Origin: Solirubrobacter deserti
GTDB lineage: Bacteria > Actinomycetota > Thermoleophilia > Solirubrobacterales > Solirubrobacteraceae
Length of the DNA: 64,000 nucleotides
Assembly: GCF_027587175.1 (NCBI RefSeq)
Contig: NZ_JAPCID010000028.1
Location: 1 to 64,000 of the forward strand
Direction: 5' to 3'
The notes under the pieces were generated by a model. The model was given only the letters and a program-made list of their open reading frames with translations. It made no database searches and was not told the origin of the DNA. Positions within the stretch are counted from its first letter, which is position 1. Each line of letters starts with the position of its first letter. The position numbers and the translations under genes were made by a program. Below, piece by piece: positions 1 to 64,000 of the stretch.

Positions 1-408
1 GCGGCGCTGCGCGGCCTGGCGCTGCTCGGCGCGCTCGTCGCCCTCGCGGCGGTCGCGCTCGCCGTCGCCGCGACCGCGCACGACCGCGGCGGCGAGCAGG
101 CCGAGCTCGAGGCCATCGGCGTCGCCCCGCGCACCCTGCGCGTGCAGATGATCGCGGGCGCCACCGCGACCGCCCTGGCCGGCCTGGCCGCGGGCCTGCT
201 CGGCGGCGCCGCGCTGACCGGGTTGTTCCCGGACTTGGTCGCGCTCGGCGCCGACGGACGAGTTCCGCTGCCGGAGTTGCTGCCGGCGTTCCCGTGGGCG
301 CCGGCCGTGTTGGCCGTGGGCGCCGCCGCCGCGACGGCGTGCCTCGCCGCGGCCGGACAGGCCCGGCGCGCGTTCCGCGGGGACTCGGTCGGGAGGCTCC
401 GCGCATGA
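1..408 (+). CDS. FtsX-like ABC permease, C-terminal part (truncated by window edge)
   Basis: The frame is open from base 1 and stops at 406-408, so only about the last 135 residues are present. They hold a hydrophobic helix at the start, then the cytoplasmic segment 'EAIGVAPRTLRVQMIAG', a second helix rich in Ala/Gly/Leu, a short polar loop, a last helix and a basic tail. The 'E..AIGV....L' segment before the second-last helix is typical of the FtsX/MacB/LolC permease domain. The next gene encodes a double ATPase of the matching MacB/LolD type, so the two probably form one export or lipoprotein-type transporter. The substrate cannot be told. Confidence 0.75.
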   Translation, partial: AALRGLALLGALVALAAVALAVAATAHDRGGEQAELEAIGVAPRTLRVQMIAGATATALAGLAAGLLGGAALTGLFPDLVALGADGRVPLPELLPAFPWAPAVLAVGAAAATACLAAAGQARRAFRGDSVGRLRA

Positions 409-486
409 GCCGCCGGGGGTGTGCCGATAAACGTGCGCTCCGCGAACGTGGGCGGGCATGCCCCCGCCCGTGTGGGAGCCGTAGGC

Positions 487-2001
487 ATGGTTGACGCGCG
501 CAAGGTGTTCGTCGTCCACGAGACGGCATCGGGGAACGTCGTATCGCTGCAGGGCGCTTCACTGCAGGTCGACGCGGGCGAGCTGGTGGCGGTGATGGGC
601 CCGAGCGGGTCGGGCAAATCCACGCTGCTGAACTGCCTCGCCGGCCTGCAACCCATCACGGCGGGAACGCTGCGCGTCGGCGGGCCGGTGGCGACCGTCG
701 CGCAGGACGCGGCGAAGGCGCTCGGGGACGATCAGGCGATCGGCACGAGGATCGCGCTCCGGGCCCGGCTCGCCGGCACTCGCCGACACGCGGCCCGTGC
801 GCGAGCGGCGGAGCTACTCGCCCGCGTCGGCCTCGAAGGCCGCGAGCACGCCCGCCGCGCGCAGCTCTCCGGCGGCGAGCAGCAGCGCGCCGCGCTGTGC
901 GTCGCGATCGCCGCCCGGCCGAAGCTCCTGCTCGTGGACGAGGTGACCGGCCAGCTCGACGCCGCCACCGGACGCGGCATCCTCGCGCTCCTGAAGGAGC
1001 TCGCCCACGACGAGCAGGCGGCGGTCCTGCTCGCGACCCATGACCCGCGCGCGACGGAGGTCGCCGACCGCACCGTGACGATCCGCGACGGCCGCGTGAC
1101 AGGCGAGTACCAGGGCGGCACACAGCGGCGGTACGTGTTCGTCGACGACGGCGGCCTGCTGCGCCTGGACCCCGACGACCTCAAGGCCGCCGGGATCGCC
1201 GAGCACGCCGAGGTCAGCCTCGCTCCGGGCGCGGTGATCCTGCGCGGCACCGGGAACCATCGCCTCCACGCCGTCGAGCCGCCCGAGCGCGCCCAGGGCG
1301 GCGACACCCTCGTCCGCCTCGAGCACGTCCGTCGCCGCTTCGTCACCAAGGCCGAGACGATCGACGCCGTCGCGGGCGTGCACCTCGCGTTCAAGCGCGG
1401 CGCCTTCCACGCGCTCGTCGGCCCGTCCGGCTGCGGCAAGACGAGCCTGCTGCACCTGATCGCCGGCCTCGACCGGCCGGATCACGGCCGCGTCACGCTC
1501 GGCGACCTGGACCTGACCACGCAGACCCGCGAACAGCTCGCCACCATCCGGCGCGACCTGGTCGCGGTCGTGCCGCAGGTGAGCGCGCTCGTGGCGGGCC
1601 TGTCCGTGCTCGACAACGTCGCGCTCGGGTTGCGCGCTCGCGGCGTCCGCGACGCCAAGCCGCAGGCGCTGGCCGCGCTCACCCGGCTCGGCCTGCAAGA
1701 TCTCGCCCAGCGGCCGGCCGCCGGGCTCTCCGGCGGCGAGCGCCAACGCGTCGCGCTCGCCCGCGCGCTCGCCACCCGCGCGCCGCTGATCGTCGCCGAC
1801 GAGCCGACGGCCAACCTCGACGAGGCCAACGCCATCAAGGTCGCGGAGCTGCTCGCCGACACGGCCGCGCAGGGCGCGTGCGTCGTCTGCGCCACGCACG
1901 ACGCCTCCGTGACCGCCCGCGCCACGACCGTGATCGCGATGCGCGACGGCAAAGTGGCCCCCGGAGCGGGCGGGGCGCAGGCGCCGCCGGCCATCGCGTG
2001 A
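487..2001 (+). CDS. Fused tandem ABC transporter ATPase (MacB/LolD type, two nucleotide-binding domains)
   Basis: A 504-residue protein with two complete ATP-binding cassettes. Domain 1 has Walker A GPSGSGKST at about 38-46, signature LSGGEQQR near 127 and Walker B LLLVDE near 148. Domain 2 has Walker A GPSGCGKTS near 312, signature LSGGERQR near 413 and Walker B LIVADEPT near 434. A linker of about 80 residues joins them. The second domain is closest to the FtsX-partner subgroup (LolD/MacB/FtsE). It should energise the upstream FtsX-like permease. The reading frame is open from 409 and a GTG at 421 is possible, but ATG 487 is preferred because GGGAG lies 8 bases ahead of it and the ABC fold starts there. 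Domain 1 has Val instead of Pro in its D-loop region (VDEVT). Confidence 0.85.
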   Translation: MVDARKVFVVHETASGNVVSLQGASLQVDAGELVAVMGPSGSGKSTLLNCLAGLQPITAGTLRVGGPVATVAQDAAKALGDDQAIGTRIALRARLAGTRRHAARARAAELLARVGLEGREHARRAQLSGGEQQRAALCVAIAARPKLLLVDEVTGQLDAATGRGILALLKELAHDEQAAVLLATHDPRATEVADRTVTIRDGRVTGEYQGGTQRRYVFVDDGGLLRLDPDDLKAAGIAEHAEVSLAPGAVILRGTGNHRLHAVEPPERAQGGDTLVRLEHVRRRFVTKAETIDAVAGVHLAFKRGAFHALVGPSGCGKTSLLHLIAGLDRPDHGRVTLGDLDLTTQTREQLATIRRDLVAVVPQVSALVAGLSVLDNVALGLRARGVRDAKPQALAALTRLGLQDLAQRPAAGLSGGERQRVALARALATRAPLIVADEPTANLDEANAIKVAELLADTAAQGACVVCATHDASVTARATTVIAMRDGKVAPGAGGAQAPPAIA

Positions 2002-2047
2002 ATGCCGGCGAGCGCCATCACGCCGGGTCACTTCCGCGACTCGGCTC

Positions 2048-2073
2048 GTTTCCGGCCCAATGGCGGTGGGCAC
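2048..2073 (+). promoter_or_regulatory. Possible SigB/SigF-type promoter
   Basis: GTTT at 2048-2051 and GGGCAC at 2068-2073 are separated by 16 bases, close to the GTTTAA-N12-14-GGGTAT pattern of SigB-family promoters. It lies 9 bases before the ATG of the RsbW-like gene, a location that fits SigB-type autoregulation. The -10 half differs from the consensus at one or two bases, so this is tentative. Confidence 0.3.
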
Positions 2074-2082
2074 GCCAGTTGC

Positions 2083-2463
2083 ATGGAGGCCCACGTGCTC
2101 GACCTGACGCTCCCGCCGGAGCCCACCTCGGTGGCTCAAGCGCGGACCACGCTGTGCGAGGCGATGGCCCAGGACCTCCGGGACACCGAGGTCGAGACCG
2201 TCAAGCTGCTGATCTCCGAGCTGGTCACGAACGCCGTCCGCCACGGGGACGGCCGCGAGCCGGTCGAGGTCCACGCGCACTGGAACGCGGAGGTCCGCGT
2301 CGAGGTGTCCGACCGCGGCCGCGGGTTCGCCCCGGACCCGCGCATTCGCCCGTTCGACGACCCCGGCGGCTACGGCCTCTTCCTCGTCGGCGCGCTCGCG
2401 GACCGCTGGGGTGTGGAGACCGACGAGGGCACCACCGTGTGGTTCGTGTTGCAGCATCACTGA
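2083..2463 (+). CDS. RsbW-like anti-sigma / serine kinase ATPase (HATPase_c_2)
   Basis: A 126-residue single-domain protein of the GHKL superfamily. The N-box ELVTNAVRHG binds Mg-ATP, VSDRGRGF is the G1 box and GGYGLFLV the G2 box. There is no histidine-phosphotransfer domain, so it is of the RsbW/SpoIIAB-like class that binds a sigma factor or phosphorylates a STAS antagonist. The gene for a STAS protein follows directly, the usual partner arrangement. The frame is also open to an ATG at 2002, right behind the ABC gene stop, but residues from there to 2082 do not resemble the family. ATG 2083 gives the normal N-terminus (MEAHVLDLTLPPEP). No sigma factor gene is in the window. Confidence 0.8.
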   Translation: MEAHVLDLTLPPEPTSVAQARTTLCEAMAQDLRDTEVETVKLLISELVTNAVRHGDGREPVEVHAHWNAEVRVEVSDRGRGFAPDPRIRPFDDPGGYGLFLVGALADRWGVETDEGTTVWFVLQHH

Positions 2464-2541
2464 CGCGGCCGGTGCGGTAGCGTCCGGTCCACGAGCCCGA
2501 ACCGCGGCCCATCGAGCTGGAAGGTCACGGAGGTCGCCGAC

Positions 2542-2820
2542 CTGCGCGGTGACCGCACGCTCGTCGTCTATGGCGAGCTGGACATCGCCACGGCGCCCGA
2601 GCTAGTCGAGCTGCTGGAGCGCCTGCGCCGCCACGGCCACGCCGTCACGGTGGACCTGGCCGAGGTCACGTTCATGGACTCGACGGGCCTCACGACCCTG
2701 ATGGACGCCCACCTGCTCGCCCAGCGCAACGGCTGGACGTTCACGGTCACGCGCCCGTCGCCCGCGGTCAAGCGCGTGTTCGAGCTCGCCGGCGTCTACG
2801 GCGTCCTCGACGAGGGGTAG
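2542..2820 (+). CDS. STAS-domain anti-sigma factor antagonist, apparent CTG start
   Basis: A clear STAS domain: GELDIATAPEL in strand/helix 1, VTVDLAEVTFMDSTGL with the phosphorylatable Ser in DSTGL, then the final helix AVKRVFELAGV. It should be the antagonist partner of the RsbW-like ATPase upstream and is in the same reading frame, behind that gene's TGA at 2461. Between 2464 and 2649 the frame has no ATG, GTG or TTG. CTG 2542 has GGAGG at 2529-2533 with 8-base spacing and would give a 92-residue protein with the whole domain. The frame is open further upstream, and the residues just before (KVTEVAD) look like normal STAS N-terminal sequence. A lost start or a frame error near 2515-2525 is the alternative. 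Its stop codon TAG overlaps the promoter of the next gene. Confidence 0.7.
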   Translation: MRGDRTLVVYGELDIATAPELVELLERLRRHGHAVTVDLAEVTFMDSTGLTTLMDAHLLAQRNGWTFTVTRPSPAVKRVFELAGVYGVLDEG

Positions 2821-2823
2821 GCT
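2818..2823 (+). promoter_or_regulatory. -10 element TAGGCT of a leaderless promoter (histidine kinase)
   Basis: TAGGCT ends 8 bases before the GTG at 2832, so transcription should start at or next to the start codon. The first three bases are also the stop codon of the STAS gene. The same element at 6-8 bases from the start recurs before many genes in this window. No good -35 box is visible. Confidence 0.5.
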
Positions 2824-2831
2824 CGACGGCG

Positions 2832-3962
2832 GTGGAGAGCCACACCGTCCCCCAGCAACCGACGGTCAGCATCGACGCGCTCGAGACGTTCGTCGAGCTG
2901 CTGGCGCGCGTCGACGCCGACCCCGCGACCGACGACTTCTACAGCCGCCTGTGCGAGGCCACGTGCCGGCTGGCGGACATGGATCGCGCCGTCATCTTCC
3001 GCTACGACGGCGCGCGCCGCCGCGTGCGGGCGGCCGGCGCGTACGGCATCGACCTCGAGGTGTTCGCCGACGCGCAGGTGACGGTGGAGACGGTCCGCGT
3101 CGCGCGTGACTCGCTCGTCGAGGACCGCGTGATCGAGATCACGGGCGCGGTGGCCGAGGACGTGCCGGAGGAGTACCGCCCGCTGATCACCGCGACCAAC
3201 ACGCTCGTGTGCACGCCGATGGCGGCCGCGGGCCGCTGGCTGGGCGTGATCCTGTCCGACCGCAAGCCCGACCGCCCGCCGCTCTCGGACTCCGAGCGCT
3301 ACGTGCTGTGGACGCTCGGCAAGACCGCCGCGCTCGCCGCCTACGCCCGCCAGGCCACCAACAAGCAGGCGCAGGCGCGCCAACTGCAGGAACGCATGGA
3401 CCTCGCGCGCGAGGTGCACGAGTCGGTGATCCAGCGCCTGTTCGGCATCCAGCTCGTGTTCTCCAGCCAGTCCGAGCTCAGCCCCGCCGCCCGTCAGCGG
3501 ATCGCGGCCGAGCTCCAGGCCGCGCTGTTCGACCTGCGGCGAGCCCTGCAGCGGCCGCTCGCCCGCCAGGCGCCGGAAACGAACACCACGCTGCTGGAGG
3601 AGGTCCAGCGCCTGCGCTCCGAGCACCGCGACCTGCAGCTCGTGCTCACGCCCGGCAGCGAGGCCACGCAGATCCCGGCCCGCTACGAGCCGCTGGCGCA
3701 GTCCGTGCTCGCGGAGGCCGTCCGCAACGCGCACAAGCACGCGGACCCGAGCAAGGTCGAGGTGACGCTGAGCATCAGCGAGGACGACAACCTGATGCTG
3801 GACGTGGTCAACGACGGCGTCCGCGGCCGGGCGCGCCAGAGCGGCATGGGGCTCAAGCTGGCCGCGCTCGAGGCGCTGCAGTTCGGCGGGATCGTGGAGT
3901 TCGGGGAGCGTGATCCCGGGCGCTGGCGGGTGCGATTGACGGTGCCGCTTGACCGGACCTGA
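2832..3962 (+). CDS. GAF-domain sensor histidine kinase
   Basis: A 376-residue soluble kinase without membrane segments. A GAF domain covers about residues 15-170. The dimerisation/phosphoacceptor helix holds LAREVHESVIQRL with His196, of the HisKA_3/NarX-like class. The catalytic domain has N-box EAVRNAHKHA near 294 and G-box GMGLKLA near 338. It should autophosphorylate in response to a ligand or redox signal in the cytoplasm and pass the phosphate to the response regulator that overlaps its 3' end by 14 bases. GTG 2832 is chosen because the TAGGCT element at 2818-2823 places the transcript start there; no ribosome binding site is visible, as expected for a leaderless mRNA. Confidence 0.85.
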   Translation: MESHTVPQQPTVSIDALETFVELLARVDADPATDDFYSRLCEATCRLADMDRAVIFRYDGARRRVRAAGAYGIDLEVFADAQVTVETVRVARDSLVEDRVIEITGAVAEDVPEEYRPLITATNTLVCTPMAAAGRWLGVILSDRKPDRPPLSDSERYVLWTLGKTAALAAYARQATNKQAQARQLQERMDLAREVHESVIQRLFGIQLVFSSQSELSPAARQRIAAELQAALFDLRRALQRPLARQAPETNTTLLEEVQRLRSEHRDLQLVLTPGSEATQIPARYEPLAQSVLAEAVRNAHKHADPSKVEVTLSISEDDNLMLDVVNDGVRGRARQSGMGLKLAALEALQFGGIVEFGERDPGRWRVRLTVPLDRT

Positions 3963-4593
3963 CCTGAGCCCGAGCCGGATCGCCGCCGGCACGAGCGACC
4001 GCAAGCTGCGCGTGCTGGTCGTCGACGACCACGAGGTCGTGCACTGGGGCCTGCGGCTGATGCTCGGTGAGCAGCCGTGGGTGGAGCGCTGCCTGTCCGC
4101 GCGCAACACGCAGGAGGCGCTCGCGCTCGCCCGCCGCTATGACCCGCACGTCGCGCTCGTGGACCTGTTCGTCGGGCAGGAGTCGGGCGCGGAGATCTGC
4201 GCGCAGCTGATCGCGCTCAGCCCCCGCATCAACGTCCTGCTGATCTCGGGTGCCGGCCGCATCTCCCCGAACGCGGCACGGGCCGCGGGCGCGTCCGGGT
4301 TCATCTCCAAGGACTGGCCCGCCGCCGACATCGCGGGCGCCGTGCGCATGGTCGGCCTCGGCATGACCGTGTTCAAGCCGCACGAGGCGCCCGCCGGCCC
4401 ACCGCTCTCCGAACGCGAGCGCGAGGTTCTGGAGGCGATCGCGGGCGGCGCGACCAACCGCGAGATCGCGGGCGAGCTGTTCCTCTCGCCGCACACCGTC
4501 AAGGAGCACACGTCGTCGCTCTATCGCAAGCTGGGTGTGAGAAACCGCGCCGAGGCGGTGCAGAAGGCGCAGCGGCTCGGCCTCATCTCGTGA
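3949..4593 (+). CDS. NarL/FixJ-family two-component response regulator
   Basis: A 214-residue protein with an N-terminal receiver domain (LRVLVVDDHEVVHWGL; phosphoacceptor Asp72 in VALVDLF; the conserved Lys in GFISKDW) and a C-terminal LuxR-type helix-turn-helix (LSEREREVLEAIAGGATNREIA...LFLSPHTVKEHTSSLYRKLGV). It overlaps the histidine kinase gene by 14 bases and is its obvious partner. The TTG at 3949 is the first start in the frame; the ribosome may also initiate later, since the first 20 residues are not part of the receiver fold. Confidence 0.9.
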   Translation: MTGPDLSPSRIAAGTSDRKLRVLVVDDHEVVHWGLRLMLGEQPWVERCLSARNTQEALALARRYDPHVALVDLFVGQESGAEICAQLIALSPRINVLLISGAGRISPNAARAAGASGFISKDWPAADIAGAVRMVGLGMTVFKPHEAPAGPPLSEREREVLEAIAGGATNREIAGELFLSPHTVKEHTSSLYRKLGVRNRAEAVQKAQRLGLIS

Positions 4594-4610
4594 GCGAGTG
4601 GGTGGGCGCC

Positions 4611-4628
4611 ACCCCCTAAGCGGGGGGT
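4611..4628 (+). terminator. Hairpin between regulator and fab operon
   Basis: ACCCCC and GGGGGT form a perfect 6-bp stem around TAAGCG. There is no T-tract behind it, so it may be a weak terminator or an operator rather than a full intrinsic terminator. Confidence 0.35.
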
Positions 4629-4680
4629 AGGCGGGCGGCGAGGGTGTGAGGCGGCGCACACCTGCGTGAAGGTGCAGAGT

Positions 4681-5706
4681 GTGAGCAACGCCACCCTTCC
4701 CCCTGAGCTGCATCAGATCGCGCGCGACGCCGCGCGCACCGGGCGGCGACCCGCACCCCCGCGGACCGCGACGATCCTCGGGCTCGGCCACTACCTGCCC
4801 AGCGAGGTCGTACCCAACGCCGAGATCGCGGAGCGCATCGGCGTCGACGACCACTGGATCGTCAAGCGCACCGGCATCAAGGCCCGCCGCCGCGCCGCGG
4901 CCAACGAGGGCACGACCGACATGGCCGTCAAGGCCGCGCGCCGTGCCCTGCAGGACGCGGGCGTGCAGGCCAAGGACCTCGACTACGTGATCGTCGCCAC
5001 CATGAGCGCGGACGAGATCACCCCGAACGCCGCGCCGCTCGTCGCCCACGCGCTCGGCGCCGGGCGTGCCGCCGCCTTCGACATCGGCGCCGCCTGCACG
5101 GGCTTCCTCGCCGGCCTCTCCCAGAGCGCCGCGCTGATCGAGGTCGGCCGCGCGGAGCGCATCCTGCTGGTCGGCGCGGAGAAGCTCACCCGCATCACCG
5201 ACTTCGACGACAAGAAGACCGGCATGCTGTTCGGCGACGGCGCGGGCGCCGTGGTGCTCGGCCCCAACGAGGGCGAGGGCGGCATCGGCCCGATCGACCT
5301 GCAGGCCGACGGCGGCCTGGGCGACACGATCATGGCCACGCCCGAGGACCCGTACATCCGCATGGACGGGATCTCGACGTTCAAGATCGCGGTCAAGAAC
5401 CTGTCCGAGTCGACGGTCTACGCGGTCGCCGCTGCGGGTCTCGAGCTCGACGACATCGACCTGTTCGTCTACCACCAGGCCAACAGCCGGATCCTGAAGG
5501 CCGTCGGCGAGCGCCTCGAGCTGGACGCGTCGAAGGTCGCGGACTACATCGCCCAGCTCGGCAACACGTCCGCCGCGTCGATCCCGCTCACGCTGAGCCT
5601 CTCCCGCGAGGACGGGCGGCTGCGCCCCGGGCAGAAGATCCTGATCGGCGCGATCGGCGCGGGCTTCACGTGGGGCGCCGGCGTGATGGAGTGGACCGCG
5701 TCGTGA
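4681..5706 (+). CDS. fabH: 3-oxoacyl-ACP synthase III (KAS III)
   Basis: Initiates type II fatty acid synthesis by condensing an acyl-CoA primer with malonyl-ACP. About 341 residues with the FabH triad: Cys139 in DIGAACTGFL, His265 in VYHQANSRI and Asn295 in LGNTSAASIP. The N-terminus has about 25 residues before the usual ATILGLGHYLPSEVV start of the fold, somewhat longer than in E. coli. GTG 4681 has GAAGG 8 bases ahead; GTG 4666 is an alternative. It heads a tightly packed fab operon and overlaps fabG by four bases (GTGA). Confidence 0.92.
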   Translation: MSNATLPPELHQIARDAARTGRRPAPPRTATILGLGHYLPSEVVPNAEIAERIGVDDHWIVKRTGIKARRRAAANEGTTDMAVKAARRALQDAGVQAKDLDYVIVATMSADEITPNAAPLVAHALGAGRAAAFDIGAACTGFLAGLSQSAALIEVGRAERILLVGAEKLTRITDFDDKKTGMLFGDGAGAVVLGPNEGEGGIGPIDLQADGGLGDTIMATPEDPYIRMDGISTFKIAVKNLSESTVYAVAAAGLELDDIDLFVYHQANSRILKAVGERLELDASKVADYIAQLGNTSAASIPLTLSLSREDGRLRPGQKILIGAIGAGFTWGAGVMEWTAS

Positions 5707-6443
5707 GCGCCCGTCCCGAGAACGCCGTCGCGCTCGTCACGGGCGCGTCCAAGGGCATCGGCTCGGCGATCGCGAAGGCGCTCGCGGCCGACGGCTGGGC
5801 GGTCGCGGTCAACTACCGCTCCGACGAGGCCGGCGCCAACGCCGTGGTCGAGGCCATCGAGGCCGAAGGCGGCACGGCGAAGTCCATCCACGCCGATGTC
5901 ACCAACGGCGACGCCAAGGCGCTGCTCAAGCAGGTCGAGGAGGCGCTCGGCGGTCCCGTTCTGGCGCTCGTCAACAACGCGGGCGTCGCGCGCGACAACA
6001 TCGCGCTGCAGCTCACGGACGAGGACTGGGACGTCGTCATCGGCACCAACCTCTCGCCCGCGTTCCGGCTCACGCGCGACTCGCTGCGCTCGATGATCAA
6101 GGCCCGCTACGGCCGCGTGATCAACATCGCGTCGGTCGTCGGGCCACGCGCGAACGCCGGGCAGTCCAATTACGCGGCGGCCAAGGCGGGCCTGATCGGC
6201 ATGACCAAGACGATCGCCGCCGAGGTCGCGCGCCGGGGAGTGACCGTGAATGCGGTCGCACCTGGTTTCATCGCCACCGACATGACGGCCGAGCTGGCCA
6301 CGGACGAGATCGTCAAGGCGATCCCCGCCCGCCGGCAAGGCACGCCGGAGGAGGTCGCCGCCGCCGTGCGCTTCCTCGCCTCCGACGACGCCGGGTACGT
6401 CACCGGCACCACGCTGTATGTCGACGGCGGAATGTCCGCTTAA
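5703..6443 (+). CDS. fabG: 3-oxoacyl-ACP reductase
   Basis: NADPH-dependent reduction of 3-oxoacyl-ACP in the elongation cycle. It is a 246-residue classical short-chain dehydrogenase: cofactor motif TGASKGIG near residues 13-20, NNAG in the fourth strand, Ser in INIAS, and catalytic Tyr157-x3-Lys161 in SNYAAAKAG. GTG 5703 overlaps the fabH stop (GTGA), which indicates translational coupling. Earlier in-frame starts would lie inside fabH. Confidence 0.92.
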   Translation: MSARPENAVALVTGASKGIGSAIAKALAADGWAVAVNYRSDEAGANAVVEAIEAEGGTAKSIHADVTNGDAKALLKQVEEALGGPVLALVNNAGVARDNIALQLTDEDWDVVIGTNLSPAFRLTRDSLRSMIKARYGRVINIASVVGPRANAGQSNYAAAKAGLIGMTKTIAAEVARRGVTVNAVAPGFIATDMTAELATDEIVKAIPARRQGTPEEVAAAVRFLASDDAGYVTGTTLYVDGGMSA

Positions 6444-6463
6444 ACCCAGAAGGAGACCCACCC

Positions 6464-6712
6464 ATGGCCAACGCCATCACCGAAGAAGCCGTTCAGAAGA
6501 CCGTTTACGAGGCGCTGCCGCAGTTCGGCGTCGACGAGTCCGACATCACGCGCGAGGCGACCTTCGAGGACCTCGACGTGGACTCGCTGGATCTCGCCGA
6601 GCTCTCGCAGATCATCGAGGACGAGTACGGCGTCGCCCTCAAGGGTGACGACGTCGGCAAGATCAAGACGGTCGGCGACGCGATCGACCTGGTGGTGCAG
6701 AAGGGTTCATGA
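6464..6712 (+). CDS. acpP: Acyl carrier protein
   Basis: A small acidic 82-residue carrier with the phosphopantetheine attachment site Ser41 in DVDSLDLAEL and the usual four-helix pattern. It carries the growing acyl chain for the FAS-II enzymes encoded around it. The ATG has a strong ribosome binding site, AGAAGGAG, about 8 bases ahead, the best one in the operon, fitting the high expression needed for ACP. It overlaps fabF by four bases. Confidence 0.95.
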   Translation: MANAITEEAVQKTVYEALPQFGVDESDITREATFEDLDVDSLDLAELSQIIEDEYGVALKGDDVGKIKTVGDAIDLVVQKGS

Positions 6713-7908
6713 GCCGCGAGGTCGTCATCACCGGCGTCGGCGCCGTCACCCCGCTCGGGGTCGGCGCGCGCACGCTGCATGAGCGCTGGAGCGCCGGCGT
6801 CGTCGGCATCGCCGACGGCAAGGGCGCCGCGACGGAGTTCGAACCGACCGAGCACCTGTCCGTCAAGGAGGTCCGCCGGGCCGATCGCTTCACGCAGTTC
6901 GCGCTGGTCGCGGGCGACGAGGCGCTGGCCGAAGCGGGCTGGAGCGACGAGCTGCCCTACGAGGGCGACCGCATCGCCTCCATCCTGGGCACGGGCATCG
7001 GCGGCATCGGCACGCTCGAGCGCGGCAAGGAGCTGTTGATCGAGCACGGGCCCAAGAAGGTCCCGCCGCTCTCCGTGCCGCTGATGATGAGCAACGCCGC
7101 GGCCGCGGCGGTCTCCATGCGCTTCAAGCTGCTCGGCCCCTGCCACGGCATCGTCTCCGCGTGCTCCGGCGGCGCGGACGCCATCGGTGCCGCGAAGATG
7201 ATGATCGAGTCGGGCCACGTCGACGCCGTCGTCACCGGCGGCTCGGAGGCGGCGCTGACGCCGCTGTCCAACGCGGCGTTCAGCGCGCTCGACGCGCTCT
7301 CGCCGTCCGGCATCTCGCGCCCGTTCGACAAGGACCGTGACGGCTTCGTCATGGGCGAGGGCGGCGCGATCCTCATCCTCGAGACGCGCGAGAACGCCGA
7401 GAAGCGCGGCGCCAAGATCCTCGGCACCCTGCGCGGGTACGGCGCGTCCGCGGACGCCTACCACCTGACCGCACCGGACAAGACCGGCGGCGGCCCGTCG
7501 CGGGCGATGCAGCTCGCGATGAAGGACGCCGGCATCACGCCCGAGGACATCGTCTACGTCAACGCGCACGGCACGTCCACGTCGCTGAACGACTCCGCCG
7601 AGACCGCCGCGCTGAAGACCGCCCTGGGCGATCGCGCGTACGAGATCCCCGTGTCGTCGCTGAAGTCGTCGATCGGCCACCTGCTCGGCGCCGCCGGCGC
7701 CGTGGAGGCCGTGGCGACCCTGCTCGCGCTGCGCGACCGGATCGCCCCGCCGACGCTCGGGCTCGAGAACCCGGGCGAGGGCCTGGATCTCGACTACGTC
7801 CCCGGTTCCGCCAAGCCGCTCAACATCGACGACAAGCCCGCGATCGCGATCTCGTCGTCGTTCGGGTTCGGCGGCCACAACGCCGTCGTCGCGCTGGAGG
7901 CAGCATGA
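6709..7908 (+). CDS. fabF: 3-oxoacyl-ACP synthase II (KAS II)
   Basis: Condensing enzyme of chain elongation, 399 residues. The Cys-His-His triad is visible: Cys152 in VSACSGG, His287 in VNAHGTST and His324 in SSIGHLLGAAG; the glycine-rich end FGFGGHNA is also present. The ATG overlaps the acpP stop and its own stop overlaps fabI, both as ATGA, so the operon is translationally coupled. Confidence 0.94.
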   Translation: MSREVVITGVGAVTPLGVGARTLHERWSAGVVGIADGKGAATEFEPTEHLSVKEVRRADRFTQFALVAGDEALAEAGWSDELPYEGDRIASILGTGIGGIGTLERGKELLIEHGPKKVPPLSVPLMMSNAAAAAVSMRFKLLGPCHGIVSACSGGADAIGAAKMMIESGHVDAVVTGGSEAALTPLSNAAFSALDALSPSGISRPFDKDRDGFVMGEGGAILILETRENAEKRGAKILGTLRGYGASADAYHLTAPDKTGGGPSRAMQLAMKDAGITPEDIVYVNAHGTSTSLNDSAETAALKTALGDRAYEIPVSSLKSSIGHLLGAAGAVEAVATLLALRDRIAPPTLGLENPGEGLDLDYVPGSAKPLNIDDKPAIAISSSFGFGGHNAVVALEAA

Positions 7909-8705
7909 GCCTCAAGGGCAAGAAGCTCCTGATCACGGGCGTCATCAACCGCGAGTCGATCGCGTTCGAGGTCGCCAAGCAGGCCCAGGAGTCCGGTGCG
8001 GAGATCGTCCTCACCGGCTTCGGGCGCGCCAAGCGCATGACCGAGCGCTCGGCCAACCGGCTGGATCCGGTGCCGGACGTGCTCGAGCTCGACGTCAACA
8101 AGCCCGAGGACATCGAGGCGGTCGCCGCCGACCTCAAGGAGCGCTGGGGGCGCGTCGACGGCGTGCTGCACGCGATCGCGTTCGCCCCGGAGGACGCGCT
8201 CGGCGGCAACTTCCTCAACACGCCACCCGAGAGCGCGATCACCGCGTTCCAGACCAGCGCGTACTCGCTGAAGGCGCTGACGGTCGGGCTCTCCGAGCTG
8301 TTCCCGGAGGAGGGCGCGTCGATCGTCGGGCTCGACTTCGACGCGCAGGTCGCCTGGCCGGTCTACGACTGGATGGGCGTCGCGAAGGCGGCGCTGGAGG
8401 CCACGGCGCGGTATCTCGCCCGTGACCTCGGGCCCCGGCGCGTGCGCGTGAACCTGGTGTCCGCCGGGCCGCTGGCCACCTTGGCCGCGCGCGGGATCCC
8501 CGGGTTCAGCGATCTCGCGAGCGCCTGGGAGAAGCAGGCGCCGCTGCCGTGGGACGTCGAGGACCCGGCGCCGGTCGCGGAGACGATCAACTTCCTGCTC
8601 GGCGACGGCTCGCGGGCCATCACGGCGGAGATCATCCACGTCGACGGCGGCTTCCACGCGATGGGCACGCAGATCGTGCCGTTGCGGGAAGAGGTCGAGG
8701 CATGA
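7905..8705 (+). CDS. fabI: Enoyl-ACP reductase, FabI/InhA type
   Basis: Last reductive step of each FAS-II cycle using NAD(P)H, 266 residues. It is a divergent SDR with the FabI pattern Tyr154-x6-Lys161 in VYDWMGVAK and VGLDFD, closest in style to mycobacterial InhA. The segment HAIAFAPEDAL has Ala where InhA has Ser94 and Ala where E. coli FabI has Gly93. These are common natural residues in Gram-positive FabIs but lie at sites tied to isoniazid and triclosan binding. It overlaps both neighbours by four bases. Confidence 0.92.
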   Translation: MSLKGKKLLITGVINRESIAFEVAKQAQESGAEIVLTGFGRAKRMTERSANRLDPVPDVLELDVNKPEDIEAVAADLKERWGRVDGVLHAIAFAPEDALGGNFLNTPPESAITAFQTSAYSLKALTVGLSELFPEEGASIVGLDFDAQVAWPVYDWMGVAKAALEATARYLARDLGPRRVRVNLVSAGPLATLAARGIPGFSDLASAWEKQAPLPWDVEDPAPVAETINFLLGDGSRAITAEIIHVDGGFHAMGTQIVPLREEVEA

Positions 8706-9814
8706 AGAACGCCGTCTTCCTGACGGGCGCGACCGGCTTCCTCGGCATGGAGGTGCTCGCGCGCCTCGTCGAGCGCGGCGACCGGGACGTCGTCGCGCTC
8801 GTGCGCGCGGCCGACTCCGCCGCCGCGACCGAGCGCCTGCACGGTGTGATGGCGAAGCTGTGGCGGGACCCCTCGCCGTACTTCGAGCGCGTCCAGGCCG
8901 TCGCGGGCGACGTCACCTCGCCGGGCCTGGGCATGGACCGCGAGGAGCGCGCGCACATCGCCGAGGAGGTCACCGCGGTGATGCACTGCGCGGCCTCGAT
9001 CTCGTTCGACCTCCCGCTCGAGGAGGCGCGCCAGATCAATGTGGAGGGCACGCGCGAGATCATCGGGTTCGCGCGGCAGGCCAAGAACTGCGGCCGGCTG
9101 GATCGCTTCATCCACGTCTCGACCGCGTATGTGGCCGGCATCACCAAGGGCCTCTTCCGCGAGCGCCAGCTCGACGCGGGCCAGGAGTTCCGCAACACGT
9201 ACGAGCAGACCAAGTGGGAAGCCGAGCACGTGGTCAACGAGGCGTCCGACCTGGACCCCGTGATCGCGCGCCCGTCGATCGTCATGGGTGAGTCCGAGTC
9301 GGGCTGGACCCCGGCCTTCAATGTCCTGTACTGGCCGATCCGCGCGTTCTCGCGCGGGCTGTTCGAGAGCGTCCCGGCGCGGCCCGAGGCGCTGGTGGAC
9401 GTCGTGCCCGTCGACTACGTCGCCGACGCGCTCGTCCACCTGCTCGACGACACGTCCGCGTCCGGCGTGGTGAACCTGGTGAGCGGCCGCGAGGCCTGCT
9501 CGGTCGACGACCTCGTCGGGATGACGTCGGCCGCGTTCGGCCGCGAGCGCCCGCCCGTCGTCGCCCCCGGCTCGACCGGCACGGGCTCCGCCCACGCCGA
9601 CGACCAGGCCCAGGTCTACTTCCCGTACTTCGACATGGACATGGTCTTCGACGACGCGCGCGCCCGCGCGCTGCTCGGCCCGGCGGGCATCAAGTGCCCG
9701 CACCTGACCGACTACTTCCCGCGGCTGATCGAGTACGCCCAGCAGACGCGCTGGGGCAAGACGCCCCAGACGCGTGAGGAAGCCGCCTCAGACGCGGTTC
9801 ACCACGCGGCGTGA
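8702..9814 (+). CDS. Thioester (fatty acyl) reductase-like extended SDR
   Basis: A 370-residue extended short-chain dehydrogenase of the NAD_binding_4 (male-sterility/thioester reductase) type: GATGFLG at 9-15, HCAASISFD, VSTAYVAG and the catalytic Tyr167-x3-Lys171 in YEQTKWEAE. Such enzymes reduce acyl-ACP or acyl-CoA thioesters to aldehydes or alcohols. It is coupled to fabI by ATGA, so its substrate is probably an acyl-ACP made by this operon. Wax-ester, ether-lipid or aldehyde formation are all possible. The last dozen residues run into a relic of another gene on the opposite strand, so the C-terminus may be recent. Confidence 0.75.
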   Translation: MKNAVFLTGATGFLGMEVLARLVERGDRDVVALVRAADSAAATERLHGVMAKLWRDPSPYFERVQAVAGDVTSPGLGMDREERAHIAEEVTAVMHCAASISFDLPLEEARQINVEGTREIIGFARQAKNCGRLDRFIHVSTAYVAGITKGLFRERQLDAGQEFRNTYEQTKWEAEHVVNEASDLDPVIARPSIVMGESESGWTPAFNVLYWPIRAFSRGLFESVPARPEALVDVVPVDYVADALVHLLDDTSASGVVNLVSGREACSVDDLVGMTSAAFGRERPPVVAPGSTGTGSAHADDQAQVYFPYFDMDMVFDDARARALLGPAGIKCPHLTDYFPRLIEYAQQTRWGKTPQTREEAASDAVHHAA

Positions 9815-9866
9815 GTCGTCGCTGAAGGCCCGGACGGTCAGGCGCTCGAGCTGCGCCTGGCCGGAG
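9788..9866 (-). pseudogene. Relic of a glucose/sorbosone dehydrogenase C-terminus
   Basis: Read on the minus strand this stretch encodes GQAQLERLTV, AFSDDS and RVVNRV before a TGA, matching the C-terminus of the intact dehydrogenase at 12098-13234 (GQAQFGRLAGV, LFSDDS, GVLYRL) with about ten residues missing. The 16-base string at 9812-9827 is identical to 12131-12146, and 12 bases encoding GQAQ also match. No further homology is seen upstream. The remnant overlaps the 3' end of the thioester reductase gene and includes a 7-bp inverted repeat (9839-9845/9853-9859) that could now act as a terminator. Confidence 0.5.
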
Positions 9867-9877
9867 GCACGCGACGG

Positions 9878-9883
9878 TAGGCT
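9878..9883 (+). promoter_or_regulatory. -10 element TAGGCT of a leaderless promoter
   Basis: TAGGCT ends 6 bases before GTG 9890, so the expected transcription start coincides with the start codon. It is one of the cleanest members of the series of leaderless promoters in this window. Confidence 0.5.
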
Positions 9884-9889
9884 CCGCGT

Positions 9890-12091
9890 GTGTGGACCGC
9901 TGTTTTCCAGACTCGCGCGGGCGGTTCGCCGCTGCATGCTCCGCGTTCCGCGTCCGCGGGGCTGCGTCTGCTGGCCGCCTCGGCGGTGCTCGTGTTCGGC
10001 GTCGCCGCCGTCGTGGGCCTCAACGGTCCCGCTGAGCGCCTCGAGACGCTCGCGTGGGCGGGCGCGTTCGGCGTCGCCCTGCCGGCCGGTCTGATCCTCG
10101 GCGCGTGGCAGGAGCGGCGGCTCGCGGCGGCGGCGCCCGCGGCCGCCTGGCGCGGCTTGGCGCTCGGCGTGGCGGTGCTCGTCGCCGGCCTGCTCGTCCG
10201 CGCCGCGGGCTCGGCGACGCGTCCGTTCCACCTGATCGTCGCCCTCGCGGCCGCCGCGGCGCTCGCGGCCCCGTTCGTCGCCGCCGCGCGCTGGCGCGAC
10301 CCCCAGGACGCGAGCCCGGGTCCGGCTCTCGCGATCGTGCTGGTCGCGCTCGTGGCGGGCATCGTCCCGTTCCTCACCGCAGGCGCCCGCCGGCCCGGCG
10401 CGCTGCTCGCCGCGTTGGTGTTCGCGGCGGTCCTGGTGGTGGCGCTGCGGGTGACGCGGACCCGGACGCCGGCGCCCGGGCCGCGCTGGGCGCTCGACGT
10501 CCTGGTGGCGCTGTTGATCACGGGCCTGGTCGTCACCCTGCCCGACCTGCTCGCGCAGTGGCCGGCGACGCTCCAGCACCACTACAACTTCTTCCTCGGG
10601 CCGGCGAACGCCGTCCTGCACGGCCGGGCGATGCTCGACGAGACGTGGTCGCAGTACGGCGTCGTCTCGATCGACGCGCTGGCGGTGATCTTCAGCGCAC
10701 TGCCGATCGGCTACGGCCAGCTGTTCCTGCTGTGCGTGGTGATGACCGTCCTCCAGTTCGTGTGCGTGTACGCGACGTTGCGGCTGGCCGGTCTGCACAT
10801 GCTGCTCGCGGCCGTCGCGCTGCTGTTCGCGGTCGCCGGCAGCCTGCTCGCGCTGCCGGGCATCTACGCGATCTACCCCAGCATCACGCCGCTGCGCTTC
10901 GGCATCCCGTACCTGATCGTGCTGGCGGCGGTGCTGGGCGCACGGCGGGACCGCTCGACGCTCGTGGCCCAGCTCGCGCTGATCGCGTGCGCGGCGGTGT
11001 GGAGCTTCGAGACCTGGGTCTACAGCGCGACGACCTTCGGCTTCCTCGTTCTAGCGGACGCGCTTCGCGACCGCCCGACCGTCGTGCGGGTCGTGCTGGT
11101 GCGGGTCGCACAGGCACTCGCCGTGACCGTCGCGAGCATCGTGGTGCTCACGCTGATTACGCTGGTCGCCAGCGGCGGCGTGGACTGGGGCCCGTACGCC
11201 GAGTTCCTGCGGCTGTACGCCGGCTCCTCCTTCGGCCAGGTGCCGATCGTCCTCTTCTCGCCCGGGCCGCTGACCGCCGCCGGGATCTTCCTCACCGCCA
11301 CGCTGGTGCTGTGGCTGGCGCTGGACCGGCCACACTGGCTCGACGCGCCGGCGCGTACCGCACTCGCGGGCTTCACCGGCTTCGCGATCGGCGCGTTCAC
11401 CTACTACATCTCCCGCTCGTCGACCTTCACGCTGATGAACGTGCTGGTGCCGGTCGTCGCGATCGGCGCGCTGTGGGTGCACGTCCTGCTGCGCGCCGAG
11501 CGGCAGCTGCTGCGGGTGCTCGCGGCCGGCGCGCTGCTCGCCGGCGCGGGCCTGACGCTCGTCACCTCCCGGAGCGAGATCGAGACGAACTTCAAGCTCA
11601 CGGCGATCGGCCGGGCCGGCGACGCGCCGAGCGCGTGGAAGCGGCTCTGGGACAACCCCGTGCTCGACCCCCGCGCACCGGCGGGCGTCGCGCTGCTCGA
11701 TCGTCACCTTCCCGCCGGCGAGCGAGCGCTCGTCATCACCGAACCCGACCTGACGACGGAGATCCTGCTGCGCGCCCACCGCGACAACGTCCTGCCGATC
11801 GCCAACGCGATGCAGGACGACCTGGTGGCCGCGCTCGTCGAACGGGCGCGAACGGCGGCCGAGGACGTCCCGCCCGGGGCGCTGCTGCTGACCTCACCGC
11901 CGGTGCGCCCGCCCGGCCGGCTCAACTCGCTCGGCGGCCGGACGGACCCGACGCGTGAAGGCCATCACTCGCCGCGCGACTTCACGCGTCCGCAGACGCA
12001 GGCGCTCGAGGTCCTGCAACGGCGCTTCACGTTCAGCGTCGTAGAGCGCAGCCCCGGCGGGCTCACGCTCGTCCGCCTTCAGCCCCGCTGA
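9890..12091 (+). CDS. Large polytopic membrane protein, possible GT-C glycosyltransferase
   Basis: A 733-residue protein with about a dozen hydrophobic segments over residues 20-560 and a soluble C-terminal part of about 170 residues. A loop near 230-265 holds 'QHHYNFFLGPANAVLHG' and 'DETWSQYGV', which resembles the first extracytoplasmic loop of membrane glycosyltransferases (GT-C fold), but I do not see a certain acidic catalytic motif. It stands alone: leaderless GTG start at its 5' end, and its 3' end is 6 bases from the end of the convergent dehydrogenase gene. The polysaccharide locus downstream makes a role in surface glycan assembly plausible, by inference only. Confidence 0.6.
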   Translation: MWTAVFQTRAGGSPLHAPRSASAGLRLLAASAVLVFGVAAVVGLNGPAERLETLAWAGAFGVALPAGLILGAWQERRLAAAAPAAAWRGLALGVAVLVAGLLVRAAGSATRPFHLIVALAAAAALAAPFVAAARWRDPQDASPGPALAIVLVALVAGIVPFLTAGARRPGALLAALVFAAVLVVALRVTRTRTPAPGPRWALDVLVALLITGLVVTLPDLLAQWPATLQHHYNFFLGPANAVLHGRAMLDETWSQYGVVSIDALAVIFSALPIGYGQLFLLCVVMTVLQFVCVYATLRLAGLHMLLAAVALLFAVAGSLLALPGIYAIYPSITPLRFGIPYLIVLAAVLGARRDRSTLVAQLALIACAAVWSFETWVYSATTFGFLVLADALRDRPTVVRVVLVRVAQALAVTVASIVVLTLITLVASGGVDWGPYAEFLRLYAGSSFGQVPIVLFSPGPLTAAGIFLTATLVLWLALDRPHWLDAPARTALAGFTGFAIGAFTYYISRSSTFTLMNVLVPVVAIGALWVHVLLRAERQLLRVLAAGALLAGAGLTLVTSRSEIETNFKLTAIGRAGDAPSAWKRLWDNPVLDPRAPAGVALLDRHLPAGERALVITEPDLTTEILLRAHRDNVLPIANAMQDDLVAALVERARTAAEDVPPGALLLTSPPVRPPGRLNSLGGRTDPTREGHHSPRDFTRPQTQALEVLQRRFTFSVVERSPGGLTLVRLQPR

Positions 12092-12097
12092 CCCAGG

Positions 12098-13234
12098 TCA
12101 GCTCCGGCTGAGCCGGTACAGCACGCCGTTTGAGTCGTCGCTGAAGAGCACCGACCCGTCGCGGTCGACCGTGACGCCGGCCAGGCGCCCGAACTGCGCC
12201 TGGCCACCTTCGGTCAAGAAGCCGGAGACGATGTCCTCGAAGCCCGTGGGCTGGCCGCCGGAGAAGTTGAGGCGGACGAGCTTGTAGCCCACCGGCGCCC
12301 CGCGGTTCCACGAGCCGCGCATCGCGATGAACGCGTTGCCGTCGCCCGTGAACGCCATGCCGATCGGCGCGCTGTGCGCCTGGTAGGTCAGCGTCGGCGG
12401 CGCCGTGCGCGCGCAGTAGGACTCCGGCGTGCCGCTCGGCGGATCCGCCGGCAGGTAGCGGTCGACGGCGCGCGCGCCGAAGCAGAACGGCCAGCCGTAG
12501 TTGCCGCCGCGGACGATCCGGTTGAGCTCCTCCGGCGGCTGGTCGTCGCCGCGCCAGTCCGACCCGTGGTCCATGCCCCACAGCTGCTCGGTCTGCGGGT
12601 GCCAGCCGAAGCCGATCGTGTTGCGCAGCCCACTCGCGAACACGCGCCGGTGCGTGCCGTCCGCGCGGGCGCGCAGGATCGTCGCGCTCTGCGGGTTCGA
12701 GTCGTCGCACGCGTTGCACGTGCTGCCGACCGTGATGTAGAGCTGTTGGTCCGGGCCGAAGGCGAGCGTGCGATTGGGGTGCTGGCCGGCGTCCGGGAGG
12801 TCGGCGGTGAGCAGGCGCCGCTGCGTGAAGCGGTCGCCGTCCACCCGCGCCCGGTAGAGCTTGGTGTCGGTGACTAGGTAGACGCGATTGCCGCGCAGCG
12901 TGATGCCGTGCACGAGCTTGAGGCCACGCGTGGCCGTGCGCCGCCGCTCGTAGGCGCCGTCGCCGTCGCGGTCGCGCAGCGCCAGCACGTCGCCCTCCTC
13001 GCGCCGGGTGACGAACACGGTGCCGTCCCGCCCGACGGCGAGCATGCGCGCGTTGCCGAGGTTCTGGGCGGCGACGCTGAGCTTGAAGCCCGCGGCCACC
13101 TGCAGCGTGGCGATCCGCTCCGGCGTGGCCGGGCGCGGAGCGGGCTCGTTGATCGCGCCGGTGACCGGCGTCTGGGCACTCGCCGAGGCGGGCAGGAGCG
13201 CGAGGGCCGCGACGGCCGGTGCGAGTTTCTTCAC
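12098..13234 (-). CDS. Secreted PQQ-dependent glucose/sorbosone dehydrogenase-like protein
   Basis: 378 residues with a signal peptide (MKKLAPAVAALALLPASASA, cleavage after ASA) and a six-bladed beta-propeller of the GSDH family. Family marks are VHGITLRGNRVYLVTD, HPNRTLAFGPDQQLYITVGS, GLRNTIGFGWHP, MDHGSDWRGDDQPPEE, GGNYGWPFC and a final LFSDDSNGVLYRL. The family uses PQQ and oxidises sugars outside the membrane; the real substrate is unknown. A paired CNACDD motif could form a disulfide. The start is GTG, with TAGTGC 6 bases ahead as a possible weak -10. A decayed copy of the C-terminus lies at 9788-9866. Confidence 0.85.
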   Translation of the reverse strand: MKKLAPAVAALALLPASASAQTPVTGAINEPAPRPATPERIATLQVAAGFKLSVAAQNLGNARMLAVGRDGTVFVTRREEGDVLALRDRDGDGAYERRRTATRGLKLVHGITLRGNRVYLVTDTKLYRARVDGDRFTQRRLLTADLPDAGQHPNRTLAFGPDQQLYITVGSTCNACDDSNPQSATILRARADGTHRRVFASGLRNTIGFGWHPQTEQLWGMDHGSDWRGDDQPPEELNRIVRGGNYGWPFCFGARAVDRYLPADPPSGTPESYCARTAPPTLTYQAHSAPIGMAFTGDGNAFIAMRGSWNRGAPVGYKLVRLNFSGGQPTGFEDIVSGFLTEGGQAQFGRLAGVTVDRDGSVLFSDDSNGVLYRLSRS

Positions 13235-13373
13235 ACGGCGGCACTACCCCACGGGGGCATCGGTGATCGGCCCTCAACCTCCGTCTGGCTCCTGCGGCCC
13301 TGTGGAGCTGAGCACCGCGAGTCGGACTTCTGACCGGGCCGGGCGGTGAATGCGCCCCGGTGGCGCCGGCCGA

Positions 13374-13379
13374 TAGGGT
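13374..13379 (+). promoter_or_regulatory. -10 element TAGGGT of a leaderless promoter
   Basis: TAGGGT, preceded by GA as in other copies (GATAGG), ends 8 bases before TTG 13388. It decides the start chosen for the FkbM gene. Confidence 0.45.
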
Positions 13380-13387
13380 TGCGACCC

Positions 13388-14200
13388 TTGCCTCAGCTCG
13401 TCAGCAGCGACACGCTGAAAGTGCTGCTGACGCGGTACCCGCGGGCGTACGACGCCGCGCGTCGCCCGTATGCCCTGTCGCGGTATCTGCTGCGCCGTCC
13501 GCACGAAGCGGACTACGCCGTGTTCGCCCTGTTCGCCGGTGACGAGCGGCCATTCCTGGATGTCGGGGCCAACGCGGGGATGTCGGCGCTCTCGTTCCGG
13601 ATCTACAACCGCCGTTCGCCGATCGTGTCGGTCGAGCCGAACCCGTACCACAAACGGGACCTGCAGTTCACGGGCAAGGTCGTGCGCCACCACACCTACC
13701 ACCTCATGGCGGCCGGTGATCGCGACGAGACGATGACCCTGTTCGTGCCGGTGTTCCGCGGCGTGCCGCTCACCACCGAGGCGTCGCTGGACCGTGAGAA
13801 CGTCGCATCCAGCCCGAGCCTGCGCTGGCGGCTCGGGGACCGCATGGACAGCTCGGACTTCGAGATCGTCCAGACGACGGTCCCGGTCCGGCGCCTGGAC
13901 GAGCTCGCCCTGGACCCGGGGTTCGTCAAGCTCGACGTGCAGGGCGCCGAGAGCGCGGCGCTGCGAGGCCTGGAGCAGACGCTGCGCCGCAGCCTGCCGG
14001 TCCTGATGATCGAGGGGTTCAGCTCCGAGGACGGCGAGTTCCTCGAGGCGCTGGGGTACGAGCAGTTCGAGTACCTGCGCGACGCGCACCGGCTACGCCG
14101 GCTGGACGACAGAGCGCCCCAGGACGAGTACCCCAACAACACCGTGCTGGTGCACCCCAGCCAGCCGGGCCGCCGCCCCGACGCGGCCGCGCCTCGCTAG
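13388..14200 (+). CDS. FkbM-family methyltransferase
   Basis: 270 residues with the FkbM SAM-binding pattern: FLDVGANAGMSAL (motif I), VSVEPNPY (acidic end of strand 2), VRRLDEL and FVKLDVQGAESAALRGLE (post-motif). FkbM enzymes O-methylate sugars or polyketides; here a sugar of the surface polysaccharide is likely. The frame is open upstream to GTG 13346, but those residues are low-complexity, and the TAGGGT element points to TTG 13388. The tetranucleotide CTAG at 14197-14200 gives the stop of this gene and of the convergent glycosyltransferase. Confidence 0.8.
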   Translation: MPQLVSSDTLKVLLTRYPRAYDAARRPYALSRYLLRRPHEADYAVFALFAGDERPFLDVGANAGMSALSFRIYNRRSPIVSVEPNPYHKRDLQFTGKVVRHHTYHLMAAGDRDETMTLFVPVFRGVPLTTEASLDRENVASSPSLRWRLGDRMDSSDFEIVQTTVPVRRLDELALDPGFVKLDVQGAESAALRGLEQTLRRSLPVLMIEGFSSEDGEFLEALGYEQFEYLRDAHRLRRLDDRAPQDEYPNNTVLVHPSQPGRRPDAAAPR

Positions 14201-15126
14201 CGCGCCGGGCTGCGCGCGAGCCAGTCCGGAGGCACGAGCTCACGGACCTTCGGCCGGCGCACGCGCAGGTGCTCGAGCAGCGCGCTCGCGACCGCGGGCA
14301 GATACGACGCCCGCCGGCTGCGCACCGCGGCGGCCAGGTAGAAGCGCGCGGCGGTCAGCGAGCTTCCGCGCCGCTGATGCGCCCACCCGCGCCAGCCGTC
14401 GAGCGCGGCGCGGTCCAGCTGCCCCGGAAGTGAGGACCGGGCATGCTTGGCGCGCAGGTGCCGCGCCTCGGATGCGAGCCCGGACTGGTCGAGGTGAATG
14501 TTGGTCTCATGCAGGATGTACGCGACCAGTGGCTCGGGACAGACGGCGGCTTGACCCGCCTCGGTCAGCCGGATCCAGACGTCCCAGTCGGCGAGGTGGG
14601 TCAGCGCCGGGTCGAAGCCGCCGACTCGCTGGAGCAGGTCCGCGCGCACGAGCACGTTGGAGGAGCCCGCCGGGATGACGTTGTAGGCCCGGATGAGGCG
14701 ACGAAGCGCGTCCGGGTCCGGGGCCGGCAGGTGGTCGAACACCGTGCCGGTGACGCTGGCGGTGACGGCCGTGCAGTACACGAAGTCCGCGTTCGCGGCT
14801 GCGGCGGCGTCCAACTGGCGTCGCAGCTTGTCCGGAGCCCAGCGGTCGTCGTCGTCGAGGAAGGCGACCCATTCGGCGCGCGCCGCGGCCACGCCGGCGT
14901 CACGCGCCCGGGACTGCCCGAGCGCACGGGGGTGGCGGACGACACGGACACGAGGGTCGCCGAGCGCCTCAAGCGCTTCGGAGGTCCCGTCCGTGGAACC
15001 GTCGTCGACGACGACGATCTCCAGGTCGACGGCGTGCTGGGCGAACAGCTCGCGCACCGTGGAGACGACCGTGTCACGACGGTTGTGCGTGGGCACGACA
15101 ACGGAGACGGCCGGCGCCACGGACAC
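14197..15126 (-). CDS. Glycosyltransferase family 2
   Basis: 309 residues, GT-A fold: VSVVVPTHNRRDTV at the N-terminus, VVDDGSTDGT, the metal-binding DDDDRW of strand 4 and the acceptor-side WDVWIRLTEAG. It transfers a nucleotide-activated sugar in the cytoplasm to the growing lipid-linked repeat unit. There is no membrane segment. GTG 15126 is used because TATCCT stands 6 bases upstream on the minus strand; GTG 15120 with GAGG upstream is the alternative. It diverges from the deacetylase gene. Confidence 0.85.
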   Translation of the reverse strand: MSVAPAVSVVVPTHNRRDTVVSTVRELFAQHAVDLEIVVVDDGSTDGTSEALEALGDPRVRVVRHPRALGQSRARDAGVAAARAEWVAFLDDDDRWAPDKLRRQLDAAAAANADFVYCTAVTASVTGTVFDHLPAPDPDALRRLIRAYNVIPAGSSNVLVRADLLQRVGGFDPALTHLADWDVWIRLTEAGQAAVCPEPLVAYILHETNIHLDQSGLASEARHLRAKHARSSLPGQLDRAALDGWRGWAHQRRGSSLTAARFYLAAAVRSRRASYLPAVASALLEHLRVRRPKVRELVPPDWLARSPAR

Positions 15127-15132
15127 GACCTC

Positions 15133-15142
15133 AGGATACTCT
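15133..15142. promoter_or_regulatory. Overlapping bidirectional -10 elements
   Basis: The decamer AGGATACTCT contains TACTCT on the plus strand (towards the deacetylase, ATG 15160) and TATCCT on the minus strand (6 bases before the GTG of the GT2 gene). The two -10 boxes share two bases, so both directions would be served by one symmetric element. Confidence 0.4.
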
Positions 15143-15159
15143 CGGGAACAGATCTTTGT

Positions 15160-16140
15160 ATGACCGTGACTGCTCGCGTACGAGACGCTGCGCGCTCGAC
15201 GGCCACGCGTGCGGCGGAGTGGGCGGCGCGGCTCTCCGGAAGGCCGCTGGGCGTCGTTCTCGTCTATCACGAGATCCTCCCCCGAGGCGTCTCGGCACGC
15301 CCCATGGTGGTTCCCGCGCTGAGGGCTGAGGCGCTGGAGCGCCATATCGGTGTGCTGCGTTCCCGCTATCGCGTGGTGCCCGCGAGCGACCTGCCGGACG
15401 CGGCGCGGCGGCGCCGGCGCGGACAACGCATCCCGGTCGCGATCACGTTCGACGACGACCTGCGCTCGCACCTGGAGGTCGCCGCGCCGTTGCTACGGGC
15501 GGCGGACGCGCACGCCACCTTCTTCCTGACGGGGATCGGGCTCGACGGCGAGGCGTTCTGGTGGCAGTCACTGCAGGCGGCCATCGATCGCCACGCCGAC
15601 CTCGCTCCCGTGGCCCGCGAGTTCGGGCTTCCAGCGGGACCGCCGGCGGCGCTCGCCGCCGGCATCGAGCGGCTCGCGCCGGAGGCGCGACGGGCGCTGG
15701 CCGAGCGACTGGACGCGCTGGCCGGTCCGGACCCGGACCGGCGTGCGCTCTCCGGCGAGGAGATCGCTCGCCTCACGGCGGACGGCTTCGGGGCCGGATT
15801 CCATACCCGCGCACACGCGCGCATGACGGCGCTCGACGACGCCGCGCTCGAGCTGGCCCTGCACGAGGGGCGCGCGCGCCTGGAGGCGGTGGCCGGGGCG
15901 CCGATGACCACGATCGCGTATCCGCATGGCGACGCCGACGAGCGGGTCGCGGCGGCGGCCGCCGCCGCCGGGGTCGAGCTCGGCTTCATCACCGCCATGG
16001 CCCCCCGCGGGCCCGACACGCCGCTCCTGTTGCTCAACCGCCCCGGGGTCCTCGCCGACAGCACCGCGCGGTTCGCGTACGACCTCGCCTGGACCTACTC
16101 GGCCGCCCTGCGCGCCCGCACCGCCAGCAGCAGCTCGTAG
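15160..16140 (+). CDS. Polysaccharide deacetylase family protein
   Basis: 326 residues with the NodB-fold marks of carbohydrate esterase 4: VVLVYHEI, the first metal motif AITFDDD near residue 92, FFLTGIGLDG, HTRAHARM for the His pair and TIAYPHGDADER. It should remove N-acetyl or O-acetyl groups from a polysaccharide or its lipid-linked precursor. No clear signal peptide is seen, which would fit a cytoplasmic or membrane-face role. ATG 15160 follows the TACTCT element by 17 bases. The gene overlaps the convergent methyltransferase gene by 46 bases. Confidence 0.8.
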   Translation: MTVTARVRDAARSTATRAAEWAARLSGRPLGVVLVYHEILPRGVSARPMVVPALRAEALERHIGVLRSRYRVVPASDLPDAARRRRRGQRIPVAITFDDDLRSHLEVAAPLLRAADAHATFFLTGIGLDGEAFWWQSLQAAIDRHADLAPVAREFGLPAGPPAALAAGIERLAPEARRALAERLDALAGPDPDRRALSGEEIARLTADGFGAGFHTRAHARMTALDDAALELALHEGRARLEAVAGAPMTTIAYPHGDADERVAAAAAAAGVELGFITAMAPRGPDTPLLLLNRPGVLADSTARFAYDLAWTYSAALRARTASSSS

Positions 16141-16844
16141 CGCGGATCGTGGCTGTCGCGCTGCCCGGCGCTCAGCTCCTCGGCCGACAGCCCGTGCAGG
16201 TAGGCCGTGGCCGTGAGCAGGTTGCCGAAGCCCTCGACCTCGACGTTCTCGGCGGGGAAGCTGGCTTCGAACAGACGTCGGAGCGACCCGCGGGTGAAGC
16301 GCCAGAAGTCACCCCAGAGGTGCCGGTCGGGCACCACTGCGCCCGCGATGCCCGGCACCGTGACGAGCACGACGCCACCCGGCTTGAGGATGTCGTGCAG
16401 CGTGGCGACCGCGGCCCGCACGTCGTAGATCGACTGCAGCGTCTGCGTGCAGATCACGCAGTCGTAGACGCCGGGTCGCAGGCCGTCGCCCGTGGCGAGA
16501 TCGCCGACGATCGTGGCCTGCGGGTTGTCCGCGGTCGCGTGCAGGACGTCCAGGCGCTCGATCGACCCGCCGTAGGCGCGCGCGTACTCGTCCCCTCCGA
16601 CCTCGAGCGTCACGCCGCGCACATCTCCCGTGCCGTACCCGGCGAAGGTCGCATAGCGGCTGAGGAAGGCCTGGATGTAGTGGCGGTCGACCGGCGTGCC
16701 CCGGTCGAAGCCGTAGTCGCGGCTGAACGGCGCCAGCCGCCGCCCGAACGACGGCAGCCGGTATCCGCTCAGCCGCGCACGCCTGTGCAGCACCTTGCGC
16801 CTGAGCTCGGCGCGGGTGGTGAATCTCCGGAGCAGCTGCTTCAA
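16095..16844 (-). CDS. Class I SAM-dependent methyltransferase
   Basis: 249 residues, Methyltransf_11 type: GVTLEVGGDEYARAYGG (motif I region), DLATGDGLRPGVYDCVICTQTLQSI and LHDILKPGGVVLVTVPG. The motif-I loop is unusual for the family (EVGGDEY instead of ExGxGxG). TTG 16844 overlaps the stop of the sugar transferase gene (TTGA), so it is coupled as the last gene of a five- to six-gene minus-strand polysaccharide operon. It probably methylates a sugar or a nucleotide sugar. Confidence 0.75.
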   Translation of the reverse strand: MKQLLRRFTTRAELRRKVLHRRARLSGYRLPSFGRRLAPFSRDYGFDRGTPVDRHYIQAFLSRYATFAGYGTGDVRGVTLEVGGDEYARAYGGSIERLDVLHATADNPQATIVGDLATGDGLRPGVYDCVICTQTLQSIYDVRAAVATLHDILKPGGVVLVTVPGIAGAVVPDRHLWGDFWRFTRGSLRRLFEASFPAENVEVEGFGNLLTATAYLHGLSAEELSAGQRDSHDPRYELLLAVRARRAAE

Positions 16845-18265
16845 CGGCCGCGGCCGGTCAGCATCAGCCCGAGCGTCCGGAGCATGATCTTGATGTCCCC
16901 CCACAGTGACCAGTTCCCGACGTACTGGTAGTCGATGGTCACCATCTCGTGCAGGGACATGCGAGCCGCGCCGAGCACCTGCCACGGCCCCGTCATCCCC
17001 GGGGTCAGCTGCAGCCGCCGACGGTGCCAGCCGCGGATCTTGCCGTCCTCCTCGGGGATCAACGGGCGCGGACCCACGAGGCTCATCTCGCCGCGCAACA
17101 CGTTGAGCAGCTGCGGGAGCTCGTCGAGCGACGACCGGCGCAGGATGCGACCGACCGGGGTGATGCGTGGATCGTCGACGATCTTGAACAACCCGTCCGC
17201 CTCGTTGCGCGCGCGCAGCATGTCCTTGAGCAACTCGGCGTCCTCGCTCATGGAACGGAACTTGAACATCGAGAACGGCTCGCCGTTGCGTCCGATCCGC
17301 GTCTGGCTGAACAGGACCGGCCCCGGCGAGGTGAGCTTGATGACGAGTGCGATCACGGCCAGCATCGGAGCGAGGGCGACCAGCAGGAACAACGAGCCCG
17401 CCAGATCGAAGCTGCGCTTGGTGATCTTGGCCGTGCGGGACAGGCCGAACCGCGGGATGCCCAGGACCGTCAACCCGTCGATGTAGTCGTACGTCGCCGA
17501 CGAGCCGAGCACTTCCAGCACGCGCGGGACGACGCTGACCTTGACGCCGAGCGCCTTGGCCGCCTGGATCGTGTGCAGCTCGGCCTGCGAGCCGCTGGCG
17601 TCGGCGGCGATGATCACGCGGTGCACGTCGCCGGAGGCCACCTCGGCCGAGAGTTGACCGTGAGCGGCGGCCGCCTCCGGTAGGGCGAGGATGCCCGTGA
17701 GCTCCACCTTGGACGTCGTGCCGTCGACCAGGCGGCGCGCGAGGCGGCGCCCGTGGTCATGGTCGCCCACCACCAGACAGCGTTCGGGCGGCATCAAGGC
17801 GCGCACGACCAGGCGAGCCACGATCCGCAGGACGGTGATGGCCAGCACCAGCCCGATCCAGGTGGCGGCGATCGTCGTCGGATCGCTCCACGTACCGCGC
17901 AGCGCGGCGCCGGCGATGAGGGCGAGCACGGACACCAGCGCGGCGTGCTGCAGCGTGGCGGGCGTCTCGTCCAGCGTGCTCTTGTTGATGAGCTTCTCGT
18001 CGCGTTCGTACATGCCGCCCGCGGTGTTGACGATGGCCACGAGCAGCGGCAACAGCAGCACGTGCCCCAGCGAGAGCGCGGTCGGATCGACCCAGATGCC
18101 GACCACCAGGCTCACGAGCAGGCTCGCGGCCACGTCCGCGAGCAGCAGGCCACGGCGGAATCCGCGGTCGCGACGCCGCACCGCGGCCGGAGGCGCCGTC
18201 TCGAGCAGGAACGGCGGCGCCGGCGGGCGACTGGCGACGCGCGGCTCTTTCGTGACGAAGGCCAT
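16841..18265 (-). CDS. Polyprenyl-phosphate sugar-1-phosphate transferase (WcaJ/WbaP type)
   Basis: Initiating enzyme that moves a sugar-1-phosphate from UDP-sugar to undecaprenyl phosphate. It has 474 residues: four or five N-terminal membrane helices (about 40-155), a CoA-binding-like soluble domain with LVVGDHDHGRRLARRL, one more hydrophobic segment (about 280-305) and the C-terminal bacterial sugar transferase domain with FKFRSM, DDPRITPVGRILRRSSLDELPQ in two blocks and GEMSLVGPRP. This is the start point of repeat-unit synthesis for the locus. Its ATG follows the TAG stop of the upstream GT2 gene directly. Confidence 0.92.
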   Translation of the reverse strand: MAFVTKEPRVASRPPAPPFLLETAPPAAVRRRDRGFRRGLLLADVAASLLVSLVVGIWVDPTALSLGHVLLLPLLVAIVNTAGGMYERDEKLINKSTLDETPATLQHAALVSVLALIAGAALRGTWSDPTTIAATWIGLVLAITVLRIVARLVVRALMPPERCLVVGDHDHGRRLARRLVDGTTSKVELTGILALPEAAAAHGQLSAEVASGDVHRVIIAADASGSQAELHTIQAAKALGVKVSVVPRVLEVLGSSATYDYIDGLTVLGIPRFGLSRTAKITKRSFDLAGSLFLLVALAPMLAVIALVIKLTSPGPVLFSQTRIGRNGEPFSMFKFRSMSEDAELLKDMLRARNEADGLFKIVDDPRITPVGRILRRSSLDELPQLLNVLRGEMSLVGPRPLIPEEDGKIRGWHRRRLQLTPGMTGPWQVLGAARMSLHEMVTIDYQYVGNWSLWGDIKIMLRTLGLMLTGRGR

Positions 18266-19483
18266 CTAGCTCACCTCGACCGCGACGGGGGGCTCGGTGA
18301 CGGGCTCACGGTCGGTGCGCAGCCATTGGTTGGTCCCGCGGCCGCGCGCGATGCGCGCGAAGATCCCGAGCTTGTCGGCGACCAGCCGCGGCGCGCTGAG
18401 CAGCGCCCGGAAGACGTTCGGCGGGGCGTCCACCAGCCGCAGCCCAGCCAGCACGTAGAACGCCTGGCCGGCCGTGGTGGCCACCGCCATGAGCGCCAGC
18501 CGGCGGCTGCGCAGGACCCCGGCGGCGAGCAGACAGACGACGTTGAGCGGACCGAGCAGGGACTGGGGGAGCAGCACGAGCTCGACACCGGCGAGGGTGA
18601 GGTTCGCGTCGCGGCGCCGCAGCCCGGAGGCGATCAGGCGCGGGGCGTACTCGCGCGCCAGGCGGGCGTTGCCGCTCTCCCAGCGCAGCTGCTGGCGGTG
18701 CCCCTTGTCGCCGGTGGTCGGCATCGCCGAGCGGATCATCGAGTCGTGCACGTAGGCCACGCGTGCCCCGAACTCGGCCAGATGCAGGTGGTACTGGATG
18801 TCCTCGGCCACCGAGAACGCGTCCCACGGCAAAGCCTTCAGCAGGTCGGCACGGAACGCCATCCCGGTGCCGAACAGGCCCGCGGACAAGCCGAGCGCGA
18901 CGCGGCCGCGCGGGCGCACGCGGTGCTTGAGCGCGAACGCCGCCCAGCGCAGCGCGGCGGTCGGCGACGCCTCGGCGTTGAGGACGTCATAGATCGCCTG
19001 CGCGGCCGGCGCGCCGCCCCGCAGTGGCCGCTCGAGGGCCGAGATCAGGTCGGGCAGCGGACGGCAGTCGGCATCGACGATCGCGATCGCCTCGGTGTCC
19101 GGGCGCTGTTCCCACACGCGCTCGATCGCCCAGGCCAGCACCTGGCCCTTGCCGCGATCGTCGTCCGTGCGCTCCCACACCTCGACGCCCGCGTCACGCC
19201 CGGCGGTCGCGGTCGCGTCCGTGCAGTTGTCGGCGATGACGATCACCTCGAGCCTCTCGGCCGGGTAGTCCTGCTCGGCCAGGTACCCGAGCGTGGCGGG
19301 AAGCCCGTGCTGCTCGTCGTGCGCCGGCACGATGACGACGACCTTCAGCGGCTCGCCCTCCGGCGGAGCCGCATCCTCGAGCCCCCGGACGGCGGCGATG
19401 CCGAGCAGCCCCAGCAGGTAGCCGGTGGTCGCGGCGACCCACGCCTCGAGGCCCACGAACGGCGCGAGGGCGGCTCGCCTCAC
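18266..19483 (-). CDS. Membrane glycosyltransferase family 2
   Basis: About 405 residues. An N-terminal membrane helix (ATTGYLLGLLGIAAV) precedes the GT-A domain VVVIVPAHDEQ, ADNCTDAT, IVDADCR, DIQYHLHLAEFG and QQLRWESGN (the QxxRW-like acceptor motif), followed by two or three C-terminal membrane helices. This is the architecture of processive or membrane-tethered GT2 enzymes. GTG 19483 is the best start; an earlier frame would overlap gmhA. A 22-codon reading frame bridges the gap to gmhA with overlapping stop/start codons. Confidence 0.82.
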   Translation of the reverse strand: MRRAALAPFVGLEAWVAATTGYLLGLLGIAAVRGLEDAAPPEGEPLKVVVIVPAHDEQHGLPATLGYLAEQDYPAERLEVIVIADNCTDATATAGRDAGVEVWERTDDDRGKGQVLAWAIERVWEQRPDTEAIAIVDADCRPLPDLISALERPLRGGAPAAQAIYDVLNAEASPTAALRWAAFALKHRVRPRGRVALGLSAGLFGTGMAFRADLLKALPWDAFSVAEDIQYHLHLAEFGARVAYVHDSMIRSAMPTTGDKGHRQQLRWESGNARLAREYAPRLIASGLRRRDANLTLAGVELVLLPQSLLGPLNVVCLLAAGVLRSRRLALMAVATTAGQAFYVLAGLRLVDAPPNVFRALLSAPRLVADKLGIFARIARGRGTNQWLRTDREPVTEPPVAVEVS

Positions 19484-19548
19484 CTGATCACCATCCGCAC
19501 GGCGGTCATCAGGTCGGTCGCGGTCAACAGGACGAGCTGGGCCGTCAT
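19480..19548 (-). CDS. 22-residue coupling ORF between gmhA and the GT2 gene
   Basis: An ATG at 19548 overlaps the gmhA stop (ATGA) and the TGA at 19480-19482 overlaps the GTG of the glycosyltransferase (GTGA). The encoded peptide starts MTAQLVLLTATDL and ends RMVIR; most of it is hydrophobic. It could be a translational coupling leader, a tiny membrane peptide, or the lost N-terminal helix of the glycosyltransferase separated by a frameshift. No homologue can be named. Confidence 0.4.
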   Translation of the reverse strand: MTAQLVLLTATDLMTAVRMVIR

Positions 19549-20177
19549 GTCGCCTCGGGGGGGAACATCGCCCGCTCCACCAGCTCACAGACGATGTGGC
19601 CGACCAGCATGTGGCACTCCTGGATGCGGGCCGTCTCGCGCGCCGGCGCGCACACGCACAGGTCGGTGACACGGTCCAACGTGGCGTTCGGCAGCCCGCA
19701 GAAGACGATCGTGCGCATGTCCCGCTGCCGCGCCGCGTGCAGCCCGCGGATGACGTTGAGCGAGCGGCCGCTGGTCGTCAGCCCGATGGCCAGGTCCCCG
19801 GGCTGGCCGAACGCGGCGATCTGGCGGGCGAACACCTCGTCGAACCCGAAGTCGTTGCCCACGGCCGAGGTCGTGGAGGCGTTGTCGGTGAGTGAGAGAG
19901 CGGGAAGGGCCGGACGGTCGACGCGAAAGCGCCCGACGAACTCCGCGGCCAGGTGCGTCGCGTCGGCGGCGCTGCCGCCATTGCCGAACAGCAGCAGCTT
20001 GCCGCCACACCGCAACGTGTCGATGGCCATCTCCGCCACCGCGGCGGCCTGGTGCGGCACGTCGCCGCGCAGGAGGTTCTGGGTGGCGGCGATGTGCTCG
20101 GTGATGCGAGCCTGCACCGTCGCCACCGTGCCTACGAAGGGTTCCAGCGTCGATGCCGGGGCGTGCTCAGTCATCAT
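19545..20177 (-). CDS. gmhA: D-sedoheptulose-7-phosphate isomerase (SIS domain)
   Basis: 210 residues: GGKLLLFGNGGSAADATHLAAE in two parts is the sugar-phosphate loop of GmhA, followed by SLTDNASTTSAVGNDFGFDEVF, LTTSGRSLNVI and the C-terminal QECHMLVGHIVCELVE. It makes D-glycero-D-manno-heptose 7-phosphate from sedoheptulose 7-phosphate. It overlaps the heptose kinase gene by 11 bases, so the two first steps of nucleotide-heptose synthesis are coupled. Tandem ATGs at 20177 and 20174 are both possible starts. Confidence 0.88.
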   Translation of the reverse strand: MMTEHAPASTLEPFVGTVATVQARITEHIAATQNLLRGDVPHQAAAVAEMAIDTLRCGGKLLLFGNGGSAADATHLAAEFVGRFRVDRPALPALSLTDNASTTSAVGNDFGFDEVFARQIAAFGQPGDLAIGLTTSGRSLNVIRGLHAARQRDMRTIVFCGLPNATLDRVTDLCVCAPARETARIQECHMLVGHIVCELVERAMFPPEAT

Positions 20178-21183
20178 TGACCGTCCAGGTTGTGAGCCCC
20201 CGAGGGGCGAACTCGAACTCCGTGACCTGCCCACCCATCCGGGTGAGCTGCTCCGCCACGCGGTGCTTGCGATGGAACGGGCAGAAGAAGAGCATGTAGC
20301 CGCCGCCGCCCGCGCCCGTGACCTTGCCGCCCAGCGCGCCCTCGCGACAGGCCGCGTCGTAGGCCTCGTCGATGAACCCGTTGCTGATCCTGGGCGACAT
20401 CTTCTTCTTGAACTCCCAGGCGGTGCCGAGCAGGGAGCCGAAGTCGTTCAGCCGCCGGCGCAGCAACGCGTTCTTCATCTCGACCGCGAGCCGCTTCTGC
20501 ATCCGCAGCCCGTCCAGCGCGTGCTGGTCCCGCTCGACGAAGCGGCTCGTCTGGTCCTCGATGATGTGGTCCGAACGGCGTGTGCGACCCGTGTAACAGA
20601 GCAGCATGTTGTGCTCGAGCTCGTGCAGGACCTCGTCGGCCACGCGCAGCGGGTTCACGAGCACGTTCTCGCCGTCCATCTCGATGAAGTTGAAGCCGCC
20701 GAAGGTGGCTGCGTACTGATCCTGGAGGCCGCCCTTGATGCCGAGGTCCTCGCGTTCGACGGTGAAGGCCAGGTGCGCGATGTCGTAGTCGGTCAGCGCC
20801 AGCCGGTGGTACTCCTTGAGCAGCCCGATCAGGGTGACGATCATCGACGAGGACGAGCCCAGCCCGCAGCCCGGCGGTGCACTCGAGTGCAGGAACAGGT
20901 CGAAGCCGCCCCGCCCGAGCTTGCGGATCGCCGCCTTCACCAGGTCGAGATCGCCGTCGTAGTCGAGTGCGTCGTCGTGCGCGTACGCCACGCTCATGCC
21001 GAGATCCAAGCTCTCGATGCCGATCTGGCCGTCGTCGCGCGGCGCGAGCGCGCCGTAGGCGTACCGGTTGATGGTGGCGCTGAGCACCAGCCCGCCCTCG
21101 GTCGCCGGGAACGGCGGGACGTCGGTGCCGCCGCCGGCGAACGACACGCGGAGCGGTGCCTTGGCACGGATCAGCCGCCTCAC
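20167..21183 (-). CDS. hddA: GHMP kinase, D-glycero-alpha-D-manno-heptose 7-phosphate kinase type
   Basis: 338 residues: N-terminal RAKAPLRVSFAGGGTDVPPF, the ATP loop PPGCGLGSSSSM near 107-118 and the C-terminal GAGGGGYMLFFC. This sequence style is that of HddA/WcbL rather than galactokinase, and the gmhA neighbour supports it. The product would be heptose 1,7-bisphosphate for a GDP-heptose pathway. The later genes (gmhB phosphatase, hddC guanylyltransferase) are not in this window. GTG 21183 overlaps the previous gene's stop (GTGA). Confidence 0.85.
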   Translation of the reverse strand: MRRLIRAKAPLRVSFAGGGTDVPPFPATEGGLVLSATINRYAYGALAPRDDGQIGIESLDLGMSVAYAHDDALDYDGDLDLVKAAIRKLGRGGFDLFLHSSAPPGCGLGSSSSMIVTLIGLLKEYHRLALTDYDIAHLAFTVEREDLGIKGGLQDQYAATFGGFNFIEMDGENVLVNPLRVADEVLHELEHNMLLCYTGRTRRSDHIIEDQTSRFVERDQHALDGLRMQKRLAVEMKNALLRRRLNDFGSLLGTAWEFKKKMSPRISNGFIDEAYDAACREGALGGKVTGAGGGGYMLFFCPFHRKHRVAEQLTRMGGQVTEFEFAPRGLTTWTVNDD

Positions 21184-21923
21184 GCGGGGGAGACCCGTTG
21201 CCGTAGCGCACTGATCATCAGCCGGGCGAGGAACGGGAAGCCGTCGACCAGGTAGCGGCGCGCCAGCCGGCGCGGCTCTTGAGCCAGCCGGTGCAGCCAT
21301 TCGAGGCCGGCTCGCTGAAGCCACACCGGCGCTCGTGACACGTCTCCACTGAGGTAGCTCAGACTGATTCCACACGAGATGAACCAGATTGACGGAAATC
21401 GAGAACGGAGGCGCAGGATGAGCCGATCCTGCTTCGGGAAGCCGAGGCCGACGAAGACGATGTCCGGGCGCGTGCGCTCGAGGCTGGCCTCGATCGCCGC
21501 CAACTCCTCCGGGAACCGCTCGAAGCCGAACGGCGGGCACAGCGTGCCGCAGACGTCGACGCCCGGAAGGGTGCGCCGGAGCTCGTCGGCCGCCGCGTCG
21601 GCAACGCCCGGCTCGCCCCCGAGCAGGAAGATCGACGCGCCCGCCTCGCGCCCCGCGGCGGGCAGGCTGCGGATCAGCGAGGAGCCCGAGACGCGCTCGG
21701 GCAGAGGCGTGCGCTGCAGGCGGCTCGCCCAGATCAGCGGCATGCCGTCGGCGACCACCATGTCCGCCTGCTCGACGAGATCGCGCTGGGCGGGGTCGCG
21801 CACCGTCTGCCGCAGCACGTCGAGATTGACGGGGCAGATCCATCCGCCTCGGCCGGTCGCGACGGCCTCGAGGGTGCGGACGATCACCTCCGCCTCGTCG
21901 ACCCGCTGGACCTCCAACCCCAT
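21180..21923 (-). CDS. WecG/TagA/CpsF family glycosyltransferase
   Basis: 247 residues with the family pattern: NLDVLRQT, VADGMPLIWASRL, RVSGSSLI, IFLLGGEPGVADAAADEL, PDIVFVGLGFPKQDRLI and a basic C-terminus with EWLHRLAQEPRRLARRYL that docks to the membrane. It transfers a sugar (ManNAc or glucose type) onto a polyprenyl-linked acceptor. ATG 21923 is used; GTG 21929 is possible, and the frame stays open to about 22019 without family similarity. First gene of the minus-strand operon. Confidence 0.85.
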   Translation of the reverse strand: MGLEVQRVDEAEVIVRTLEAVATGRGGWICPVNLDVLRQTVRDPAQRDLVEQADMVVADGMPLIWASRLQRTPLPERVSGSSLIRSLPAAGREAGASIFLLGGEPGVADAAADELRRTLPGVDVCGTLCPPFGFERFPEELAAIEASLERTRPDIVFVGLGFPKQDRLILRLRSRFPSIWFISCGISLSYLSGDVSRAPVWLQRAGLEWLHRLAQEPRRLARRYLVDGFPFLARLMISALRQRVSPA

Positions 21924-22351
21924 TACCACCGCCGAATCTTTCAAGGCAGAAGCTGCCTCACTGTCACACAGGAGTGTGTGCACCGCATGTCCTGGGTCCC
22001 CCCCTTGTTTCAGGCACACCGAGCATGCTGACGCAAGCTACTCGGGCACTCCGTGGGTGCACGCTACGGGTTCGTGAACGCCATTGCGAGACGGGGTAAT
22101 CGTTCGAACGTTCGATGTCCACCATGAACCGGGGACTTATGCTGTGGCGCCGGTTTGCGACGTTCCAGGGACCGTCGGACCAAGCCGGTTGGACCTGGGG
22201 TCGAACGTCGGCCGGATGTGGTCACCGGGGCGGAGTGTGGCCGGTATGCTGCGCCCAGAGGGGCGAACGTCAAACGCCTGTCTGGACGGTTTAACTTTCC
22301 GTCACTTAGTGTCCAGTCGGACGCGTCTCCACCCGTTCGAGGAAGCGAAGG
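21924..22351. promoter_or_regulatory. 430-bp regulatory region between divergent polysaccharide operons
   Basis: No convincing gene. It is less GC-rich than its surroundings and holds a perfect 12-bp palindrome TCGAACGTTCGA (22104-22115) overlapping CGTTCGAACG (22101-22110), further GAACGT copies near 22203 and 22265, the inverse ACGTTC near 22159, and CTGGAC (22282-22287) facing GTCCAG (22311-22316). CACAC-AGGA-GTGTG lies near 21965. These could be operators for a regulator of both operons. No promoter fits well enough to place exactly. Confidence 0.4.
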
Positions 22352-23290
22352 ATGCCTGCGTCGAGTAAGTCGAAGTCGCCTGTGCGCAGCGCCGCAGCTG
22401 AGTCGCCCGCGAAGCTCGCTCCCGCCCTGCCGCCGGTGCCGGAACCCGACCCGTTCGGCCCGCTGCGCGGCATCGTGCGCCGGTGGCCCGTCGTACTCGC
22501 CGTGACCGTGGTGCTGTGCGGCGTCGCGCTCGTGGCGGGCTACGCGCAGGCGCCGACCTACACCGCCAACGCGGTGATCAGCGTCGGCCGCGTCGACGTT
22601 CGCGTGCAGACCCTGCCGGGCTATGTCGCGGGTGCACAGACCCTGGCCGCGGCCTACAGCCGCACGGTGCCGACAGACCCGATCGTGCTGCCGCTTGCCC
22701 GGCAGCTGGGCATCCCCCCCGCCGAGGTGCGCGAGCGTCTGTGGGCGGTGCCCGTCCCGGAGAGCACGATGTTCGCCGTCTACGGCACCGGAGGCAGCGC
22801 CGCCGAGGCGACCGAGCTCACGGGCGCCGCGACCTCGCAGTTCGAGCGGTACGTCAAGTCGACCGAGACCAGCGACCGGACGATCGAGCGCCTGATGACG
22901 CAGTTCCGTGAGCAGTCGCGCCGGTCAGCGAGCTACCGGCGCCGGATCGACGAGTTGCAGGCGCAGATCGACCGCGCGGCCGCGGCGGCGGCCACCAGCA
23001 CGGCGTCCGAGAGCGCGCGTCGCCGGGCCCGGGAGGAGCGCAACGACCGGATCGAGCGTCTGCAGACCTCGCTGGACACGTCCGAGCTGCGCAAGCAGGT
23101 GCTCGTCAGCCAGTACAACGAACGCATGGCGGAGTCCGCTTCGTCGGCCGGCATCCAGGTCGTGACCCGTCCCGTGTCGGCCGAGAGCGATCGCAGGCGC
23201 ACGCTGGAGCGCTCGCTGGTCATCGGCCTGCTCGCGGGCCTGATGCTCGGCGGAGCGGCGGCGCTGCTGGTCGACCGCCGCCGCCGCTGA
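22352..23290 (+). CDS. Wzz/chain-length-determinant-like polysaccharide co-polymerase
   Basis: 312 residues: a Pro-rich cytoplasmic N-terminus, a membrane helix near 47-67 (VVLAVTVVLCGVALVAGYAQ), an extracytoplasmic part with a long coiled coil (about 175-250, Glu/Arg/Ala-rich) and a second helix near 288-306 followed by RRRR. This topology is that of Wzz/CapA-type co-polymerases; no tyrosine kinase domain follows. It should regulate chain length together with the Wzy-like protein encoded 4 bases downstream. ATG 22352 has GGAAG upstream. Confidence 0.75.
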   Translation: MPASSKSKSPVRSAAAESPAKLAPALPPVPEPDPFGPLRGIVRRWPVVLAVTVVLCGVALVAGYAQAPTYTANAVISVGRVDVRVQTLPGYVAGAQTLAAAYSRTVPTDPIVLPLARQLGIPPAEVRERLWAVPVPESTMFAVYGTGGSAAEATELTGAATSQFERYVKSTETSDRTIERLMTQFREQSRRSASYRRRIDELQAQIDRAAAAAATSTASESARRRAREERNDRIERLQTSLDTSELRKQVLVSQYNERMAESASSAGIQVVTRPVSAESDRRRTLERSLVIGLLAGLMLGGAAALLVDRRRR

Positions 23291-23294
23291 TCCC

Positions 23295-24674
23295 GTGGCG
23301 GCGGGGACGCTACGCACTCCGCCCACTGCGGCGCTCGTGGCGGTGGGCACGGCCGGAGTGCTCTGCCTCGCCGTGGCGGCCGGCGTGCGCTCGGGACCCG
23401 CTGACGGCTTCCTGGTCCTGGCCGGGCTGGCGGCGCTCACCGGCGGGGTGGCGCTCGCCGCGTGGCTGTCGCCGGCGCTGACGATCAGCGCCGGGCTGAT
23501 CCTGAGCCTCGCGTCCGGCCGGTTCGGCGATCTCGGCAGTCCGATCGGGCTCGACCGGGTCGTGATCGTCGCCGGGGTCCTCGCCGTGGTCGTGCGCGAG
23601 CTGCGCTCACCCACGGCCCGGTTGCGGGTGCGGGGCATCGACCTGTGGCTCGCCGGGATCCTCCTCATCGCCGCCGTGTCGGCCTACTTCGCCGGCACCT
23701 GGCGGCAGAACGGGCCGTTCTTCGCGCTCGTGGACAACCTGGGCGTGGTCCCGTTCCTGCTGTTCTGGGTCGCGCCGGCGGCGTTCGGGACCCCGCGGGA
23801 ACGCCGGCTGCTGCTGTGCGTGCTGACCGGCGTGGGCGCCTATCTCGGGATCACGGCGCTCGCCGAGACGCTCAACTGGAACTGGGCGATCTTCCCGCGT
23901 TACATCCTGGACCCCACCGTCGGGCTGCACTACGGCCGCGCGCGCGGACCGTTCGCCGAAGCCGCCGCCAACGGGTTGAGCATGTTCTTCTGCGCCGTGG
24001 CCGCGGCGGTCCTGCTGGCCACGGACAAACGCCGGCACGTGCTGCTGGCGACGGTGATCGGCCTGTGCGGCGTGGGCATCGTCTTCGCGCTCACACGCCA
24101 GGTGTGGCTGGCCGCCGGCCTCGGGACGCTGATCGCCATGCTCGCCCAGCGGCGGCTGCGCGTATGGGTGCTTCCGACGTTCGCCGCCGCCGGCGTCGCC
24201 GTGTTCGTCATCTTCGCCACCGTGCCCGGCTTCAATTCGCGGGCGGAAGACCGGGTCCGCGACCAGCGCCCGGTGTGGGACCGCTTGAACTCCAATGCGG
24301 CGACCTGGCGGATGCTGGCCGAGCGCCCGTTGACCGGGTACGGGTGGGGCGGCTACCGCGAGAACATCAACACCTTCTTCCGCCTCGCGCCCGACCGGGC
24401 CTGGACCGGGGCGGTGAGCCGCCCGCACAACGTCTTCCTGGCCAACGGCGCGGAACTGGGCGCGCTCGTGCTCGTCGCCTGGATCGCCGCGCTGGCCATC
24501 GCGATCGGGGGCGCTCTGCGTCGGCGCGGGCCGCCCGACCTGGGCGTCTGGCGCGCCGGGCTGATCGCGGTCGCCATCGGGTGGCTGGTCGTCGCCAACT
24601 TCACGCCGATGTACTACGCGTTCTGCCACTCGGTGCTGTGGTTGTGGGCTGGCATCTGCTGGAGCCGCACGTGA
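23295..24674 (+). CDS. O-antigen ligase/polymerase (Wzy-like) membrane protein
   Basis: 459 residues with about eleven membrane helices. The large periplasmic-side loop ends in TGYGWGGYRENINTFFR and is followed by SRPHNVFLANGAELGALVL, the His-containing segment of the Wzy_C family. It should polymerise repeat units or ligate the finished polysaccharide outside the membrane. It sits between the co-polymerase gene and a GT4 gene that it overlaps by GTGA. Polymerase and ligase cannot be told apart by sequence alone. Confidence 0.8.
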   Translation: MAAGTLRTPPTAALVAVGTAGVLCLAVAAGVRSGPADGFLVLAGLAALTGGVALAAWLSPALTISAGLILSLASGRFGDLGSPIGLDRVVIVAGVLAVVVRELRSPTARLRVRGIDLWLAGILLIAAVSAYFAGTWRQNGPFFALVDNLGVVPFLLFWVAPAAFGTPRERRLLLCVLTGVGAYLGITALAETLNWNWAIFPRYILDPTVGLHYGRARGPFAEAAANGLSMFFCAVAAAVLLATDKRRHVLLATVIGLCGVGIVFALTRQVWLAAGLGTLIAMLAQRRLRVWVLPTFAAAGVAVFVIFATVPGFNSRAEDRVRDQRPVWDRLNSNAATWRMLAERPLTGYGWGGYRENINTFFRLAPDRAWTGAVSRPHNVFLANGAELGALVLVAWIAALAIAIGGALRRRGPPDLGVWRAGLIAVAIGWLVVANFTPMYYAFCHSVLWLWAGICWSRT

Positions 24675-25876
24675 CGGCGCCGCGGCTCGCCTACGTCGTC
24701 GCCGAGTACCCGAAGGTCTCGCACACGTTCGTCGCGCGCGAGGTCGCGGCGCTGCGTGCGGCAGGGGCCACCATCGACACGGTGACCATCCGGCGCACGC
24801 CCGAGACCGGGTTGTTGAGCGAGGAGGACCGGCGGGCGGCGGCCGAGACGTTCGCGGTCCTACCGGCAGCGCCGGCCGCGCTGCTGCGGGCCCACGCGCG
24901 CTGGGGGCGGCGCGGGCCCCGGCGCTACGTGCGCACGCTTGCCCAGGCCGTGCGCCTCGGCGCGCCCGGCCTGCGCAACCGCCTGTGGCAGCTGTTCTAC
25001 TTCGCCGAGGCCGGCCTGCTCGCCGACGAGCTGCACCGGCGCGGGACCGAGCACGTGCACGCGCACTTCGCCACCGTCGGCTCGGCCGTCGCACTCCTGG
25101 CCGCGCGCCTGCTCGGCAAGCCCTGGAGCTTCACCATGCACGGCCCGTTGGAGTTCGACGCGGTGGAGCGCTACGCGATCGCCGACAAGGTCCGCGATGC
25201 GGCGTTCGTCGCCTGCATCAGCGATTTCTGCCGGGCGCAGCTGATGCGATTGGTCGAGCCCGCGCACTGGGACAAGCTGCACATCGTCCACTGCGGCCTG
25301 GAACCCGAGCGCTACGCCGCCCCGGCGCGGGAGGTGCGCGACGTGGTGGAGCTGCTGGCGATCGGGCGGCTGGAGCCGATGAAGGGCTTCGCGGTGCTGA
25401 TCGACGCGGTCGCCGCGCTCGTGCGCGAGGGCGAGCCGGTGCGCCTGACGATCGTGGGCGACGGACCGCAACGCGCGGCGCTGGAGGCGCGGGCGCGCGG
25501 GCTGCCCGTCACCTTCACCGGGGCGCTGGGAGCGCCCGCCGTGACGGAGCGGCTGCGGGCGGCGGATGTGTTCTGCCTGGCGTCGTTCGCCGAGGGGGTG
25601 CCCGTCGTGTTGATGGAGGCGATGGCGTCCGGGCTCCCCGTCGTGACGACGCAGATCATGGGCGTCCCCGAGCTCGTGGACGACGGCGAGTCCGGGCTGC
25701 TGGTCGCGCCCGGCCGGCCCGAGCCGTTCGCCGACGCGCTCCGCCGCGTCGTCCGGGAACCGGACCTGCGCGCCCGGCTGGGCCGGGCCGGGCAGGCGAA
25801 GGTCGCCGCCGAGTTCGACGTCCGGACGGCGGCCGGTGTCCTGCAGCGCCTGTTCGCGGAGGCCGCGCAGCGGTGA
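24671..25876 (+). CDS. Glycosyltransferase family 4
   Basis: 401 residues, GT-B fold: N-terminal YVVAEYPKVSHTFVAREV, middle HAHFATVGS, and the C-terminal nucleotide-sugar site GRLEPMKGF and FAEGVPVVLMEAMASGLPVV with the E-x7-E pair. It adds a sugar by a retaining mechanism to a lipid-linked glycan. It is coupled to the genes on both sides by GTGA overlaps. Confidence 0.88.
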   Translation: MTAPRLAYVVAEYPKVSHTFVAREVAALRAAGATIDTVTIRRTPETGLLSEEDRRAAAETFAVLPAAPAALLRAHARWGRRGPRRYVRTLAQAVRLGAPGLRNRLWQLFYFAEAGLLADELHRRGTEHVHAHFATVGSAVALLAARLLGKPWSFTMHGPLEFDAVERYAIADKVRDAAFVACISDFCRAQLMRLVEPAHWDKLHIVHCGLEPERYAAPAREVRDVVELLAIGRLEPMKGFAVLIDAVAALVREGEPVRLTIVGDGPQRAALEARARGLPVTFTGALGAPAVTERLRAADVFCLASFAEGVPVVLMEAMASGLPVVTTQIMGVPELVDDGESGLLVAPGRPEPFADALRRVVREPDLRARLGRAGQAKVAAEFDVRTAAGVLQRLFAEAAQR

Positions 25877-27216
25877 GGCGCGCGGTCGCGGGAGTGGTCG
25901 CGCTCGGCCTGCTGGCGTTCGCGGTCGGGTGGGCCGTCACCCGGACGGACGAGGCGCCCTCGACGCCGCGCGCGCCTGACCGCGCCCCCGAGCGCCTCAC
26001 GATCGCGCCGACCAGCCTCGTCGACCTCGTCGCCCGCGTGCCCGTGTTCGTCCGCGCGCCCGGGCCGGGCACCCTGGAGGCCACGGTCACGCCGAGGGGT
26101 GAGGACCCGATCTCGCTCACGGGCGCCGAGCTGTCAACCTCCGACGTGCACGCCGTCCAGGTCGGCATCCCGGCGGGCGCCGCGCGGTTGCTGCGCGCGT
26201 GCCGGCCCGCCCGGCTCAGCGTCGTGCTGCGCGCGCGCAGCGGGAGGGTGGTCGCGCGCCGCAGCCGGACCCTGGCCCCGCAGCCACCTCGCTGCGGGCG
26301 CTACTTCGGCCCGAGCGCCATCTGGAACCAGCGCGTGGAGAACGCGCCGCTGGATCCGCGCTCGGAGCAGTGGGTGGCCGACCTCGCCAACCAGGTCGAC
26401 GAGAACTTCGCCGCCAAGACCCCGCCCACGATCGCCACGACGGAGTACAGCAGCCCGCTGTACACGGTCCCGGCCAACCAGCCGCGGGTCCCGGTCAAGC
26501 TCGTTGGCAGCCGCGCCGGCTTCGGCAAGGCGGTCGCGGCGCAGCTCGCCGAGGGCGTGCCGATCCCCGCCGGCGCGCGCGCGGGTGGGGGCACGGACCA
26601 CCAGATGGTCGTCTGGCAGCCGGCGACGGACACGATGTGGGAGCTGTGGGTGGCCGAGAAGGTCAAGGGCCGCTGGACCGCGCAGTGGGGTGGGCGCATG
26701 GACCGCGCCTCGCGGTCCCGCGGCTACTTCTTCGACCCCGGCGGGATTCACGGGGGCTCGACCGCGACCAGCCTCACGATGGCCGGCGGGACGATCACCC
26801 GGGCCGACCTGGTGCGCGGGGAGATCAACCACGCGCTCGGCATGGCGATCCCACGCAGCCGCGCCAATGTCTGGAGCTACCCGGCACAGCGATCCGACGG
26901 CCAGATCGATTCCGTGGACGCGATTCCCCAGGGCGCTCGCTTCCGGCTGAACCCCGCCTTCGACGTCGACGCGCTCCAAGCGCCGGCGTTCGTGAAGCTT
27001 CTCGCTCGGGCCGCGCAGCGCTACGGCATCTACGTGCGCGACACCGCGCCCGTCGTGATCTTCTACGCCGAGGACCCCGCCTCGATCGGCTCCGATCCCT
27101 GGTTGAAGGCGATGGAGCCGGCCGCCTGGGAGATCCTGCGCAGCTTCCCGTGGCGGGAGCTGCAGGTCACCCGGACGCAGTTGTGGACGCACTCCCGCCA
27201 GCGCGTCGCGCGGTGA
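25873..27216 (+). CDS. Membrane-anchored member of an unrecognised secreted family (paralogue 1 of 3)
   Basis: 447 residues: a signal anchor at 3-23 (AVAGVVALGLLAFAVGWAV), a beta-rich region of about 120 residues, then a domain of about 290 residues shared with the proteins at 28261 and 29725. Shared marks are YSSPLYTVPANQP, VPIPAGA, DHQMVVWQPATDTMWELW, WGGRM, GSTATSLTMAGG, INHALGMAI, YPAQRSDG, IPQGARFRLNP and YGIYVRDTAPVVIFYAEDP. I do not recognise the family. Conserved Trp, Asp and Glu and the surface location suggest glycan binding or hydrolysis, but this is only inference. GTGA coupling to the GT4 gene ties it to the polysaccharide operon. It overlaps the convergent GT2 gene by 50 bases. 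Confidence 0.75.
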   Translation: MRRAVAGVVALGLLAFAVGWAVTRTDEAPSTPRAPDRAPERLTIAPTSLVDLVARVPVFVRAPGPGTLEATVTPRGEDPISLTGAELSTSDVHAVQVGIPAGAARLLRACRPARLSVVLRARSGRVVARRSRTLAPQPPRCGRYFGPSAIWNQRVENAPLDPRSEQWVADLANQVDENFAAKTPPTIATTEYSSPLYTVPANQPRVPVKLVGSRAGFGKAVAAQLAEGVPIPAGARAGGGTDHQMVVWQPATDTMWELWVAEKVKGRWTAQWGGRMDRASRSRGYFFDPGGIHGGSTATSLTMAGGTITRADLVRGEINHALGMAIPRSRANVWSYPAQRSDGQIDSVDAIPQGARFRLNPAFDVDALQAPAFVKLLARAAQRYGIYVRDTAPVVIFYAEDPASIGSDPWLKAMEPAAWEILRSFPWRELQVTRTQLWTHSRQRVAR

Positions 27217-28093
27217 CCCTGCGATAGCGCCAGCTGCGCACGCTCATCCGCGCGCGGGCCGAGACCACGTCGAGCACGCCGGCGAGCCTGCGCGGGTCGG
27301 TCGTCAACCGCGCCGCACAGCGCGCGACGGTCGCGCGATCCCCTGAGCGCAGTTCGTTCCACAGCAGATAGCCCTCGACGTGCGCCCGCAGCGCGGGCGT
27401 GTGCCATGGACGGTCCGCGTAGGTGTCGACGATCTCACGGTGGGCGAGCCACAACGCCGCGCGGTCTCCTGACACCTGGTCGGCGTGCACGTGATAGCGC
27501 ACCGTCACCGCGGGACTGACGAGCCCGGTGCCGCGCTCGAGCACCCGCAGCCACAGGTCCAGGTCGGCGCCCATCCGGAGGTCCTCGCGGAAGCCGCCGA
27601 CGGCGAGCACGAGGTCGCGGCGGACGAGCACGCTGCTCGCCACGAGCGCGTTGCCCGCGCGCAGCAGATCCGCGGGCGAGCGCAGCGCCTCCGGCGTGTT
27701 GCGCTCGCGGCCCCATAGCCGCGGCGGCGCGTCCGCGCAGGTCGCGACCGCGGTGCTCCCGAGGACCACGTGGTCGTCGCGCAGAGGCCAGAGCGCCGCC
27801 AGGTGCCCGGGCAGCCACTCGTCGTCGGAGTCCAGCAGGGCCACCCACGGCTGCTGGGCCTCCCGGATCGCGGTGTTGCGGGCGCCGCCCTCGCCGCGGT
27901 TGACGGCGTGGTGGATGACGCGGGCGCCGGCGGCGCGTGCGGCGGCCCCGGTGTGGTCGGTGGAGCAGTCGTCGACGACCACGACCTCGAACGGCGGATC
28001 AGGCCGCTGGCCGAGCGCGCTGCGCACCGCTCGCGCGGTCATCTCGGGGCGGTTGAACGCCGGGATCACGACGGACACGCCGAGCGCGGTCAA
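27167..28093 (-). CDS. Glycosyltransferase family 2
   Basis: 308 residues: VSVVIPAFNRPEMTARAV, VVVDDCSTDHTG, LLDSDDEWLPGHL and MGADLDLWLRVLERG, the full GT-A pattern of soluble GT2 enzymes. TTG 28093 is chosen since TAGCAT (plus-strand ATGCTA 28101-28106) ends 7 bases before it; GTG at 28078 is the alternative. The C-terminal 50 bases overlap the convergent secreted-family gene. Confidence 0.85.
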   Translation of the reverse strand: MTALGVSVVIPAFNRPEMTARAVRSALGQRPDPPFEVVVVDDCSTDHTGAAARAAGARVIHHAVNRGEGGARNTAIREAQQPWVALLDSDDEWLPGHLAALWPLRDDHVVLGSTAVATCADAPPRLWGRERNTPEALRSPADLLRAGNALVASSVLVRRDLVLAVGGFREDLRMGADLDLWLRVLERGTGLVSPAVTVRYHVHADQVSGDRAALWLAHREIVDTYADRPWHTPALRAHVEGYLLWNELRSGDRATVARCAARLTTDPRRLAGVLDVVSARARMSVRSWRYRRVTARRAGGSASTTASG

Positions 28094-28100
28094 GGGCCGG

Positions 28101-28106
28101 ATGCTA
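28101..28106 (-). promoter_or_regulatory. -10 element TAGCAT of a leaderless promoter
   Basis: On the minus strand TAGCAT stands 7 bases before TTG 28093, the same geometry as the TAGGCT promoters elsewhere in the window. Confidence 0.4.
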
Positions 28107-28160
28107 GCGCCAGATGTTCACGCGCTGACGCGTGATGTACGGGGGTGGCGGCGCTAAAGG

Positions 28161-28240
28161 GTTTCGGCGCTCCGGACGAAGATCGAAACAAGAAGCCCGC
28201 GAGCTCACTGGCAACGCGCCGGTGGCCGACACAACCGGCG
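28161..28240 (+). promoter_or_regulatory. Two inverted repeats in the leader of the secreted-family gene
   Basis: GTTTCG (28161-28166) pairs with CGAAAC (28184-28189), and CGCCGGT (28217-28223) pairs with ACCGGCG (28234-28240). The second ends 20 bases before the ATG at 28261, where no Shine-Dalgarno is visible. They may be mRNA structures or operators. Confidence 0.35.
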
Positions 28241-28260
28241 GGCCGCTCCCCTCCTTTCCC

Positions 28261-29574
28261 ATGCTCTCCCGCCTCCTCACTTCCGCCTGCCTGGCCCTGC
28301 TCGCGCTGATGCTGTGCGCGTCCGGCGCGACCGCCGCCAGCCCGTTCGCCTCGGGCAACATCTGGGACACGCCGCTGGCCGACGACGCCGAGCTCGCCTC
28401 CAACTCGGCCGGCATGGTCGCCGAGCTGCAACGCCAGACGCGGATGCCCGGCGGCACCTGGATCGCCACCGACGACTACAGCACCCCCGTGTACGTCGTG
28501 GGCCCGGACCAGCCGACCGTGCGCGTCATCGCCGACACGCCGTACTGGGCGCTGCAGCAGGACTGGGACGAGGTGCCGATCCCGTCGCACGCGCGTCCCG
28601 CGGCCGGGACCGACGCCGCCATGGTCGTCTACCAGCCCTCCACGGACACGATGTGGGAGTTCTGGGCGATGTACGAGGCCTCCGACGGCTGGCACGCGGT
28701 CTGGGGCGGCAAGATGGAGAACGTCTCGCAGAACCCGGGGTACTTCGACTGGCATTGGGGCGCGACCGCCACGAGCCTCACCTGGATGGGCGGGCTGATC
28801 CGGCCCGAAGAGCTGGCCGCCGGGCACATCGACCACGCGCTGGCGCTCTCGATCCGCGAGGCCAAGCAGAGCGAGGTCGTCTGGCCCGCGCAGCGTGGGG
28901 ACGGCATCGCGACCGGTCCGAACGCGATCCCGGAGGGCACCCGCTTCCGGATCGACCCGGACGTCGACCTGGACGCCCTGAACCTCTCCCGCCCGGCGCG
29001 CGTGATCGCGCAGGCGATCCAGGACTACGGCATGATCGTGCGCGACCAGGCCGGCGCAGTGATCCTGTTCGGCGAGGACCCGCTGTCGATCGGGCACAAC
29101 CCGTGGCCGTCGCTGTTCGGCGACTGGCCGCACCATCTGATGAACAGCTTGCCGTGGGAGCACATGGAGGCGGTGGCGCCCGACCGCAGCGTCTTCCGCG
29201 CGCCGTCGGACCCGCTCGTGCCACGTCCGCCCACGCCACCCGTCACGTCCACGCCGACCCCCGCGCCCGTGCCGCCGACGCCCACCCCGGACGCCCCGGC
29301 GCCGCCCGTGCCGCCCGTGACCACGGCGCCGCCCGTGACCACGGCGCCGCCCGTGACCACGGCGCCGCCGGTGCCGCCCGCGGGCACGCCGGCCCCGGTC
29401 CGGCCCAAGCCGGGCACGCCCAAGCCGGCCAAGACCAACGCCAAGGTGGCGGCGAAGGCCAGGGCCCGGATGGCCACGGCGTGCAAGAAGGCCAAGGCGA
29501 AGGGCGCGAGCCGAAAGTCCAAACGAGCGTGCGCGACTGCGAAGATCGCCGTCCGGCGGGCGGCGCGGCCCTGA
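28261..29574 (+). CDS. Secreted protein of unrecognised family with basic tail (paralogue 2 of 3)
   Basis: 437 residues. Signal peptide MLSRLLTSACLALLALMLCA... with cleavage near ATAA-S. The mature protein starts SPFASGNIWDTPL and carries the same domain as the proteins at 25873 and 29725 (YSTPVYVVGPDQP, AAMVVYQPSTDTMWEFW, WGGKMENVS, NPGYF, WPAQRGDG, IPEGTRFRIDP, DYGMIVRDQAGAVILFGEDP). Behind it lie a Pro/Thr linker with three exact PVTTAP units and a Lys/Ala/Arg tail of about 55 residues with two Cys. The tail could hold the protein on anionic cell-wall polymers. The frame is open upstream to 28132, but ATG 28261 gives the signal peptide. Confidence 0.75.
   Translation: MLSRLLTSACLALLALMLCASGATAASPFASGNIWDTPLADDAELASNSAGMVAELQRQTRMPGGTWIATDDYSTPVYVVGPDQPTVRVIADTPYWALQQDWDEVPIPSHARPAAGTDAAMVVYQPSTDTMWEFWAMYEASDGWHAVWGGKMENVSQNPGYFDWHWGATATSLTWMGGLIRPEELAAGHIDHALALSIREAKQSEVVWPAQRGDGIATGPNAIPEGTRFRIDPDVDLDALNLSRPARVIAQAIQDYGMIVRDQAGAVILFGEDPLSIGHNPWPSLFGDWPHHLMNSLPWEHMEAVAPDRSVFRAPSDPLVPRPPTPPVTSTPTPAPVPPTPTPDAPAPPVPPVTTAPPVTTAPPVTTAPPVPPAGTPAPVRPKPGTPKPAKTNAKVAAKARARMATACKKAKAKGASRKSKRACATAKIAVRRAARP
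29314..29367 (+). repeat. Three 18-bp tandem repeats (PVTTAP linker)
   Basis: The unit CCCGTGACCACGGCGCCG occurs three times without change inside the linker of the secreted-family gene. It is a likely site for slippage and linker-length variation. Confidence 0.8.
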
Positions 29575-29604
29575 GCGTTTGACGCCGTTCCTGTATCGGC
29601 CGTG

Positions 29605-29627
29605 GTTGGGGATGCACTTCCGGGTAT
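29605..29627 (+). promoter_or_regulatory. Possible SigB-type promoter before paralogue 3
   Basis: GTTG at 29605-29608 and a perfect GGGTAT at 29622-29627 are separated by 13 bases, near the spacing of SigB-family promoters. It is about 100 bases ahead of the ATG of the third secreted paralogue. Confidence 0.35.
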
Positions 29628-29634
29628 CGTCCCC

Positions 29635-29667
29635 TGGACGCTGCAGGACGCATTCATAAAGCGTCCA
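29635..29667 (+). promoter_or_regulatory. 8-bp inverted repeat in the leader of paralogue 3
   Basis: TGGACGCT (29635-29642) and AGCGTCCA (29660-29667) are perfect inverse copies around a 17-base loop. It could be an operator, an mRNA leader structure, or the terminator of the gene ending at 29574; no T-run follows. Confidence 0.4.
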
Positions 29668-29724
29668 GAACCCGCCCTCCGCGGGGCCGTGCCGGCTCCG
29701 CCCCTGCCCCCCGCTCAACCATCC

Positions 29725-31053
29725 ATGCACCCACTTTCCGACCGTCGCGGCCGTGCTGTGCTGCGCTCGCTCGTCCTCAGCTGTGGCTTCGCGTTCGTCG
29801 CCGCTTCTCCGGCCGCGGCGGCGCCGTTCGGCGTCGACTCGGTGTGGGAGGCGCCGCTCGCCTCCAACGCCCCGCTCGCGCCGAACTCGAGCGCGCTGGT
29901 CGGTGAGTTGCGCCGCCAGGCCGCCGGACCCGGCGGCGTGTGGATCAACACCACCCAGTTCAGCGTGCCGGTCTACACCGTCGGTCTCACGCAGCCCAAC
30001 GTGCGCGTCGAGCTGGAGACCTACTCGCCTCCGTTGCAGGCCGACCTGGAGCGGGTGCCGATCCCGGATCACGCGGCGCCCTCGCCGGACTCGGACGCGC
30101 ACCTGGTCGTCTACCAGCCGCTGACGGACACCCTGTGGGAGTTCTGGCGGGCTCGCAGGGAGTCCGACGGCTGGCACGCGGTGTGGGGCGGCAAGATGGA
30201 GAACGTCTCGCGCAACCCGGGATACTTCGACCATCCGTTCGGGGGCTCGGCGACCAGCCTGGCGCTTCTCGGCGGCTTGATCACGATCGCGGAGATGCGG
30301 GCGGGGCGGATCGATCACGCGCTGGCGCTGTCGATTCCGCAGACCAAGCGCGCGGACTGGGTGTGGCCGGCGCAGCGCACCGACGGCGTGGCGGACGGCG
30401 CTGAGGCGATCCCGGCCGGCACGCGCTTCCGCATCGACCCCGCCCTGGATCTCGACACGCTGAACCTCACGCGGCCCGAGCGCATCCTCGCGCAGGCGAT
30501 GCAGGACCACGGGCTGATCGTGCGCGACCAGGCCGGCGCGGTGACGATCTTCGGCGAGGACCCGGCGCAATACGGCCACAACCCGTGGCCCGAGCTGCTC
30601 AACGACTGGCCGCACTTCATCATGCAGAAGATGCCGTGGTCGCACATGCAGGCGGTCGTCCCCGACCGCAGCGTGTTCCGCCAGCCGCTCGTTCCGCCGG
30701 TGCTGCCCGCAGTCCAGACCCCGCCCACCGCAGACGCGACGGCGCCGGCCCCGGTGGTGCCGCCCACCGCGGACGCGACGGCGCCGGCCCCGGTGGTGCC
30801 GCCCGTCGCGCAGCCGGTGCCGGCGCCGCCCGCACCCGCAGCCACCCCGCCGGCCACGGCCACGACCGTGACCTCGCCCAAGGCGAAGGCGAAGGCGAAG
30901 GCGAAGGCGAACCGTGCGCAGGCCAAGGCCAAGCGGTTGTGCGCGAAGGCGCGCGGCCGGCGGGCGACGATCACCGCCAAGCGGCGCTGCCGGGTGGCCT
31001 CCGAGGAAGCGGTCCGGGCGCGCCGGCACGCACGCTTCACCGCTTCCGGCTGA
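29725..31053 (+). CDS. Secreted protein of unrecognised family with basic tail (paralogue 3 of 3)
   Basis: 442 residues. A signal peptide (LRSLVLSCGFAFVAASPAAAA) is followed by the shared domain starting PFGVDSVWEAPLASN and running through YTVGLTQPNVRVELE, HLVVYQPLTDTLWEFW, WGGKMENVSRNPGYF, WPAQRTDG, IPAGTRFRIDP and VRDQAGAVTIFGEDP. It is closest to the protein encoded 150 bases upstream, so the pair arose by tandem duplication. The C-terminus has a duplicated 13-residue Pro/Ala unit, then a Lys-Ala repeat and an Arg/Lys-rich tail with two Cys. Function unknown; probably on the cell surface. Confidence 0.75.
   Translation: MHPLSDRRGRAVLRSLVLSCGFAFVAASPAAAAPFGVDSVWEAPLASNAPLAPNSSALVGELRRQAAGPGGVWINTTQFSVPVYTVGLTQPNVRVELETYSPPLQADLERVPIPDHAAPSPDSDAHLVVYQPLTDTLWEFWRARRESDGWHAVWGGKMENVSRNPGYFDHPFGGSATSLALLGGLITIAEMRAGRIDHALALSIPQTKRADWVWPAQRTDGVADGAEAIPAGTRFRIDPALDLDTLNLTRPERILAQAMQDHGLIVRDQAGAVTIFGEDPAQYGHNPWPELLNDWPHFIMQKMPWSHMQAVVPDRSVFRQPLVPPVLPAVQTPPTADATAPAPVVPPTADATAPAPVVPPVAQPVPAPPAPAATPPATATTVTSPKAKAKAKAKANRAQAKAKRLCAKARGRRATITAKRRCRVASEEAVRARRHARFTASG
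30724..30801 (+). repeat. Two 39-bp tandem repeats in a Pro/Ala linker
   Basis: Two copies (30724-30762 and 30763-30801) differ by one base and encode PTADATAPAPVVP twice. A hexamer repeat AAGGCG (five copies, 30880-30909) follows and encodes Lys-Ala units. Confidence 0.75.
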
Positions 31054-31105
31054 TCCGCCGGACGACTTCGGACCGCATCGACCGCATAACATCGGCCGTG
31101 CACCC

Positions 31106-31618
31106 ATGGCCGACGAGTGGAACGCCCTGCGCGAGGACCTCAAGCGCTACCCGAAGCGCCCGTGGATCCGGGACCAGTCGGCTTACGTGCTCGCCGTGCA
31201 CCGGTACGGGCGCTGGGCTGACGCGCTCGGCGGCTTTCGCGGACGCGTGGCGGTCAAGGGCTACTGGCTCGCCTACCGGATCGTCGAGACGGTGACCGGC
31301 ATCAGCCTGCCCAAGAGCGTGCCGGTCGGGCCGGGCTGCCGGATCTACCACTTCGGCGGGATCGTCATCCACGATCAGGCGCGAATCGGCGCCAACTGCA
31401 CGCTCCGCCACGGGATCACGATCGGCGACCGCCGTCCCGGCGGCCCCGTGCCGGTCATCGAGGACGACGTCGACATCGGTGCCTACGCGCAGATCCTGGG
31501 CGGCGTCCGGGTCGGCAGCGGCGCGAAGATCGGCGCGATGAGCGTCGTGCTGGTCGACGTCCCGCCCGGGGCGACCGCGGTCGGCAACCCGGCGCGGATC
31601 ATCCCGGCGCGCGACTAG
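31106..31618 (+). CDS. Serine O-acetyltransferase-like hexapeptide-repeat acetyltransferase
   Basis: 170 residues: an alpha-helical N-terminus (about 1-65) and a left-handed beta-helix with GGIVIHDQARIGANCTLRHG in two runs, VIEDDVDIGAYAQILGGVRVG and the end VPPGATAVGNPARII. It is related to CysE and to short acetyltransferases of capsule loci. In this neighbourhood acetylation of a glycan is more likely than cysteine synthesis. ATG 31106 follows TAACAT (31087-31092) by 13 bases, a nearly leaderless arrangement. Confidence 0.8.
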   Translation: MADEWNALREDLKRYPKRPWIRDQSAYVLAVHRYGRWADALGGFRGRVAVKGYWLAYRIVETVTGISLPKSVPVGPGCRIYHFGGIVIHDQARIGANCTLRHGITIGDRRPGGPVPVIEDDVDIGAYAQILGGVRVGSGAKIGAMSVVLVDVPPGATAVGNPARIIPARD

Positions 31619-32375
31619 CGTCGCGACGCTCGAAGATCCCGTCGGCGAGGACCAGCGCGCCGGTGCCCGGATCGGTCCAGATCGGGCGCAGCGACGTGAG
31701 CGCGAAGCCGCGGGCGTAGAGGTAGGAGGCCACATCGGGCAGCAGCCATTGCCCCTCGTGCAGCGGCACGGTCGAGAGCTCGACCTCCACGACCCGGACG
31801 TGCTCGAGCAGCGAGGACGCGCCGCGCAGCACCTCACCCTCGAACCCCTCGACGTCGATCTTGAGCGCGATCGCGTCGCCGGCGCTCCAGACGTCGCCGC
31901 TGAGGCTGTCGAGCGTGATGACGGGCGCCGTCTCGCTGCCGATCCGCGCCGGCATCGGACGGCCGGGCGAAGGCGCGCGCGCCGAGTTGTGCACGGAGTC
32001 CGCGTACACGTGCAGCTCCAGCGTGCCGGCGGCCTCGCCGGCCGCGGCGTGCCGGACGTCCCAACGCGAATCGCTCGCGGCCGCCTGGCGCAGCCGCTCG
32101 AACGTGGCGCGCACCGGCTCCAGGGACACGACGCGCCCGCGGAAGCCCTCCTGGCGGAGGTGACCGACGTACTGCCCGGTGTTGGCGCCCACGTCGAGCA
32201 CCACGTCCACGCCGTGCTCGGCCAGCACCCGGGCGCGGCGCGCGTGCACGTACTCGTCGGGGGAGTGGGCGACGATCGCCAGGCCCCGCCGCCGCAGCCA
32301 TCCGCGCACGAGCCGCTCGGCGCGCGCCCTGGCCCGGGTCCGTGCCGCCTCGAGAACTCCCAGCCCCTCGGTCAT
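31599..32375 (-). CDS. FkbM-family methyltransferase
   Basis: 258 residues. SAM-binding motif VVLDVGANTGQYVGHLR, VVSLEPV and the FkbM core ALKIDVEGFEGEVLRGA, followed by VEVELSTVPLHEGQ. Likely O-methylates a glycan sugar. It overlaps the convergent acetyltransferase gene by 20 bases and diverges from the next FkbM gene across a 68-base gap with facing -10 elements (TATCCG on this strand). Confidence 0.85.
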   Translation of the reverse strand: MTEGLGVLEAARTRARARAERLVRGWLRRRGLAIVAHSPDEYVHARRARVLAEHGVDVVLDVGANTGQYVGHLRQEGFRGRVVSLEPVRATFERLRQAAASDSRWDVRHAAAGEAAGTLELHVYADSVHNSARAPSPGRPMPARIGSETAPVITLDSLSGDVWSAGDAIALKIDVEGFEGEVLRGASSLLEHVRVVEVELSTVPLHEGQWLLPDVASYLYARGFALTSLRPIWTDPGTGALVLADGIFERRDASRAPG

Positions 32376-32388
32376 GCGCGCAGTCTGT

Positions 32389-32398
32389 CGGATACGCT
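32389..32398. promoter_or_regulatory. Overlapping divergent -10 elements
   Basis: CGGATACGCT holds TACGCT on the plus strand (towards TTG 32444) and TATCCG on the minus strand (13 bases before ATG 32375). The design is like that at 15133-15142. Confidence 0.35.
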
Positions 32399-32443
32399 GC
32401 GACCAGTGGCGGCGCCGCTTCAGGCGAACCCGAGAGGCGAGCC

Positions 32444-33268
32444 TTGAACGAGAACCTGATCATCGACGCCGGCATGCACGTCGGGCAGGACACGGCGTAC
32501 TACCTGGACAAGGGCTTCGACGTGGTGGCCGTGGAAGCCAACCCGGTGCTCGCACGCGCCGCCGAGGAGCGGTTCGCCGGCGCGATCGCCGCGGGGCGCC
32601 TGCGGGTGCTCAACGTCGCTGTGGCCGAGCGGACCGGGACGGCGTCCCTGTCGGTCTCCGACGACGCGACCATCTGGAGCTCGCTGGACGCGGACTTCGT
32701 ACGCCGCAACGAGGCCTTCGGCACGCGCTATCGCACGGTCGACGTGCCCGCCGTGCGGTTCGACGAGCTGCTCGCGGACGTCGGCATCCCGTACTACCTG
32801 AAGATCGACATCGAAGGGCTCGACATGCTGTGCGTGCGGGCGCTGCACCGCTTCGACGACCGGCCCGCGTACGTCTCCCTGGAATCGAAGGTGAGCGTCG
32901 GCGGTGCGTCCTACGCCGACGCGTTCGACGAGCTGGCCCACCTGTGGGCGCTCGGGTACCGCCGCTTCAAGTACGTCGACCAGCGCCGGCACCCGGAGAT
33001 CCGGCTGGCGCCCCCGGCGCGCGAGGGCGGCTACGTCGACCAGCGCTTCTCGGAGGACTCCAGTGGCCCGTTCGGCGAGGAGACGCCGGGCGTGTGGCGT
33101 CCGTTCCCGGTCGCGGTCGCCCGCGGTGCCGCGCTCTGGTCCCAGCACGACCTGGCCGGGTTCGGTGGCCGCCGCGAGCACTCACGGCCCGCGGCGACCT
33201 ACCGCAGGGCCCACACGCGGCTGACGGGCCGCGCGCTCGGCTGGTACGACCTGCACGCCGCGCTATGA
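32444..33268 (+). CDS. FkbM-family methyltransferase
   Basis: 274 residues: LIIDAGMHVGQDTAYYLDKGFDV in two runs (motif I with the unusual AGMHVGQD), VVAVEANPVLARAAEE, the FkbM core YYLKIDIEGLDMLCVRAL and YVSLESK. TTG 32444 has GAGAGG about 7 bases ahead. The frame is open further upstream, but those residues do not belong to the fold. It overlaps the convergent FkbM gene by six bases. Confidence 0.8.
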   Translation: MNENLIIDAGMHVGQDTAYYLDKGFDVVAVEANPVLARAAEERFAGAIAAGRLRVLNVAVAERTGTASLSVSDDATIWSSLDADFVRRNEAFGTRYRTVDVPAVRFDELLADVGIPYYLKIDIEGLDMLCVRALHRFDDRPAYVSLESKVSVGGASYADAFDELAHLWALGYRRFKYVDQRRHPEIRLAPPAREGGYVDQRFSEDSSGPFGEETPGVWRPFPVAVARGAALWSQHDLAGFGGRREHSRPAATYRRAHTRLTGRALGWYDLHAAL

Positions 33269-34129
33269 CGGCACGGAGGCGCGGGGCTTGACCGCCGAGA
33301 AGATCGTGAAGTGCTCCCATTGCCAGGTGGGGTCGAACTGCGTGCTGCGCACGTCGAAGTCCTTGAAGACCGCGAGCACCTGATCCGCTTCCGGCGTGCC
33401 GGGCGTGGCGTGGATCTCGCCCATCACGAGCGCGACGTCACGGATGCGCTCCGAGGCCGGCAGCACGTCGAACTCGCCGCCCTCGATGTCGACCTTGAGG
33501 ATGTCCACGTCGCCCGCGGCCAGCACCTCGTCGAGCGGGAACCCGGGCACCTCGACCTGCTCCCCGCCGCCGGTGTGCTCGGACAGGCGCGTCGAACCCG
33601 ACCAGCTCGCGCCGCCCTCGTGGAACACGACCGGGCCCGGGTGCGCGGTCACGGCGCCGAAGCGCAGCGTCACACCCGGGAACGATCCGACGTTGCGCTG
33701 CAGGCGCTTGAACACGGTGGGGCTCGCTTCGACGCCGGTGATCGGGACGCCGGGGTGACGCAGCGCGAAGAACAGGATCGAGACCCCGATGTTGCTGCCC
33801 AGGTCGACGATGCGGCGCGGCTGCAGCGCGACCGGGGCCGCGTACTCGGCCTCGACGAAGACCTCCTCGAACACCCGCATCGCGGCCCAGTCCGGGACCG
33901 TGAACCACGTCGGGCCCTGCGGTCCCCGCACGCGGATCCGCAGCGCCCAGCGCCACCACGGCAGGGCGAGCAGCACCGAGGCGGCGACGATCCACGCCGC
34001 CGACGGCTTGTCGGGCGCCACCGCCGCGGCCGCGCCGCGCCCGACCTCCACGCTGCGCTGCAGCGATGTCCCGAGACGCCGGTCGACCCGGAGCATCACG
34101 CGCTTGAGCGCGGTACGCAGCGACTCCAT
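33263..34129 (-). CDS. FkbM-family methyltransferase with N-terminal hydrophobic segment
   Basis: 288 residues. A hydrophobic stretch (AAWIVAASVLLALPWWRWAL) near 40-60 may anchor it to the membrane. The body has RIVDLGSNIGVSILFFALRHP, GVEASPTVFKRLQRNV and DILKVDIEGGEFDVLPAS. It is closely similar to the proteins at 36773 and 39645, with the same order of motifs, so these three are recent paralogues. ATG 34129 is set by TAGGCT ending 7 bases ahead; the TAG of that element is also the stop of the GT2 gene upstream. Confidence 0.85.
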   Translation of the reverse strand: MESLRTALKRVMLRVDRRLGTSLQRSVEVGRGAAAAVAPDKPSAAWIVAASVLLALPWWRWALRIRVRGPQGPTWFTVPDWAAMRVFEEVFVEAEYAAPVALQPRRIVDLGSNIGVSILFFALRHPGVPITGVEASPTVFKRLQRNVGSFPGVTLRFGAVTAHPGPVVFHEGGASWSGSTRLSEHTGGGEQVEVPGFPLDEVLAAGDVDILKVDIEGGEFDVLPASERIRDVALVMGEIHATPGTPEADQVLAVFKDFDVRSTQFDPTWQWEHFTIFSAVKPRASVPS

Positions 34130-34136
34130 GCGCTCG

Positions 34137-34142
34137 AGCCTA
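34137..34142 (-). promoter_or_regulatory. -10 element TAGGCT overlapping a stop codon
   Basis: On the minus strand TAGGCT lies 7 bases before ATG 34129. Its first three bases are the stop codon of the GT2 gene 34140-35156, as also seen at 2818-2823. Confidence 0.5.
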
Positions 34143-35156
34143 GACGGACGGAGCGCGGTCACCGCGCGCCGGGACGGTGAAGGGCGGCTCCCAGCGGACC
34201 GGATGGCCATAGACGACGCTGCCCTCGTACTCTCCCCGGCGCCGCTCGACGTGCCCGAGCAGCGAGGCCAGGCGCCGTTCGGTCACCGTCAGGTTCAGCT
34301 TGCCGGCTGCGCGGACCGCGGCATCGATGACCGTCGTGCCCACCTTGTAGATGCGTGGGCGGTCCGTCGCGACGAGAAACCAGCGCAGCAGCGGCCGGCG
34401 ATCGTCGAAGCGCTTCTGGATCTGGTCCTCGGTGATGACGGCGCGGTGCATGTGGTCGATCAGCCAGAAGGCGCGGCCCTGCGCGCGGCATTCGCGCCGG
34501 AACGCCTCATAGGAGCGGCTGTGCAGGTGCGTCGCGCTCAGCGCGCGGTCGAAGCGCCCGTACAGCCCGCACCGCTGCAGCCGCAGGCCGAGCTCCCAGT
34601 CGTAGTGGTAGGGGAGCACATAGCGGCCGCCGATGCCGTCCGCGGCCAGCAGCGCCTCGCGGTTGAGCGAGACGTTCCCGCCCCACAGGCCACGCAGTAC
34701 GGGCGCGCCCTCCTCCCACGACGCGCAGCGGTACTCGTAGACGTCGTGGTAGAGGAACGAGGTGAATGAGCCCGGTCCGCGCTTCTCGGGCTTCGGGGTG
34801 GGCATGTAGCCGACCACCACCAGACCCGGGTCGTCGGCCTGCTCGTGGTGACGGGCGTGACCGCTCACCAGGCCCGGGTCGGCCAGCACGTCGTCGTCGA
34901 TCACCAGCACGACCTCGCCCGTGGCCGCCTCGACCCCGGTCTGCTGCGCCTTCACCGCTCCGCTGTTCTCGATCCAGATCGGCCGCAGGCGCGGCTCGCT
35001 CTGGGCGAGCTCCCGGAGGTACTCGATCGAACCGTCGTCGTACCCGTCCACGACGACGACCAGCTCGTCGGTCGCCGGATCGTCGAGCAGCGGCCGCAGG
35101 ACCCGGTCGAGCAGGTCGCGCCGGTTGTAGGTCGCCATGACCACTGAGATGCCCAC
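34140..35156 (-). CDS. Glycosyltransferase family 2
   Basis: 338 residues: ISVVMATYNRRDLLDRVL, VVVDGYDDGSIEYL, LVIDDDVLADPGLV and a WDWELGLRL-like acceptor segment (YHYDWELGLRLQRCG) with GGNVSLNREALLAADG before it. A soluble GT-A enzyme for repeat-unit assembly. GTG 35156 lies 6 bases behind TAGACT on the minus strand (plus-strand AGTCTA, 35163-35168), so it should be leaderless. Confidence 0.86.
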   Translation of the reverse strand: MGISVVMATYNRRDLLDRVLRPLLDDPATDELVVVVDGYDDGSIEYLRELAQSEPRLRPIWIENSGAVKAQQTGVEAATGEVVLVIDDDVLADPGLVSGHARHHEQADDPGLVVVGYMPTPKPEKRGPGSFTSFLYHDVYEYRCASWEEGAPVLRGLWGGNVSLNREALLAADGIGGRYVLPYHYDWELGLRLQRCGLYGRFDRALSATHLHSRSYEAFRRECRAQGRAFWLIDHMHRAVITEDQIQKRFDDRRPLLRWFLVATDRPRIYKVGTTVIDAAVRAAGKLNLTVTERRLASLLGHVERRRGEYEGSVVYGHPVRWEPPFTVPARGDRAPSV

Positions 35157-35162
35157 GGCGCG

Positions 35163-35168
35163 AGTCTA
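35163..35168 (-). promoter_or_regulatory. -10 element TAGACT of a leaderless promoter
   Basis: Six bases separate it from GTG 35156 on the minus strand. Facing it on the plus strand, TACTCT at 35213-35218 may serve the flippase gene with a leader of about 60 bases. Confidence 0.45.
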
Positions 35169-35284
35169 CTGGCGCGGTCGAGCGCCATCGGCAGGCCGTT
35201 CACACGCGCTTTGTACTCTCGTTCCGTCGCCGAACCGACCCCGCACTCGCCCCCGACTGGTTCGGCCGTGGAAAGACCCTGCCG

Positions 35285-36754
35285 ATGACGGGGATCGAAC
35301 CACCGTTGGGGAGCGGGGACTCGGTCCAGGAGCTCCGGCGGCGCGCGTTCACCGGCGTGCTCGCGATCGCGCTGCGCAGCTTGGCCATTCGAGGGATGGG
35401 GCTGGCGGCGAGCGTCGTGCTGGCGCGCGAGCTCACCCCTACCGACTTCGGCCTGGCGGCCTTCGGGCTGAGCATCGTCGGCATCGGCGCTTTCTTCACG
35501 GCGGGAGGCATCGGCGCGGCACTGATCCAGCAGGAGCGGGAGCCGACCAAGCTGCAGCTGCAGGCGGTGTTCGGCTTTCAGTTGGCGGTCGCGCTCGTGG
35601 TCGCGGTGGGGACGTTCGCGATCGGCGCGCCGCTCGGGCAGGCGGGCCTGATCGCGGGGATCATGGCCTTCTCGCTGCCGGTCGACGTGATGCGCTCGGC
35701 GCCCGCGGTGATGACGCAGCGCGAGCTCCGGTTCGGGCCGATGGTGCGCGCCGAGGTGGGCGAGATGCTCGTCTACAACGTCGTCGCCGTCGTGCTCGTC
35801 CTGCTCGGCGCCGGCGTGTGGTCGCTGACCGCCGCGGTGATGTGTCGCGCCGTGGCCGGCACGGTGCTGTTGGTGCTCGCCACCGGGATCGGCGTGCCGC
35901 GCCCGCGCTGGTCATGGGGCACCGTCAAGCCGATGCTGCGCTTCGGGGCGACCCTGCAGGCGATCGACTTCGTCAACCAGTTCCGGGCCCAGGGTCTGAA
36001 CTTCACCACGGCGGGCGTCGCCGGCGTGTCGTCGCTGGGCTACCTCGACTTCACGATGCGCGTCCTGCAGCCGCTGCTGTTGTTGTTCGACGCGGTCGGG
36101 CGCGTGGCGTTCCCCGCCGTCGCCGGGCTGCTTCGCGCCGGTGACGACCCGCGCCCGATGCTCGAGAAGGGCCTGCGCGTGGCCTTCGGCGCGACCGGTC
36201 TGGGCGTCGTCACGCTCGCCTCGGCGACCCCGGCGCTCGTGCCCAGCGTCTTCGGCCCGCAGTGGGTCCCGGTGATCGAGATCGTGCCCTGGTGCCTGTT
36301 CGCGCTGCTGCTCTCGAGCCCGATCGTGACCTGTACCGGTGCGTACCTGACCGCGATCAACCAGGTGGGGCTGGTGCTGCGCAGCACGATCCTGTACTCG
36401 ATCGCGTGGGCCGCGGTCGGGCTCGCGCTGCTGCCCTCCTACGGCGCGGTCGCGATCGCGATCGGCTGGGCGGTGGCGGGCGTCGTGGATTCCGTCTACC
36501 TCACGCGCGCACTGCGCTCGCGGCTGCCGTCGGTGCGCATCGTGCACAGCGCGGCGCCGACGGTCCTGATCGCCGCGCTGGTCGCGCCGATCGGCTGGCT
36601 GATCGAGTCAGCGATGGGACCGACGCTGCTCGCCGCCGCCGCGGCGGCGGTCTCCGCGGCCGTCCTGTACACCCTGCTGCTCGGGCTCGTGCGCCGCGAG
36701 ATGGTGCTCGAGGGCTGGACGATCTTCCGGCGGATCGTGTTGCGGCGGGGCTGA
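35285..36754 (+). CDS. Wzx-type polysaccharide flippase
   Basis: 489 residues with about 12-14 membrane helices, of the MOP superfamily (polysaccharide biosynthesis/lipopolysaccharide exporter type). The N-terminus RRRAFTGVLAIALRSLAIRG, VLARELTPTDFGLAAFGLSI and ALIQQE are typical. It should flip lipid-linked repeat units to the outer face of the membrane for the Wzy-like protein at 23295. It starts at ATG 35285 behind a leader of roughly 65 bases. Confidence 0.88.
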   Translation: MTGIEPPLGSGDSVQELRRRAFTGVLAIALRSLAIRGMGLAASVVLARELTPTDFGLAAFGLSIVGIGAFFTAGGIGAALIQQEREPTKLQLQAVFGFQLAVALVVAVGTFAIGAPLGQAGLIAGIMAFSLPVDVMRSAPAVMTQRELRFGPMVRAEVGEMLVYNVVAVVLVLLGAGVWSLTAAVMCRAVAGTVLLVLATGIGVPRPRWSWGTVKPMLRFGATLQAIDFVNQFRAQGLNFTTAGVAGVSSLGYLDFTMRVLQPLLLLFDAVGRVAFPAVAGLLRAGDDPRPMLEKGLRVAFGATGLGVVTLASATPALVPSVFGPQWVPVIEIVPWCLFALLLSSPIVTCTGAYLTAINQVGLVLRSTILYSIAWAAVGLALLPSYGAVAIAIGWAVAGVVDSVYLTRALRSRLPSVRIVHSAAPTVLIAALVAPIGWLIESAMGPTLLAAAAAAVSAAVLYTLLLGLVRREMVLEGWTIFRRIVLRRG

Positions 36755-36759
36755 GAAGC

Positions 36760-36765
36760 TAGGCT
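36760..36765 (+). promoter_or_regulatory. -10 element TAGGCT of a leaderless promoter
   Basis: It ends 7 bases before ATG 36773 and sits in the 18-base gap behind the flippase stop. Confidence 0.5.
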
Positions 36766-36772
36766 CGCCGGC

Positions 36773-37648
36773 ATGGACAGCCTTGCCTCCGTGCTGGGTC
36801 GAGGCCTGGCCCTCGTCGACGCTCGCGCCGGGACCGACCTGGAGCGCACCGTGCGCGCGAGCGTCAAAGCTGCCCCGGCGCTCGCGCCCGACAGGCGAGC
36901 GCGGGCCCGCATGTTCCTCGCGGGCTGGCTGCTGGGCAGCCGCCGCGTCCGGCGGCCGCTCGCGGTTCGCGTCCGCGGGCCGTACGGCGAGCGCGAGTTC
37001 GTCCTCCCCGACAGCGTGGCGATGGCCGTGCTCGAGGAGGTGTTCAGCTGGAACGAGTACGCCGTCGACCTCCCGCATCCGCCCAGACGCATCCTGGACC
37101 TGGGCAGCAACGTCGGTGCGTCGATCCTGTTCTTCGCGCTCCGCTACCCCGAAGCGCAGATCGTGGGGGTGGAAGCGAGCCCGAAGCTGTTCGGCGTGCT
37201 GCGGCGCAACGTCGGGGACCTGCCCAACGTGACCCTGATCCAGGCTGCGGTCAGCTCCACCGACGAGCCGATCCGGTTCTTCGAGGGCAACTCCAGCTGG
37301 GAGGGGTCGACGCGGGTCAGCGGCTGGGTGCGCGAGGAGGCCGCGACCGAGGTTGCCGCGGTCACGCTCGACGAGTTGATCGCCGACGGCGGCGCCGACC
37401 TGGTCAAGATCGACATCGAGGGCGGTGAGTTCGACGTGCTCCCGGCCTCACGCCGGCTGGCGGAGGTGCCGGTGGTGCTGGGCGAGATCCACGCGGCGCC
37501 GGGGACGCCGGAGGCCGAAGCCGTGCTCGCGCTCTTCGAGGGCGCCGAGCTGGTGAGCACCGACCCCGGGCCGGCCAACAGCCAGTGGACGACGGTGTTC
37601 TCCGCGGTGCGGCGCGACCGCGTGCCCGCGGTCAGCGCGCGCGGCTGA
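36773..37648 (+). CDS. FkbM-family methyltransferase
   Basis: 291 residues, paralogue of the proteins at 33263 and 39645. The N-terminal helix region LERTVRASVKAAPALAP is followed by LAVRVRGPYGEREFVLPD, RILDLGSNVGASILFFALRYP, GVEASPKLFGVLRRNV and DLVKIDIEGGEFDVLPAS. Probably methylates a glycan sugar. The start is fixed by the leaderless promoter. The end overlaps the convergent GT4 gene by 17 bases. Confidence 0.85.
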   Translation: MDSLASVLGRGLALVDARAGTDLERTVRASVKAAPALAPDRRARARMFLAGWLLGSRRVRRPLAVRVRGPYGEREFVLPDSVAMAVLEEVFSWNEYAVDLPHPPRRILDLGSNVGASILFFALRYPEAQIVGVEASPKLFGVLRRNVGDLPNVTLIQAAVSSTDEPIRFFEGNSSWEGSTRVSGWVREEAATEVAAVTLDELIADGGADLVKIDIEGGEFDVLPASRRLAEVPVVLGEIHAAPGTPEAEAVLALFEGAELVSTDPGPANSQWTTVFSAVRRDRVPAVSARG

Positions 37649-38693
37649 CGTCCGCCATCACGTCGAGCACGCCGCGCGCGTTGCGGGCGGCGTCGAAGCG
37701 CTCGGCGGCCCGCGCGTGCCCCGCTCGGCCCAGCCGCGCGCGGAGCGCGGGGTCGAGCAGCCGCTCGATGGCCGCGCGGACGGCGTCGGTGTCGTTCGGC
37801 GCCGTCAGCAGTCCCGTCTCCCCGTCCGCGACCATCTCCGGGATCGCGCCGACGCGGGTGGAGACGACGGGCAGGCCGACGGCCATGGCCTCGAGCACCA
37901 CGTGTGGCGATGCGTCGGCCGCCGTGGGCAGCACGAACAGGTCGCAGTCGGCGTAGAGCTCGTGCAGCACGGCACTGCCGGGCCGGACGTCGTTGTGGAC
38001 GGTCACCCCGGCGCGCGGCGCAACCTGGCTCTGGGTGACGATGTGCACGTCGACGTCGAGTCCGTCGACGGCCCGCAGGAGCGTCTCTCCGCCCTTGCGG
38101 GCGAAGTTGCCCCCGACGAACAGCACGCGCGGGCGTTCCCGCGCCTCGCGGACCGGCGGCGCGGCAGGCACGCTCGTGCCCGCCGGGATCAGGCGGATGA
38201 CCGCCGGGTCGACGCCGTAGTCGTCGATCAGCGACGCGCGGACCCACTCGCTCCACGCCACCAAGCCCGCCGCCGAGCGCAGCGCGCCGGCGACGACCGC
38301 GCGCTTGGCCGCTTCCACCCGCCGCCCGCCGACCGCGTGGTCGTAGCCCACCGCCACCTCGTCGAGGTTGACGGGGGTGGCGTCGAGCGAGATGACGGTC
38401 GGCACCCGCCGCATCACGTCACGCGAGAACAGCGATGCGGTCTGCGTGTGGAACAGCAGCGCGTCCCATGGGCGCCGGTGCATCGCCAACAACCGGCGGG
38501 CGCGGAAGCTGGCGCGCAGCGACCAGTTCGAGCGCAGCCCCGGCAGGCGGCGCTCCACCAGCCCGCGCGGCGGGTAGGTCATCGCAAACCAGGACGCCGC
38601 GACGGTCGGATCGGCGGCCGCCGCCTCGCGCAGCAGCCGCTCGAAGGTCACGTGGCCGACGGTGTACTCGGTCACGAAGCCGAACTCAGGCAC
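37632..38693 (-). CDS. Glycosyltransferase family 4
   Basis: 353 residues, GT-B fold: GFVTEYTVGHVTFERLL at the start, SLDATPVNLDEVAVGYDHAV, WSEWVRASLIDDYGV, then RVLFVGGNFARKGG (donor loop) and SPHVVLEAMAVGLPVVSTRVGAI with the retaining E-x7-type motif. GTG 38693 overlaps the stop of the branching-enzyme gene by 8 bases, so the two are co-translated. Confidence 0.87.
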   Translation of the reverse strand: MPEFGFVTEYTVGHVTFERLLREAAAADPTVAASWFAMTYPPRGLVERRLPGLRSNWSLRASFRARRLLAMHRRPWDALLFHTQTASLFSRDVMRRVPTVISLDATPVNLDEVAVGYDHAVGGRRVEAAKRAVVAGALRSAAGLVAWSEWVRASLIDDYGVDPAVIRLIPAGTSVPAAPPVREARERPRVLFVGGNFARKGGETLLRAVDGLDVDVHIVTQSQVAPRAGVTVHNDVRPGSAVLHELYADCDLFVLPTAADASPHVVLEAMAVGLPVVSTRVGAIPEMVADGETGLLTAPNDTDAVRAAIERLLDPALRARLGRAGHARAAERFDAARNARGVLDVMADVSRAR

Positions 38694-39570
38694 TCAGGAG
38701 CTCCTCGTCGATCCGGTCGAGGATGCGGCTGTCGACCTCGTCGTGGAACTTGCGCGCGAACAGCTTCGCCCGTGACACGCCGCCGGCCTCGGAGGAGTTG
38801 CGGGCCGAGTCGGCGAGCCGCTCGAAGTCGTCGAGCGTGAACGTGTGCGGGTGAGCCGCGCCCAGGGTCCACTCCATGTGCCACAGATGCTCGCCGATCA
38901 CGACGCCGGAGCGCTCGCAGTTGTTGAGCGCCGTCTGCAGGTAGTGCTCGTCCACGGCCCAGACGTGGTGGTGGAAGCGCGGCACCTCAGGGTGCTCACG
39001 CGTGTAGTCCAGGATGGACTGGGCGGTCGCGCGGTCGAGCACCATGAAGGCCGAGCCCCCGTACGGGCGCACCCCCGCCGGGTAGGGCCGCGGGAGCGGG
39101 ATCCGGAAGCGGCGGCGGCGGATCGGCGTGTGCCAGTAGCGGATGCGCCACATGCCGCCGTCCGGGCCGTACACGTCCGACGGCATCGGCCAGGTCGCCG
39201 CGAAGGTCTGGCCGGCGTACGGCTCCAGGAAGTCGACGATCCGCTCCACGGGGCGCAGCAGGTAGTCCTGGCCGCTGAACAAGACGATGTGCTCGGGCGG
39301 CTCGGGCTCGTCGAGGATCCGCTGCAGCCCGCGCAGGTACGCCTCGACGGTGTTCCACGACGCCCACGGCGTCGACATCCGGTCGAGCAGGTGCAGGTGG
39401 GGATGCTCGGGCAGCGCCGCGCGGATCGCCGAGAACAGGGCCGGCTGCGTCTTGCGGTCGATGTGCAGATAGATGGAACTACGGGGCGAGAGCAGACGCC
39501 GCGCCTGGCGACCGAGCTGCTCCGGGCCGCGGTGCGCGAGAATCAAGAAGGCCACGGCGGGGCGGCTCAC
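38686..39570 (-). CDS. Core-2/I-branching beta-1,6-N-acetylglucosaminyltransferase family (GT14) protein
   Basis: 294 residues: AFLILAHRGPEQLGRQ, YLHIDRKTQ, WASWNTVEAYLRGLQ, LFSGQDYLLRPVERI and a C-terminal HMEWTLGAAHPHTFTLDDF, the order of motifs in PF02485. The animal relatives make beta-1,6 branches; bacterial ones are found in capsule loci and some are xylosyl- or GlcNAc-transferases. It may add a branch to the polysaccharide. GTG 39570 is preceded by TACGCT at a distance of 9 bases on the minus strand. Confidence 0.82.
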   Translation of the reverse strand: MSRPAVAFLILAHRGPEQLGRQARRLLSPRSSIYLHIDRKTQPALFSAIRAALPEHPHLHLLDRMSTPWASWNTVEAYLRGLQRILDEPEPPEHIVLFSGQDYLLRPVERIVDFLEPYAGQTFAATWPMPSDVYGPDGGMWRIRYWHTPIRRRRFRIPLPRPYPAGVRPYGGSAFMVLDRATAQSILDYTREHPEVPRFHHHVWAVDEHYLQTALNNCERSGVVIGEHLWHMEWTLGAAHPHTFTLDDFERLADSARNSSEAGGVSRAKLFARKFHDEVDSRILDRIDEELLSA

Positions 39571-39631
39571 GGGCGCGGAAGCGTAGCGCGCGCGGCTGGG
39601 AGGCTTCAGCGCATCCGCGCCGACCAGCCAA

Positions 39632-39637
39632 TAGGCT
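39632..39637 (+). promoter_or_regulatory. -10 element TAGGCT of a leaderless promoter
   Basis: It ends 7 bases before GTG 39645. It may drive both the FkbM gene and the coupled lasso-cluster nucleotidyltransferase gene behind it. Confidence 0.5.
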
Positions 39638-39644
39638 GCGCAGG

Positions 39645-40532
39645 GTGCGAGTGTCGGAGTCCAACGCCGTGTTCGAGCTGGTCCGCCGGATCGAGGCGAG
39701 GTCCGGCACCCGGATCGCCGCGGGGCTGCGCGCTGCGGTGCGCGTGGCGCGAGTGATGCCCGGCATGCGCGAGCGCGCGCGGATCGTGCTGGTGGGGCTG
39801 GCGCTTGGCACCCGCCGGGTCCGCCGCCCGCTCGCCGTGTACCTGCGCGGCCCCAGTGGGCGGCACCGCTTCCTGCTGCCGGACGTCGCGGCCCTGCGCG
39901 TCCTGGAAGAGGTGTTCTGCAACGGCGAGTACGCCATCACGCTGCCGCAGCCACCCGCCCGGGTCATCGACCTCGGCAGCAACGTCGGCGCGACGATCCT
40001 CTACTTCACGTGGCAGTTCCCGGGCTGTGAGGTCGTCGGCGTGGAGCCGAGCCCGTCGCTGTTCAAGGTCCTGGAGGCCAACGTCGGCGGCCTGCCGAAC
40101 GTGCGGCTCGTCAATGCCGCGGTCAGCGCCTCCACGGAGCCCGTCACGTTCTTCGAGGGTCTGGAGAGCTGGCAGGGCTCGACGATGGGAAGCGCGTGGG
40201 TCGACGAGGAGCACGCGGTCACGGTCGCAGCGGTCCAGCTGGACGACCTCATCGGCGAAGCGGGAGCGGACCTGCTCAAGATCGACATCGAAGGCGGCGA
40301 GTTCGACGTGCTGCCGGCGACGACGCGCCTGCGGGACGTGGTGAGCGTGTTCGGGGAGATCCACGCCGACCCGGACGACGAGCGCACCCGCGCGCTCCTG
40401 GCGCTGTTCGACGGCTATGACGTCACGAGCACGCCCCCGACGCCCGGGGCCACGCTGTGGCGGACCATGTTCTCGGCGGTCCGTGACGCCCGGGCGCTCC
40501 AGCCGTCCGCGGGCGCCACGCAGGCTCCGTGA
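39645..40532 (+). CDS. FkbM-family methyltransferase coupled to the lasso cluster
   Basis: 295 residues, third member of the close paralogue group: LAVYLRGPSGRHRFLLPD, VIDLGSNVGATILYFTWQFPG in two runs, GVEPSPSLFKVLEANV and DLLKIDIEGGEFDVLPAT. Its TGA overlaps the GTG of the nucleotidyltransferase gene (GTGA), so it is translated with the first lasso-cluster gene. It may belong to the polysaccharide locus like its paralogues, or be a tailoring enzyme of the peptide; sequence alone does not decide. Confidence 0.82.
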   Translation: MRVSESNAVFELVRRIEARSGTRIAAGLRAAVRVARVMPGMRERARIVLVGLALGTRRVRRPLAVYLRGPSGRHRFLLPDVAALRVLEEVFCNGEYAITLPQPPARVIDLGSNVGATILYFTWQFPGCEVVGVEPSPSLFKVLEANVGGLPNVRLVNAAVSASTEPVTFFEGLESWQGSTMGSAWVDEEHAVTVAAVQLDDLIGEAGADLLKIDIEGGEFDVLPATTRLRDVVSVFGEIHADPDDERTRALLALFDGYDVTSTPPTPGATLWRTMFSAVRDARALQPSAGATQAP

Positions 40533-41665
40533 GCGCCCATGCCGCCGAGTCCGAGCTCGCCCGCTGGGCGGTGAGCGCGCGCGCCGGCCGCGACCGCACC
40601 CGTGACCGCGCGCGCGGCTGGCTCGCGGACGCCGACCCGCGGCGGCTGGCCGCGGAGGTGACGCGGCTGGGGGTCGCGGGAGCGTCGGCTCCGAGGCTGC
40701 GCGAGCTGGCCGACGAGCGCTTCGCGGCGACGCTCGACGCCGAGCTCGCCGAAGTCCGGGCCATCTCCCAAGCGGCCGCCGCGCGCCAGCGGGTGGCGTC
40801 GATGGCGGTGCTCGCCGCGCTCGCCGCCCACGAAATCGCGGCCGTGCCGCTGAAGGGCGTGCTGATGGCCGAGCGCCTGTACGGCGATGCCGCTGCCCGC
40901 TATTCCTCGGACATCGACGTGCTCGTGCGTGCGCAGGATCTCCGGCCGGCGGTGGAGGTCGCGCGCGGGCTCGGGTACGGCGAGCCCACCGACCCGGTCG
41001 ATGCCTCCGGGCTCCCGCTGCTGCACTTCGCGCTCGACGGCGATCCCGCCCTGGAGCTGCACTGGCGCGTGCACTGGTTCGAGACGGACTTCGCGGCCCG
41101 CGCCCTCGCGCGCGCCGAGCCCGGGCCGGTGCTGCGCCGTGCCGACGAGCTGGCGATGCTGCTGCTGTTCTACGCGCGCGACGGGCTCACGGGGCTCCGT
41201 CAACCCGCTGACATCGCGGCCTGGTGGGATCGGTACGGGGAGGACGAGGTGCTCGCGGAGCTGCGGGCCGTCGCCGACGAGGCGCCCGCGCTGGCCGACG
41301 CGCTCAAGGCGGGCGCCGCGACCGCGGCGCGCACGGTCGCCACGCCGGACCCGTGGGACGGGCGCGGGGCCGTGACCTTCGCGGCACGGCTGGCGAACTG
41401 GCGCCTGGCCGGCTCCGAGGACCGGCTGCGCGCCGACGCGTCGCTCGTTGACATCGCGTTGGCGCCGCGGGGCGAAAAGCTGACCACGCTGCGGCGTCAC
41501 GCGCTCATCTCGCTGCCGGAGATGGAGGGCTGGCATCGACCCGTCGCGGGCGGCGTGGTGGGCCGCCGCATCGAGCAGATGACCCGTCCGGCCAAGCTCG
41601 GACTGCGGTGGCTGCAGGCGAGTGCGCGCGTCTTTCGCCGCACCGTCCGCTCTCACATCCGGTAA
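40529..41665 (+). CDS. Nucleotidyltransferase family protein (NTP_transf_5) of the lasso cluster
   Basis: 378 residues with the mark of this family, VPLKGVLMAERLYGD at about 106-120 and YSSDIDVLVRA at about 124-134; the Asp pair in DID binds metal. The rest is helical with HWRVHWFETDF. Members recur in RiPP clusters next to PqqD, B2 and HPr-kinase-like proteins, where they are suspected to nucleotidylate the peptide or a phosphate on it; this has not been settled. GTG 40529 overlaps the FkbM stop. It is followed after 41 bases by the B2 gene. Confidence 0.8.
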   Translation: MSAHAAESELARWAVSARAGRDRTRDRARGWLADADPRRLAAEVTRLGVAGASAPRLRELADERFAATLDAELAEVRAISQAAAARQRVASMAVLAALAAHEIAAVPLKGVLMAERLYGDAAARYSSDIDVLVRAQDLRPAVEVARGLGYGEPTDPVDASGLPLLHFALDGDPALELHWRVHWFETDFAARALARAEPGPVLRRADELAMLLLFYARDGLTGLRQPADIAAWWDRYGEDEVLAELRAVADEAPALADALKAGAATAARTVATPDPWDGRGAVTFAARLANWRLAGSEDRLRADASLVDIALAPRGEKLTTLRRHALISLPEMEGWHRPVAGGVVGRRIEQMTRPAKLGLRWLQASARVFRRTVRSHIR

Positions 41666-41706
41666 TTTGGGCGGCGTTGCCGATCGCCTCGGACCGCCCC
41701 GGACCC

Positions 41707-42138
41707 ATGAGGTCTGCCATTGAGGCGCCGCGTGCCGGTGGCCTCTCGACGCTCGCGAAGCTGGTCCTGGCGGGCGAGATCGTGGGCGTCTACGCCCGCG
41801 CCCGGTGGCTGCTCCGCAGCCACGACGCGCCGTCGACGCTCCAGCGCCTGCGCTCGCCGAGCCGCGGGCGCCGCGCCACCGGGCAGCCGCCCGCCGGGTT
41901 GGGCCGGCACCTGGCGTGGGCGACGGTCAAGGTGCTCGCCGTGCTCCCCGTCGACGACCGGTGCCTGCTGCAGTCGCTGGTCCTCGCGCGCCTGATGGCC
42001 GTGCGCGGGCTGGCCCACGAGGTCGTGTTCAGCGTCGCGAGCGGTGCGGGCTTCGAAGCCCACTGCTGGGTGGAGACGGGCGGGGCCGCGCTGCTGGAAC
42101 CGGGCGGGGACGCTCACATCGAGATCCTGCGCCTGTGA
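41707..42138 (+). CDS. Lasso peptide biosynthesis B2 protein (transglutaminase-like leader peptidase)
   Basis: 143 residues, the usual B2 size. Catalytic Cys86 lies in VDDRCLLQSLVLARL and His119 in FEAHCWVE, the pattern of Transglut_core3 leader peptidases. It should cut the leader from the precursor before cyclisation, guided by the separate RRE protein encoded at 43615. The frame is open from 41608, but ATG 41707 starts the family-like sequence (LSTLAKLVLAGEIVGVYAR). Its TGA overlaps the GTG of the exporter ATPase. TAATTT at 41663-41668, overlapping the previous stop codon, could be a -10 box. Confidence 0.88.
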   Translation: MRSAIEAPRAGGLSTLAKLVLAGEIVGVYARARWLLRSHDAPSTLQRLRSPSRGRRATGQPPAGLGRHLAWATVKVLAVLPVDDRCLLQSLVLARLMAVRGLAHEVVFSVASGAGFEAHCWVETGGAALLEPGGDAHIEILRL

Positions 42139-42791
42139 GTGACCTTCGAGCGCACGGCGTGCACAAGACCTGGCGCGGCGGCCCGACGGTGCTCGAGGGC
42201 GCTTCGCTGGACGTGCCCGCGGGGACCTCGACGCTGCTCACGGGGCGCAACGGCGCGGGCAAGACGACCCTGCTGCGCATCCTCGCCGGCCTGATCGGCG
42301 CCGACGCCGGGGAGGTCCGGTACGGCGACCTGGACCCCGAGCGTTCGGCGACCGACTATCGGCGCCGGATGGCGTACCTCGGCGTCGTCTCGGCGGGGCT
42401 GTACCCGCGCTTGAAGGTCCGCCACCATCTCGACCTGTGGGCGCGGCTGGCGTACCTGTCCGCGGCCGAGCAGGACGCGCGCACCGCCGAGATGGTGGAG
42501 GCGTTCGCCCTGCGCGAGCTGCTCGACCGCCGCCCGGATCGCATGTCCATGGGCCAGCGCCAGCGCCTGCGGCTGGCCGGTACGTTCCTCCACGGGCCCG
42601 AGCTCGTGCTCCTCGACGAGCCCGCGAACTCGCTCGACGACGTCGGCCTGGAGCTGCTGCGCACGATGGTGGCCCGCACGCGCGCGTCGGGCGGCGTGCT
42701 CGTCTGGGCGCAGCCGTTCGGCGAGGGCGCGCACGGCATCGACTTCGACGCGCACTGGGTGCTGGAGGGTGGGAAGCTGGTGCCGGCATGA
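42135..42791 (+). CDS. ABC exporter ATPase of the lasso cluster
   Basis: 218 residues: Walker A GRNGAGKTT at 37-45, a signature of unusual form MSMGQRQR near 136 (normally LSGGQ), Walker B LVLLDEPAN near 157 and a final switch-like WAQP. It is of the small CcmA-like ATPase type, paired with the permease that it overlaps by ATGA. Together they probably export the mature lasso peptide and give self-immunity. Confidence 0.85.
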   Translation: MSDLRAHGVHKTWRGGPTVLEGASLDVPAGTSTLLTGRNGAGKTTLLRILAGLIGADAGEVRYGDLDPERSATDYRRRMAYLGVVSAGLYPRLKVRHHLDLWARLAYLSAAEQDARTAEMVEAFALRELLDRRPDRMSMGQRQRLRLAGTFLHGPELVLLDEPANSLDDVGLELLRTMVARTRASGGVLVWAQPFGEGAHGIDFDAHWVLEGGKLVPA

Positions 42792-43594
42792 GCCGGGCGG
42801 CGTGGCGGGCCACACAGGCGATGGTCCTGCGGGACCTGCGGATCCTGCTCTCGTACCGCTTCCGCTGGATCTCGATCCTGCTCGGCCCGGCGGTGTTCGT
42901 CGTGCTCTTCTACTACGTGTCGCGGCTCGTCGTCGTCGAGTCCGTCGGGTCCTCGGACGGCTACTTCTCGTTCGTGATCACCGGCATGGCCGGGCTGGCC
43001 GTGCTCACCGCCGCCGTGTCCGAGGTGTCCACGACGCTGCGCAACGAGCAGATCGCGGGCACGCTCGAGCGCCTGGCGACGTCCGCCTTCGGGCCCCTGC
43101 GCGCGTGCGTGGCCATGACGGTGTACCCCGTGTTGCAGGCCATGGTCGTGGGCATGGTGACGATCCTGATGGGGATGGCGATCGGCAACCTGCGTCCCGG
43201 GCTCCCGGAGCTCGTGGCGGCCGTGCCCGCGCTGGCGCTCGTCGCCTTCGCGTTCGCGCCACTGGGGCTGCTGGCCGCGGCCCTCACCTTCGTCGTGCGC
43301 CAGGCGACGATGGGGGTGACGCTCATGATCACCGTCTTCTCCGTGGTCGCCGGCGTGTACTTCCCCATCTCGCTGCTGCCGGAGTGGATCCGCTGGACGT
43401 CGGACGTGCAGCCCTTCACCCCGGCCGTCGGCATCCTGCGGCACCTGCTGGCGACCTCCCCGCTGGAGGGGTCCGTCTGGGGCGACGCCGCGCGGCTCGC
43501 CGCGTTCACCGTGGTATTGCTGCCCCTGAGCCTGATCGCGCTCCGGGCCGCGCTCGCGCACGCCCGCGCGCGCGGCACAATGACCGAATATTAA
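42788..43594 (+). CDS. ABC-2/CcmB-like exporter permease of the lasso cluster
   Basis: 268 residues with six hydrophobic segments. Family-like elements are RDLRILLSYRFRWISILLGP at the start, TTLRNEQIAGTLERLATSAF in the first cytoplasmic loop and PISLLPEWIRWTSDVQPFTPAV near the end, all typical of ABC-2 permeases. ATG 42788 is coupled to the ATPase. It differs from the fused PCAT/LasD exporters of many proteobacterial lasso clusters. Confidence 0.83.
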   Translation: MSRAAWRATQAMVLRDLRILLSYRFRWISILLGPAVFVVLFYYVSRLVVVESVGSSDGYFSFVITGMAGLAVLTAAVSEVSTTLRNEQIAGTLERLATSAFGPLRACVAMTVYPVLQAMVVGMVTILMGMAIGNLRPGLPELVAAVPALALVAFAFAPLGLLAAALTFVVRQATMGVTLMITVFSVVAGVYFPISLLPEWIRWTSDVQPFTPAVGILRHLLATSPLEGSVWGDAARLAAFTVVLLPLSLIALRAALAHARARGTMTEY

Positions 43595-43614
43595 AGGCGC
43601 CGGAGACCTTGTCT

Positions 43615-43899
43615 TTGACCGATCCCCTCGTTCGGAACGTGTCCATCCCGGAGCACGTCGTCTTCCGCTCGTTCGCGAGTGAGACCGTCGTGCTCAACCT
43701 GCAGACGCAGAAGTTCCACGGGCTCAACGCCTCGGCCGGGCGGATGGTGGAGGTGCTCGGCCGTGAGAAGTCCGTCGGCGCGGCGCTCACGGAGATCGCG
43801 CGCGACTTCGAGCGCCCCGAGGCGGAGATCGAGCCGTACCTGCTCGAGTTCGTGGAGACCATGCTCGAGCGCGGACTGCTCGTCGTCACGGATGGTTGA
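43615..43899 (+). CDS. PqqD-family RRE protein (lasso B1)
   Basis: About 94 residues: FRSFASETVVLNLQTQKFHGLN, split by the typical beta-turn, then VEVLGREKSVGAALTEIARDF and VETMLERGLLV. This is the winged-helix PqqD fold that binds the precursor leader and presents it to the B2 peptidase and the cyclase. There is no ATG; TTG 43615 lies 9 bases behind GGAG (43602-43605) and TTG 43609 is an alternative. The end overlaps the kinase gene by 8 bases. Confidence 0.87.
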   Translation: MTDPLVRNVSIPEHVVFRSFASETVVLNLQTQKFHGLNASAGRMVEVLGREKSVGAALTEIARDFERPEAEIEPYLLEFVETMLERGLLVVTDG

Positions 43900-44833
43900 C
43901 GCTCCCCGCGCCCGAGCGGGCCACGCGTTCGGGCTCGCGCTCGAGAGCGACTTCGACGTGCTCGGGCTCGTGCCCGACGCGGCCACGGAGCGGCTGCCGG
44001 AGTGCTCGCTGCGGCTCGTGGAGGGCGCGGCGCTGACCGCCGAGTGGGCCGGCGCGGGGGCGCGCTCGGTGCTGGTGGAGGGCGCCCCCGAGGCGCCCGC
44101 GGCGACGATCGACGTGCACGACGAGCTCGGGTATCGGCTCAGCGCGCGCTACTTCGGCACGTGCGTGGTGCGCCCGGGCGCGGCGCGCATCGACTGCGCG
44201 CCGCCGCCCGTGCCCGCCTGGCGCTGGCAGCGCTTCCTGGTCGGGCGCGTGCTGCCGTTCGCGGCGATGCACCGCGGGTACGAGATCCTGCACGCCAGCG
44301 CGGTGGCGCTCGACGGCCGCGTGCTGGCCTTCGCGGGCGCGCGCGGGTGGGGGAAGACGTCGCTGGCCGTCAACCTCGTGCTCGGCGCGGGCGCCCGGCT
44401 GGTGACCGACGACGTGCTCGTCCTGGAGGTGCGCGACGGCAGGCCGTTCGTGCACCCGGGCCTGGGCGTCACCAACCTGCGCCCGCAGGAGGAGCAGCGG
44501 CTCGGGGCCGCGACCGCGCAGCTGGGGGACCGCCTCGGTCGCACGGGGCAGACCAAGTCCCATTACACCGTCGCCCGCGAGTCCCGTGCGCTTCCACTCG
44601 CTCGGCTGCACCTGCTCGGCGGCGGGGACGAGGACGCCGCGGTCATCCGGCCGGCGCGGGTGACCCCGGTGCAGCTGCTCGGCAATGCGTTCCTGGTCGG
44701 GGCGCGCGAGCCGGCCTCCTTGGCGCACCTGCTCGCGACGTGCGGAACGGTGGCCGAGACCGTCGAGATCGTGGAGGTCGCGCGGGGCCTCGTGGAAGGC
44801 CCCGCGGAGCTCGCCACCCGCCTGGCGGCATGA
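43892..44833 (+). CDS. HPr kinase/phosphorylase-like lasso peptide kinase
   Basis: 313 residues. The C-terminal two thirds have the HprK fold: ILHASAVALDGRVLAFAG in two runs, P-loop GARGWGKTSLAV near 149-160, LVTDDVLVLE and TNLRPQ. The N-terminal part is a beta-rich domain. In the paeninodin family such kinases phosphorylate the C-terminal Ser of the lasso precursor; the precursor here also ends in Ser. It is not the classical HprK of sugar regulation, since no HPr signature helix follows and it lies inside a RiPP cluster. It overlaps the PqqD gene and, by ATGA, the cyclase gene. Confidence 0.84.
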   Translation: MVDAPRARAGHAFGLALESDFDVLGLVPDAATERLPECSLRLVEGAALTAEWAGAGARSVLVEGAPEAPAATIDVHDELGYRLSARYFGTCVVRPGAARIDCAPPPVPAWRWQRFLVGRVLPFAAMHRGYEILHASAVALDGRVLAFAGARGWGKTSLAVNLVLGAGARLVTDDVLVLEVRDGRPFVHPGLGVTNLRPQEEQRLGAATAQLGDRLGRTGQTKSHYTVARESRALPLARLHLLGGGDEDAAVIRPARVTPVQLLGNAFLVGAREPASLAHLLATCGTVAETVEIVEVARGLVEGPAELATRLAA

Positions 44834-46527
44834 TCGCCGCGATCCTCGATCCCGGCGGGCGCCGCGCGGGGCCCGAGGCGGCGCTGCGACGGGCCGGGGC
44901 CACTGCGGTCGCCCGCTTCGGGGCGATGTGGCTCGGCTGGACCGGCGGACCGCCGCTGGAGGTCGACGGCGTGACGGTGCTCGTCGACGGGCCGGCCGGC
45001 GAGCGCGCCGCGTCCCTGCTCGCCGGGGCCGCGCGCGGGCGACCGCCGGCGCCCGAGGTCCCCACCGGCCTGGCCTGGGCCGCCGCCGAAGACCGCGGCG
45101 CCGCTGTCCGCGACCTCACCGGCGCCCGCCCGCTCTTCGTGCGCCGGGAGGGCGAGGTGACGTACCTCGCGTCCGAGGTGCGCGAGCTGCTCGCGCTGCT
45201 GCCGGGCGCGCCGGGCACCGACGATGAGGCCGCGGCCCTGTGGCTCGCGATGGAACCGCTCGGCCAGCGGACGCTGTACGCCGGCGTCGCGCCCGTCCCG
45301 GCGGGGCACTGGCGCGCGTTCGACGCGGCGAGCGCGCGGCGCTACTGGCAGCCGGCGCCGGAATCGCTGAGCCTGGGGCGCGAGGCCGCGGCGGAGCGGG
45401 TGTGGACCGCTCTGCGGGAGGCGGTCGGGCCGTGCGTGCGGGCGGCCGAACGGCCCGCGGTGCGCTTGAGCGGGGGCCTCGACTCGAGCGCCGTGCTCGC
45501 CGCGGCGATCGCCGAGGGGGTGGTGCCCGCGGCCGTCAGCACCGTGTTCCCGCAATATCCCGAGGCCGACGAGGCGGAGTTGATCGCCGCGGTGGCGGGA
45601 CAGCTGGGGGCGCCGTCGCGCACGTTCGCGGCCGGCCCGCGCGACCTGCTGGCCGACGGCGCCGCGTTCCTCGCGCGCTGGGGTGTGCCGCAGGAGTACC
45701 CCGGCCGCGGGCTGTTCCATCCGATGCTGGAGGCCGCGGCGGCGGCGCACGACGTGGTGCTCGACGGCGAGGGCGGTGACGAGCTGTTCGGGTGCGAGCC
45801 GTTCCTGCTCGCCGACCTCGTCCGCCACGGCCGGCTGGCCGCCGCGCGGCGGGTCGCGCACCGTCTCCCGGGCGCGCCCGAGCGGTTGCCGGCGCGTGCC
45901 TATCGCGTCATCGCGCGCCGCTGGGTGGCGGGACCGCTCGCACCGGCGCGCCTGCGTCCGCCGGCGCGGGTCGGCGCCGACCTCGACTGGTTCGCGGACG
46001 CGATGACGCCGCGCGCCCGTGCGGCGGTGCGGGCACGCCGGGCGCAGCTCGACTGGCGGTCGCGCCCAGGCCCCCGGTGGCTTGCCCGGCGGATCGCGCT
46101 GATCGTCACGCTCCCGGCCGAGGCGGGCTCGGCCGACTACCTGCGCCGCGTCACGGCCATGGCGGGCGTGTCCGGCGCCAGCCCGCTGACCGACCGGCGA
46201 CTGGTCGAGACCGTGCTCTCGCTGCCACCCGAGCACGCCTTCGATCGCCGCCGGGACAAGGAGCTGCTGCGGACCGCGCTCGCCGGGCACGTCCCGGACG
46301 TGGTCCGCCTGCGCGCGGAGAAGTCGCACTTCGGCGACGCCGTCCTCGACAACCTCGACCGGGCCGCGCTGCTCGAGCGGCTCACCCCGGACCTCGCGCC
46401 GTATCTCGACGTGGCGCGCGTGCGCCGCCAGGTGCAAGCCGGCCCTGACGCCCACCCCCGCGGCCGGGCCGGATGGATGTTCGAGAGCTGGCGCGCGGCG
46501 ATGCTCGCCACCTTCCTGACGCGCTGA
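44830..46527 (+). CDS. Asparagine-synthase-like lasso cyclase (C protein)
   Basis: 565 residues. The C-terminal synthetase domain has the PP-loop LSGGLDSSAVLAAAI at about 212-226, LDGEGGDELFG at about 311-321 and YLRRVTAMAGV. The N-terminal half is a glutaminase-like fold, but the nucleophile Cys2 of true asparagine synthetases is missing (it begins MIAAILDPGG). It should adenylate the side-chain carboxyl of the core Asp and close the macrolactam with the freed N-terminal Gly. The precursor gene follows 55 bases downstream. Confidence 0.9.
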   Translation: MIAAILDPGGRRAGPEAALRRAGATAVARFGAMWLGWTGGPPLEVDGVTVLVDGPAGERAASLLAGAARGRPPAPEVPTGLAWAAAEDRGAAVRDLTGARPLFVRREGEVTYLASEVRELLALLPGAPGTDDEAAALWLAMEPLGQRTLYAGVAPVPAGHWRAFDAASARRYWQPAPESLSLGREAAAERVWTALREAVGPCVRAAERPAVRLSGGLDSSAVLAAAIAEGVVPAAVSTVFPQYPEADEAELIAAVAGQLGAPSRTFAAGPRDLLADGAAFLARWGVPQEYPGRGLFHPMLEAAAAAHDVVLDGEGGDELFGCEPFLLADLVRHGRLAAARRVAHRLPGAPERLPARAYRVIARRWVAGPLAPARLRPPARVGADLDWFADAMTPRARAAVRARRAQLDWRSRPGPRWLARRIALIVTLPAEAGSADYLRRVTAMAGVSGASPLTDRRLVETVLSLPPEHAFDRRRDKELLRTALAGHVPDVVRLRAEKSHFGDAVLDNLDRAALLERLTPDLAPYLDVARVRRQVQAGPDAHPRGRAGWMFESWRAAMLATFLTR

Positions 46528-46546
46528 CCTCCTCCTTTTCTTCGTC

Positions 46547-46575
46547 TTGTCCCCGGGCGCCCGCTGACCCAGAAT
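46547..46575 (+). promoter_or_regulatory. Promoter of the lasso precursor gene
   Basis: TTGTCC (46547-46552) and CAGAAT (46570-46575) are 17 bases apart, each matching four of six consensus bases. The -10 ends 7 bases before GTG 46583, so the precursor would have a leaderless mRNA. No Shine-Dalgarno is visible before the GTG. A separate promoter would allow more precursor than enzyme. Confidence 0.45.
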
Positions 46576-46582
46576 CCGGGTC

Positions 46583-46735
46583 GTGAAGCACACCGACGAC
46601 AAGCCGACCTTCGAGATCCCGAAGGTCGTCGACTACGGCGATCTCGCCGAGATCACCGCGGGCCAGTCCTCTGGCTCCCGGCTCGACGCGACGTTCCCGA
46701 ACGGGACTCCGATCCCGAACCTCACCTTCTCCTAG
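46583..46735 (+). CDS. Lasso peptide precursor (A), 50 residues
   Basis: A short GTG-started gene. Leader residues 1-26 hold FEIPKVVDYGDLAEITA, which fits the lasso leader pattern (aromatic-x2-Pro ... Gly ... Leu/Ile-Thr) with the conserved Thr at position -2. The predicted core is residues 27-50 (24 residues): it begins GQSSGSRLD, so Gly1 and Asp9 can form a nine-member macrolactam ring; the tail contains FPNG, a TPIP turn and ends NLTFS. The C-terminal Ser matches the presence of the HPr-kinase-like protein. The tail Phe residues could plug the ring. There is no Cys, so it would be a class II lasso. All of this is prediction from sequence. Confidence 0.85.
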   Translation: MKHTDDKPTFEIPKVVDYGDLAEITAGQSSGSRLDATFPNGTPIPNLTFS

Positions 46736-46748
46736 GCGGGCGTGGGGG

Positions 46749-46770
46749 CCTCCCGCCCACGGGCGGGGGG
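46749..46770 (+). terminator. Hairpin terminator behind the lasso precursor
   Basis: CCTCCCGCC and GGCGGGGGG pair almost perfectly around a short loop, followed by CGCCTTTGCTT. It ends the precursor transcript 27 bases before the -10 of the LuxR gene. Confidence 0.55.
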
Positions 46771-46796
46771 CGCCTTTGCTTGCCGCTGGTCCCGGA

Positions 46797-46802
46797 TAGG
46801 CT
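46797..46802 (+). promoter_or_regulatory. -10 element TAGGCT of a leaderless promoter
   Basis: It ends 7 bases before GTG 46810; TTTGC at 46775-46779 may be a weak -35. Confidence 0.5.
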
Positions 46803-46809
46803 TGCGCCC

Positions 46810-47445
46810 GTGAACCGCGCTCCGCTGCGCATCGCCGTCATCGCCGAGGACGACGCGCAGCCGCGGATCGCGGCGGCGCTGTCCGCGTGGGGGCTCAGCC
46901 GCCCGCCCGCCACCCTCGACGACGCGGACGCGGTCATCGCCGAGCTGCGCGGCTCGGCCGGCGAGCAGCGCCGGCGCGGCAAGGTCGTCGTGGAAGCCGC
47001 GAGCGCGCCCGTGATCGCCGTCACGGATCTGAGCGCTCGCGTCGAGCTCGAGCGCCTGCTCGAGACAGGCCTGCGGGGCATCGTGCTCACGTCGCGCCTC
47101 GACGCGAGCCTCGGGCCGACGGTGTTCGCCGTCGCCGCCGGTCAGATCTGCTCGCCCGCCGAAGGGGAGGGCCGAGCCAGGCCGCGCGCGCTGACCCGCC
47201 GCGAGCGCGACGTGATGACCCTCGTCGTCATGGGCCTTTCCAACGCGGAGATCGCCCGCCGCCTGCACCTGGGCGAGACCACGGTCAAGAGCCACGTCGC
47301 GACGTCGCTGCGCAAGCTCGGGGTCCGTACGCGAGCCGAGGCCACGCAGCTGCTGCTCGACCCCGACGAGCGCGCCGGAGCCGGCGTGATCGCCCTGGGG
47401 GGGACGCTGGAACCGATCGACATCGACCTTCCGTTGCCTGAGTGA
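46810..47445 (+). CDS. LuxR-family transcriptional regulator
   Basis: 211 residues. The C-terminal helix-turn-helix is clear: LTRRERDVMTLVVMGLSNAEIARRLHLGETTVKSH (in two runs) and LRKLGVRTRAEA. The N-terminal 115 residues look like a degenerate receiver domain (IAVIAEDD at the start, VIAVTDLSARVE and GLRGIVLTSRLD later) and the usual phosphoacceptor Asp is not evident. It may be an orphan regulator of the lasso cluster that ends just upstream; this is by position only. Start fixed by the TAGGCT element. Confidence 0.78.
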   Translation: MNRAPLRIAVIAEDDAQPRIAAALSAWGLSRPPATLDDADAVIAELRGSAGEQRRRGKVVVEAASAPVIAVTDLSARVELERLLETGLRGIVLTSRLDASLGPTVFAVAAGQICSPAEGEGRARPRALTRRERDVMTLVVMGLSNAEIARRLHLGETTVKSHVATSLRKLGVRTRAEATQLLLDPDERAGAGVIALGGTLEPIDIDLPLPE

Positions 47446-47454
47446 TCGACGCGC

Positions 47455-47784
47455 TCAGGCGGGCCCCGGGGTGACCGGCGCCTCCAGATCGACGACCTCG
47501 AACTCCATCACGGCGGACCCGTGCGCGACGGCACCTTGGCTGTCGGCGCGGGCCTGCACGTGCCCGCGCGTGAAGGCCGCGCTCTTGACCCAGTTCTGGA
47601 ACGCCTCGTCGGACTCCCAGTGGGTGACGACGAAGTAGCGCGTCTCGCCCTTGACCGGGCGCAGCAGCTGGAACCCGAGGAAGCCGGGCTGGTTGTCCAC
47701 CTCGCGTGCGCGCGCGGCGAACCGCTGCTCGAGCTCGGGCCCACGGCCCTCGGCGACCTCAATCGCGTTGATCTTCACGACCAT
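47455..47784 (-). CDS. mhuD: MhuD-like heme-degrading monooxygenase (ABM fold)
   Basis: 109 residues, very similar in sequence to mycobacterial MhuD: VVKINAIEV at the start, PGFLGFQLLRPVKGE and RYFVVTHWESDEAFQNW. The residues needed for heme degradation in IsdG/MhuD are present: Asn6, Trp65 and His75. It should open heme to release iron in the cytoplasm. It overlaps the hydrolase gene upstream by 10 bases, and its 3' end is 9 bases from the LuxR gene end. Confidence 0.82.
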   Translation of the reverse strand: MVVKINAIEVAEGRGPELEQRFAARAREVDNQPGFLGFQLLRPVKGETRYFVVTHWESDEAFQNWVKSAAFTRGHVQARADSQGAVAHGSAVMEFEVVDLEAPVTPGPA

Positions 47785-48611
47785 GGCAGCGAGCGTACTG
47801 CGGCCGCGATGTCCGCCGGGCGCTCCTCCGGCACGAAGTGGCCGCAGCCGTCCAGCAGCAGCGTGATCGCGTCGTCGCCGTGACGGTCCAGCCCTTGGGC
47901 GAGCGCGGTGCCGATCGGGTCGCGCCGGCCCTGCAGCAGCCGCGTCGGGAGCGTGAGCCGGCCGGAGGGCCCGCGCAGGACCTCGCGCGTGAGGAACTGG
48001 CGGTAGTACTGGCTACCCGCCCCCGCGGTGGTGCGGTAGCGCTCGACGTAGATCGGCTCCGCCGCCCGGTCGTAGGTCTCCCGGTCACCCCACGCGCCGC
48101 GCAGGAAGCGCGTGACGACGTGCGGGATCAGCAGCGGGCCGAGCACCGGCGCGGCGATCGGCGGCTGGTAGAGGAAGCGCGGCAGCTCGCGCAGCAGCTT
48201 CTGAGGCGTATTGAACGGATGGACGATCCCGGCGGCGACGTAGCCGTGGAAGCGGTCCGGGTGGTCGAGCGCGAGGTGCCAGCCGACCCAGCCGCCCCAG
48301 TCGTGACCGACAAGGATCACCTTCTCGAGCTCGAGCGCGTCCAGCAGCGCGATCTGGTCGGCGGCGATCGTGGCCTTGCGGTAGTCGCCGTCGGGCGCGG
48401 CGCTCGTCCACCCGAGCCCGCGCAGGTCGGGCGCGATGATCCGGTGGTCGGGGAGCGCGGCGAACAGCCGGCGCCACTGGTACCAGTGCTGCGGGAAGCC
48501 GTGCAGGGCGAGGACGGGCGGGCCCTCACCGTGCTCGGCGACGTGGACGCGCAGGCCGTTCGGTAGGTCGACGTAGTGGTGGGTGACGCCTTCGAGCGCG
48601 GGCGGGTTCAC
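47775..48611 (-). CDS. Alpha/beta hydrolase, epoxide-hydrolase type
   Basis: 278 residues: oxyanion motif HGFPQHWYQWRRL, nucleophile elbow GHDWGG with the Asp of epoxide hydrolases or haloalkane dehalogenases, and DGCGHFVPEERP with the catalytic His. The substrate is not known. It is transcribed first and overlaps the heme oxygenase gene. GTG 48611 lies 6 bases behind TAGGTT on the minus strand (plus-strand AACCTA, 48618-48623), so it is probably leaderless. Confidence 0.85.
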   Translation of the reverse strand: MNPPALEGVTHHYVDLPNGLRVHVAEHGEGPPVLALHGFPQHWYQWRRLFAALPDHRIIAPDLRGLGWTSAAPDGDYRKATIAADQIALLDALELEKVILVGHDWGGWVGWHLALDHPDRFHGYVAAGIVHPFNTPQKLLRELPRFLYQPPIAAPVLGPLLIPHVVTRFLRGAWGDRETYDRAAEPIYVERYRTTAGAGSQYYRQFLTREVLRGPSGRLTLPTRLLQGRRDPIGTALAQGLDRHGDDAITLLLDGCGHFVPEERPADIAAAVRSLPWS

Positions 48612-48617
48612 GCGGTG

Positions 48618-48623
48618 AACCTA
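48618..48623 (-). promoter_or_regulatory. -10 element TAGGTT of a leaderless promoter
   Basis: Six bases before GTG 48611 on the minus strand, for the hydrolase and heme oxygenase genes. Confidence 0.45.
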
Positions 48624-48717
48624 CCCACTGGGCCTGATTGCGCCCGAGCGGCCGCGGCACCTGGGCCTTCGTACAGATCCGCTCAAGCGAACCGCCGGCC
48701 GTGCCGACACCGAGAAC

Positions 48718-48933
48718 GTGACCTGGTTGATCGGCATCGCCTCCCTCTGGCTCTTCGTCTGCCTCCTCGCCGTCTCGCTGTGCGCGATGGCTCGCCGCGG
48801 GGACGACGCCCTCGCCGCCCTCGCGTACGCGCGCGAGGAAGACGAGGAGGTGGGCTTCGTGGCCGCGTTCGCGGAGCCGCAGGTCGCGCCTGAGCGGGTG
48901 CGCCCGCAGCCCGCGCCGCGCTCGGCGCGCTAG
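48718..48933 (+). CDS. Small single-pass membrane protein
   Basis: 71 residues. One membrane helix right at the N-terminus (WLIGIASLWLFVCLLAVSLCAM) written here as two overlapping parts of one segment of about 20 residues, then a short acidic region (REEDEEVGF) and a Pro/Arg tail. No family recognised. Base composition and codon use match the neighbours. It precedes the ribosomal protein genes but is separated from them by about 150 bases with a probable promoter. Confidence 0.5.
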   Translation: MTWLIGIASLWLFVCLLAVSLCAMARRGDDALAALAYAREEDEEVGFVAAFAEPQVAPERVRPQPAPRSAR

Positions 48934-48997
48934 ACCCTTTCGCCTGGACACCGGGACAGTTCGCCCGGCTCTTCACGGGCACGCGCGACGAGGCGCT

Positions 48998-49050
48998 ATT
49001 CTTCATTGCCACCTCGCGCCGGAGCGGGGTTTTCCTTTGCCCCGGCGCAT
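48998..49050 (+). promoter_or_regulatory. Promoter and leader hairpin before rpmG
   Basis: TATTCT at 48998-49003 is a good -10 box. About 15 bases further on, GCGCCGG and CCGGCGC can pair around AGCGGGG-TTTTCCTTTG-CC, giving a strong leader stem shortly before rpmG. This may be an attenuator or autoregulatory structure of the rpmG-secE-nusG operon. Confidence 0.4.
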
Positions 49051-49083
49051 CCACGAACCCACGACTCTCGGAGCACGCCGTCC

Positions 49084-49248
49084 ATGGCCCGCGGAGACGT
49101 CCGGATCGCTGTGACCCTCGCGTGCGAGGAGTGCAAGCGCCGGAACTACCAGACGAAGAAGTCCAAGCGCAACAACCCGGATCGCATCACCCTGCGCAAG
49201 TACTGCAAGTGGTGCCGCCGTCACACCGGGCACCGCGAGACGCGCTAG
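49084..49248 (+). CDS. rpmG: 50S ribosomal protein L33
   Basis: 54 residues with four zinc-binding Cys (CEECKRRNY and [14 protein letters not shown]), so it is the zinc-containing form. Normal size and full-length match to bacterial L33 (VTLACEEC ... [15 protein letters not shown]). It is the first gene of the secE-nusG operon, as in many actinobacteria. Confidence 0.95.
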
Positions 49249-49269
49249 CTCAAGGAAAGAACTCCAGAG

Positions 49270-49722
49270 ATGGCCACCGATCGTCCACGCCGTGGAAGCG
49301 ACGACCTCGAAGAGGATCGCGTCCGCAACGACGAGTACGCGCGCGACACGGGTGACACCGAGCCCGCCGATCCGCTCGGGCAGGCGATGCCCGACGTGAC
49401 GGAGGCGCACCTCGCCGAGGTCGGCGGAGACGATCGCGATCGCACCGCCGCGGCGCCGCCCGCCCCGCCCGAGCCGCCCACCGGTTCCGGCAACGGCGAC
49501 TCGCACGAGCACGGCGACGCCCCGGTTCACCGCAAGGGCCTGTTCGGCCGCGCGGCCGACTTCCTGCGCGCGTCGTGGGCCGAGCTGCGCCGCGTCCAGT
49601 GGCCCGACCGCCGTCAGGTCGGGCAGGGCACTGCCGTCACGCTCGGGTTCGTGGTCGTCGCGGGCGCGTATTTGGGCCTGCTCGACGCCATCTGGAACCC
49701 CCTGATCCAGGCCATCCTGTAG
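49270..49722 (+). CDS. secE: Preprotein translocase subunit SecE with long N-terminal extension
   Basis: 150 residues; the SecE part is only the last 65: FLRASWAELRRVQWPDRRQV, then the single membrane helix VTLGFVVVAGAYLGLLDAI. The first 85 residues are acidic and low in complexity (EED, DD, PPAPPEPP) and are not found in minimal SecE. SecE clamps SecY in the membrane. AAGGAAAG lies upstream of the ATG. The extension could be cytoplasmic and disordered. Confidence 0.9.
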   Translation: MATDRPRRGSDDLEEDRVRNDEYARDTGDTEPADPLGQAMPDVTEAHLAEVGGDDRDRTAAAPPAPPEPPTGSGNGDSHEHGDAPVHRKGLFGRAADFLRASWAELRRVQWPDRRQVGQGTAVTLGFVVVAGAYLGLLDAIWNPLIQAIL

Positions 49723-49734
49723 AGGCCCCCACCC

Positions 49735-50256
49735 ATGTTTCGCTGGTACGTCATCAACACCTATTCCGGGCACGAGAACAAGGTCAAGCAGAACCTCGAG
49801 CACCGAGTCTCTTCCCTGAACCAGACGCGCGCCGTGCGTCAGGTCGTCGTTCCGACGGAGACCGTTCAGGAGATGAAGGACAACCAGAAGGTCTCGGTCG
49901 AGAAGCGGACCATGCCCGGCTACGTGCTGGTGAACATGGACCTCAACGAGGACTCCTGGCAGGTCGTCAAGGGCACCCCGGGCGTGACCGGGTTCGTGGG
50001 CGCGTCAAACGAGCCGATCCCACTGACGCAGGCCGAGGTCGACCGCCTGCTCCACCGTGAGGTGGCGCAGAAGGTCCCGAGCAGGGCCCAGTTCACGATC
50101 GGCGAATCTGTCAAGGTGATCTCCGGTCCGCTCTCCGACTTCTCGGGCGAGATCTCGGAGATCAACGAGGACGCGTCCAAGCTGAAGGTGCTCGTCTCCA
50201 TCTTCGGGCGCGAGACCCCAGTCGAGGTCGGGTACGACCAGGTGAAGAAGATCTAA
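49735..50256 (+). CDS. nusG: Transcription termination/antitermination factor NusG
   Basis: 173 residues: NGN domain with [19 protein letters not shown] and [11 protein letters not shown], then the KOW domain [19 protein letters not shown]. NusG binds RNA polymerase and couples it to Rho or the ribosome. Its TAA shares a base with the ATG of rplK (TAATG). Confidence 0.96.
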
Positions 50257-50681
50257 TGGCCAAGAAGGTAATGACCCAGATCAAGCTGCAGGCCCCGGGC
50301 GGCCAGGCCTCTCCGGCCCCGCCTGTCGGCCCTGCCCTTGGTCAGCACGGCATCAACATCATGGAGTTCGTGAAGGCGTTCAACGCCCAGACCTCCGGTG
50401 ACATGGGGGTCACGATCCCCGTCGTCATCACGGTCTACGAGGACCGCTCCTTCACGTTCGTCACCAAGACGCCGCCGGCCGCGGTGCTGATCCGCCAGGC
50501 GATCGGCATCGACAAGGGCTCCGGCGAGCCGAACCGCACCAAGGTCGGCACGATCACCAACGAGCAGGTGCGCGCGATCGCCGAGAAGAAGCTCAACGAT
50601 CTCAACGCGCACGACGTCGACCAGGCGGCCAAGATCATCGCGGGCACGGCCCGCTCTATGGGCGTGGAGGTCGTCGCGTAA
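50256..50681 (+). CDS. rplK: 50S ribosomal protein L11
   Basis: 141 residues, full length: [24 protein letters not shown] (in two parts) with the Pro-rich thiostrepton-binding region, then [15 protein letters not shown] and the RNA-binding C-terminus. One-base overlaps (TAATG) link it to nusG and rplA. Confidence 0.97.
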
Positions 50682-51406
50682 TGGCGAAGCACGGCAAGGG
50701 CTCGGTCGCCTCGAAGGCGCTGGTGGATCGCACGCGCGAGTACACCCCGCAAGAGGCCGTCCAGCTCATGAAGGAAGCCAAGCGGGCGAAGTTCGACGAG
50801 TCCGTCGAGGTGCACATCCGCACCGGGCTCAACGTGCGCCACGCCGACGAGCAGCTCCGCGGCACGATCGCGCTCCCGCACGGCCTCGGCAAGGAGGTCA
50901 AGGTCGCCGTCTTCGCCAAGGGCGACAAGGCGCGCGAGGCCGAGGAGGCCGGCGCCGACATCGTGGGCGCGGACGACCTGGCCGCCAAGATCCAGGACGG
51001 CTTCATGGACTTCGACGTCGCGATCGCGACCCCGGACATGATGCCGGTGGTCGGTCGCCTCGGCCGCATCCTCGGCCCGTCGGGCAAGATGCCGAACCCG
51101 AAGGTCGGCACGGTCACGATGGACGTCGCCAAGGCCGTCGCGGAGTCCAAGGCCGGCAAGGTCGAGTACCGCACGGACCGCACCGCGATCGTGCACATGA
51201 CCGTCGGCAAGACGTCCTTCTCGGACGAGCAGCTGCTGGACAACTACCGCGCCGTGATGGAAGAGATCATCCGCGCGAAGCCGTCCGCCGCGAAGGGCAA
51301 GTACATCCGCACCGTGACGCTCGCGTCGACCATGGGCCCCGGCATCAAGGTCGATCCGTCGCGTCTGAAGGACTTGAACGAGTCGGAGGCTGGCGCGGCC
51401 GCGTAA
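50681..51406 (+). CDS. rplA: 50S ribosomal protein L1
   Basis: 241 residues with the L1 pattern [20 protein letters not shown] (in parts), [22 protein letters not shown] (in parts) and the end [12 protein letters not shown]-like [12 protein letters not shown]. It probably also represses its own mRNA by binding a leader resembling its rRNA site, as in other bacteria. Coupled to rplK. Confidence 0.97.
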
Positions 51407-51479
51407 GCGGAATCGCATACCAGCCTCTCCACAGACTCCGGCCGCCCTCGAGGCGTAAGACCGGGATAGGAGAAAGCGC

Positions 51480-52049
51480 TTGAACCGAGAGCAAAAGGCT
51501 CAGGTCATCGAGGAGGTGGCCGAGTCCCTACGGGAGTCTTCGGCCGTCTTCGCGGTCGACTACCGCGGCATTTCCGTGGCTCAGTCCGCCGAGCTGCGCA
51601 CCACGCTGCGCGCGGCCGACTCCCGCTTCACCGTCGTCAAGAACACGCTCGCCGAGATCGCGGCCGACCGTGTCGGCGCCGACGGCCTGAAGCCGATCCT
51701 GCAGGGCCCGACCGCGATGACCTTCGTCCGGGGCGACGCCGCCGCGGCCGCCAAGGCGTTGCGCGACTTCCGCCGGTCCACCCAGAACACGCTTCTGGAG
51801 TTCAAGGGCGGCTGGATGGACGGTCAGACGTTGTCCCCGGAGGACGTCGACGCGATCGCCCAGCTCCCGCCGAAGGAGGTCCTCGTCGGCCGCCTCGTCG
51901 GCATGATCGTCTCGCCGCTCAGCGGCCTGGTGACCGCCCTCAACAACCTGCCCGCCGGCATGGCCCGGCAGCTGCAGCAGATCGTCGACCGGGATCTCCT
52001 GGGCGGCGGCGCTGCGCCCGCTTCGACTGACTCGTCTACGGAGGAATAA
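51480..52049 (+). CDS. rplJ: 50S ribosomal protein L10
   Basis: 189 residues beginning [17 protein letters not shown] with the typical [24 protein letters not shown] and GPTAMTF. L10 forms the stalk base with L7/L12. TTG start with GGAG about 9 bases ahead. The 73-base gap behind rplA is the likely site of the L10 mRNA leader. Confidence 0.95.
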
Positions 52050-52054
52050 GACAC

Positions 52055-52444
52055 ATGGCTACCAGCACCCAGGAATGGATCGACGAGCTCAAGTCGATCA
52101 GCGTCCTCGAGCTCTCTGAGCGCATCAAGGCCCTCGAGGAGGCCTTCGGCGTCTCCGCGGCGGCGGTCGGCGTCGCGGCCCCGGCGCCGGGCACCGGCGG
52201 CGGCGGCGACGCGGCCGAGGCCGCCGAGGAGCAGACCGCGTTCGACGTCATCCTGACGGCGGCCGGCGACAAGAAGATCCAGGTCATCAAGGTCGTTCGC
52301 GCGGCCACCGGCCTGGGCCTCAAGGAGGCCAAGGCGCTCGTCGACGAGGCCCCGAAGCCCGTCAAGGAGGGCGTCGAGAAGGAAGAGGCCGAGAAGCTCA
52401 AGGCCGAGATCGAAGAGGCCGGCGGCTCCGTCGAGATCAAGTAG
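52055..52444 (+). CDS. rplL: 50S ribosomal protein L7/L12
   Basis: 129 residues: N-terminal dimerisation domain ([17 protein letters not shown]), an Ala/Gly hinge and the C-terminal factor-binding domain with [21 protein letters not shown] (in parts) and [25 protein letters not shown] is well placed before the ATG. Confidence 0.97.
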
Positions 52445-52470
52445 CACCCGCTTCCCAAGCAGGCGTTGCC

Positions 52471-52496
52471 GACGGGCGCCCTCCGGGGCGCCCGTC
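52471..52496 (+). terminator. Strong hairpin behind rplL
   Basis: GACGGGCGCCC and GGGCGCCCGTC form a perfect 11-bp stem with the loop TCCG. Only GTCAGTT follows, so it may be a partial terminator or processing site. Confidence 0.6.
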
Positions 52497-52604
52497 GTCA
52501 GTTAAACGCGGTTGCGAACCCTGCGCGCTGCAGAGGGAATCGGGCGGTCAAGCCCGACGAAGGAGCTAGTTGCCGCGCGCCGCAGCCGCAGTAGGCCGGC
52601 AACG

Positions 52605-52633
52605 AAAAAGGGCGGCCATCGTGGCCGCCCTTT
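52605..52633 (+). terminator. Intrinsic terminator of the rpmG-rplL region
   Basis: AAAGGGCGGCCA and TGGCCGCCCTTT form a perfect 12-bp stem with a 3-base loop, with AAAAA before and TTT after, so it can work in both directions. Confidence 0.8.
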
Positions 52634-52849
52634 CTCTGGTTCCTTCTGTGACGGTGCCGGATGTGCTCCGGCGGGGGATTCCCCGAGGTGCGGTGACGGG
52701 CCGCGGCCTCGGGTGCGGGAGTTCGGACTGCAGGGAGAGTACGGGGGTGCGGCTAGCCGTACCATCCCCCGGAAGTGGTAACCGGAATCTGGAGCACAGT
52801 GGACCGATTCCGGACGTGCGTCGCCCGCGCTGCGCCGACAACCGGCACA
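52634..52849 (+). promoter_or_regulatory. Gap with two inverted repeats before a secreted-protein gene
   Basis: No gene is seen between the terminator and 52850. GTACGG (52739-52744) faces CCGTAC (52757-52762), and CCGGAATC (52782-52789) faces GATTCCGG (52806-52813). The second is a good candidate for an operator or a leader stem. I see no tRNA. Confidence 0.4.
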
Positions 52850-53830
52850 ATGGCCCGCGTGATCCCCCGAAGACTTCAGGTCGCCATGGCCGCGGCAACC
52901 CTCGCCGGACTGGTCGCGGCGCCGGCCCACGCCTCAGAGGCGCTGCACCTGGATGCCCGGGGGCCCGACGTCGCGTCGGCGCCGCTGGCCGCGGGCGCCA
53001 CCTACTACGCGCGCGTCTCCGGAACCGTGTCGATCTGGAATCTCGCGCAGTGGAGCCAGCCGGGCGACGTCTGCGGGAGCGCCGAGTCCGGCCCGATGTA
53101 TCCCTCCAGCGGGGTGACCAACGGACCCGTCGGGTTCGACGCCGAGACGATCTTCGCCGTACCGCCGGGCGTGCCCTTCGAGAACTTCCGCTGCGTGAGC
53201 GCTCAGATCCCGATGCACGTGACCACGCAGACGCATGGTGGGTTCCACATCGGAGTCGACGGGCAATTCACGCACGCCGAGCCGATCGGCGGGCCGTTCG
53301 CGGTCCCGCGCGCGGACCACACGTACACCTATCGCCTGACGGGCACCGGCCGCCCGGCGGTGTTCCGGTTCGAGGACAACCCCACCTCCGACAACTACGG
53401 CCGGTTCCGGATCACCATCCTCTCGGAGGCCGAGTGCCAGGCCGAGAACTGCATCGGGGCGGCGACGGCGCCGCCCCCGCCGGTCCTGCCGACCGCGCCC
53501 TCCTCACCGACCACGCCGGCGACGACGACCCCGCAGGCCGCGGTCAGGAACGCGACCGGCTTGCTGTCGGTATCCACGACCCGGCGGTGCGCGAGCCGGC
53601 CGTACGTGCGTCTGCGCCTGCGTGCGCCCAAGGGCGTGACGTTGCGCTCGGCGGTCATCAAGTACGGCAAGCGGACGATCCGCCTGTCCCGCGCCAAGCT
53701 CAAGCGCTCGATCTACCTGCGTAGCGTGTCCAGGAACACCTTCACGGTCCGGATCACCGTGACCACCACCCGCGGGCAGACGCTCAAGGCGTCGCGCACG
53801 TTCAAGAGGTGCGCCAGCCGCGCGCGCTGA
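52850..53830 (+). CDS. Secreted protein with C-terminal beta domain, function unknown
   Basis: 326 residues. A signal peptide (RRLQVAMAAATLAGLVAAPAHA) leads to a beta-rich domain of about 190 residues (YYARVSGTVSIWN, FDAETIFAVPPGVPFENFRC, YTYRLTGTGRPAVFRFEDN), a Pro/Thr linker and a C-terminal region rich in Arg, Lys and Thr (RCASRPYVRLRLRAPKGVTL) that looks like a small Ig-like fold. Four Cys in the first domain and two in the last may form disulfides. I do not recognise a family. GTG 52859, 7 bases after CACAAT, is an alternative leaderless start. Confidence 0.65.
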   Translation: MARVIPRRLQVAMAAATLAGLVAAPAHASEALHLDARGPDVASAPLAAGATYYARVSGTVSIWNLAQWSQPGDVCGSAESGPMYPSSGVTNGPVGFDAETIFAVPPGVPFENFRCVSAQIPMHVTTQTHGGFHIGVDGQFTHAEPIGGPFAVPRADHTYTYRLTGTGRPAVFRFEDNPTSDNYGRFRITILSEAECQAENCIGAATAPPPPVLPTAPSSPTTPATTTPQAAVRNATGLLSVSTTRRCASRPYVRLRLRAPKGVTLRSAVIKYGKRTIRLSRAKLKRSIYLRSVSRNTFTVRITVTTTRGQTLKASRTFKRCASRAR

Positions 53831-53844
53831 CGCGGCGAATCACG

Positions 53845-53850
53845 TATACA
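53845..53850 (+). promoter_or_regulatory. Possible -10 element TATACA of a leaderless promoter
   Basis: Ends 7 bases before GTG 53858, in the 27-base gap behind the secreted-protein gene. Confidence 0.35.
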
Positions 53851-53857
53851 CCCGGGT

Positions 53858-54913
53858 GTGGTCGCTGCGACGCGGGCACCTCGGCTGGATTCGCTCACCG
53901 GACTGCGGTTCGGCGCCGCGCTCGTCGTCTTCCTCCACCACCTGCCGGTGGGGCCGACGCTCGACCACTTCACCAAGCAGGGCACGGCCGGGGTGTCGTT
54001 CTTCTTCATCCTGAGCGGCTTCGTGCTGATGTGGTCCCACGGCGAGCGGGTGGGGGCGCGCCGGTTCTATCGGCGCCGGTTCGCGCGCATCTATCCCGCG
54101 CACCTGGTCGCGTGGGTGATCGGAGCGATCATCGTCACCGCCAAGGGCCTGTCCTGGTCGGCCGACGAGTTCATCGTCGGCGCCGCGCTGGTGCAGGACT
54201 GGATCCCCGAGCAGCGGTACTACTTCGCGATCAACGGCGTGGCCTGGTCGCTGTCGTGCGAGGTCTTCTTCTACGTCACGTTCCCGTTCTGGGCGCACCG
54301 GCTCGCGGCGCTCGGCTCACGCGCACGTGCGGGGCTCGCGGTCGCGGCGGTGGCCGGCGTGGTAGGGATGGCGGCCGTGGCCACGGTGGTCGATCCGGGC
54401 GCCGACTACCTGCGCACGGACGACAGCGTGTGGGTGTGGTTCGTGCGGCACGCGCCGTTCGTGCGCATCCTCGAGTTCCTCCTCGGCGCCCTCCTGGCCG
54501 TCGAGCTGCTGCGCGGGCGCCGCTGCCCGCTCGGCTGGCTCCCGGCGCTCGTCGTCGCCGGGGTCGCCTACGTCGCCGCCGGTGTGGCGCCGTCGGCGTT
54601 CGGGGTCGCCGCGGTCACCCTGGTCCCGTTCGCGTTGCTGATCGCGGCCGCTGCCGAGGCGGACCGCGGCGGCGCCGGGACGCCGTTCCGACGCCGCTGG
54701 CTCGTCTGGCTGGGCGAGGTCTCGTTCGCCTTCTACCTCGTGCACCTGTGGTTCATCGACGCGTTCGACCTCCCCGCCTCAGGTCATCTGATCGTCAGCC
54801 TCCCGCTGGCGATCGCGGGCGCGGCGCTCCTGCACCATCTGGTCGAGCGTCCAGCCGAACGCCGGATTCGCGGGCGCAACAGCCTGCTCGTCGGCGGGGT
54901 ACCGCGCGCTTGA
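53858..54913 (+). CDS. Acyltransferase 3 (OafA/NodX-like) membrane protein
   Basis: 351 residues with about ten membrane helices. Family marks: RLDSLTGLRFGAALVVFLHH at the N-terminus with the catalytic His, GVSFFFILSGFVL, RRRFARIYPAH, WSLSCEVFFYVTFPF and a C-terminal FYLVHLWFIDAF. Such proteins move acetyl or other acyl groups to sugars or lipids across the membrane; it may acetylate a surface glycan. Confidence 0.85.
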   Translation: MVAATRAPRLDSLTGLRFGAALVVFLHHLPVGPTLDHFTKQGTAGVSFFFILSGFVLMWSHGERVGARRFYRRRFARIYPAHLVAWVIGAIIVTAKGLSWSADEFIVGAALVQDWIPEQRYYFAINGVAWSLSCEVFFYVTFPFWAHRLAALGSRARAGLAVAAVAGVVGMAAVATVVDPGADYLRTDDSVWVWFVRHAPFVRILEFLLGALLAVELLRGRRCPLGWLPALVVAGVAYVAAGVAPSAFGVAAVTLVPFALLIAAAAEADRGGAGTPFRRRWLVWLGEVSFAFYLVHLWFIDAFDLPASGHLIVSLPLAIAGAALLHHLVERPAERRIRGRNSLLVGGVPRA

Positions 54914-55136
54914 TCGGGGCGCTAAAATGATGCCACTCGGCCGATAGTCGCAGCCGTCCACAGTGCCCTTCCCGCCACATACGGGACCCGGGCCGGGCGG
55001 GGTCCGTGAGCGCCGAGCGCCCCCGCCGGGGGGTCCGAGACCCCCTGTGCTATCTTGGTTGGTCGCGCCTGTATGCCTCTGGCACCTCTAGGCCACCTCC
55101 CCCGCCGCCCTACGACCCTCTTGAGGAGTCGCCGTC
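54914..55136 (+). promoter_or_regulatory. rpoBC promoter and leader with two hairpins
   Basis: TAAAAT (54923-54928) and TATCTT (55051-55056) are candidate -10 boxes. ACGGGACCC near 54982 can pair with GGGTCCGT near 55001 (one bulged G), and GGGGGTC (55029-55035) pairs perfectly with GACCCCC (55039-55045) around CGA. The second stem lies just before the second -10, so it would be in the leader only of the longer transcript. Possible attenuation of rpoBC. Confidence 0.45.
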
Positions 55137-62771
<7,635 letters not shown>

Positions 62772-62839
62772 GAAAACGAGGTCGGGGCAGCCCCACCGCC
62801 CCACCCCGATCATCCGACCTCGCACGGGCTATTAGCCCG

Positions 62840-62870
62840 AAGGGCCCGCTTCGGCGGGCCCTTTCTTGTC
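62840..62870 (+). terminator. Intrinsic terminator of rpoBC
   Basis: AAGGGCCCGC and GCGGGCCCTT form a perfect 10-bp stem with a TTCG tetraloop, followed by TCTTGTC. It is a classic terminator, 69 bases behind the rpoC stop. Confidence 0.85.
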
Positions 62871-62922
62871 TTGGAGGCGGTTCCCGTGGTCTGATTGCGC
62901 CTCCGACAACGGAGGGGGAAGG

Positions 62923-64000
62923 TTGAGAATCGCAATCATGGCCGCGGCCGCGCTGCTCATCGCGGCGGTGCCCGCGGTCGCCAGTGACGAGCTGCCCGAC
63001 GGGGGCACCGCGCTCGTGCAGGTGCACGTGCCCAACGAGGCGGCGATCGTCGCACTCGCGGAGACCTTCGACGTCGCCGAGTACAAGCGCGTCGAGGCCG
63101 ACGGCACGCTCACGATCGCCGTCGACACGACCGCGCCCGAGCGCGCCGAGCTGCGCAGGATGGGGCTGCGCATCGGGGACACCATCGAGGACGCCACCTC
63201 GCGCGCCGCCGCCGCCGCGGAGCGCGACGCGCAGCGCGCCGAGGACGAGCGGGCCGCGGCGTGGGCCGAGCGCGGGGTGCCCAAGAGCCGCGCCGCGGTC
63301 GCGCCGCGCGGTGAGACCGTGATCCAGCGCGTGGACCGGTTCACGAACTACGCCGGCACGTTCCTGTACGTGGAGGCGCACAACAAGGCGACCGTGTCGA
63401 CCGGTCCGACGAGCTTCTCCGGGCCGACGCTGGCGCTCTCGTACGCCGGCGCGGACGGCGTGTACAGCGCTGCGACGGAGGTCCCCCGCTACATCGACAT
63501 CCAGACGGCGCCGGACACGTACATGTTCCACCGGCTGCTCGTGCGGTTGACGGACGCGGCGGCGAAGATCCCGGTCAGCGAGCTCACGGTCCGGGTCGCC
63601 TCGAGCTCGGGCTCGGTGGACACCGGCAAGGCCCGCGAGTGGCCGGGCGCGACGCTGCCGCCCATGGCCGCGGGCTACCAGCAGGGCTTCTTCAATCGCT
63701 ACCAGGACCCGACGGAGAACCGCGCGCAGCTCGACAAGCTCGCCGCGGACTTCCCGAACCTGGTCACGGCGGTCAATCTGCCGCACCTGTCGCCGGGCTA
63801 CCAGCGCAAGGCGATGGGCATCGTCGGCCTCAAGACGCCGTACGCCGACCAGACCAGCAACCAGGGCAGCCTCGGCAACGTCGGCGACGACCCGACGCAG
63901 ACCGCGGCCATCCGCGCGACGCAGGCGCTGGTCGTCAACACCAAGGCGTGGGGACACGAGGGCGGCAACACCGTGTCGGTCGAGCTGCGGACGCCGGCCG
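62923..64000 (+). CDS. Secreted M14-type zinc carboxypeptidase-like protein, N-terminal part (runs off window)
   Basis: The frame is open from TTG 62923 to the window end (359 codons, no stop). GGAGGGGG lies about 6 bases ahead of the TTG; ATG 62938 is the alternative. Signal peptide with AALLIAAVPAVAS. A long prodomain follows with an Ala/Arg/Glu coiled region near 85-130. From about residue 260 (YQQGFFNRYQD, LDKLAADFPNLVTAVNLPH, RKAMGIVGLKT) it resembles the start of M14 metallocarboxypeptidases; the zinc-binding HxxE is not reached in this window, so the class rests on this part only. Confidence 0.6.
   Translation, partial: MRIAIMAAAALLIAAVPAVASDELPDGGTALVQVHVPNEAAIVALAETFDVAEYKRVEADGTLTIAVDTTAPERAELRRMGLRIGDTIEDATSRAAAAAERDAQRAEDERAAAWAERGVPKSRAAVAPRGETVIQRVDRFTNYAGTFLYVEAHNKATVSTGPTSFSGPTLALSYAGADGVYSAATEVPRYIDIQTAPDTYMFHRLLVRLTDAAAKIPVSELTVRVASSSGSVDTGKAREWPGATLPPMAAGYQQGFFNRYQDPTENRAQLDKLAADFPNLVTAVNLPHLSPGYQRKAMGIVGLKTPYADQTSNQGSLGNVGDDPTQTAAIRATQALVVNTKAWGHEGGNTVSVELRTPA

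What the first reader, a model, noticed from the sequence alone, without database searches (positions are those of the whole stretch)
40529..46770. Lasso-peptide cluster with kinase, nucleotidyltransferase and two-gene exporter
Eight genes in one direction, mostly with 4-8 base overlaps: NTP_transf_5, B2 peptidase, CcmA-like ATPase, ABC-2 permease, PqqD/RRE, HPr-kinase-like protein, Asn-synthase-like cyclase and a 50-residue precursor. The combination of kinase and nucleotidyltransferase suggests a lasso peptide modified on its C-terminal Ser, perhaps beyond simple phosphorylation. The precursor lies last rather than first. I know of no described lasso peptide with this core.
Basis: partly seen in the sequence, partly recalled or inferred. 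Interest (0 to 1): 0.92.

Follow-up and report, generated by a model that had tools for sequence, protein, structure and literature searches.

The report
Kinase-tailored lasso peptide gene cluster
A soil Solirubrobacter carries a complete set of genes for making a small knotted ('lasso') peptide that is probably phosphorylated, and perhaps further decorated, on its last residue; the peptide sequence is new, but this type of cluster, with a kinase and a nucleotidyltransferase, has been described before.

Summary
In detail: seven co-directional enzyme genes and a 50-codon precursor at 40529-46735 in a Solirubrobacter genome (same locus in Solirubrobacter sp. CPCC 204708). Domain searches, the leader motif (F-17xxP-14xV-12xxxG-8xxxxxT-2) and a core GQSSGSRLDATFPNGTPIPNLTFS with Asp9 identify a split-B, 9-ring lasso peptide cluster. 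Kinase (His, Walker A, Asp-Asp) and nucleotidyltransferase (KG..R..DxD..H) motifs are intact; structure models give HprK/PEPCK and Pol-beta nucleotidyltransferase folds. The combination is not new: pseudomycoidin (psm), bsf and 'paeninodin-like' clusters have it, and PsmN-dependent hexosylation beyond phosphorylation is published. Related clusters occur in about a dozen Thermoleophilia genomes, commonly with the precursor behind the cyclase. The five nearest precursors share core G5, D9, T16-P17 and F23-[S/T]24, which makes Ser24 the best modification site and argues against Ser3. In four of the five, residues follow that Ser, so this kinase branch probably does not need a free C-terminus. New member of a known kind. 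Product, modification and bioactivity are untested.

The parts
40529..41665 (+). nucleotidyltransferase (PF14907, PsmN/BsfN-like role inferred), 378 aa
   Evidence: PF14907 E 7.8e-25; K109, G110, R124, D128, D130, H178 invariant in a 29-row alignment; model resembles Pol-beta-type nucleotidyltransferases
41707..42138 (+). B2 leader peptidase (transglutaminase-like Cys protease); alternative upstream GTG start at 41608
   Evidence: NF033537 lasso_biosyn_B2 60.6 bits against cut-off 33; Cys and His present; profile position 1 falls on ATG 41707
42135..42791 (+). exporter ATPase (ABC, CcmA-like)
   Evidence: PF00005 E 5.9e-27; next to the permease in most related clusters
42788..43594 (+). exporter permease (ABC-2 type)
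   Evidence: PF01061 E 1.2e-15
43609..43899 (+). B1 / RiPP recognition element (PqqD-like); alternative GTG start at 43639
   Evidence: PF05402 39.4 bits, cut-off 23.4
43892..44833 (+). HprK-like peptide kinase, 313 aa
   Evidence: His134, Walker A GARGWGKT 149-156, Asp173-Asp174 match the published H-G-G-G-K-S-D-D pattern of lasso kinases (PMC10368454); AlphaFold model pLDDT 91 matches PEPCK/HprK structures; tree
44830..46527 (+). lasso cyclase (Asn-synthetase-like), 565 aa; no Cys at position 2
   Evidence: PF00733 E 2.5e-36; lass_lactam_cya NF033535 E 2.8e-27, below its cut-off; sequence starts MIAAIL
46583..46735 (+). precursor peptide gene, GTG start: leader 46583-46660 (26 aa), core 46661-46732 GQSSGSRLDATFPNGTPIPNLTFS
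   Evidence: NF033521 lasso leader above cut-off; leader profile 34.4 vs 12.3 next best; related precursors
46748..46771 (+). terminator-like hairpin behind the precursor
   Evidence: 10 pairs, 9 GC; 61-nt fold -46.6 kcal/mol, z -4.1
39645..40532 (+). FkbM-family methyltransferase, 4-nt overlap with the nucleotidyltransferase; membership doubtful
   Evidence: TIGR01444 E 1.8e-23; absent from all related clusters, two further copies to the left in the same locus
46780..47445 (+). LuxR-type regulator behind the cluster; a link is not shown
   Evidence: PF00196 E 3.4e-17; no close copy at the matching site of the same-genus genomes

Best explanation
A complete, probably functional biosynthetic cluster for a kinase-tailored lasso peptide with a 9-residue ring. 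Proposed path: the 50-residue precursor is bound through its leader by the PqqD-like B1 protein (inferred from family); the HprK-like kinase phosphorylates Ser24, the last residue of the core (site inferred from conservation and from paeninodin/pseudomycoidin); B2 cuts between Ala(-1) and Gly1, one residue behind Thr(-2) (inferred from the leader motif); the Asn-synthetase-like cyclase joins the amino group of Gly1 to the side chain of Asp9 around the threaded tail (inferred); the PF14907 enzyme then acts on the phosphorylated end, adding a nucleotide- or sugar-derived group, as in PsmN-dependent hexosylation (inferred, the weakest step); the two-gene ABC exporter secretes the product (inferred). 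Predicted monoisotopic masses: lasso 2445.19, monophosphate 2525.16, monophosphate plus one hexose 2687.21 Da.
For: All class-defining parts present, with B2 and leader above curated cut-offs; leader F-17, P-14, V-12, G-8, T-2 at the canonical spacing and Asp at core position 9; precursor far above background. Kinase catalytic motif intact and HprK/PEPCK-type fold. Nucleotidyltransferase motifs invariant in a 29-row alignment; fold like MenT1, LnuA, ANT(2''), FKRP. The same gene set recurs in related Thermoleophilia clusters, and the kinase sits in a 13-row clade (100/98) whose members, where the contig is long enough to tell, come from lasso clusters. The five nearest precursors keep G5, D9, T16-P17, F23 and Ser/Thr24; two of them have no Ser/Thr in the ring (LQKDGGALD, GQANGHGLD), so at least there the kinase cannot act on a ring residue. 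Precedents: paeninodin, pseudomycoidin, bsf, LPP paper.
Against: No product or expression data. The cyclase scores below the curated cut-offs for lasso cyclases and has no well-supported nearest group in the tree. Four of the five nearest precursors continue past the conserved Ser, unlike paeninodin, and only 3 of 14 precursors in the kinase branch end in Ser/Thr. Thr16 is as conserved as Ser24 and is not excluded as the site. BsfK and LppK phosphorylate Ser3, and this core also has a Ser3. What the nucleotidyltransferase adds is unknown. The precursor lacks a visible ribosome-binding site.
Confidence: 0.72

Rival explanations
1. Lasso peptide as above, but the kinase phosphorylates a ring serine (Ser3, as BsfK and LppK do), not Ser24.
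For: Core has Ser3, Ser4, Ser6; BsfK (PMC10368454) and LppK (PMC13381572) are HprK-like enzymes that act on Ser3.
Against: Position 3 is S, A, Q, A, K, A in the window and its five nearest precursors; two of them have no hydroxyl in the ring at all.
Confidence: 0.12
2. Lasso peptide on which kinase and nucleotidyltransferase act as a self-protection or regulatory system and not as part of the exported product (for example reversible inactivation before export).
For: Nearest folds of the nucleotidyltransferase include antibiotic adenylyltransferases LnuA and ANT(2''); enzyme genes are translationally coupled with the exporter.
Against: Published lasso kinases act on the precursor before cyclisation (PMC9266682); the fold matches are weak (best E 2.8e-3) and say nothing about substrate.
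Confidence: 0.1
3. Not a lasso but a linear phosphorylated RiPP of the LPP kind, or a capsule-associated 'HprK-related' system.
For: RRE, HprK-like kinase and NTP transferase also define the LPP family; polysaccharide genes lie to the left; kinase has weak hits to HprK_rel_A.
Against: B2 and cyclase are present, B2 is over the curated lasso cut-off, leader and Asp9 fit a lasso precursor; LPP uses a signal-peptidase-like LppS, not seen here.
Confidence: 0.04
4. Decayed or silent cluster that makes nothing.
For: No expression data; same-genus genomes lack it at this site.
Against: All frames open, motifs intact, kinase and precursor identical in a second strain of the species, terminator behind the precursor.
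Confidence: 0.02

Closest known systems
Pseudomycoidin cluster (psm), Bacillus pseudomycoides
   Same: lasso cluster with HprK-like kinase PsmK and nucleotidyltransferase PsmN; Ser at the C-terminus (PMC9266682)
   Different: other phylum and core sequence; here the exporter is a separate ATPase and ABC-2 permease and the precursor is last; hexosylation not tested here; Psm sequences were not held, so no direct alignment
Paeninodin (pade) and relatives
   Same: HprK-like kinase with His-Lys-Asp-Asp motif, C-terminal Ser, split B1/B2, 9-residue ring ending in Asp (ring detail from memory)
   Different: relatives of the window cluster often carry residues after the conserved Ser; different core; no nucleotidyltransferase is mentioned for paeninodin in the review read
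bsf cluster of Bradymonas sediminis
   Same: A, B1, B2, C, D, K and N genes, 7 ORFs; N of unknown function (PMC10368454)
   Different: BsfK acts on Ser3, core ends in Asp, Ile at leader -2; here Thr at -2 and Ser at the end
LPP family (lppAKBSDN) of Bacillota
   Same: RRE + HprK-like kinase + NTP transferase + exporter (PMC13381572)
   Different: no cyclase, no B2; signal-peptidase-like leader peptidase

Membership tests
Lasso peptide biosynthetic cluster | precursor with canonical leader motif and Thr at -2 | tested here: met
   F-17, P-14, V-12, G-8, T-2; NF033521 21.6 bits vs cut-off 19; background test
Lasso peptide biosynthetic cluster | Asp/Glu at core position 7-9 and a small residue (usually Gly, Ala, Ser, Cys) at position 1 | tested here: met
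   Gly1 and Asp9; Asp9 invariant in the nearest five
Lasso peptide biosynthetic cluster | B2 transglutaminase-like peptidase | tested here: met
   NF033537 60.6 bits, cut-off 33; Cys and His aligned
Lasso peptide biosynthetic cluster | B1 / RRE of the PqqD family | tested here: met
   PF05402 over cut-off; lasso-specific models NF033536/NF033530 only below cut-off
Lasso peptide biosynthetic cluster | Asn-synthetase-like cyclase | tested here: met
   PF00733 E 2.5e-36; lasso model NF033535 95.6 bits is below its cut-off 525, an exception-type model
Lasso peptide biosynthetic cluster | threaded lactam product | not testable with these tools
   needs mass spectrometry and NMR
Kinase-tailored (paeninodin-like) lasso peptides | HprK-like kinase with H-GxxGxGK[ST]-DD motif | tested here: met
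   H134, G149, G152, G154, K155, T156, D173, D174; fold
Kinase-tailored (paeninodin-like) lasso peptides | Ser at the C-terminus of the core | tested here: met
   Ser24 is the last residue in the window; relatives vary
Kinase-tailored (paeninodin-like) lasso peptides | phosphorylation of that Ser | not testable with these tools
   inferred only
Pseudomycoidin-like (kinase + nucleotidyltransferase) | nucleotidyltransferase with intact motifs in the cluster | tested here: met
Pseudomycoidin-like (kinase + nucleotidyltransferase) | hexose on the phosphorylated Ser | not testable with these tools
   no product data
LPP family | signal-peptidase-like LppS and no cyclase or B2 of its own | tested here: not met
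   cyclase and B2 present

The most novel reading that the evidence does not exclude
A Thermoleophilia branch of lasso kinases recognises an internal or terminal F-[Ser/Thr] site about 15 residues behind the ring Asp, independent of a free C-terminus, and the coupled nucleotidyltransferase builds a phosphodiester-linked group there that differs from the hexoses of pseudomycoidin.
Probability: 0.2. Interest if true: 0.5.

Novelty: new member of a known kind. Interest (0 to 1): 0.32.

Why it matters
It extends kinase + nucleotidyltransferase lasso clusters to the deep actinobacterial class Thermoleophilia, gives a family of precursors with a conserved candidate site, and so offers a direct test of open questions from the pseudomycoidin and bsf work: what these nucleotidyltransferase-like enzymes add, and whether lasso kinases need a C-terminal Ser.

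Tried and rejected
The genome-contig scan with the kinase alignment returned only six loci, but gave the organism name. PDB sequence search of the nucleotidyltransferase found nothing useful. A strict sigma-70 promoter scan near the precursor found none; a weak TTGTCC-N17-CAGAAT reading by eye was not counted as evidence. FkbM methyltransferase as a ninth cluster gene: not supported, since no relative has it. LuxR neighbours in two same-genus genomes were at other sites. A test of the third B2 catalytic residue was inconclusive: that position varies in the whole branch. The pseudomycoidin paper and the 2025 iterative glycosylation paper were not held, so statements on pseudomycoidin rest on reviews. 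The cyclase tree could not place the window within a supported group. Searches with the close precursor family in 399 class and 232 order genomes added no further close member.
Full report
What is there. [quoted passage not shown] The best B2 start is ATG 41707, since the family profile begins exactly there; four junctions overlap by 4-8 nt. A strong hairpin with a T-rich tail follows the precursor. No RNA family or tRNA is found in the window.

Where it is. The genome is a Solirubrobacter: the kinase is identical to that of Solirubrobacter sp. CPCC 204708. To the left lies a polysaccharide locus (flippase, glycosyltransferases, FkbM methyltransferases), to the right a LuxR regulator, an alpha/beta hydrolase and the rpmG-secE-nusG-rpl-rpoBC genes. 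In five other species of the genus the rpmG-secE-nusG block (with the hydrolase in four) is conserved but the cluster genes are absent beside it, so the cluster is a variable element of the genus.

Is it a lasso cluster? The leader has F(-17), P(-14), V(-12), G(-8) and T(-2), the core has Gly1 and Asp9. With its own sequence left out of the profile, the precursor scores 34.4 while the second-best place in all six frames of the window scores 12.3 and ten shuffled windows reach at most 13.6. B2 and leader pass curated NCBIfam cut-offs. The cyclase lacks the Cys2 nucleophile of glutamine-dependent Asn synthetases (sequence; the role of Cys2 is established knowledge).

Kinase. Residues H134, G149/G152/G154, K155, T156, D173 and D174 match the pattern reported for lasso kinases. 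A model with mean pLDDT 91 matches PEPCK and HPr kinase structures, and the profile finds HPr kinase first among PDB sequences. In a tree of 60 kinases it falls in a 13-row clade (100/98) of Thermoleophilia kinases from lasso clusters, nearest to those of G203 and G110.

Nucleotidyltransferase. PF14907 E 7.8e-25. K109, G110, R124, D128, D130 and H178 are invariant in a 29-row alignment from these clusters. The model is confident for the catalytic half only (mean pLDDT 75 overall); its best structural neighbours are the nucleotidyltransferases MenT1, LnuA and ANT(2''), further down FKRP, all with weak E-values.

Where is the modification? The kinase clade gave 14 precursors from 11 clusters; only three end in Ser or Thr (window, L032, L040). 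So the pair kinase + nucleotidyltransferase does not predict a C-terminal Ser in this class. But the five precursors nearest to the window's share G5, D9, T16-P17, F23 and Ser/Thr24...LTFS (window)...LTFT (L032)...LTFSSTP and ...PSFSNH (both L115)...LTFSN (L039)...AFSLP (L114); L115's second precursor and L114 need a one-residue shift. Two of them have no hydroxyl residue in the ring. Hence Ser24 (or, less likely, Thr16) is the best site in the window, and Ser3, the site of BsfK and LppK, is unlikely. Because four of the five relatives continue past the Ser, this branch may not need a free C-terminus. That is inference from conservation only; a structural or target-binding role of F-S is not excluded. 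Precursor searches in 399 class and 232 order genomes found no further member of this close group.

What is known. Paeninodin and pseudomycoidin are phosphorylated on a C-terminal Ser; PsmN is needed for one or two hexoses on it (PMC9266682). The bsf cluster has both genes; BsfK acts on Ser3 and BsfN is unexplained (PMC10368454). Ruminal Butyrivibrio clusters have both (PMC7533575). A 2026 paper calls HprK kinases and NTP transferases typical secondary modification enzymes of paeninodin-like lasso clusters (PMC13381572). I found no paper on a lasso peptide of Solirubrobacter (two papers that hold both words, one mention of each), within the library held. The cluster is a new member of a known kind, with a new core.

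Shown: gene content, motifs, predicted folds, conservation, distribution. Inferred: lasso formation, Ser24 phosphorylation, further decoration, export, order of steps.

Noticed in passing
L137 4067-9089, L138 6735-11538, L140 6550-11392: Actinomycetota clusters with RRE, B2-type peptidase, a peptide with lasso-type leader (YEAPRLMVYGRVEEITL, core HGRGHPPFGNSGPPGCNPSDGC...NNPQHRP, no Asp/Glu at 7-9), HprK-like kinase, PF14907-like enzyme and ABC exporter but no cyclase nearby; two of the genomes (96-99% complete) hold no full-length Asn-synthase match at all. Looks like a cyclase-free phospho-RiPP that uses a lasso-type peptidase.
   Followed up: partly
L034, L035, L037, L041, L042: Lasso clusters with two HprK-like kinases; the second copies form their own clade (6 rows, 99/93) apart from the 13-row clade of the window's kinase, so two specialised kinases per cluster.
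   Followed up: partly
L190 3513-3971 (L183 1456-1914): A lasso-type leader (YEGPQIKDYGTVAELTA) in front of a roughly 120-residue Ser/Thr/Pro/Gly-rich protein that ends in LPYTG, a hydrophobic stretch and a basic tail, like a sortase-anchored protein; no biosynthetic genes on the 6 kb contig.
   Followed up: partly
L034 8713-8931, L181, L182: Several precursors per genome with cores of the type [A/G]-x-G-x-x-G-x-E-D-G-x-G-K, some far from the main cluster, so probably several substrates for one enzyme set.
   Followed up: no
window 39645-40532: FkbM-type methyltransferase translationally coupled (4 nt) to the nucleotidyltransferase gene though absent from related clusters; could be a local recruit as a tailoring enzyme.
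   Followed up: partly
window 22000-40500: Large polysaccharide locus with several FkbM methyltransferases next to the ribosomal/rpoBC block; not at this site in other species of the genus.
   Followed up: no

What the first reader, a model, noticed from the sequence alone, without database searches (positions are those of the whole stretch)
46583..46735. Short lasso precursor with a Gly1-Asp9 core ending in Ser
A 50-codon GTG gene easily missed by gene finders. Leader Pro, Gly and Thr(-2) are in the lasso positions; the core starts GQSSGSRLD, so a nine-member ring is possible. The C-terminal residue is Ser, the known target of the paeninodin-type kinase, and such a kinase is in the cluster. 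The 15-residue tail has two Phe and a TPIP segment.
Basis: partly seen in the sequence, partly recalled or inferred. Interest (0 to 1): 0.9.

Follow-up and report, generated by a model that had tools for sequence, protein, structure and literature searches.

The report
Lasso peptide in a polysaccharide locus
A 50-codon gene in a soil actinobacterium (Solirubrobacter) encodes a knotted "lasso" peptide that is probably phosphorylated, and perhaps sugar-tagged, on its last residue; nearly the same 24-residue core occurs in other bacterial phyla and often sits among surface-polysaccharide genes, which hints at a conserved cell-surface role.

Summary
Window 46583-46735 (+) is a GTG-started 50-codon ORF with a lasso leader (FxxP, DYG, Thr-2) and the 24-residue core GQSSGSRLDATFPNGTPIPNLTFS. 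NCBI's lasso-leader model scores it above cut-off and finds no other site in the 7.1 Mb genome. It is the last gene of a compact operon encoding B2, a two-part ABC exporter, B1/PqqD, an HprK-like kinase (H-GKT-DD intact), cyclase C and a PF14907 nucleotidyltransferase: the gene set of paeninodin/pseudomycoidin-type phospho(glyco)lasso peptides. Twelve related cores all have Asp at position 9. Gly1 is not conserved (6 of 12). The near-terminal residue is Ser, once Thr; some Thermoleophilia relatives carry 1-3 extra residues after it. The core pattern LDxxFxxGTPxxxLTFS, at exactly 24 residues and ending in Ser, is shared with kinase-bearing lasso clusters on Paracoccus and Sulfitobacter plasmids and an orphan Nostoc precursor; a Bacillota paeninodin-family precursor carries a close version. 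Such cross-phylum conservation is unusual for lasso cores. These clusters mostly lie among Wzy/glycosyltransferase genes. It is a new member of a known kind, in a lineage where I found no report of one. Phosphorylation and glycosylation are inferred, not shown.

The parts
46583..46735 (+). lasso precursor gene A (GTG start; leader residues 1-26, core 27-50 GQSSGSRLDATFPNGTPIPNLTFS)
46661..46732 (+). core peptide, 24 codons; Gly1 at 46661-46663, Asp9 at 46685-46687, Ser24 at 46730-46732
   Evidence: Asp9 in 12/12 related cores
44830..46527 (+). C protein: asparagine-synthase-type macrolactam (isopeptide) cyclase, SGGLDSS motif
43892..44833 (+). K: HprK-like kinase, H134 ... GKT (K155) ... D173-D174 intact
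43609..43899 (+). B1: PqqD-fold leader-binding protein (RRE)
   Evidence: PF05402 7.6e-10; NF033536 2.4e-5
42788..43594 (+). D2: ABC-2 type permease
42135..42791 (+). D1: ABC transporter ATPase
41707..42138 (+). B2: lasso leader peptidase (start codon chosen by me; the frame has an earlier start at 41608)
   Evidence: NF033537 1.4e-16; PF13471 2.6e-15
40529..41665 (+). N: PF14907 nucleotidyltransferase, predicted to act on the phosphoserine
   Evidence: PF14907 7.8e-25; N beside relatives' clusters
39645..40532 (+). FkbM-family methyltransferase, overlaps the start of N by 4 bases; probably belongs to the glycan island, possibly co-transcribed
   Evidence: TIGR01444 1.8e-23; gaps; paralogues
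27167..39570 (.). polysaccharide island next to the lasso operon: two GT2, a GT4, Core-2/I-branching enzyme, Wzx-type flippase (35285-36754), FkbM methyltransferases, hexapeptide transferase
   Evidence: a Wzy_C protein lies further upstream at 24060-24485
46748..46771 (+). terminator-like hairpin after the precursor gene

Best explanation
The gene encodes the precursor of a kinase-tailored lasso peptide of the paeninodin/pseudomycoidin kind, made in a Solirubrobacter polysaccharide locus. Proposed route: B1 binds the leader (FxxP...DYGDL). The HprK-like kinase K phosphorylates the hydroxyl of the core's Ser24 on the linear precursor. B2 cuts after residue 26 (Thr at -2). C joins the Gly1 amine to the Asp9 side chain, giving a nine-residue ring threaded by the 15-residue tail. 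N (PF14907) adds hexose(s), or a nucleotidyl group that leads to a sugar, onto the phosphate. The D1/D2 ABC pair exports the product. The conserved core across phyla and the Wzy-type surroundings suggest a function tied to the cell-surface polysaccharide rather than a rapidly diversifying antibiotic. Shown here by sequence: precursor, gene set, catalytic motifs, Asp9 and near-terminal Ser conservation, locus context. Inferred: every chemical step, their order, and the surface role.
For: Leader model hit above cut-off and unique in the genome. Complete B1, B2, C, D1, D2, K and N set in one tight operon, gaps -8 to +55 bases. Precursor directly downstream of C also in G104, G049, G408 and G030, in similar clusters. 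Asp9 in 12/12 related cores; 15, 14 and 11 of 24 residues identical to the Paracoccus, Nostoc and Sulfitobacter cores against a maximum of 9 in 20,000 shuffles. The K family profile finds HPr kinase structures (1jb1, E 5.5e-6); the window's K finds the kinase of an annotated paeninodin-family cluster on a Priestia plasmid, and H-GK[ST]-DD is present in all four kinases aligned. N lies beside the lasso cluster in the window, G049, G113, G030, G169, G408 and G394 and near the Paracoccus cluster. Glycan genes flank the clusters; a Wzy_C protein lies within about 16 kb in 7 of 11 genomes. Literature: kinases act on the C-terminal Ser, and PsmN adds hexoses to that phosphate in pseudomycoidin (PMC8498205, PMC9266682). 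Paeninodin-like clusters in Bacilli lie in capsular polysaccharide loci (PMC13381572).
Against: K scores far below the curated cut-offs of NCBI's HprK-related families (30 bits against 200) and has no Pfam hit. Kinase homologues occur in clusters whose precursors end in Pro or Ala (G175, G099, G054, G113), and close relatives G104, G394, G408 and G030 have 1-3 residues after the conserved Ser, so the phospho-site rule is not proven for this clade. Gly1 varies. The precursor is not matched by the paeninodin precursor model NF033524 and its leader has FxxP rather than WxxP. Single-sequence folding of K failed (pLDDT 33). No expression or mass data exist.
Confidence: 0.75

Rival explanations
1. 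Lasso peptide as described, but K phosphorylates another hydroxyl (for example a ring Ser or a tail Thr), or acts on a partner, and the C-terminal Ser is conserved for threading or export instead.
For: Kinase homologues in clusters whose precursors have no terminal Ser. In the related LPP RiPPs the HprK-like kinase LppK phosphorylates internal Ser3 of the core (PMC13381572).
Against: Ser/Thr is conserved at or near the end of the core in all relatives of this core family. In paeninodin the kinase is specific for the C-terminal Ser (PMC8498205).
Confidence: 0.15
2. Phosphorylated lasso peptide only; N and FkbM belong to the polysaccharide island, not to the peptide pathway, so there is no glycosylation. 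(This rival overlaps the best explanation in all but the last step.)
For: The window's N overlaps the FkbM gene of the glycan island. N is absent from the Priestia cluster annotation and was not found in G104's incomplete genome. A second PF14907 gene lies elsewhere in the window's genome.
Against: PF14907 lies beside the lasso cluster in seven Thermoleophilia genomes, the window's included, and near the Paracoccus one. PsmN adds hexose to the phosphoserine of pseudomycoidin.
Confidence: 0.25
3. The ORF is a chance reading frame and the true precursor is elsewhere.
For: Short, GTG start, no clear Shine-Dalgarno motif by eye.
Against: Unique leader hit in the genome; homologues at the same place in other genera; cross-phylum core match.
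Confidence: 0.02

Closest known systems
Paeninodin and Bacillota paeninodin-family lasso peptides (for example the Priestia aryabhattai plasmid pB2.3 cluster, WP_142339111.1)
   Same: Split B1/B2, cyclase, HprK-like kinase with H-GK-DD, C-terminal Ser, polysaccharide genes nearby; the Priestia core has Asp9 and shares D-AAFP-xx-TP-xxx-LTF-(E)S with the window
   Different: Leader FxxP, not WxxP; no NF033524 match; split ABC ATPase plus ABC-2 permease instead of one ABC protein; kinase only about 25% identical
Pseudomycoidin (Bacillus pseudomycoides, psm cluster)
   Same: Kinase plus nucleotidyltransferase tailoring set (literature)
   Different: Different phylum and gene order; whether PsmN belongs to PF14907 was not tested here
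Proteobacterial A-B1-B2-C-K-D lasso clusters (here Paracoccus MC1862 and, with D first, Sulfitobacter indolifex plasmids; SyanK of Sphingobium is a studied proteobacterial kinase)
   Same: The same 24-residue core pattern ending in Ser, K with the same motif, glycan genes around
   Different: Precursor before B1 and one ABC protein; the window has A last, N at the start and a two-part ABC exporter
LPP (linear polyphosphorylated peptides) of Bacillota
   Same: RRE, HprK-like kinase, NTP transferase, capsular-polysaccharide setting (PMC13381572)
   Different: LPP lacks cyclase and B2; the window has both and therefore predicts a lasso

Membership tests
Lasso peptide biosynthetic cluster | precursor with leader motif and Thr at -2 | tested here: met
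   NF033521 21.6 bits, cut-off 19; unique in genome
Lasso peptide biosynthetic cluster | B1 (RRE), B2 (peptidase) and C (cyclase) genes | tested here: met
   PF05402, NF033537 over cut-off, PF00733; no lasso-specific C model reached its cut-off
Lasso peptide biosynthetic cluster | acidic ring residue at core position 7-9 | tested here: met
   Asp9, invariant in 12/12 related cores
Lasso peptide biosynthetic cluster | threaded isopeptide product | not testable with these tools
   needs expression and MS/NMR
Paeninodin precursor family (NF033524) | match to NF033524 over its cut-off | tested here: not met
   no NF033524 hit; the Priestia precursor hits at 57.7 bits
Paeninodin precursor family (NF033524) | WxxP leader motif | tested here: not met
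   FxxP in the window; WxxP is nearly invariant in paeninodin-like precursors (PMC13381572)
Kinase-tailored (paeninodin-type) lasso pathway, by mechanism | HprK-like kinase with conserved His-Lys-Asp-Asp | tested here: met
   H134, K155, D173, D174; profile hit to HPr kinase structures
Kinase-tailored (paeninodin-type) lasso pathway, by mechanism | Ser as last core residue | tested here: met
   Ser50 of the precursor; conserved near the end in relatives, with short extensions in some
Kinase-tailored (paeninodin-type) lasso pathway, by mechanism | phosphorylation of that Ser | not testable with these tools
   needs MS
Pseudomycoidin-type phosphoglycosylated lasso | nucleotidyltransferase gene in the cluster | tested here: met
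   PF14907 at 40529-41665, conserved beside relatives
Pseudomycoidin-type phosphoglycosylated lasso | N is an orthologue of PsmN | not tested
   PsmN sequence not at hand
HprK-related kinase A/B (TIGR04352, TIGR04355) | score over curated cut-off | tested here: not met
   30.0 and 24.3 bits against 200

The most novel reading that the evidence does not exclude
The 24-residue core pattern xxxxGxxLDxxFxxGTPxxxLTFS defines a trans-phylum lasso peptide that belongs to surface-polysaccharide assembly: its phosphoserine is glycosylated and couples the peptide to, or caps, primes or controls, the Wzy-made polysaccharide of the same locus.
Probability: 0.13. Interest if true: 0.9.

Novelty: new member of a known kind. 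Interest (0 to 1): 0.55.

Why it matters
What phosphorylated and phosphoglycosylated lasso peptides are for is unclear. Lasso cores usually diverge fast; here one core pattern recurs in Actinomycetota, Pseudomonadota, Cyanobacteriota and (close version) Bacillota, mostly next to polysaccharide genes. That points to a shared function that can be tested by deleting A, K or N and examining the polysaccharide. It also gives a kinase and nucleotidyltransferase pair from Thermoleophilia, a group from which I found no published lasso peptide in the papers held.

Tried and rejected
Kinase homologue scan of genome contigs returned only Solirubrobacter sp. CPCC 204708, so relatives were collected by whole-genome searches instead. 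The same-species genome G206 is 100% identical over 9 kb and adds no information. Single-sequence AlphaFold of K was useless (pLDDT 33); no fold search was run on it. phmmer of K alone against the PDB gave only noise; the family profile was needed. Considered and rejected: a chance ORF, a missed alternative precursor, and FkbM as a lasso tailoring enzyme (its paralogues are spread over the adjacent glycan island). A Streptomyces clavuligerus plasmid kinase hit was not pursued to a precursor; Thalassobaculum and Rhizorhabdus kinase hits gave no precursor of this type. Early annotation calls with wrong frames failed. Two key papers (Zhu 2016, Zyubko 2019) are not held, so reviews were used.

Full report
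OBSERVATION. The ORF at 46583-46735 (+) is as described: GTG start, 50 codons, leader ...TFEIPKVVDYGDLAEITA, core GQSSGSRLDATFPNGTPIPNLTFS. NCBI's lasso leader model scores 21.6 bits (cut-off 19), and in the whole 7.1 Mb genome this is the only hit up to E = 1. The gene is followed by a terminator-like hairpin at 46748-46771, so it is probably the last gene of the operon. I saw no obvious Shine-Dalgarno sequence in the 55-base gap after the cyclase gene.

CLUSTER. Upstream on the same strand, with gaps of -8 to +55 bases, lie N (PF14907 nucleotidyltransferase, 7.8e-25), B2 (NF033537, 61 bits against a cut-off of 33), an ABC ATPase, an ABC-2 permease, B1 (PqqD, 7.6e-10), a kinase-like protein and the asparagine-synthase-type cyclase C. 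The kinase has no Pfam hit and scores far below NCBI's HprK-related cut-offs. A profile of eight homologues, however, finds HPr kinase/phosphorylase structures (1jb1, E 5.5e-6), and His134, Lys155, Asp173 and Asp174 are invariant in that set. In plasmid records its hits include the kinase (annotated as aldolase) of a paeninodin-family cluster on Priestia aryabhattai pB2.3 (E 3e-5), with the same H-GKS-DD motif. The His-Lys-Asp-Asp set is the one reported as essential in paeninodin-type kinases (PMC9266682).

RELATIVES IN THE SAME CLASS. Precursors of this family were found beside B1, B2, C and K homologues in G104, G394 (two copies), G408, G030 and G169, and beside B2, C, K and N on the short contig of G049. 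In the eight-row alignment Pro13, Asp17, Tyr18, Gly19, Leu21, Glu23, Thr25 and Asp35 are invariant. Residue 1 of the core is G, G, G, L, G, A, T or R, so Gly1 is not a family constant. The terminal Ser is present as Ser (Thr in G049) but is followed by STP, NH, N, LP or G in five of the eight. PF14907 lies beside the lasso cluster in the window, G049, G113, G030, G169, G408 and G394. Other kinase-bearing clusters in the order (G175, G099, G054, G113) have precursors ending in Pro or Ala, so kinase presence is not by itself a sign of a terminal Ser.

RELATIVES IN OTHER PHYLA. tblastn of the 50-residue precursor against plasmids gave near-full-length matches in Paracoccus sp. MC1862, Nostoc sp. 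UHCC 0302 and Sulfitobacter indolifex (E 7e-3 to 3e-2). The E-values are weak alone, but in two of the three the match is at a lasso cluster: Paracoccus A-B1-B2-C-K-D with a PF14907 gene, O-antigen ligase and sugar transferases nearby; Sulfitobacter D-A-B1-B2-C-K among polysaccharide and sulfotransferase genes, with the precursor not annotated. The Nostoc copy has no lasso enzymes within 9 kb. All four cores (window included) are exactly 24 residues, have Asp9 and end in Ser. Identities to the window core are 15, 14 and 11 of 24, against at most 9 in 20,000 shuffles. The Priestia paeninodin-family core LGGSGEYTDAAFPTHTPKGDLTFES carries the same tail with one extra Glu. The strict motif T.{9}D..F..[GLH]TP...[LV]T[FL] matched only such precursors in 2.1 million six-frame residues; that background is small and includes the loci used to see the motif.

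SURROUNDINGS. The window's operon abuts an island with two GT2, a GT4, a Core-2/I-branching enzyme, a Wzx-type flippase and several FkbM methyltransferases, with a Wzy_C protein about 16 kb upstream. Glycan genes also flank G394 and G408, G030, G104 and G169, Paracoccus, Sulfitobacter and Priestia. Wzy_C proteins occur at about 1.9 per Mb in the 11 genomes searched; by my reading of the coordinates 7 of 11 lasso clusters have one within about 16 kb, where about 0.08 per cluster is expected (binomial P about 3e-6). The distance was chosen after seeing the data, glycan genes cluster together, and some of the seven are not of the LTFS core family, so this P is too favourable. For Bacilli the same setting is published: paeninodin-like clusters inside capsular polysaccharide loci (PMC13381572).

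MECHANISM. By analogy with paeninodin and pseudomycoidin (PMC8498205 and PMC9266682): B1 captures the leader, K phosphorylates the terminal Ser of the linear precursor, B2 cuts after residue 26, C closes a Gly1-Asp9 ring round the tail, N adds hexose(s) to the phosphate, D1/D2 export. Shown by sequence: genes, motifs, conservation. Inferred: all chemistry. I put about 0.95 on a lasso precursor with ring residue Asp9, 0.75 on phosphorylation of Ser24, 0.6 on N-dependent glycosylation.

NOVELTY. The kind of system is known (kinase-tailored lasso peptides in Bacillota and Proteobacteria, pseudomycoidin with N). The precursor fails the paeninodin sequence model and the WxxP test, so I do not file it as a paeninodin; it works like one. 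I found no paper among those held that describes a lasso peptide from Solirubrobacterales or Thermoleophilia or this core pattern, but the main lasso catalogues are not held, so the core family may be listed there. The unusual points are the conservation of one core across phyla and its recurrent polysaccharide setting.

Noticed in passing
window 46810-47445: LuxR-type regulator (GerE domain) directly after the precursor's terminator; may or may not control the cluster.
   Followed up: no
L146 8998-9144: Nostoc sp. UHCC 0302 conjugative plasmid carries an intact 24-residue LTFS-type lasso core in a precursor with no lasso enzymes within 9 kb: an orphan substrate or a remnant.
   Followed up: partly
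L147 9011-9151: Sulfitobacter indolifex lasso precursor (MKKSPYEVPTLRTHGKVEAITKTTKSGTTLDAGFSSGTPLSEVTLS) lies between the annotated transporter and PqqD genes but is not annotated in the table shown; a second, weaker match lies at record position 27293-27421 (-).
   Followed up: partly
L052 9186-9800 and 10563-11384: Genome G113 has two kinase homologues in one lasso cluster, while its precursor has no Ser or Thr near the C-terminus.
   Followed up: no
L056 and L140: A second precursor group (for example ...DYGDLLDVTRASGAVGGEDGAGKSIQVTVDPLVQATVQLFP) in several copies in G054 and G013, many ending in LP/FP, beside a kinase-bearing lasso cluster in G054.
   Followed up: no
window 28132-29574 and 29602-31053: Two adjacent similar reading frames for secreted-looking proteins with Pro/Ala-rich tails next to the glycan island; function unknown.
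   Followed up: no
window 31599-37648: Four further FkbM-type methyltransferase genes (31599, 32342, 33263, 36773) besides the one that overlaps N.
   Followed up: partly
L148 6390-15794: Thalassobaculum plasmid has a lasso cluster with kinase-like gene, two PqqD genes, sulfotransferase and galE; no precursor of the LTFS type was found by a simple motif scan.
   Followed up: partly
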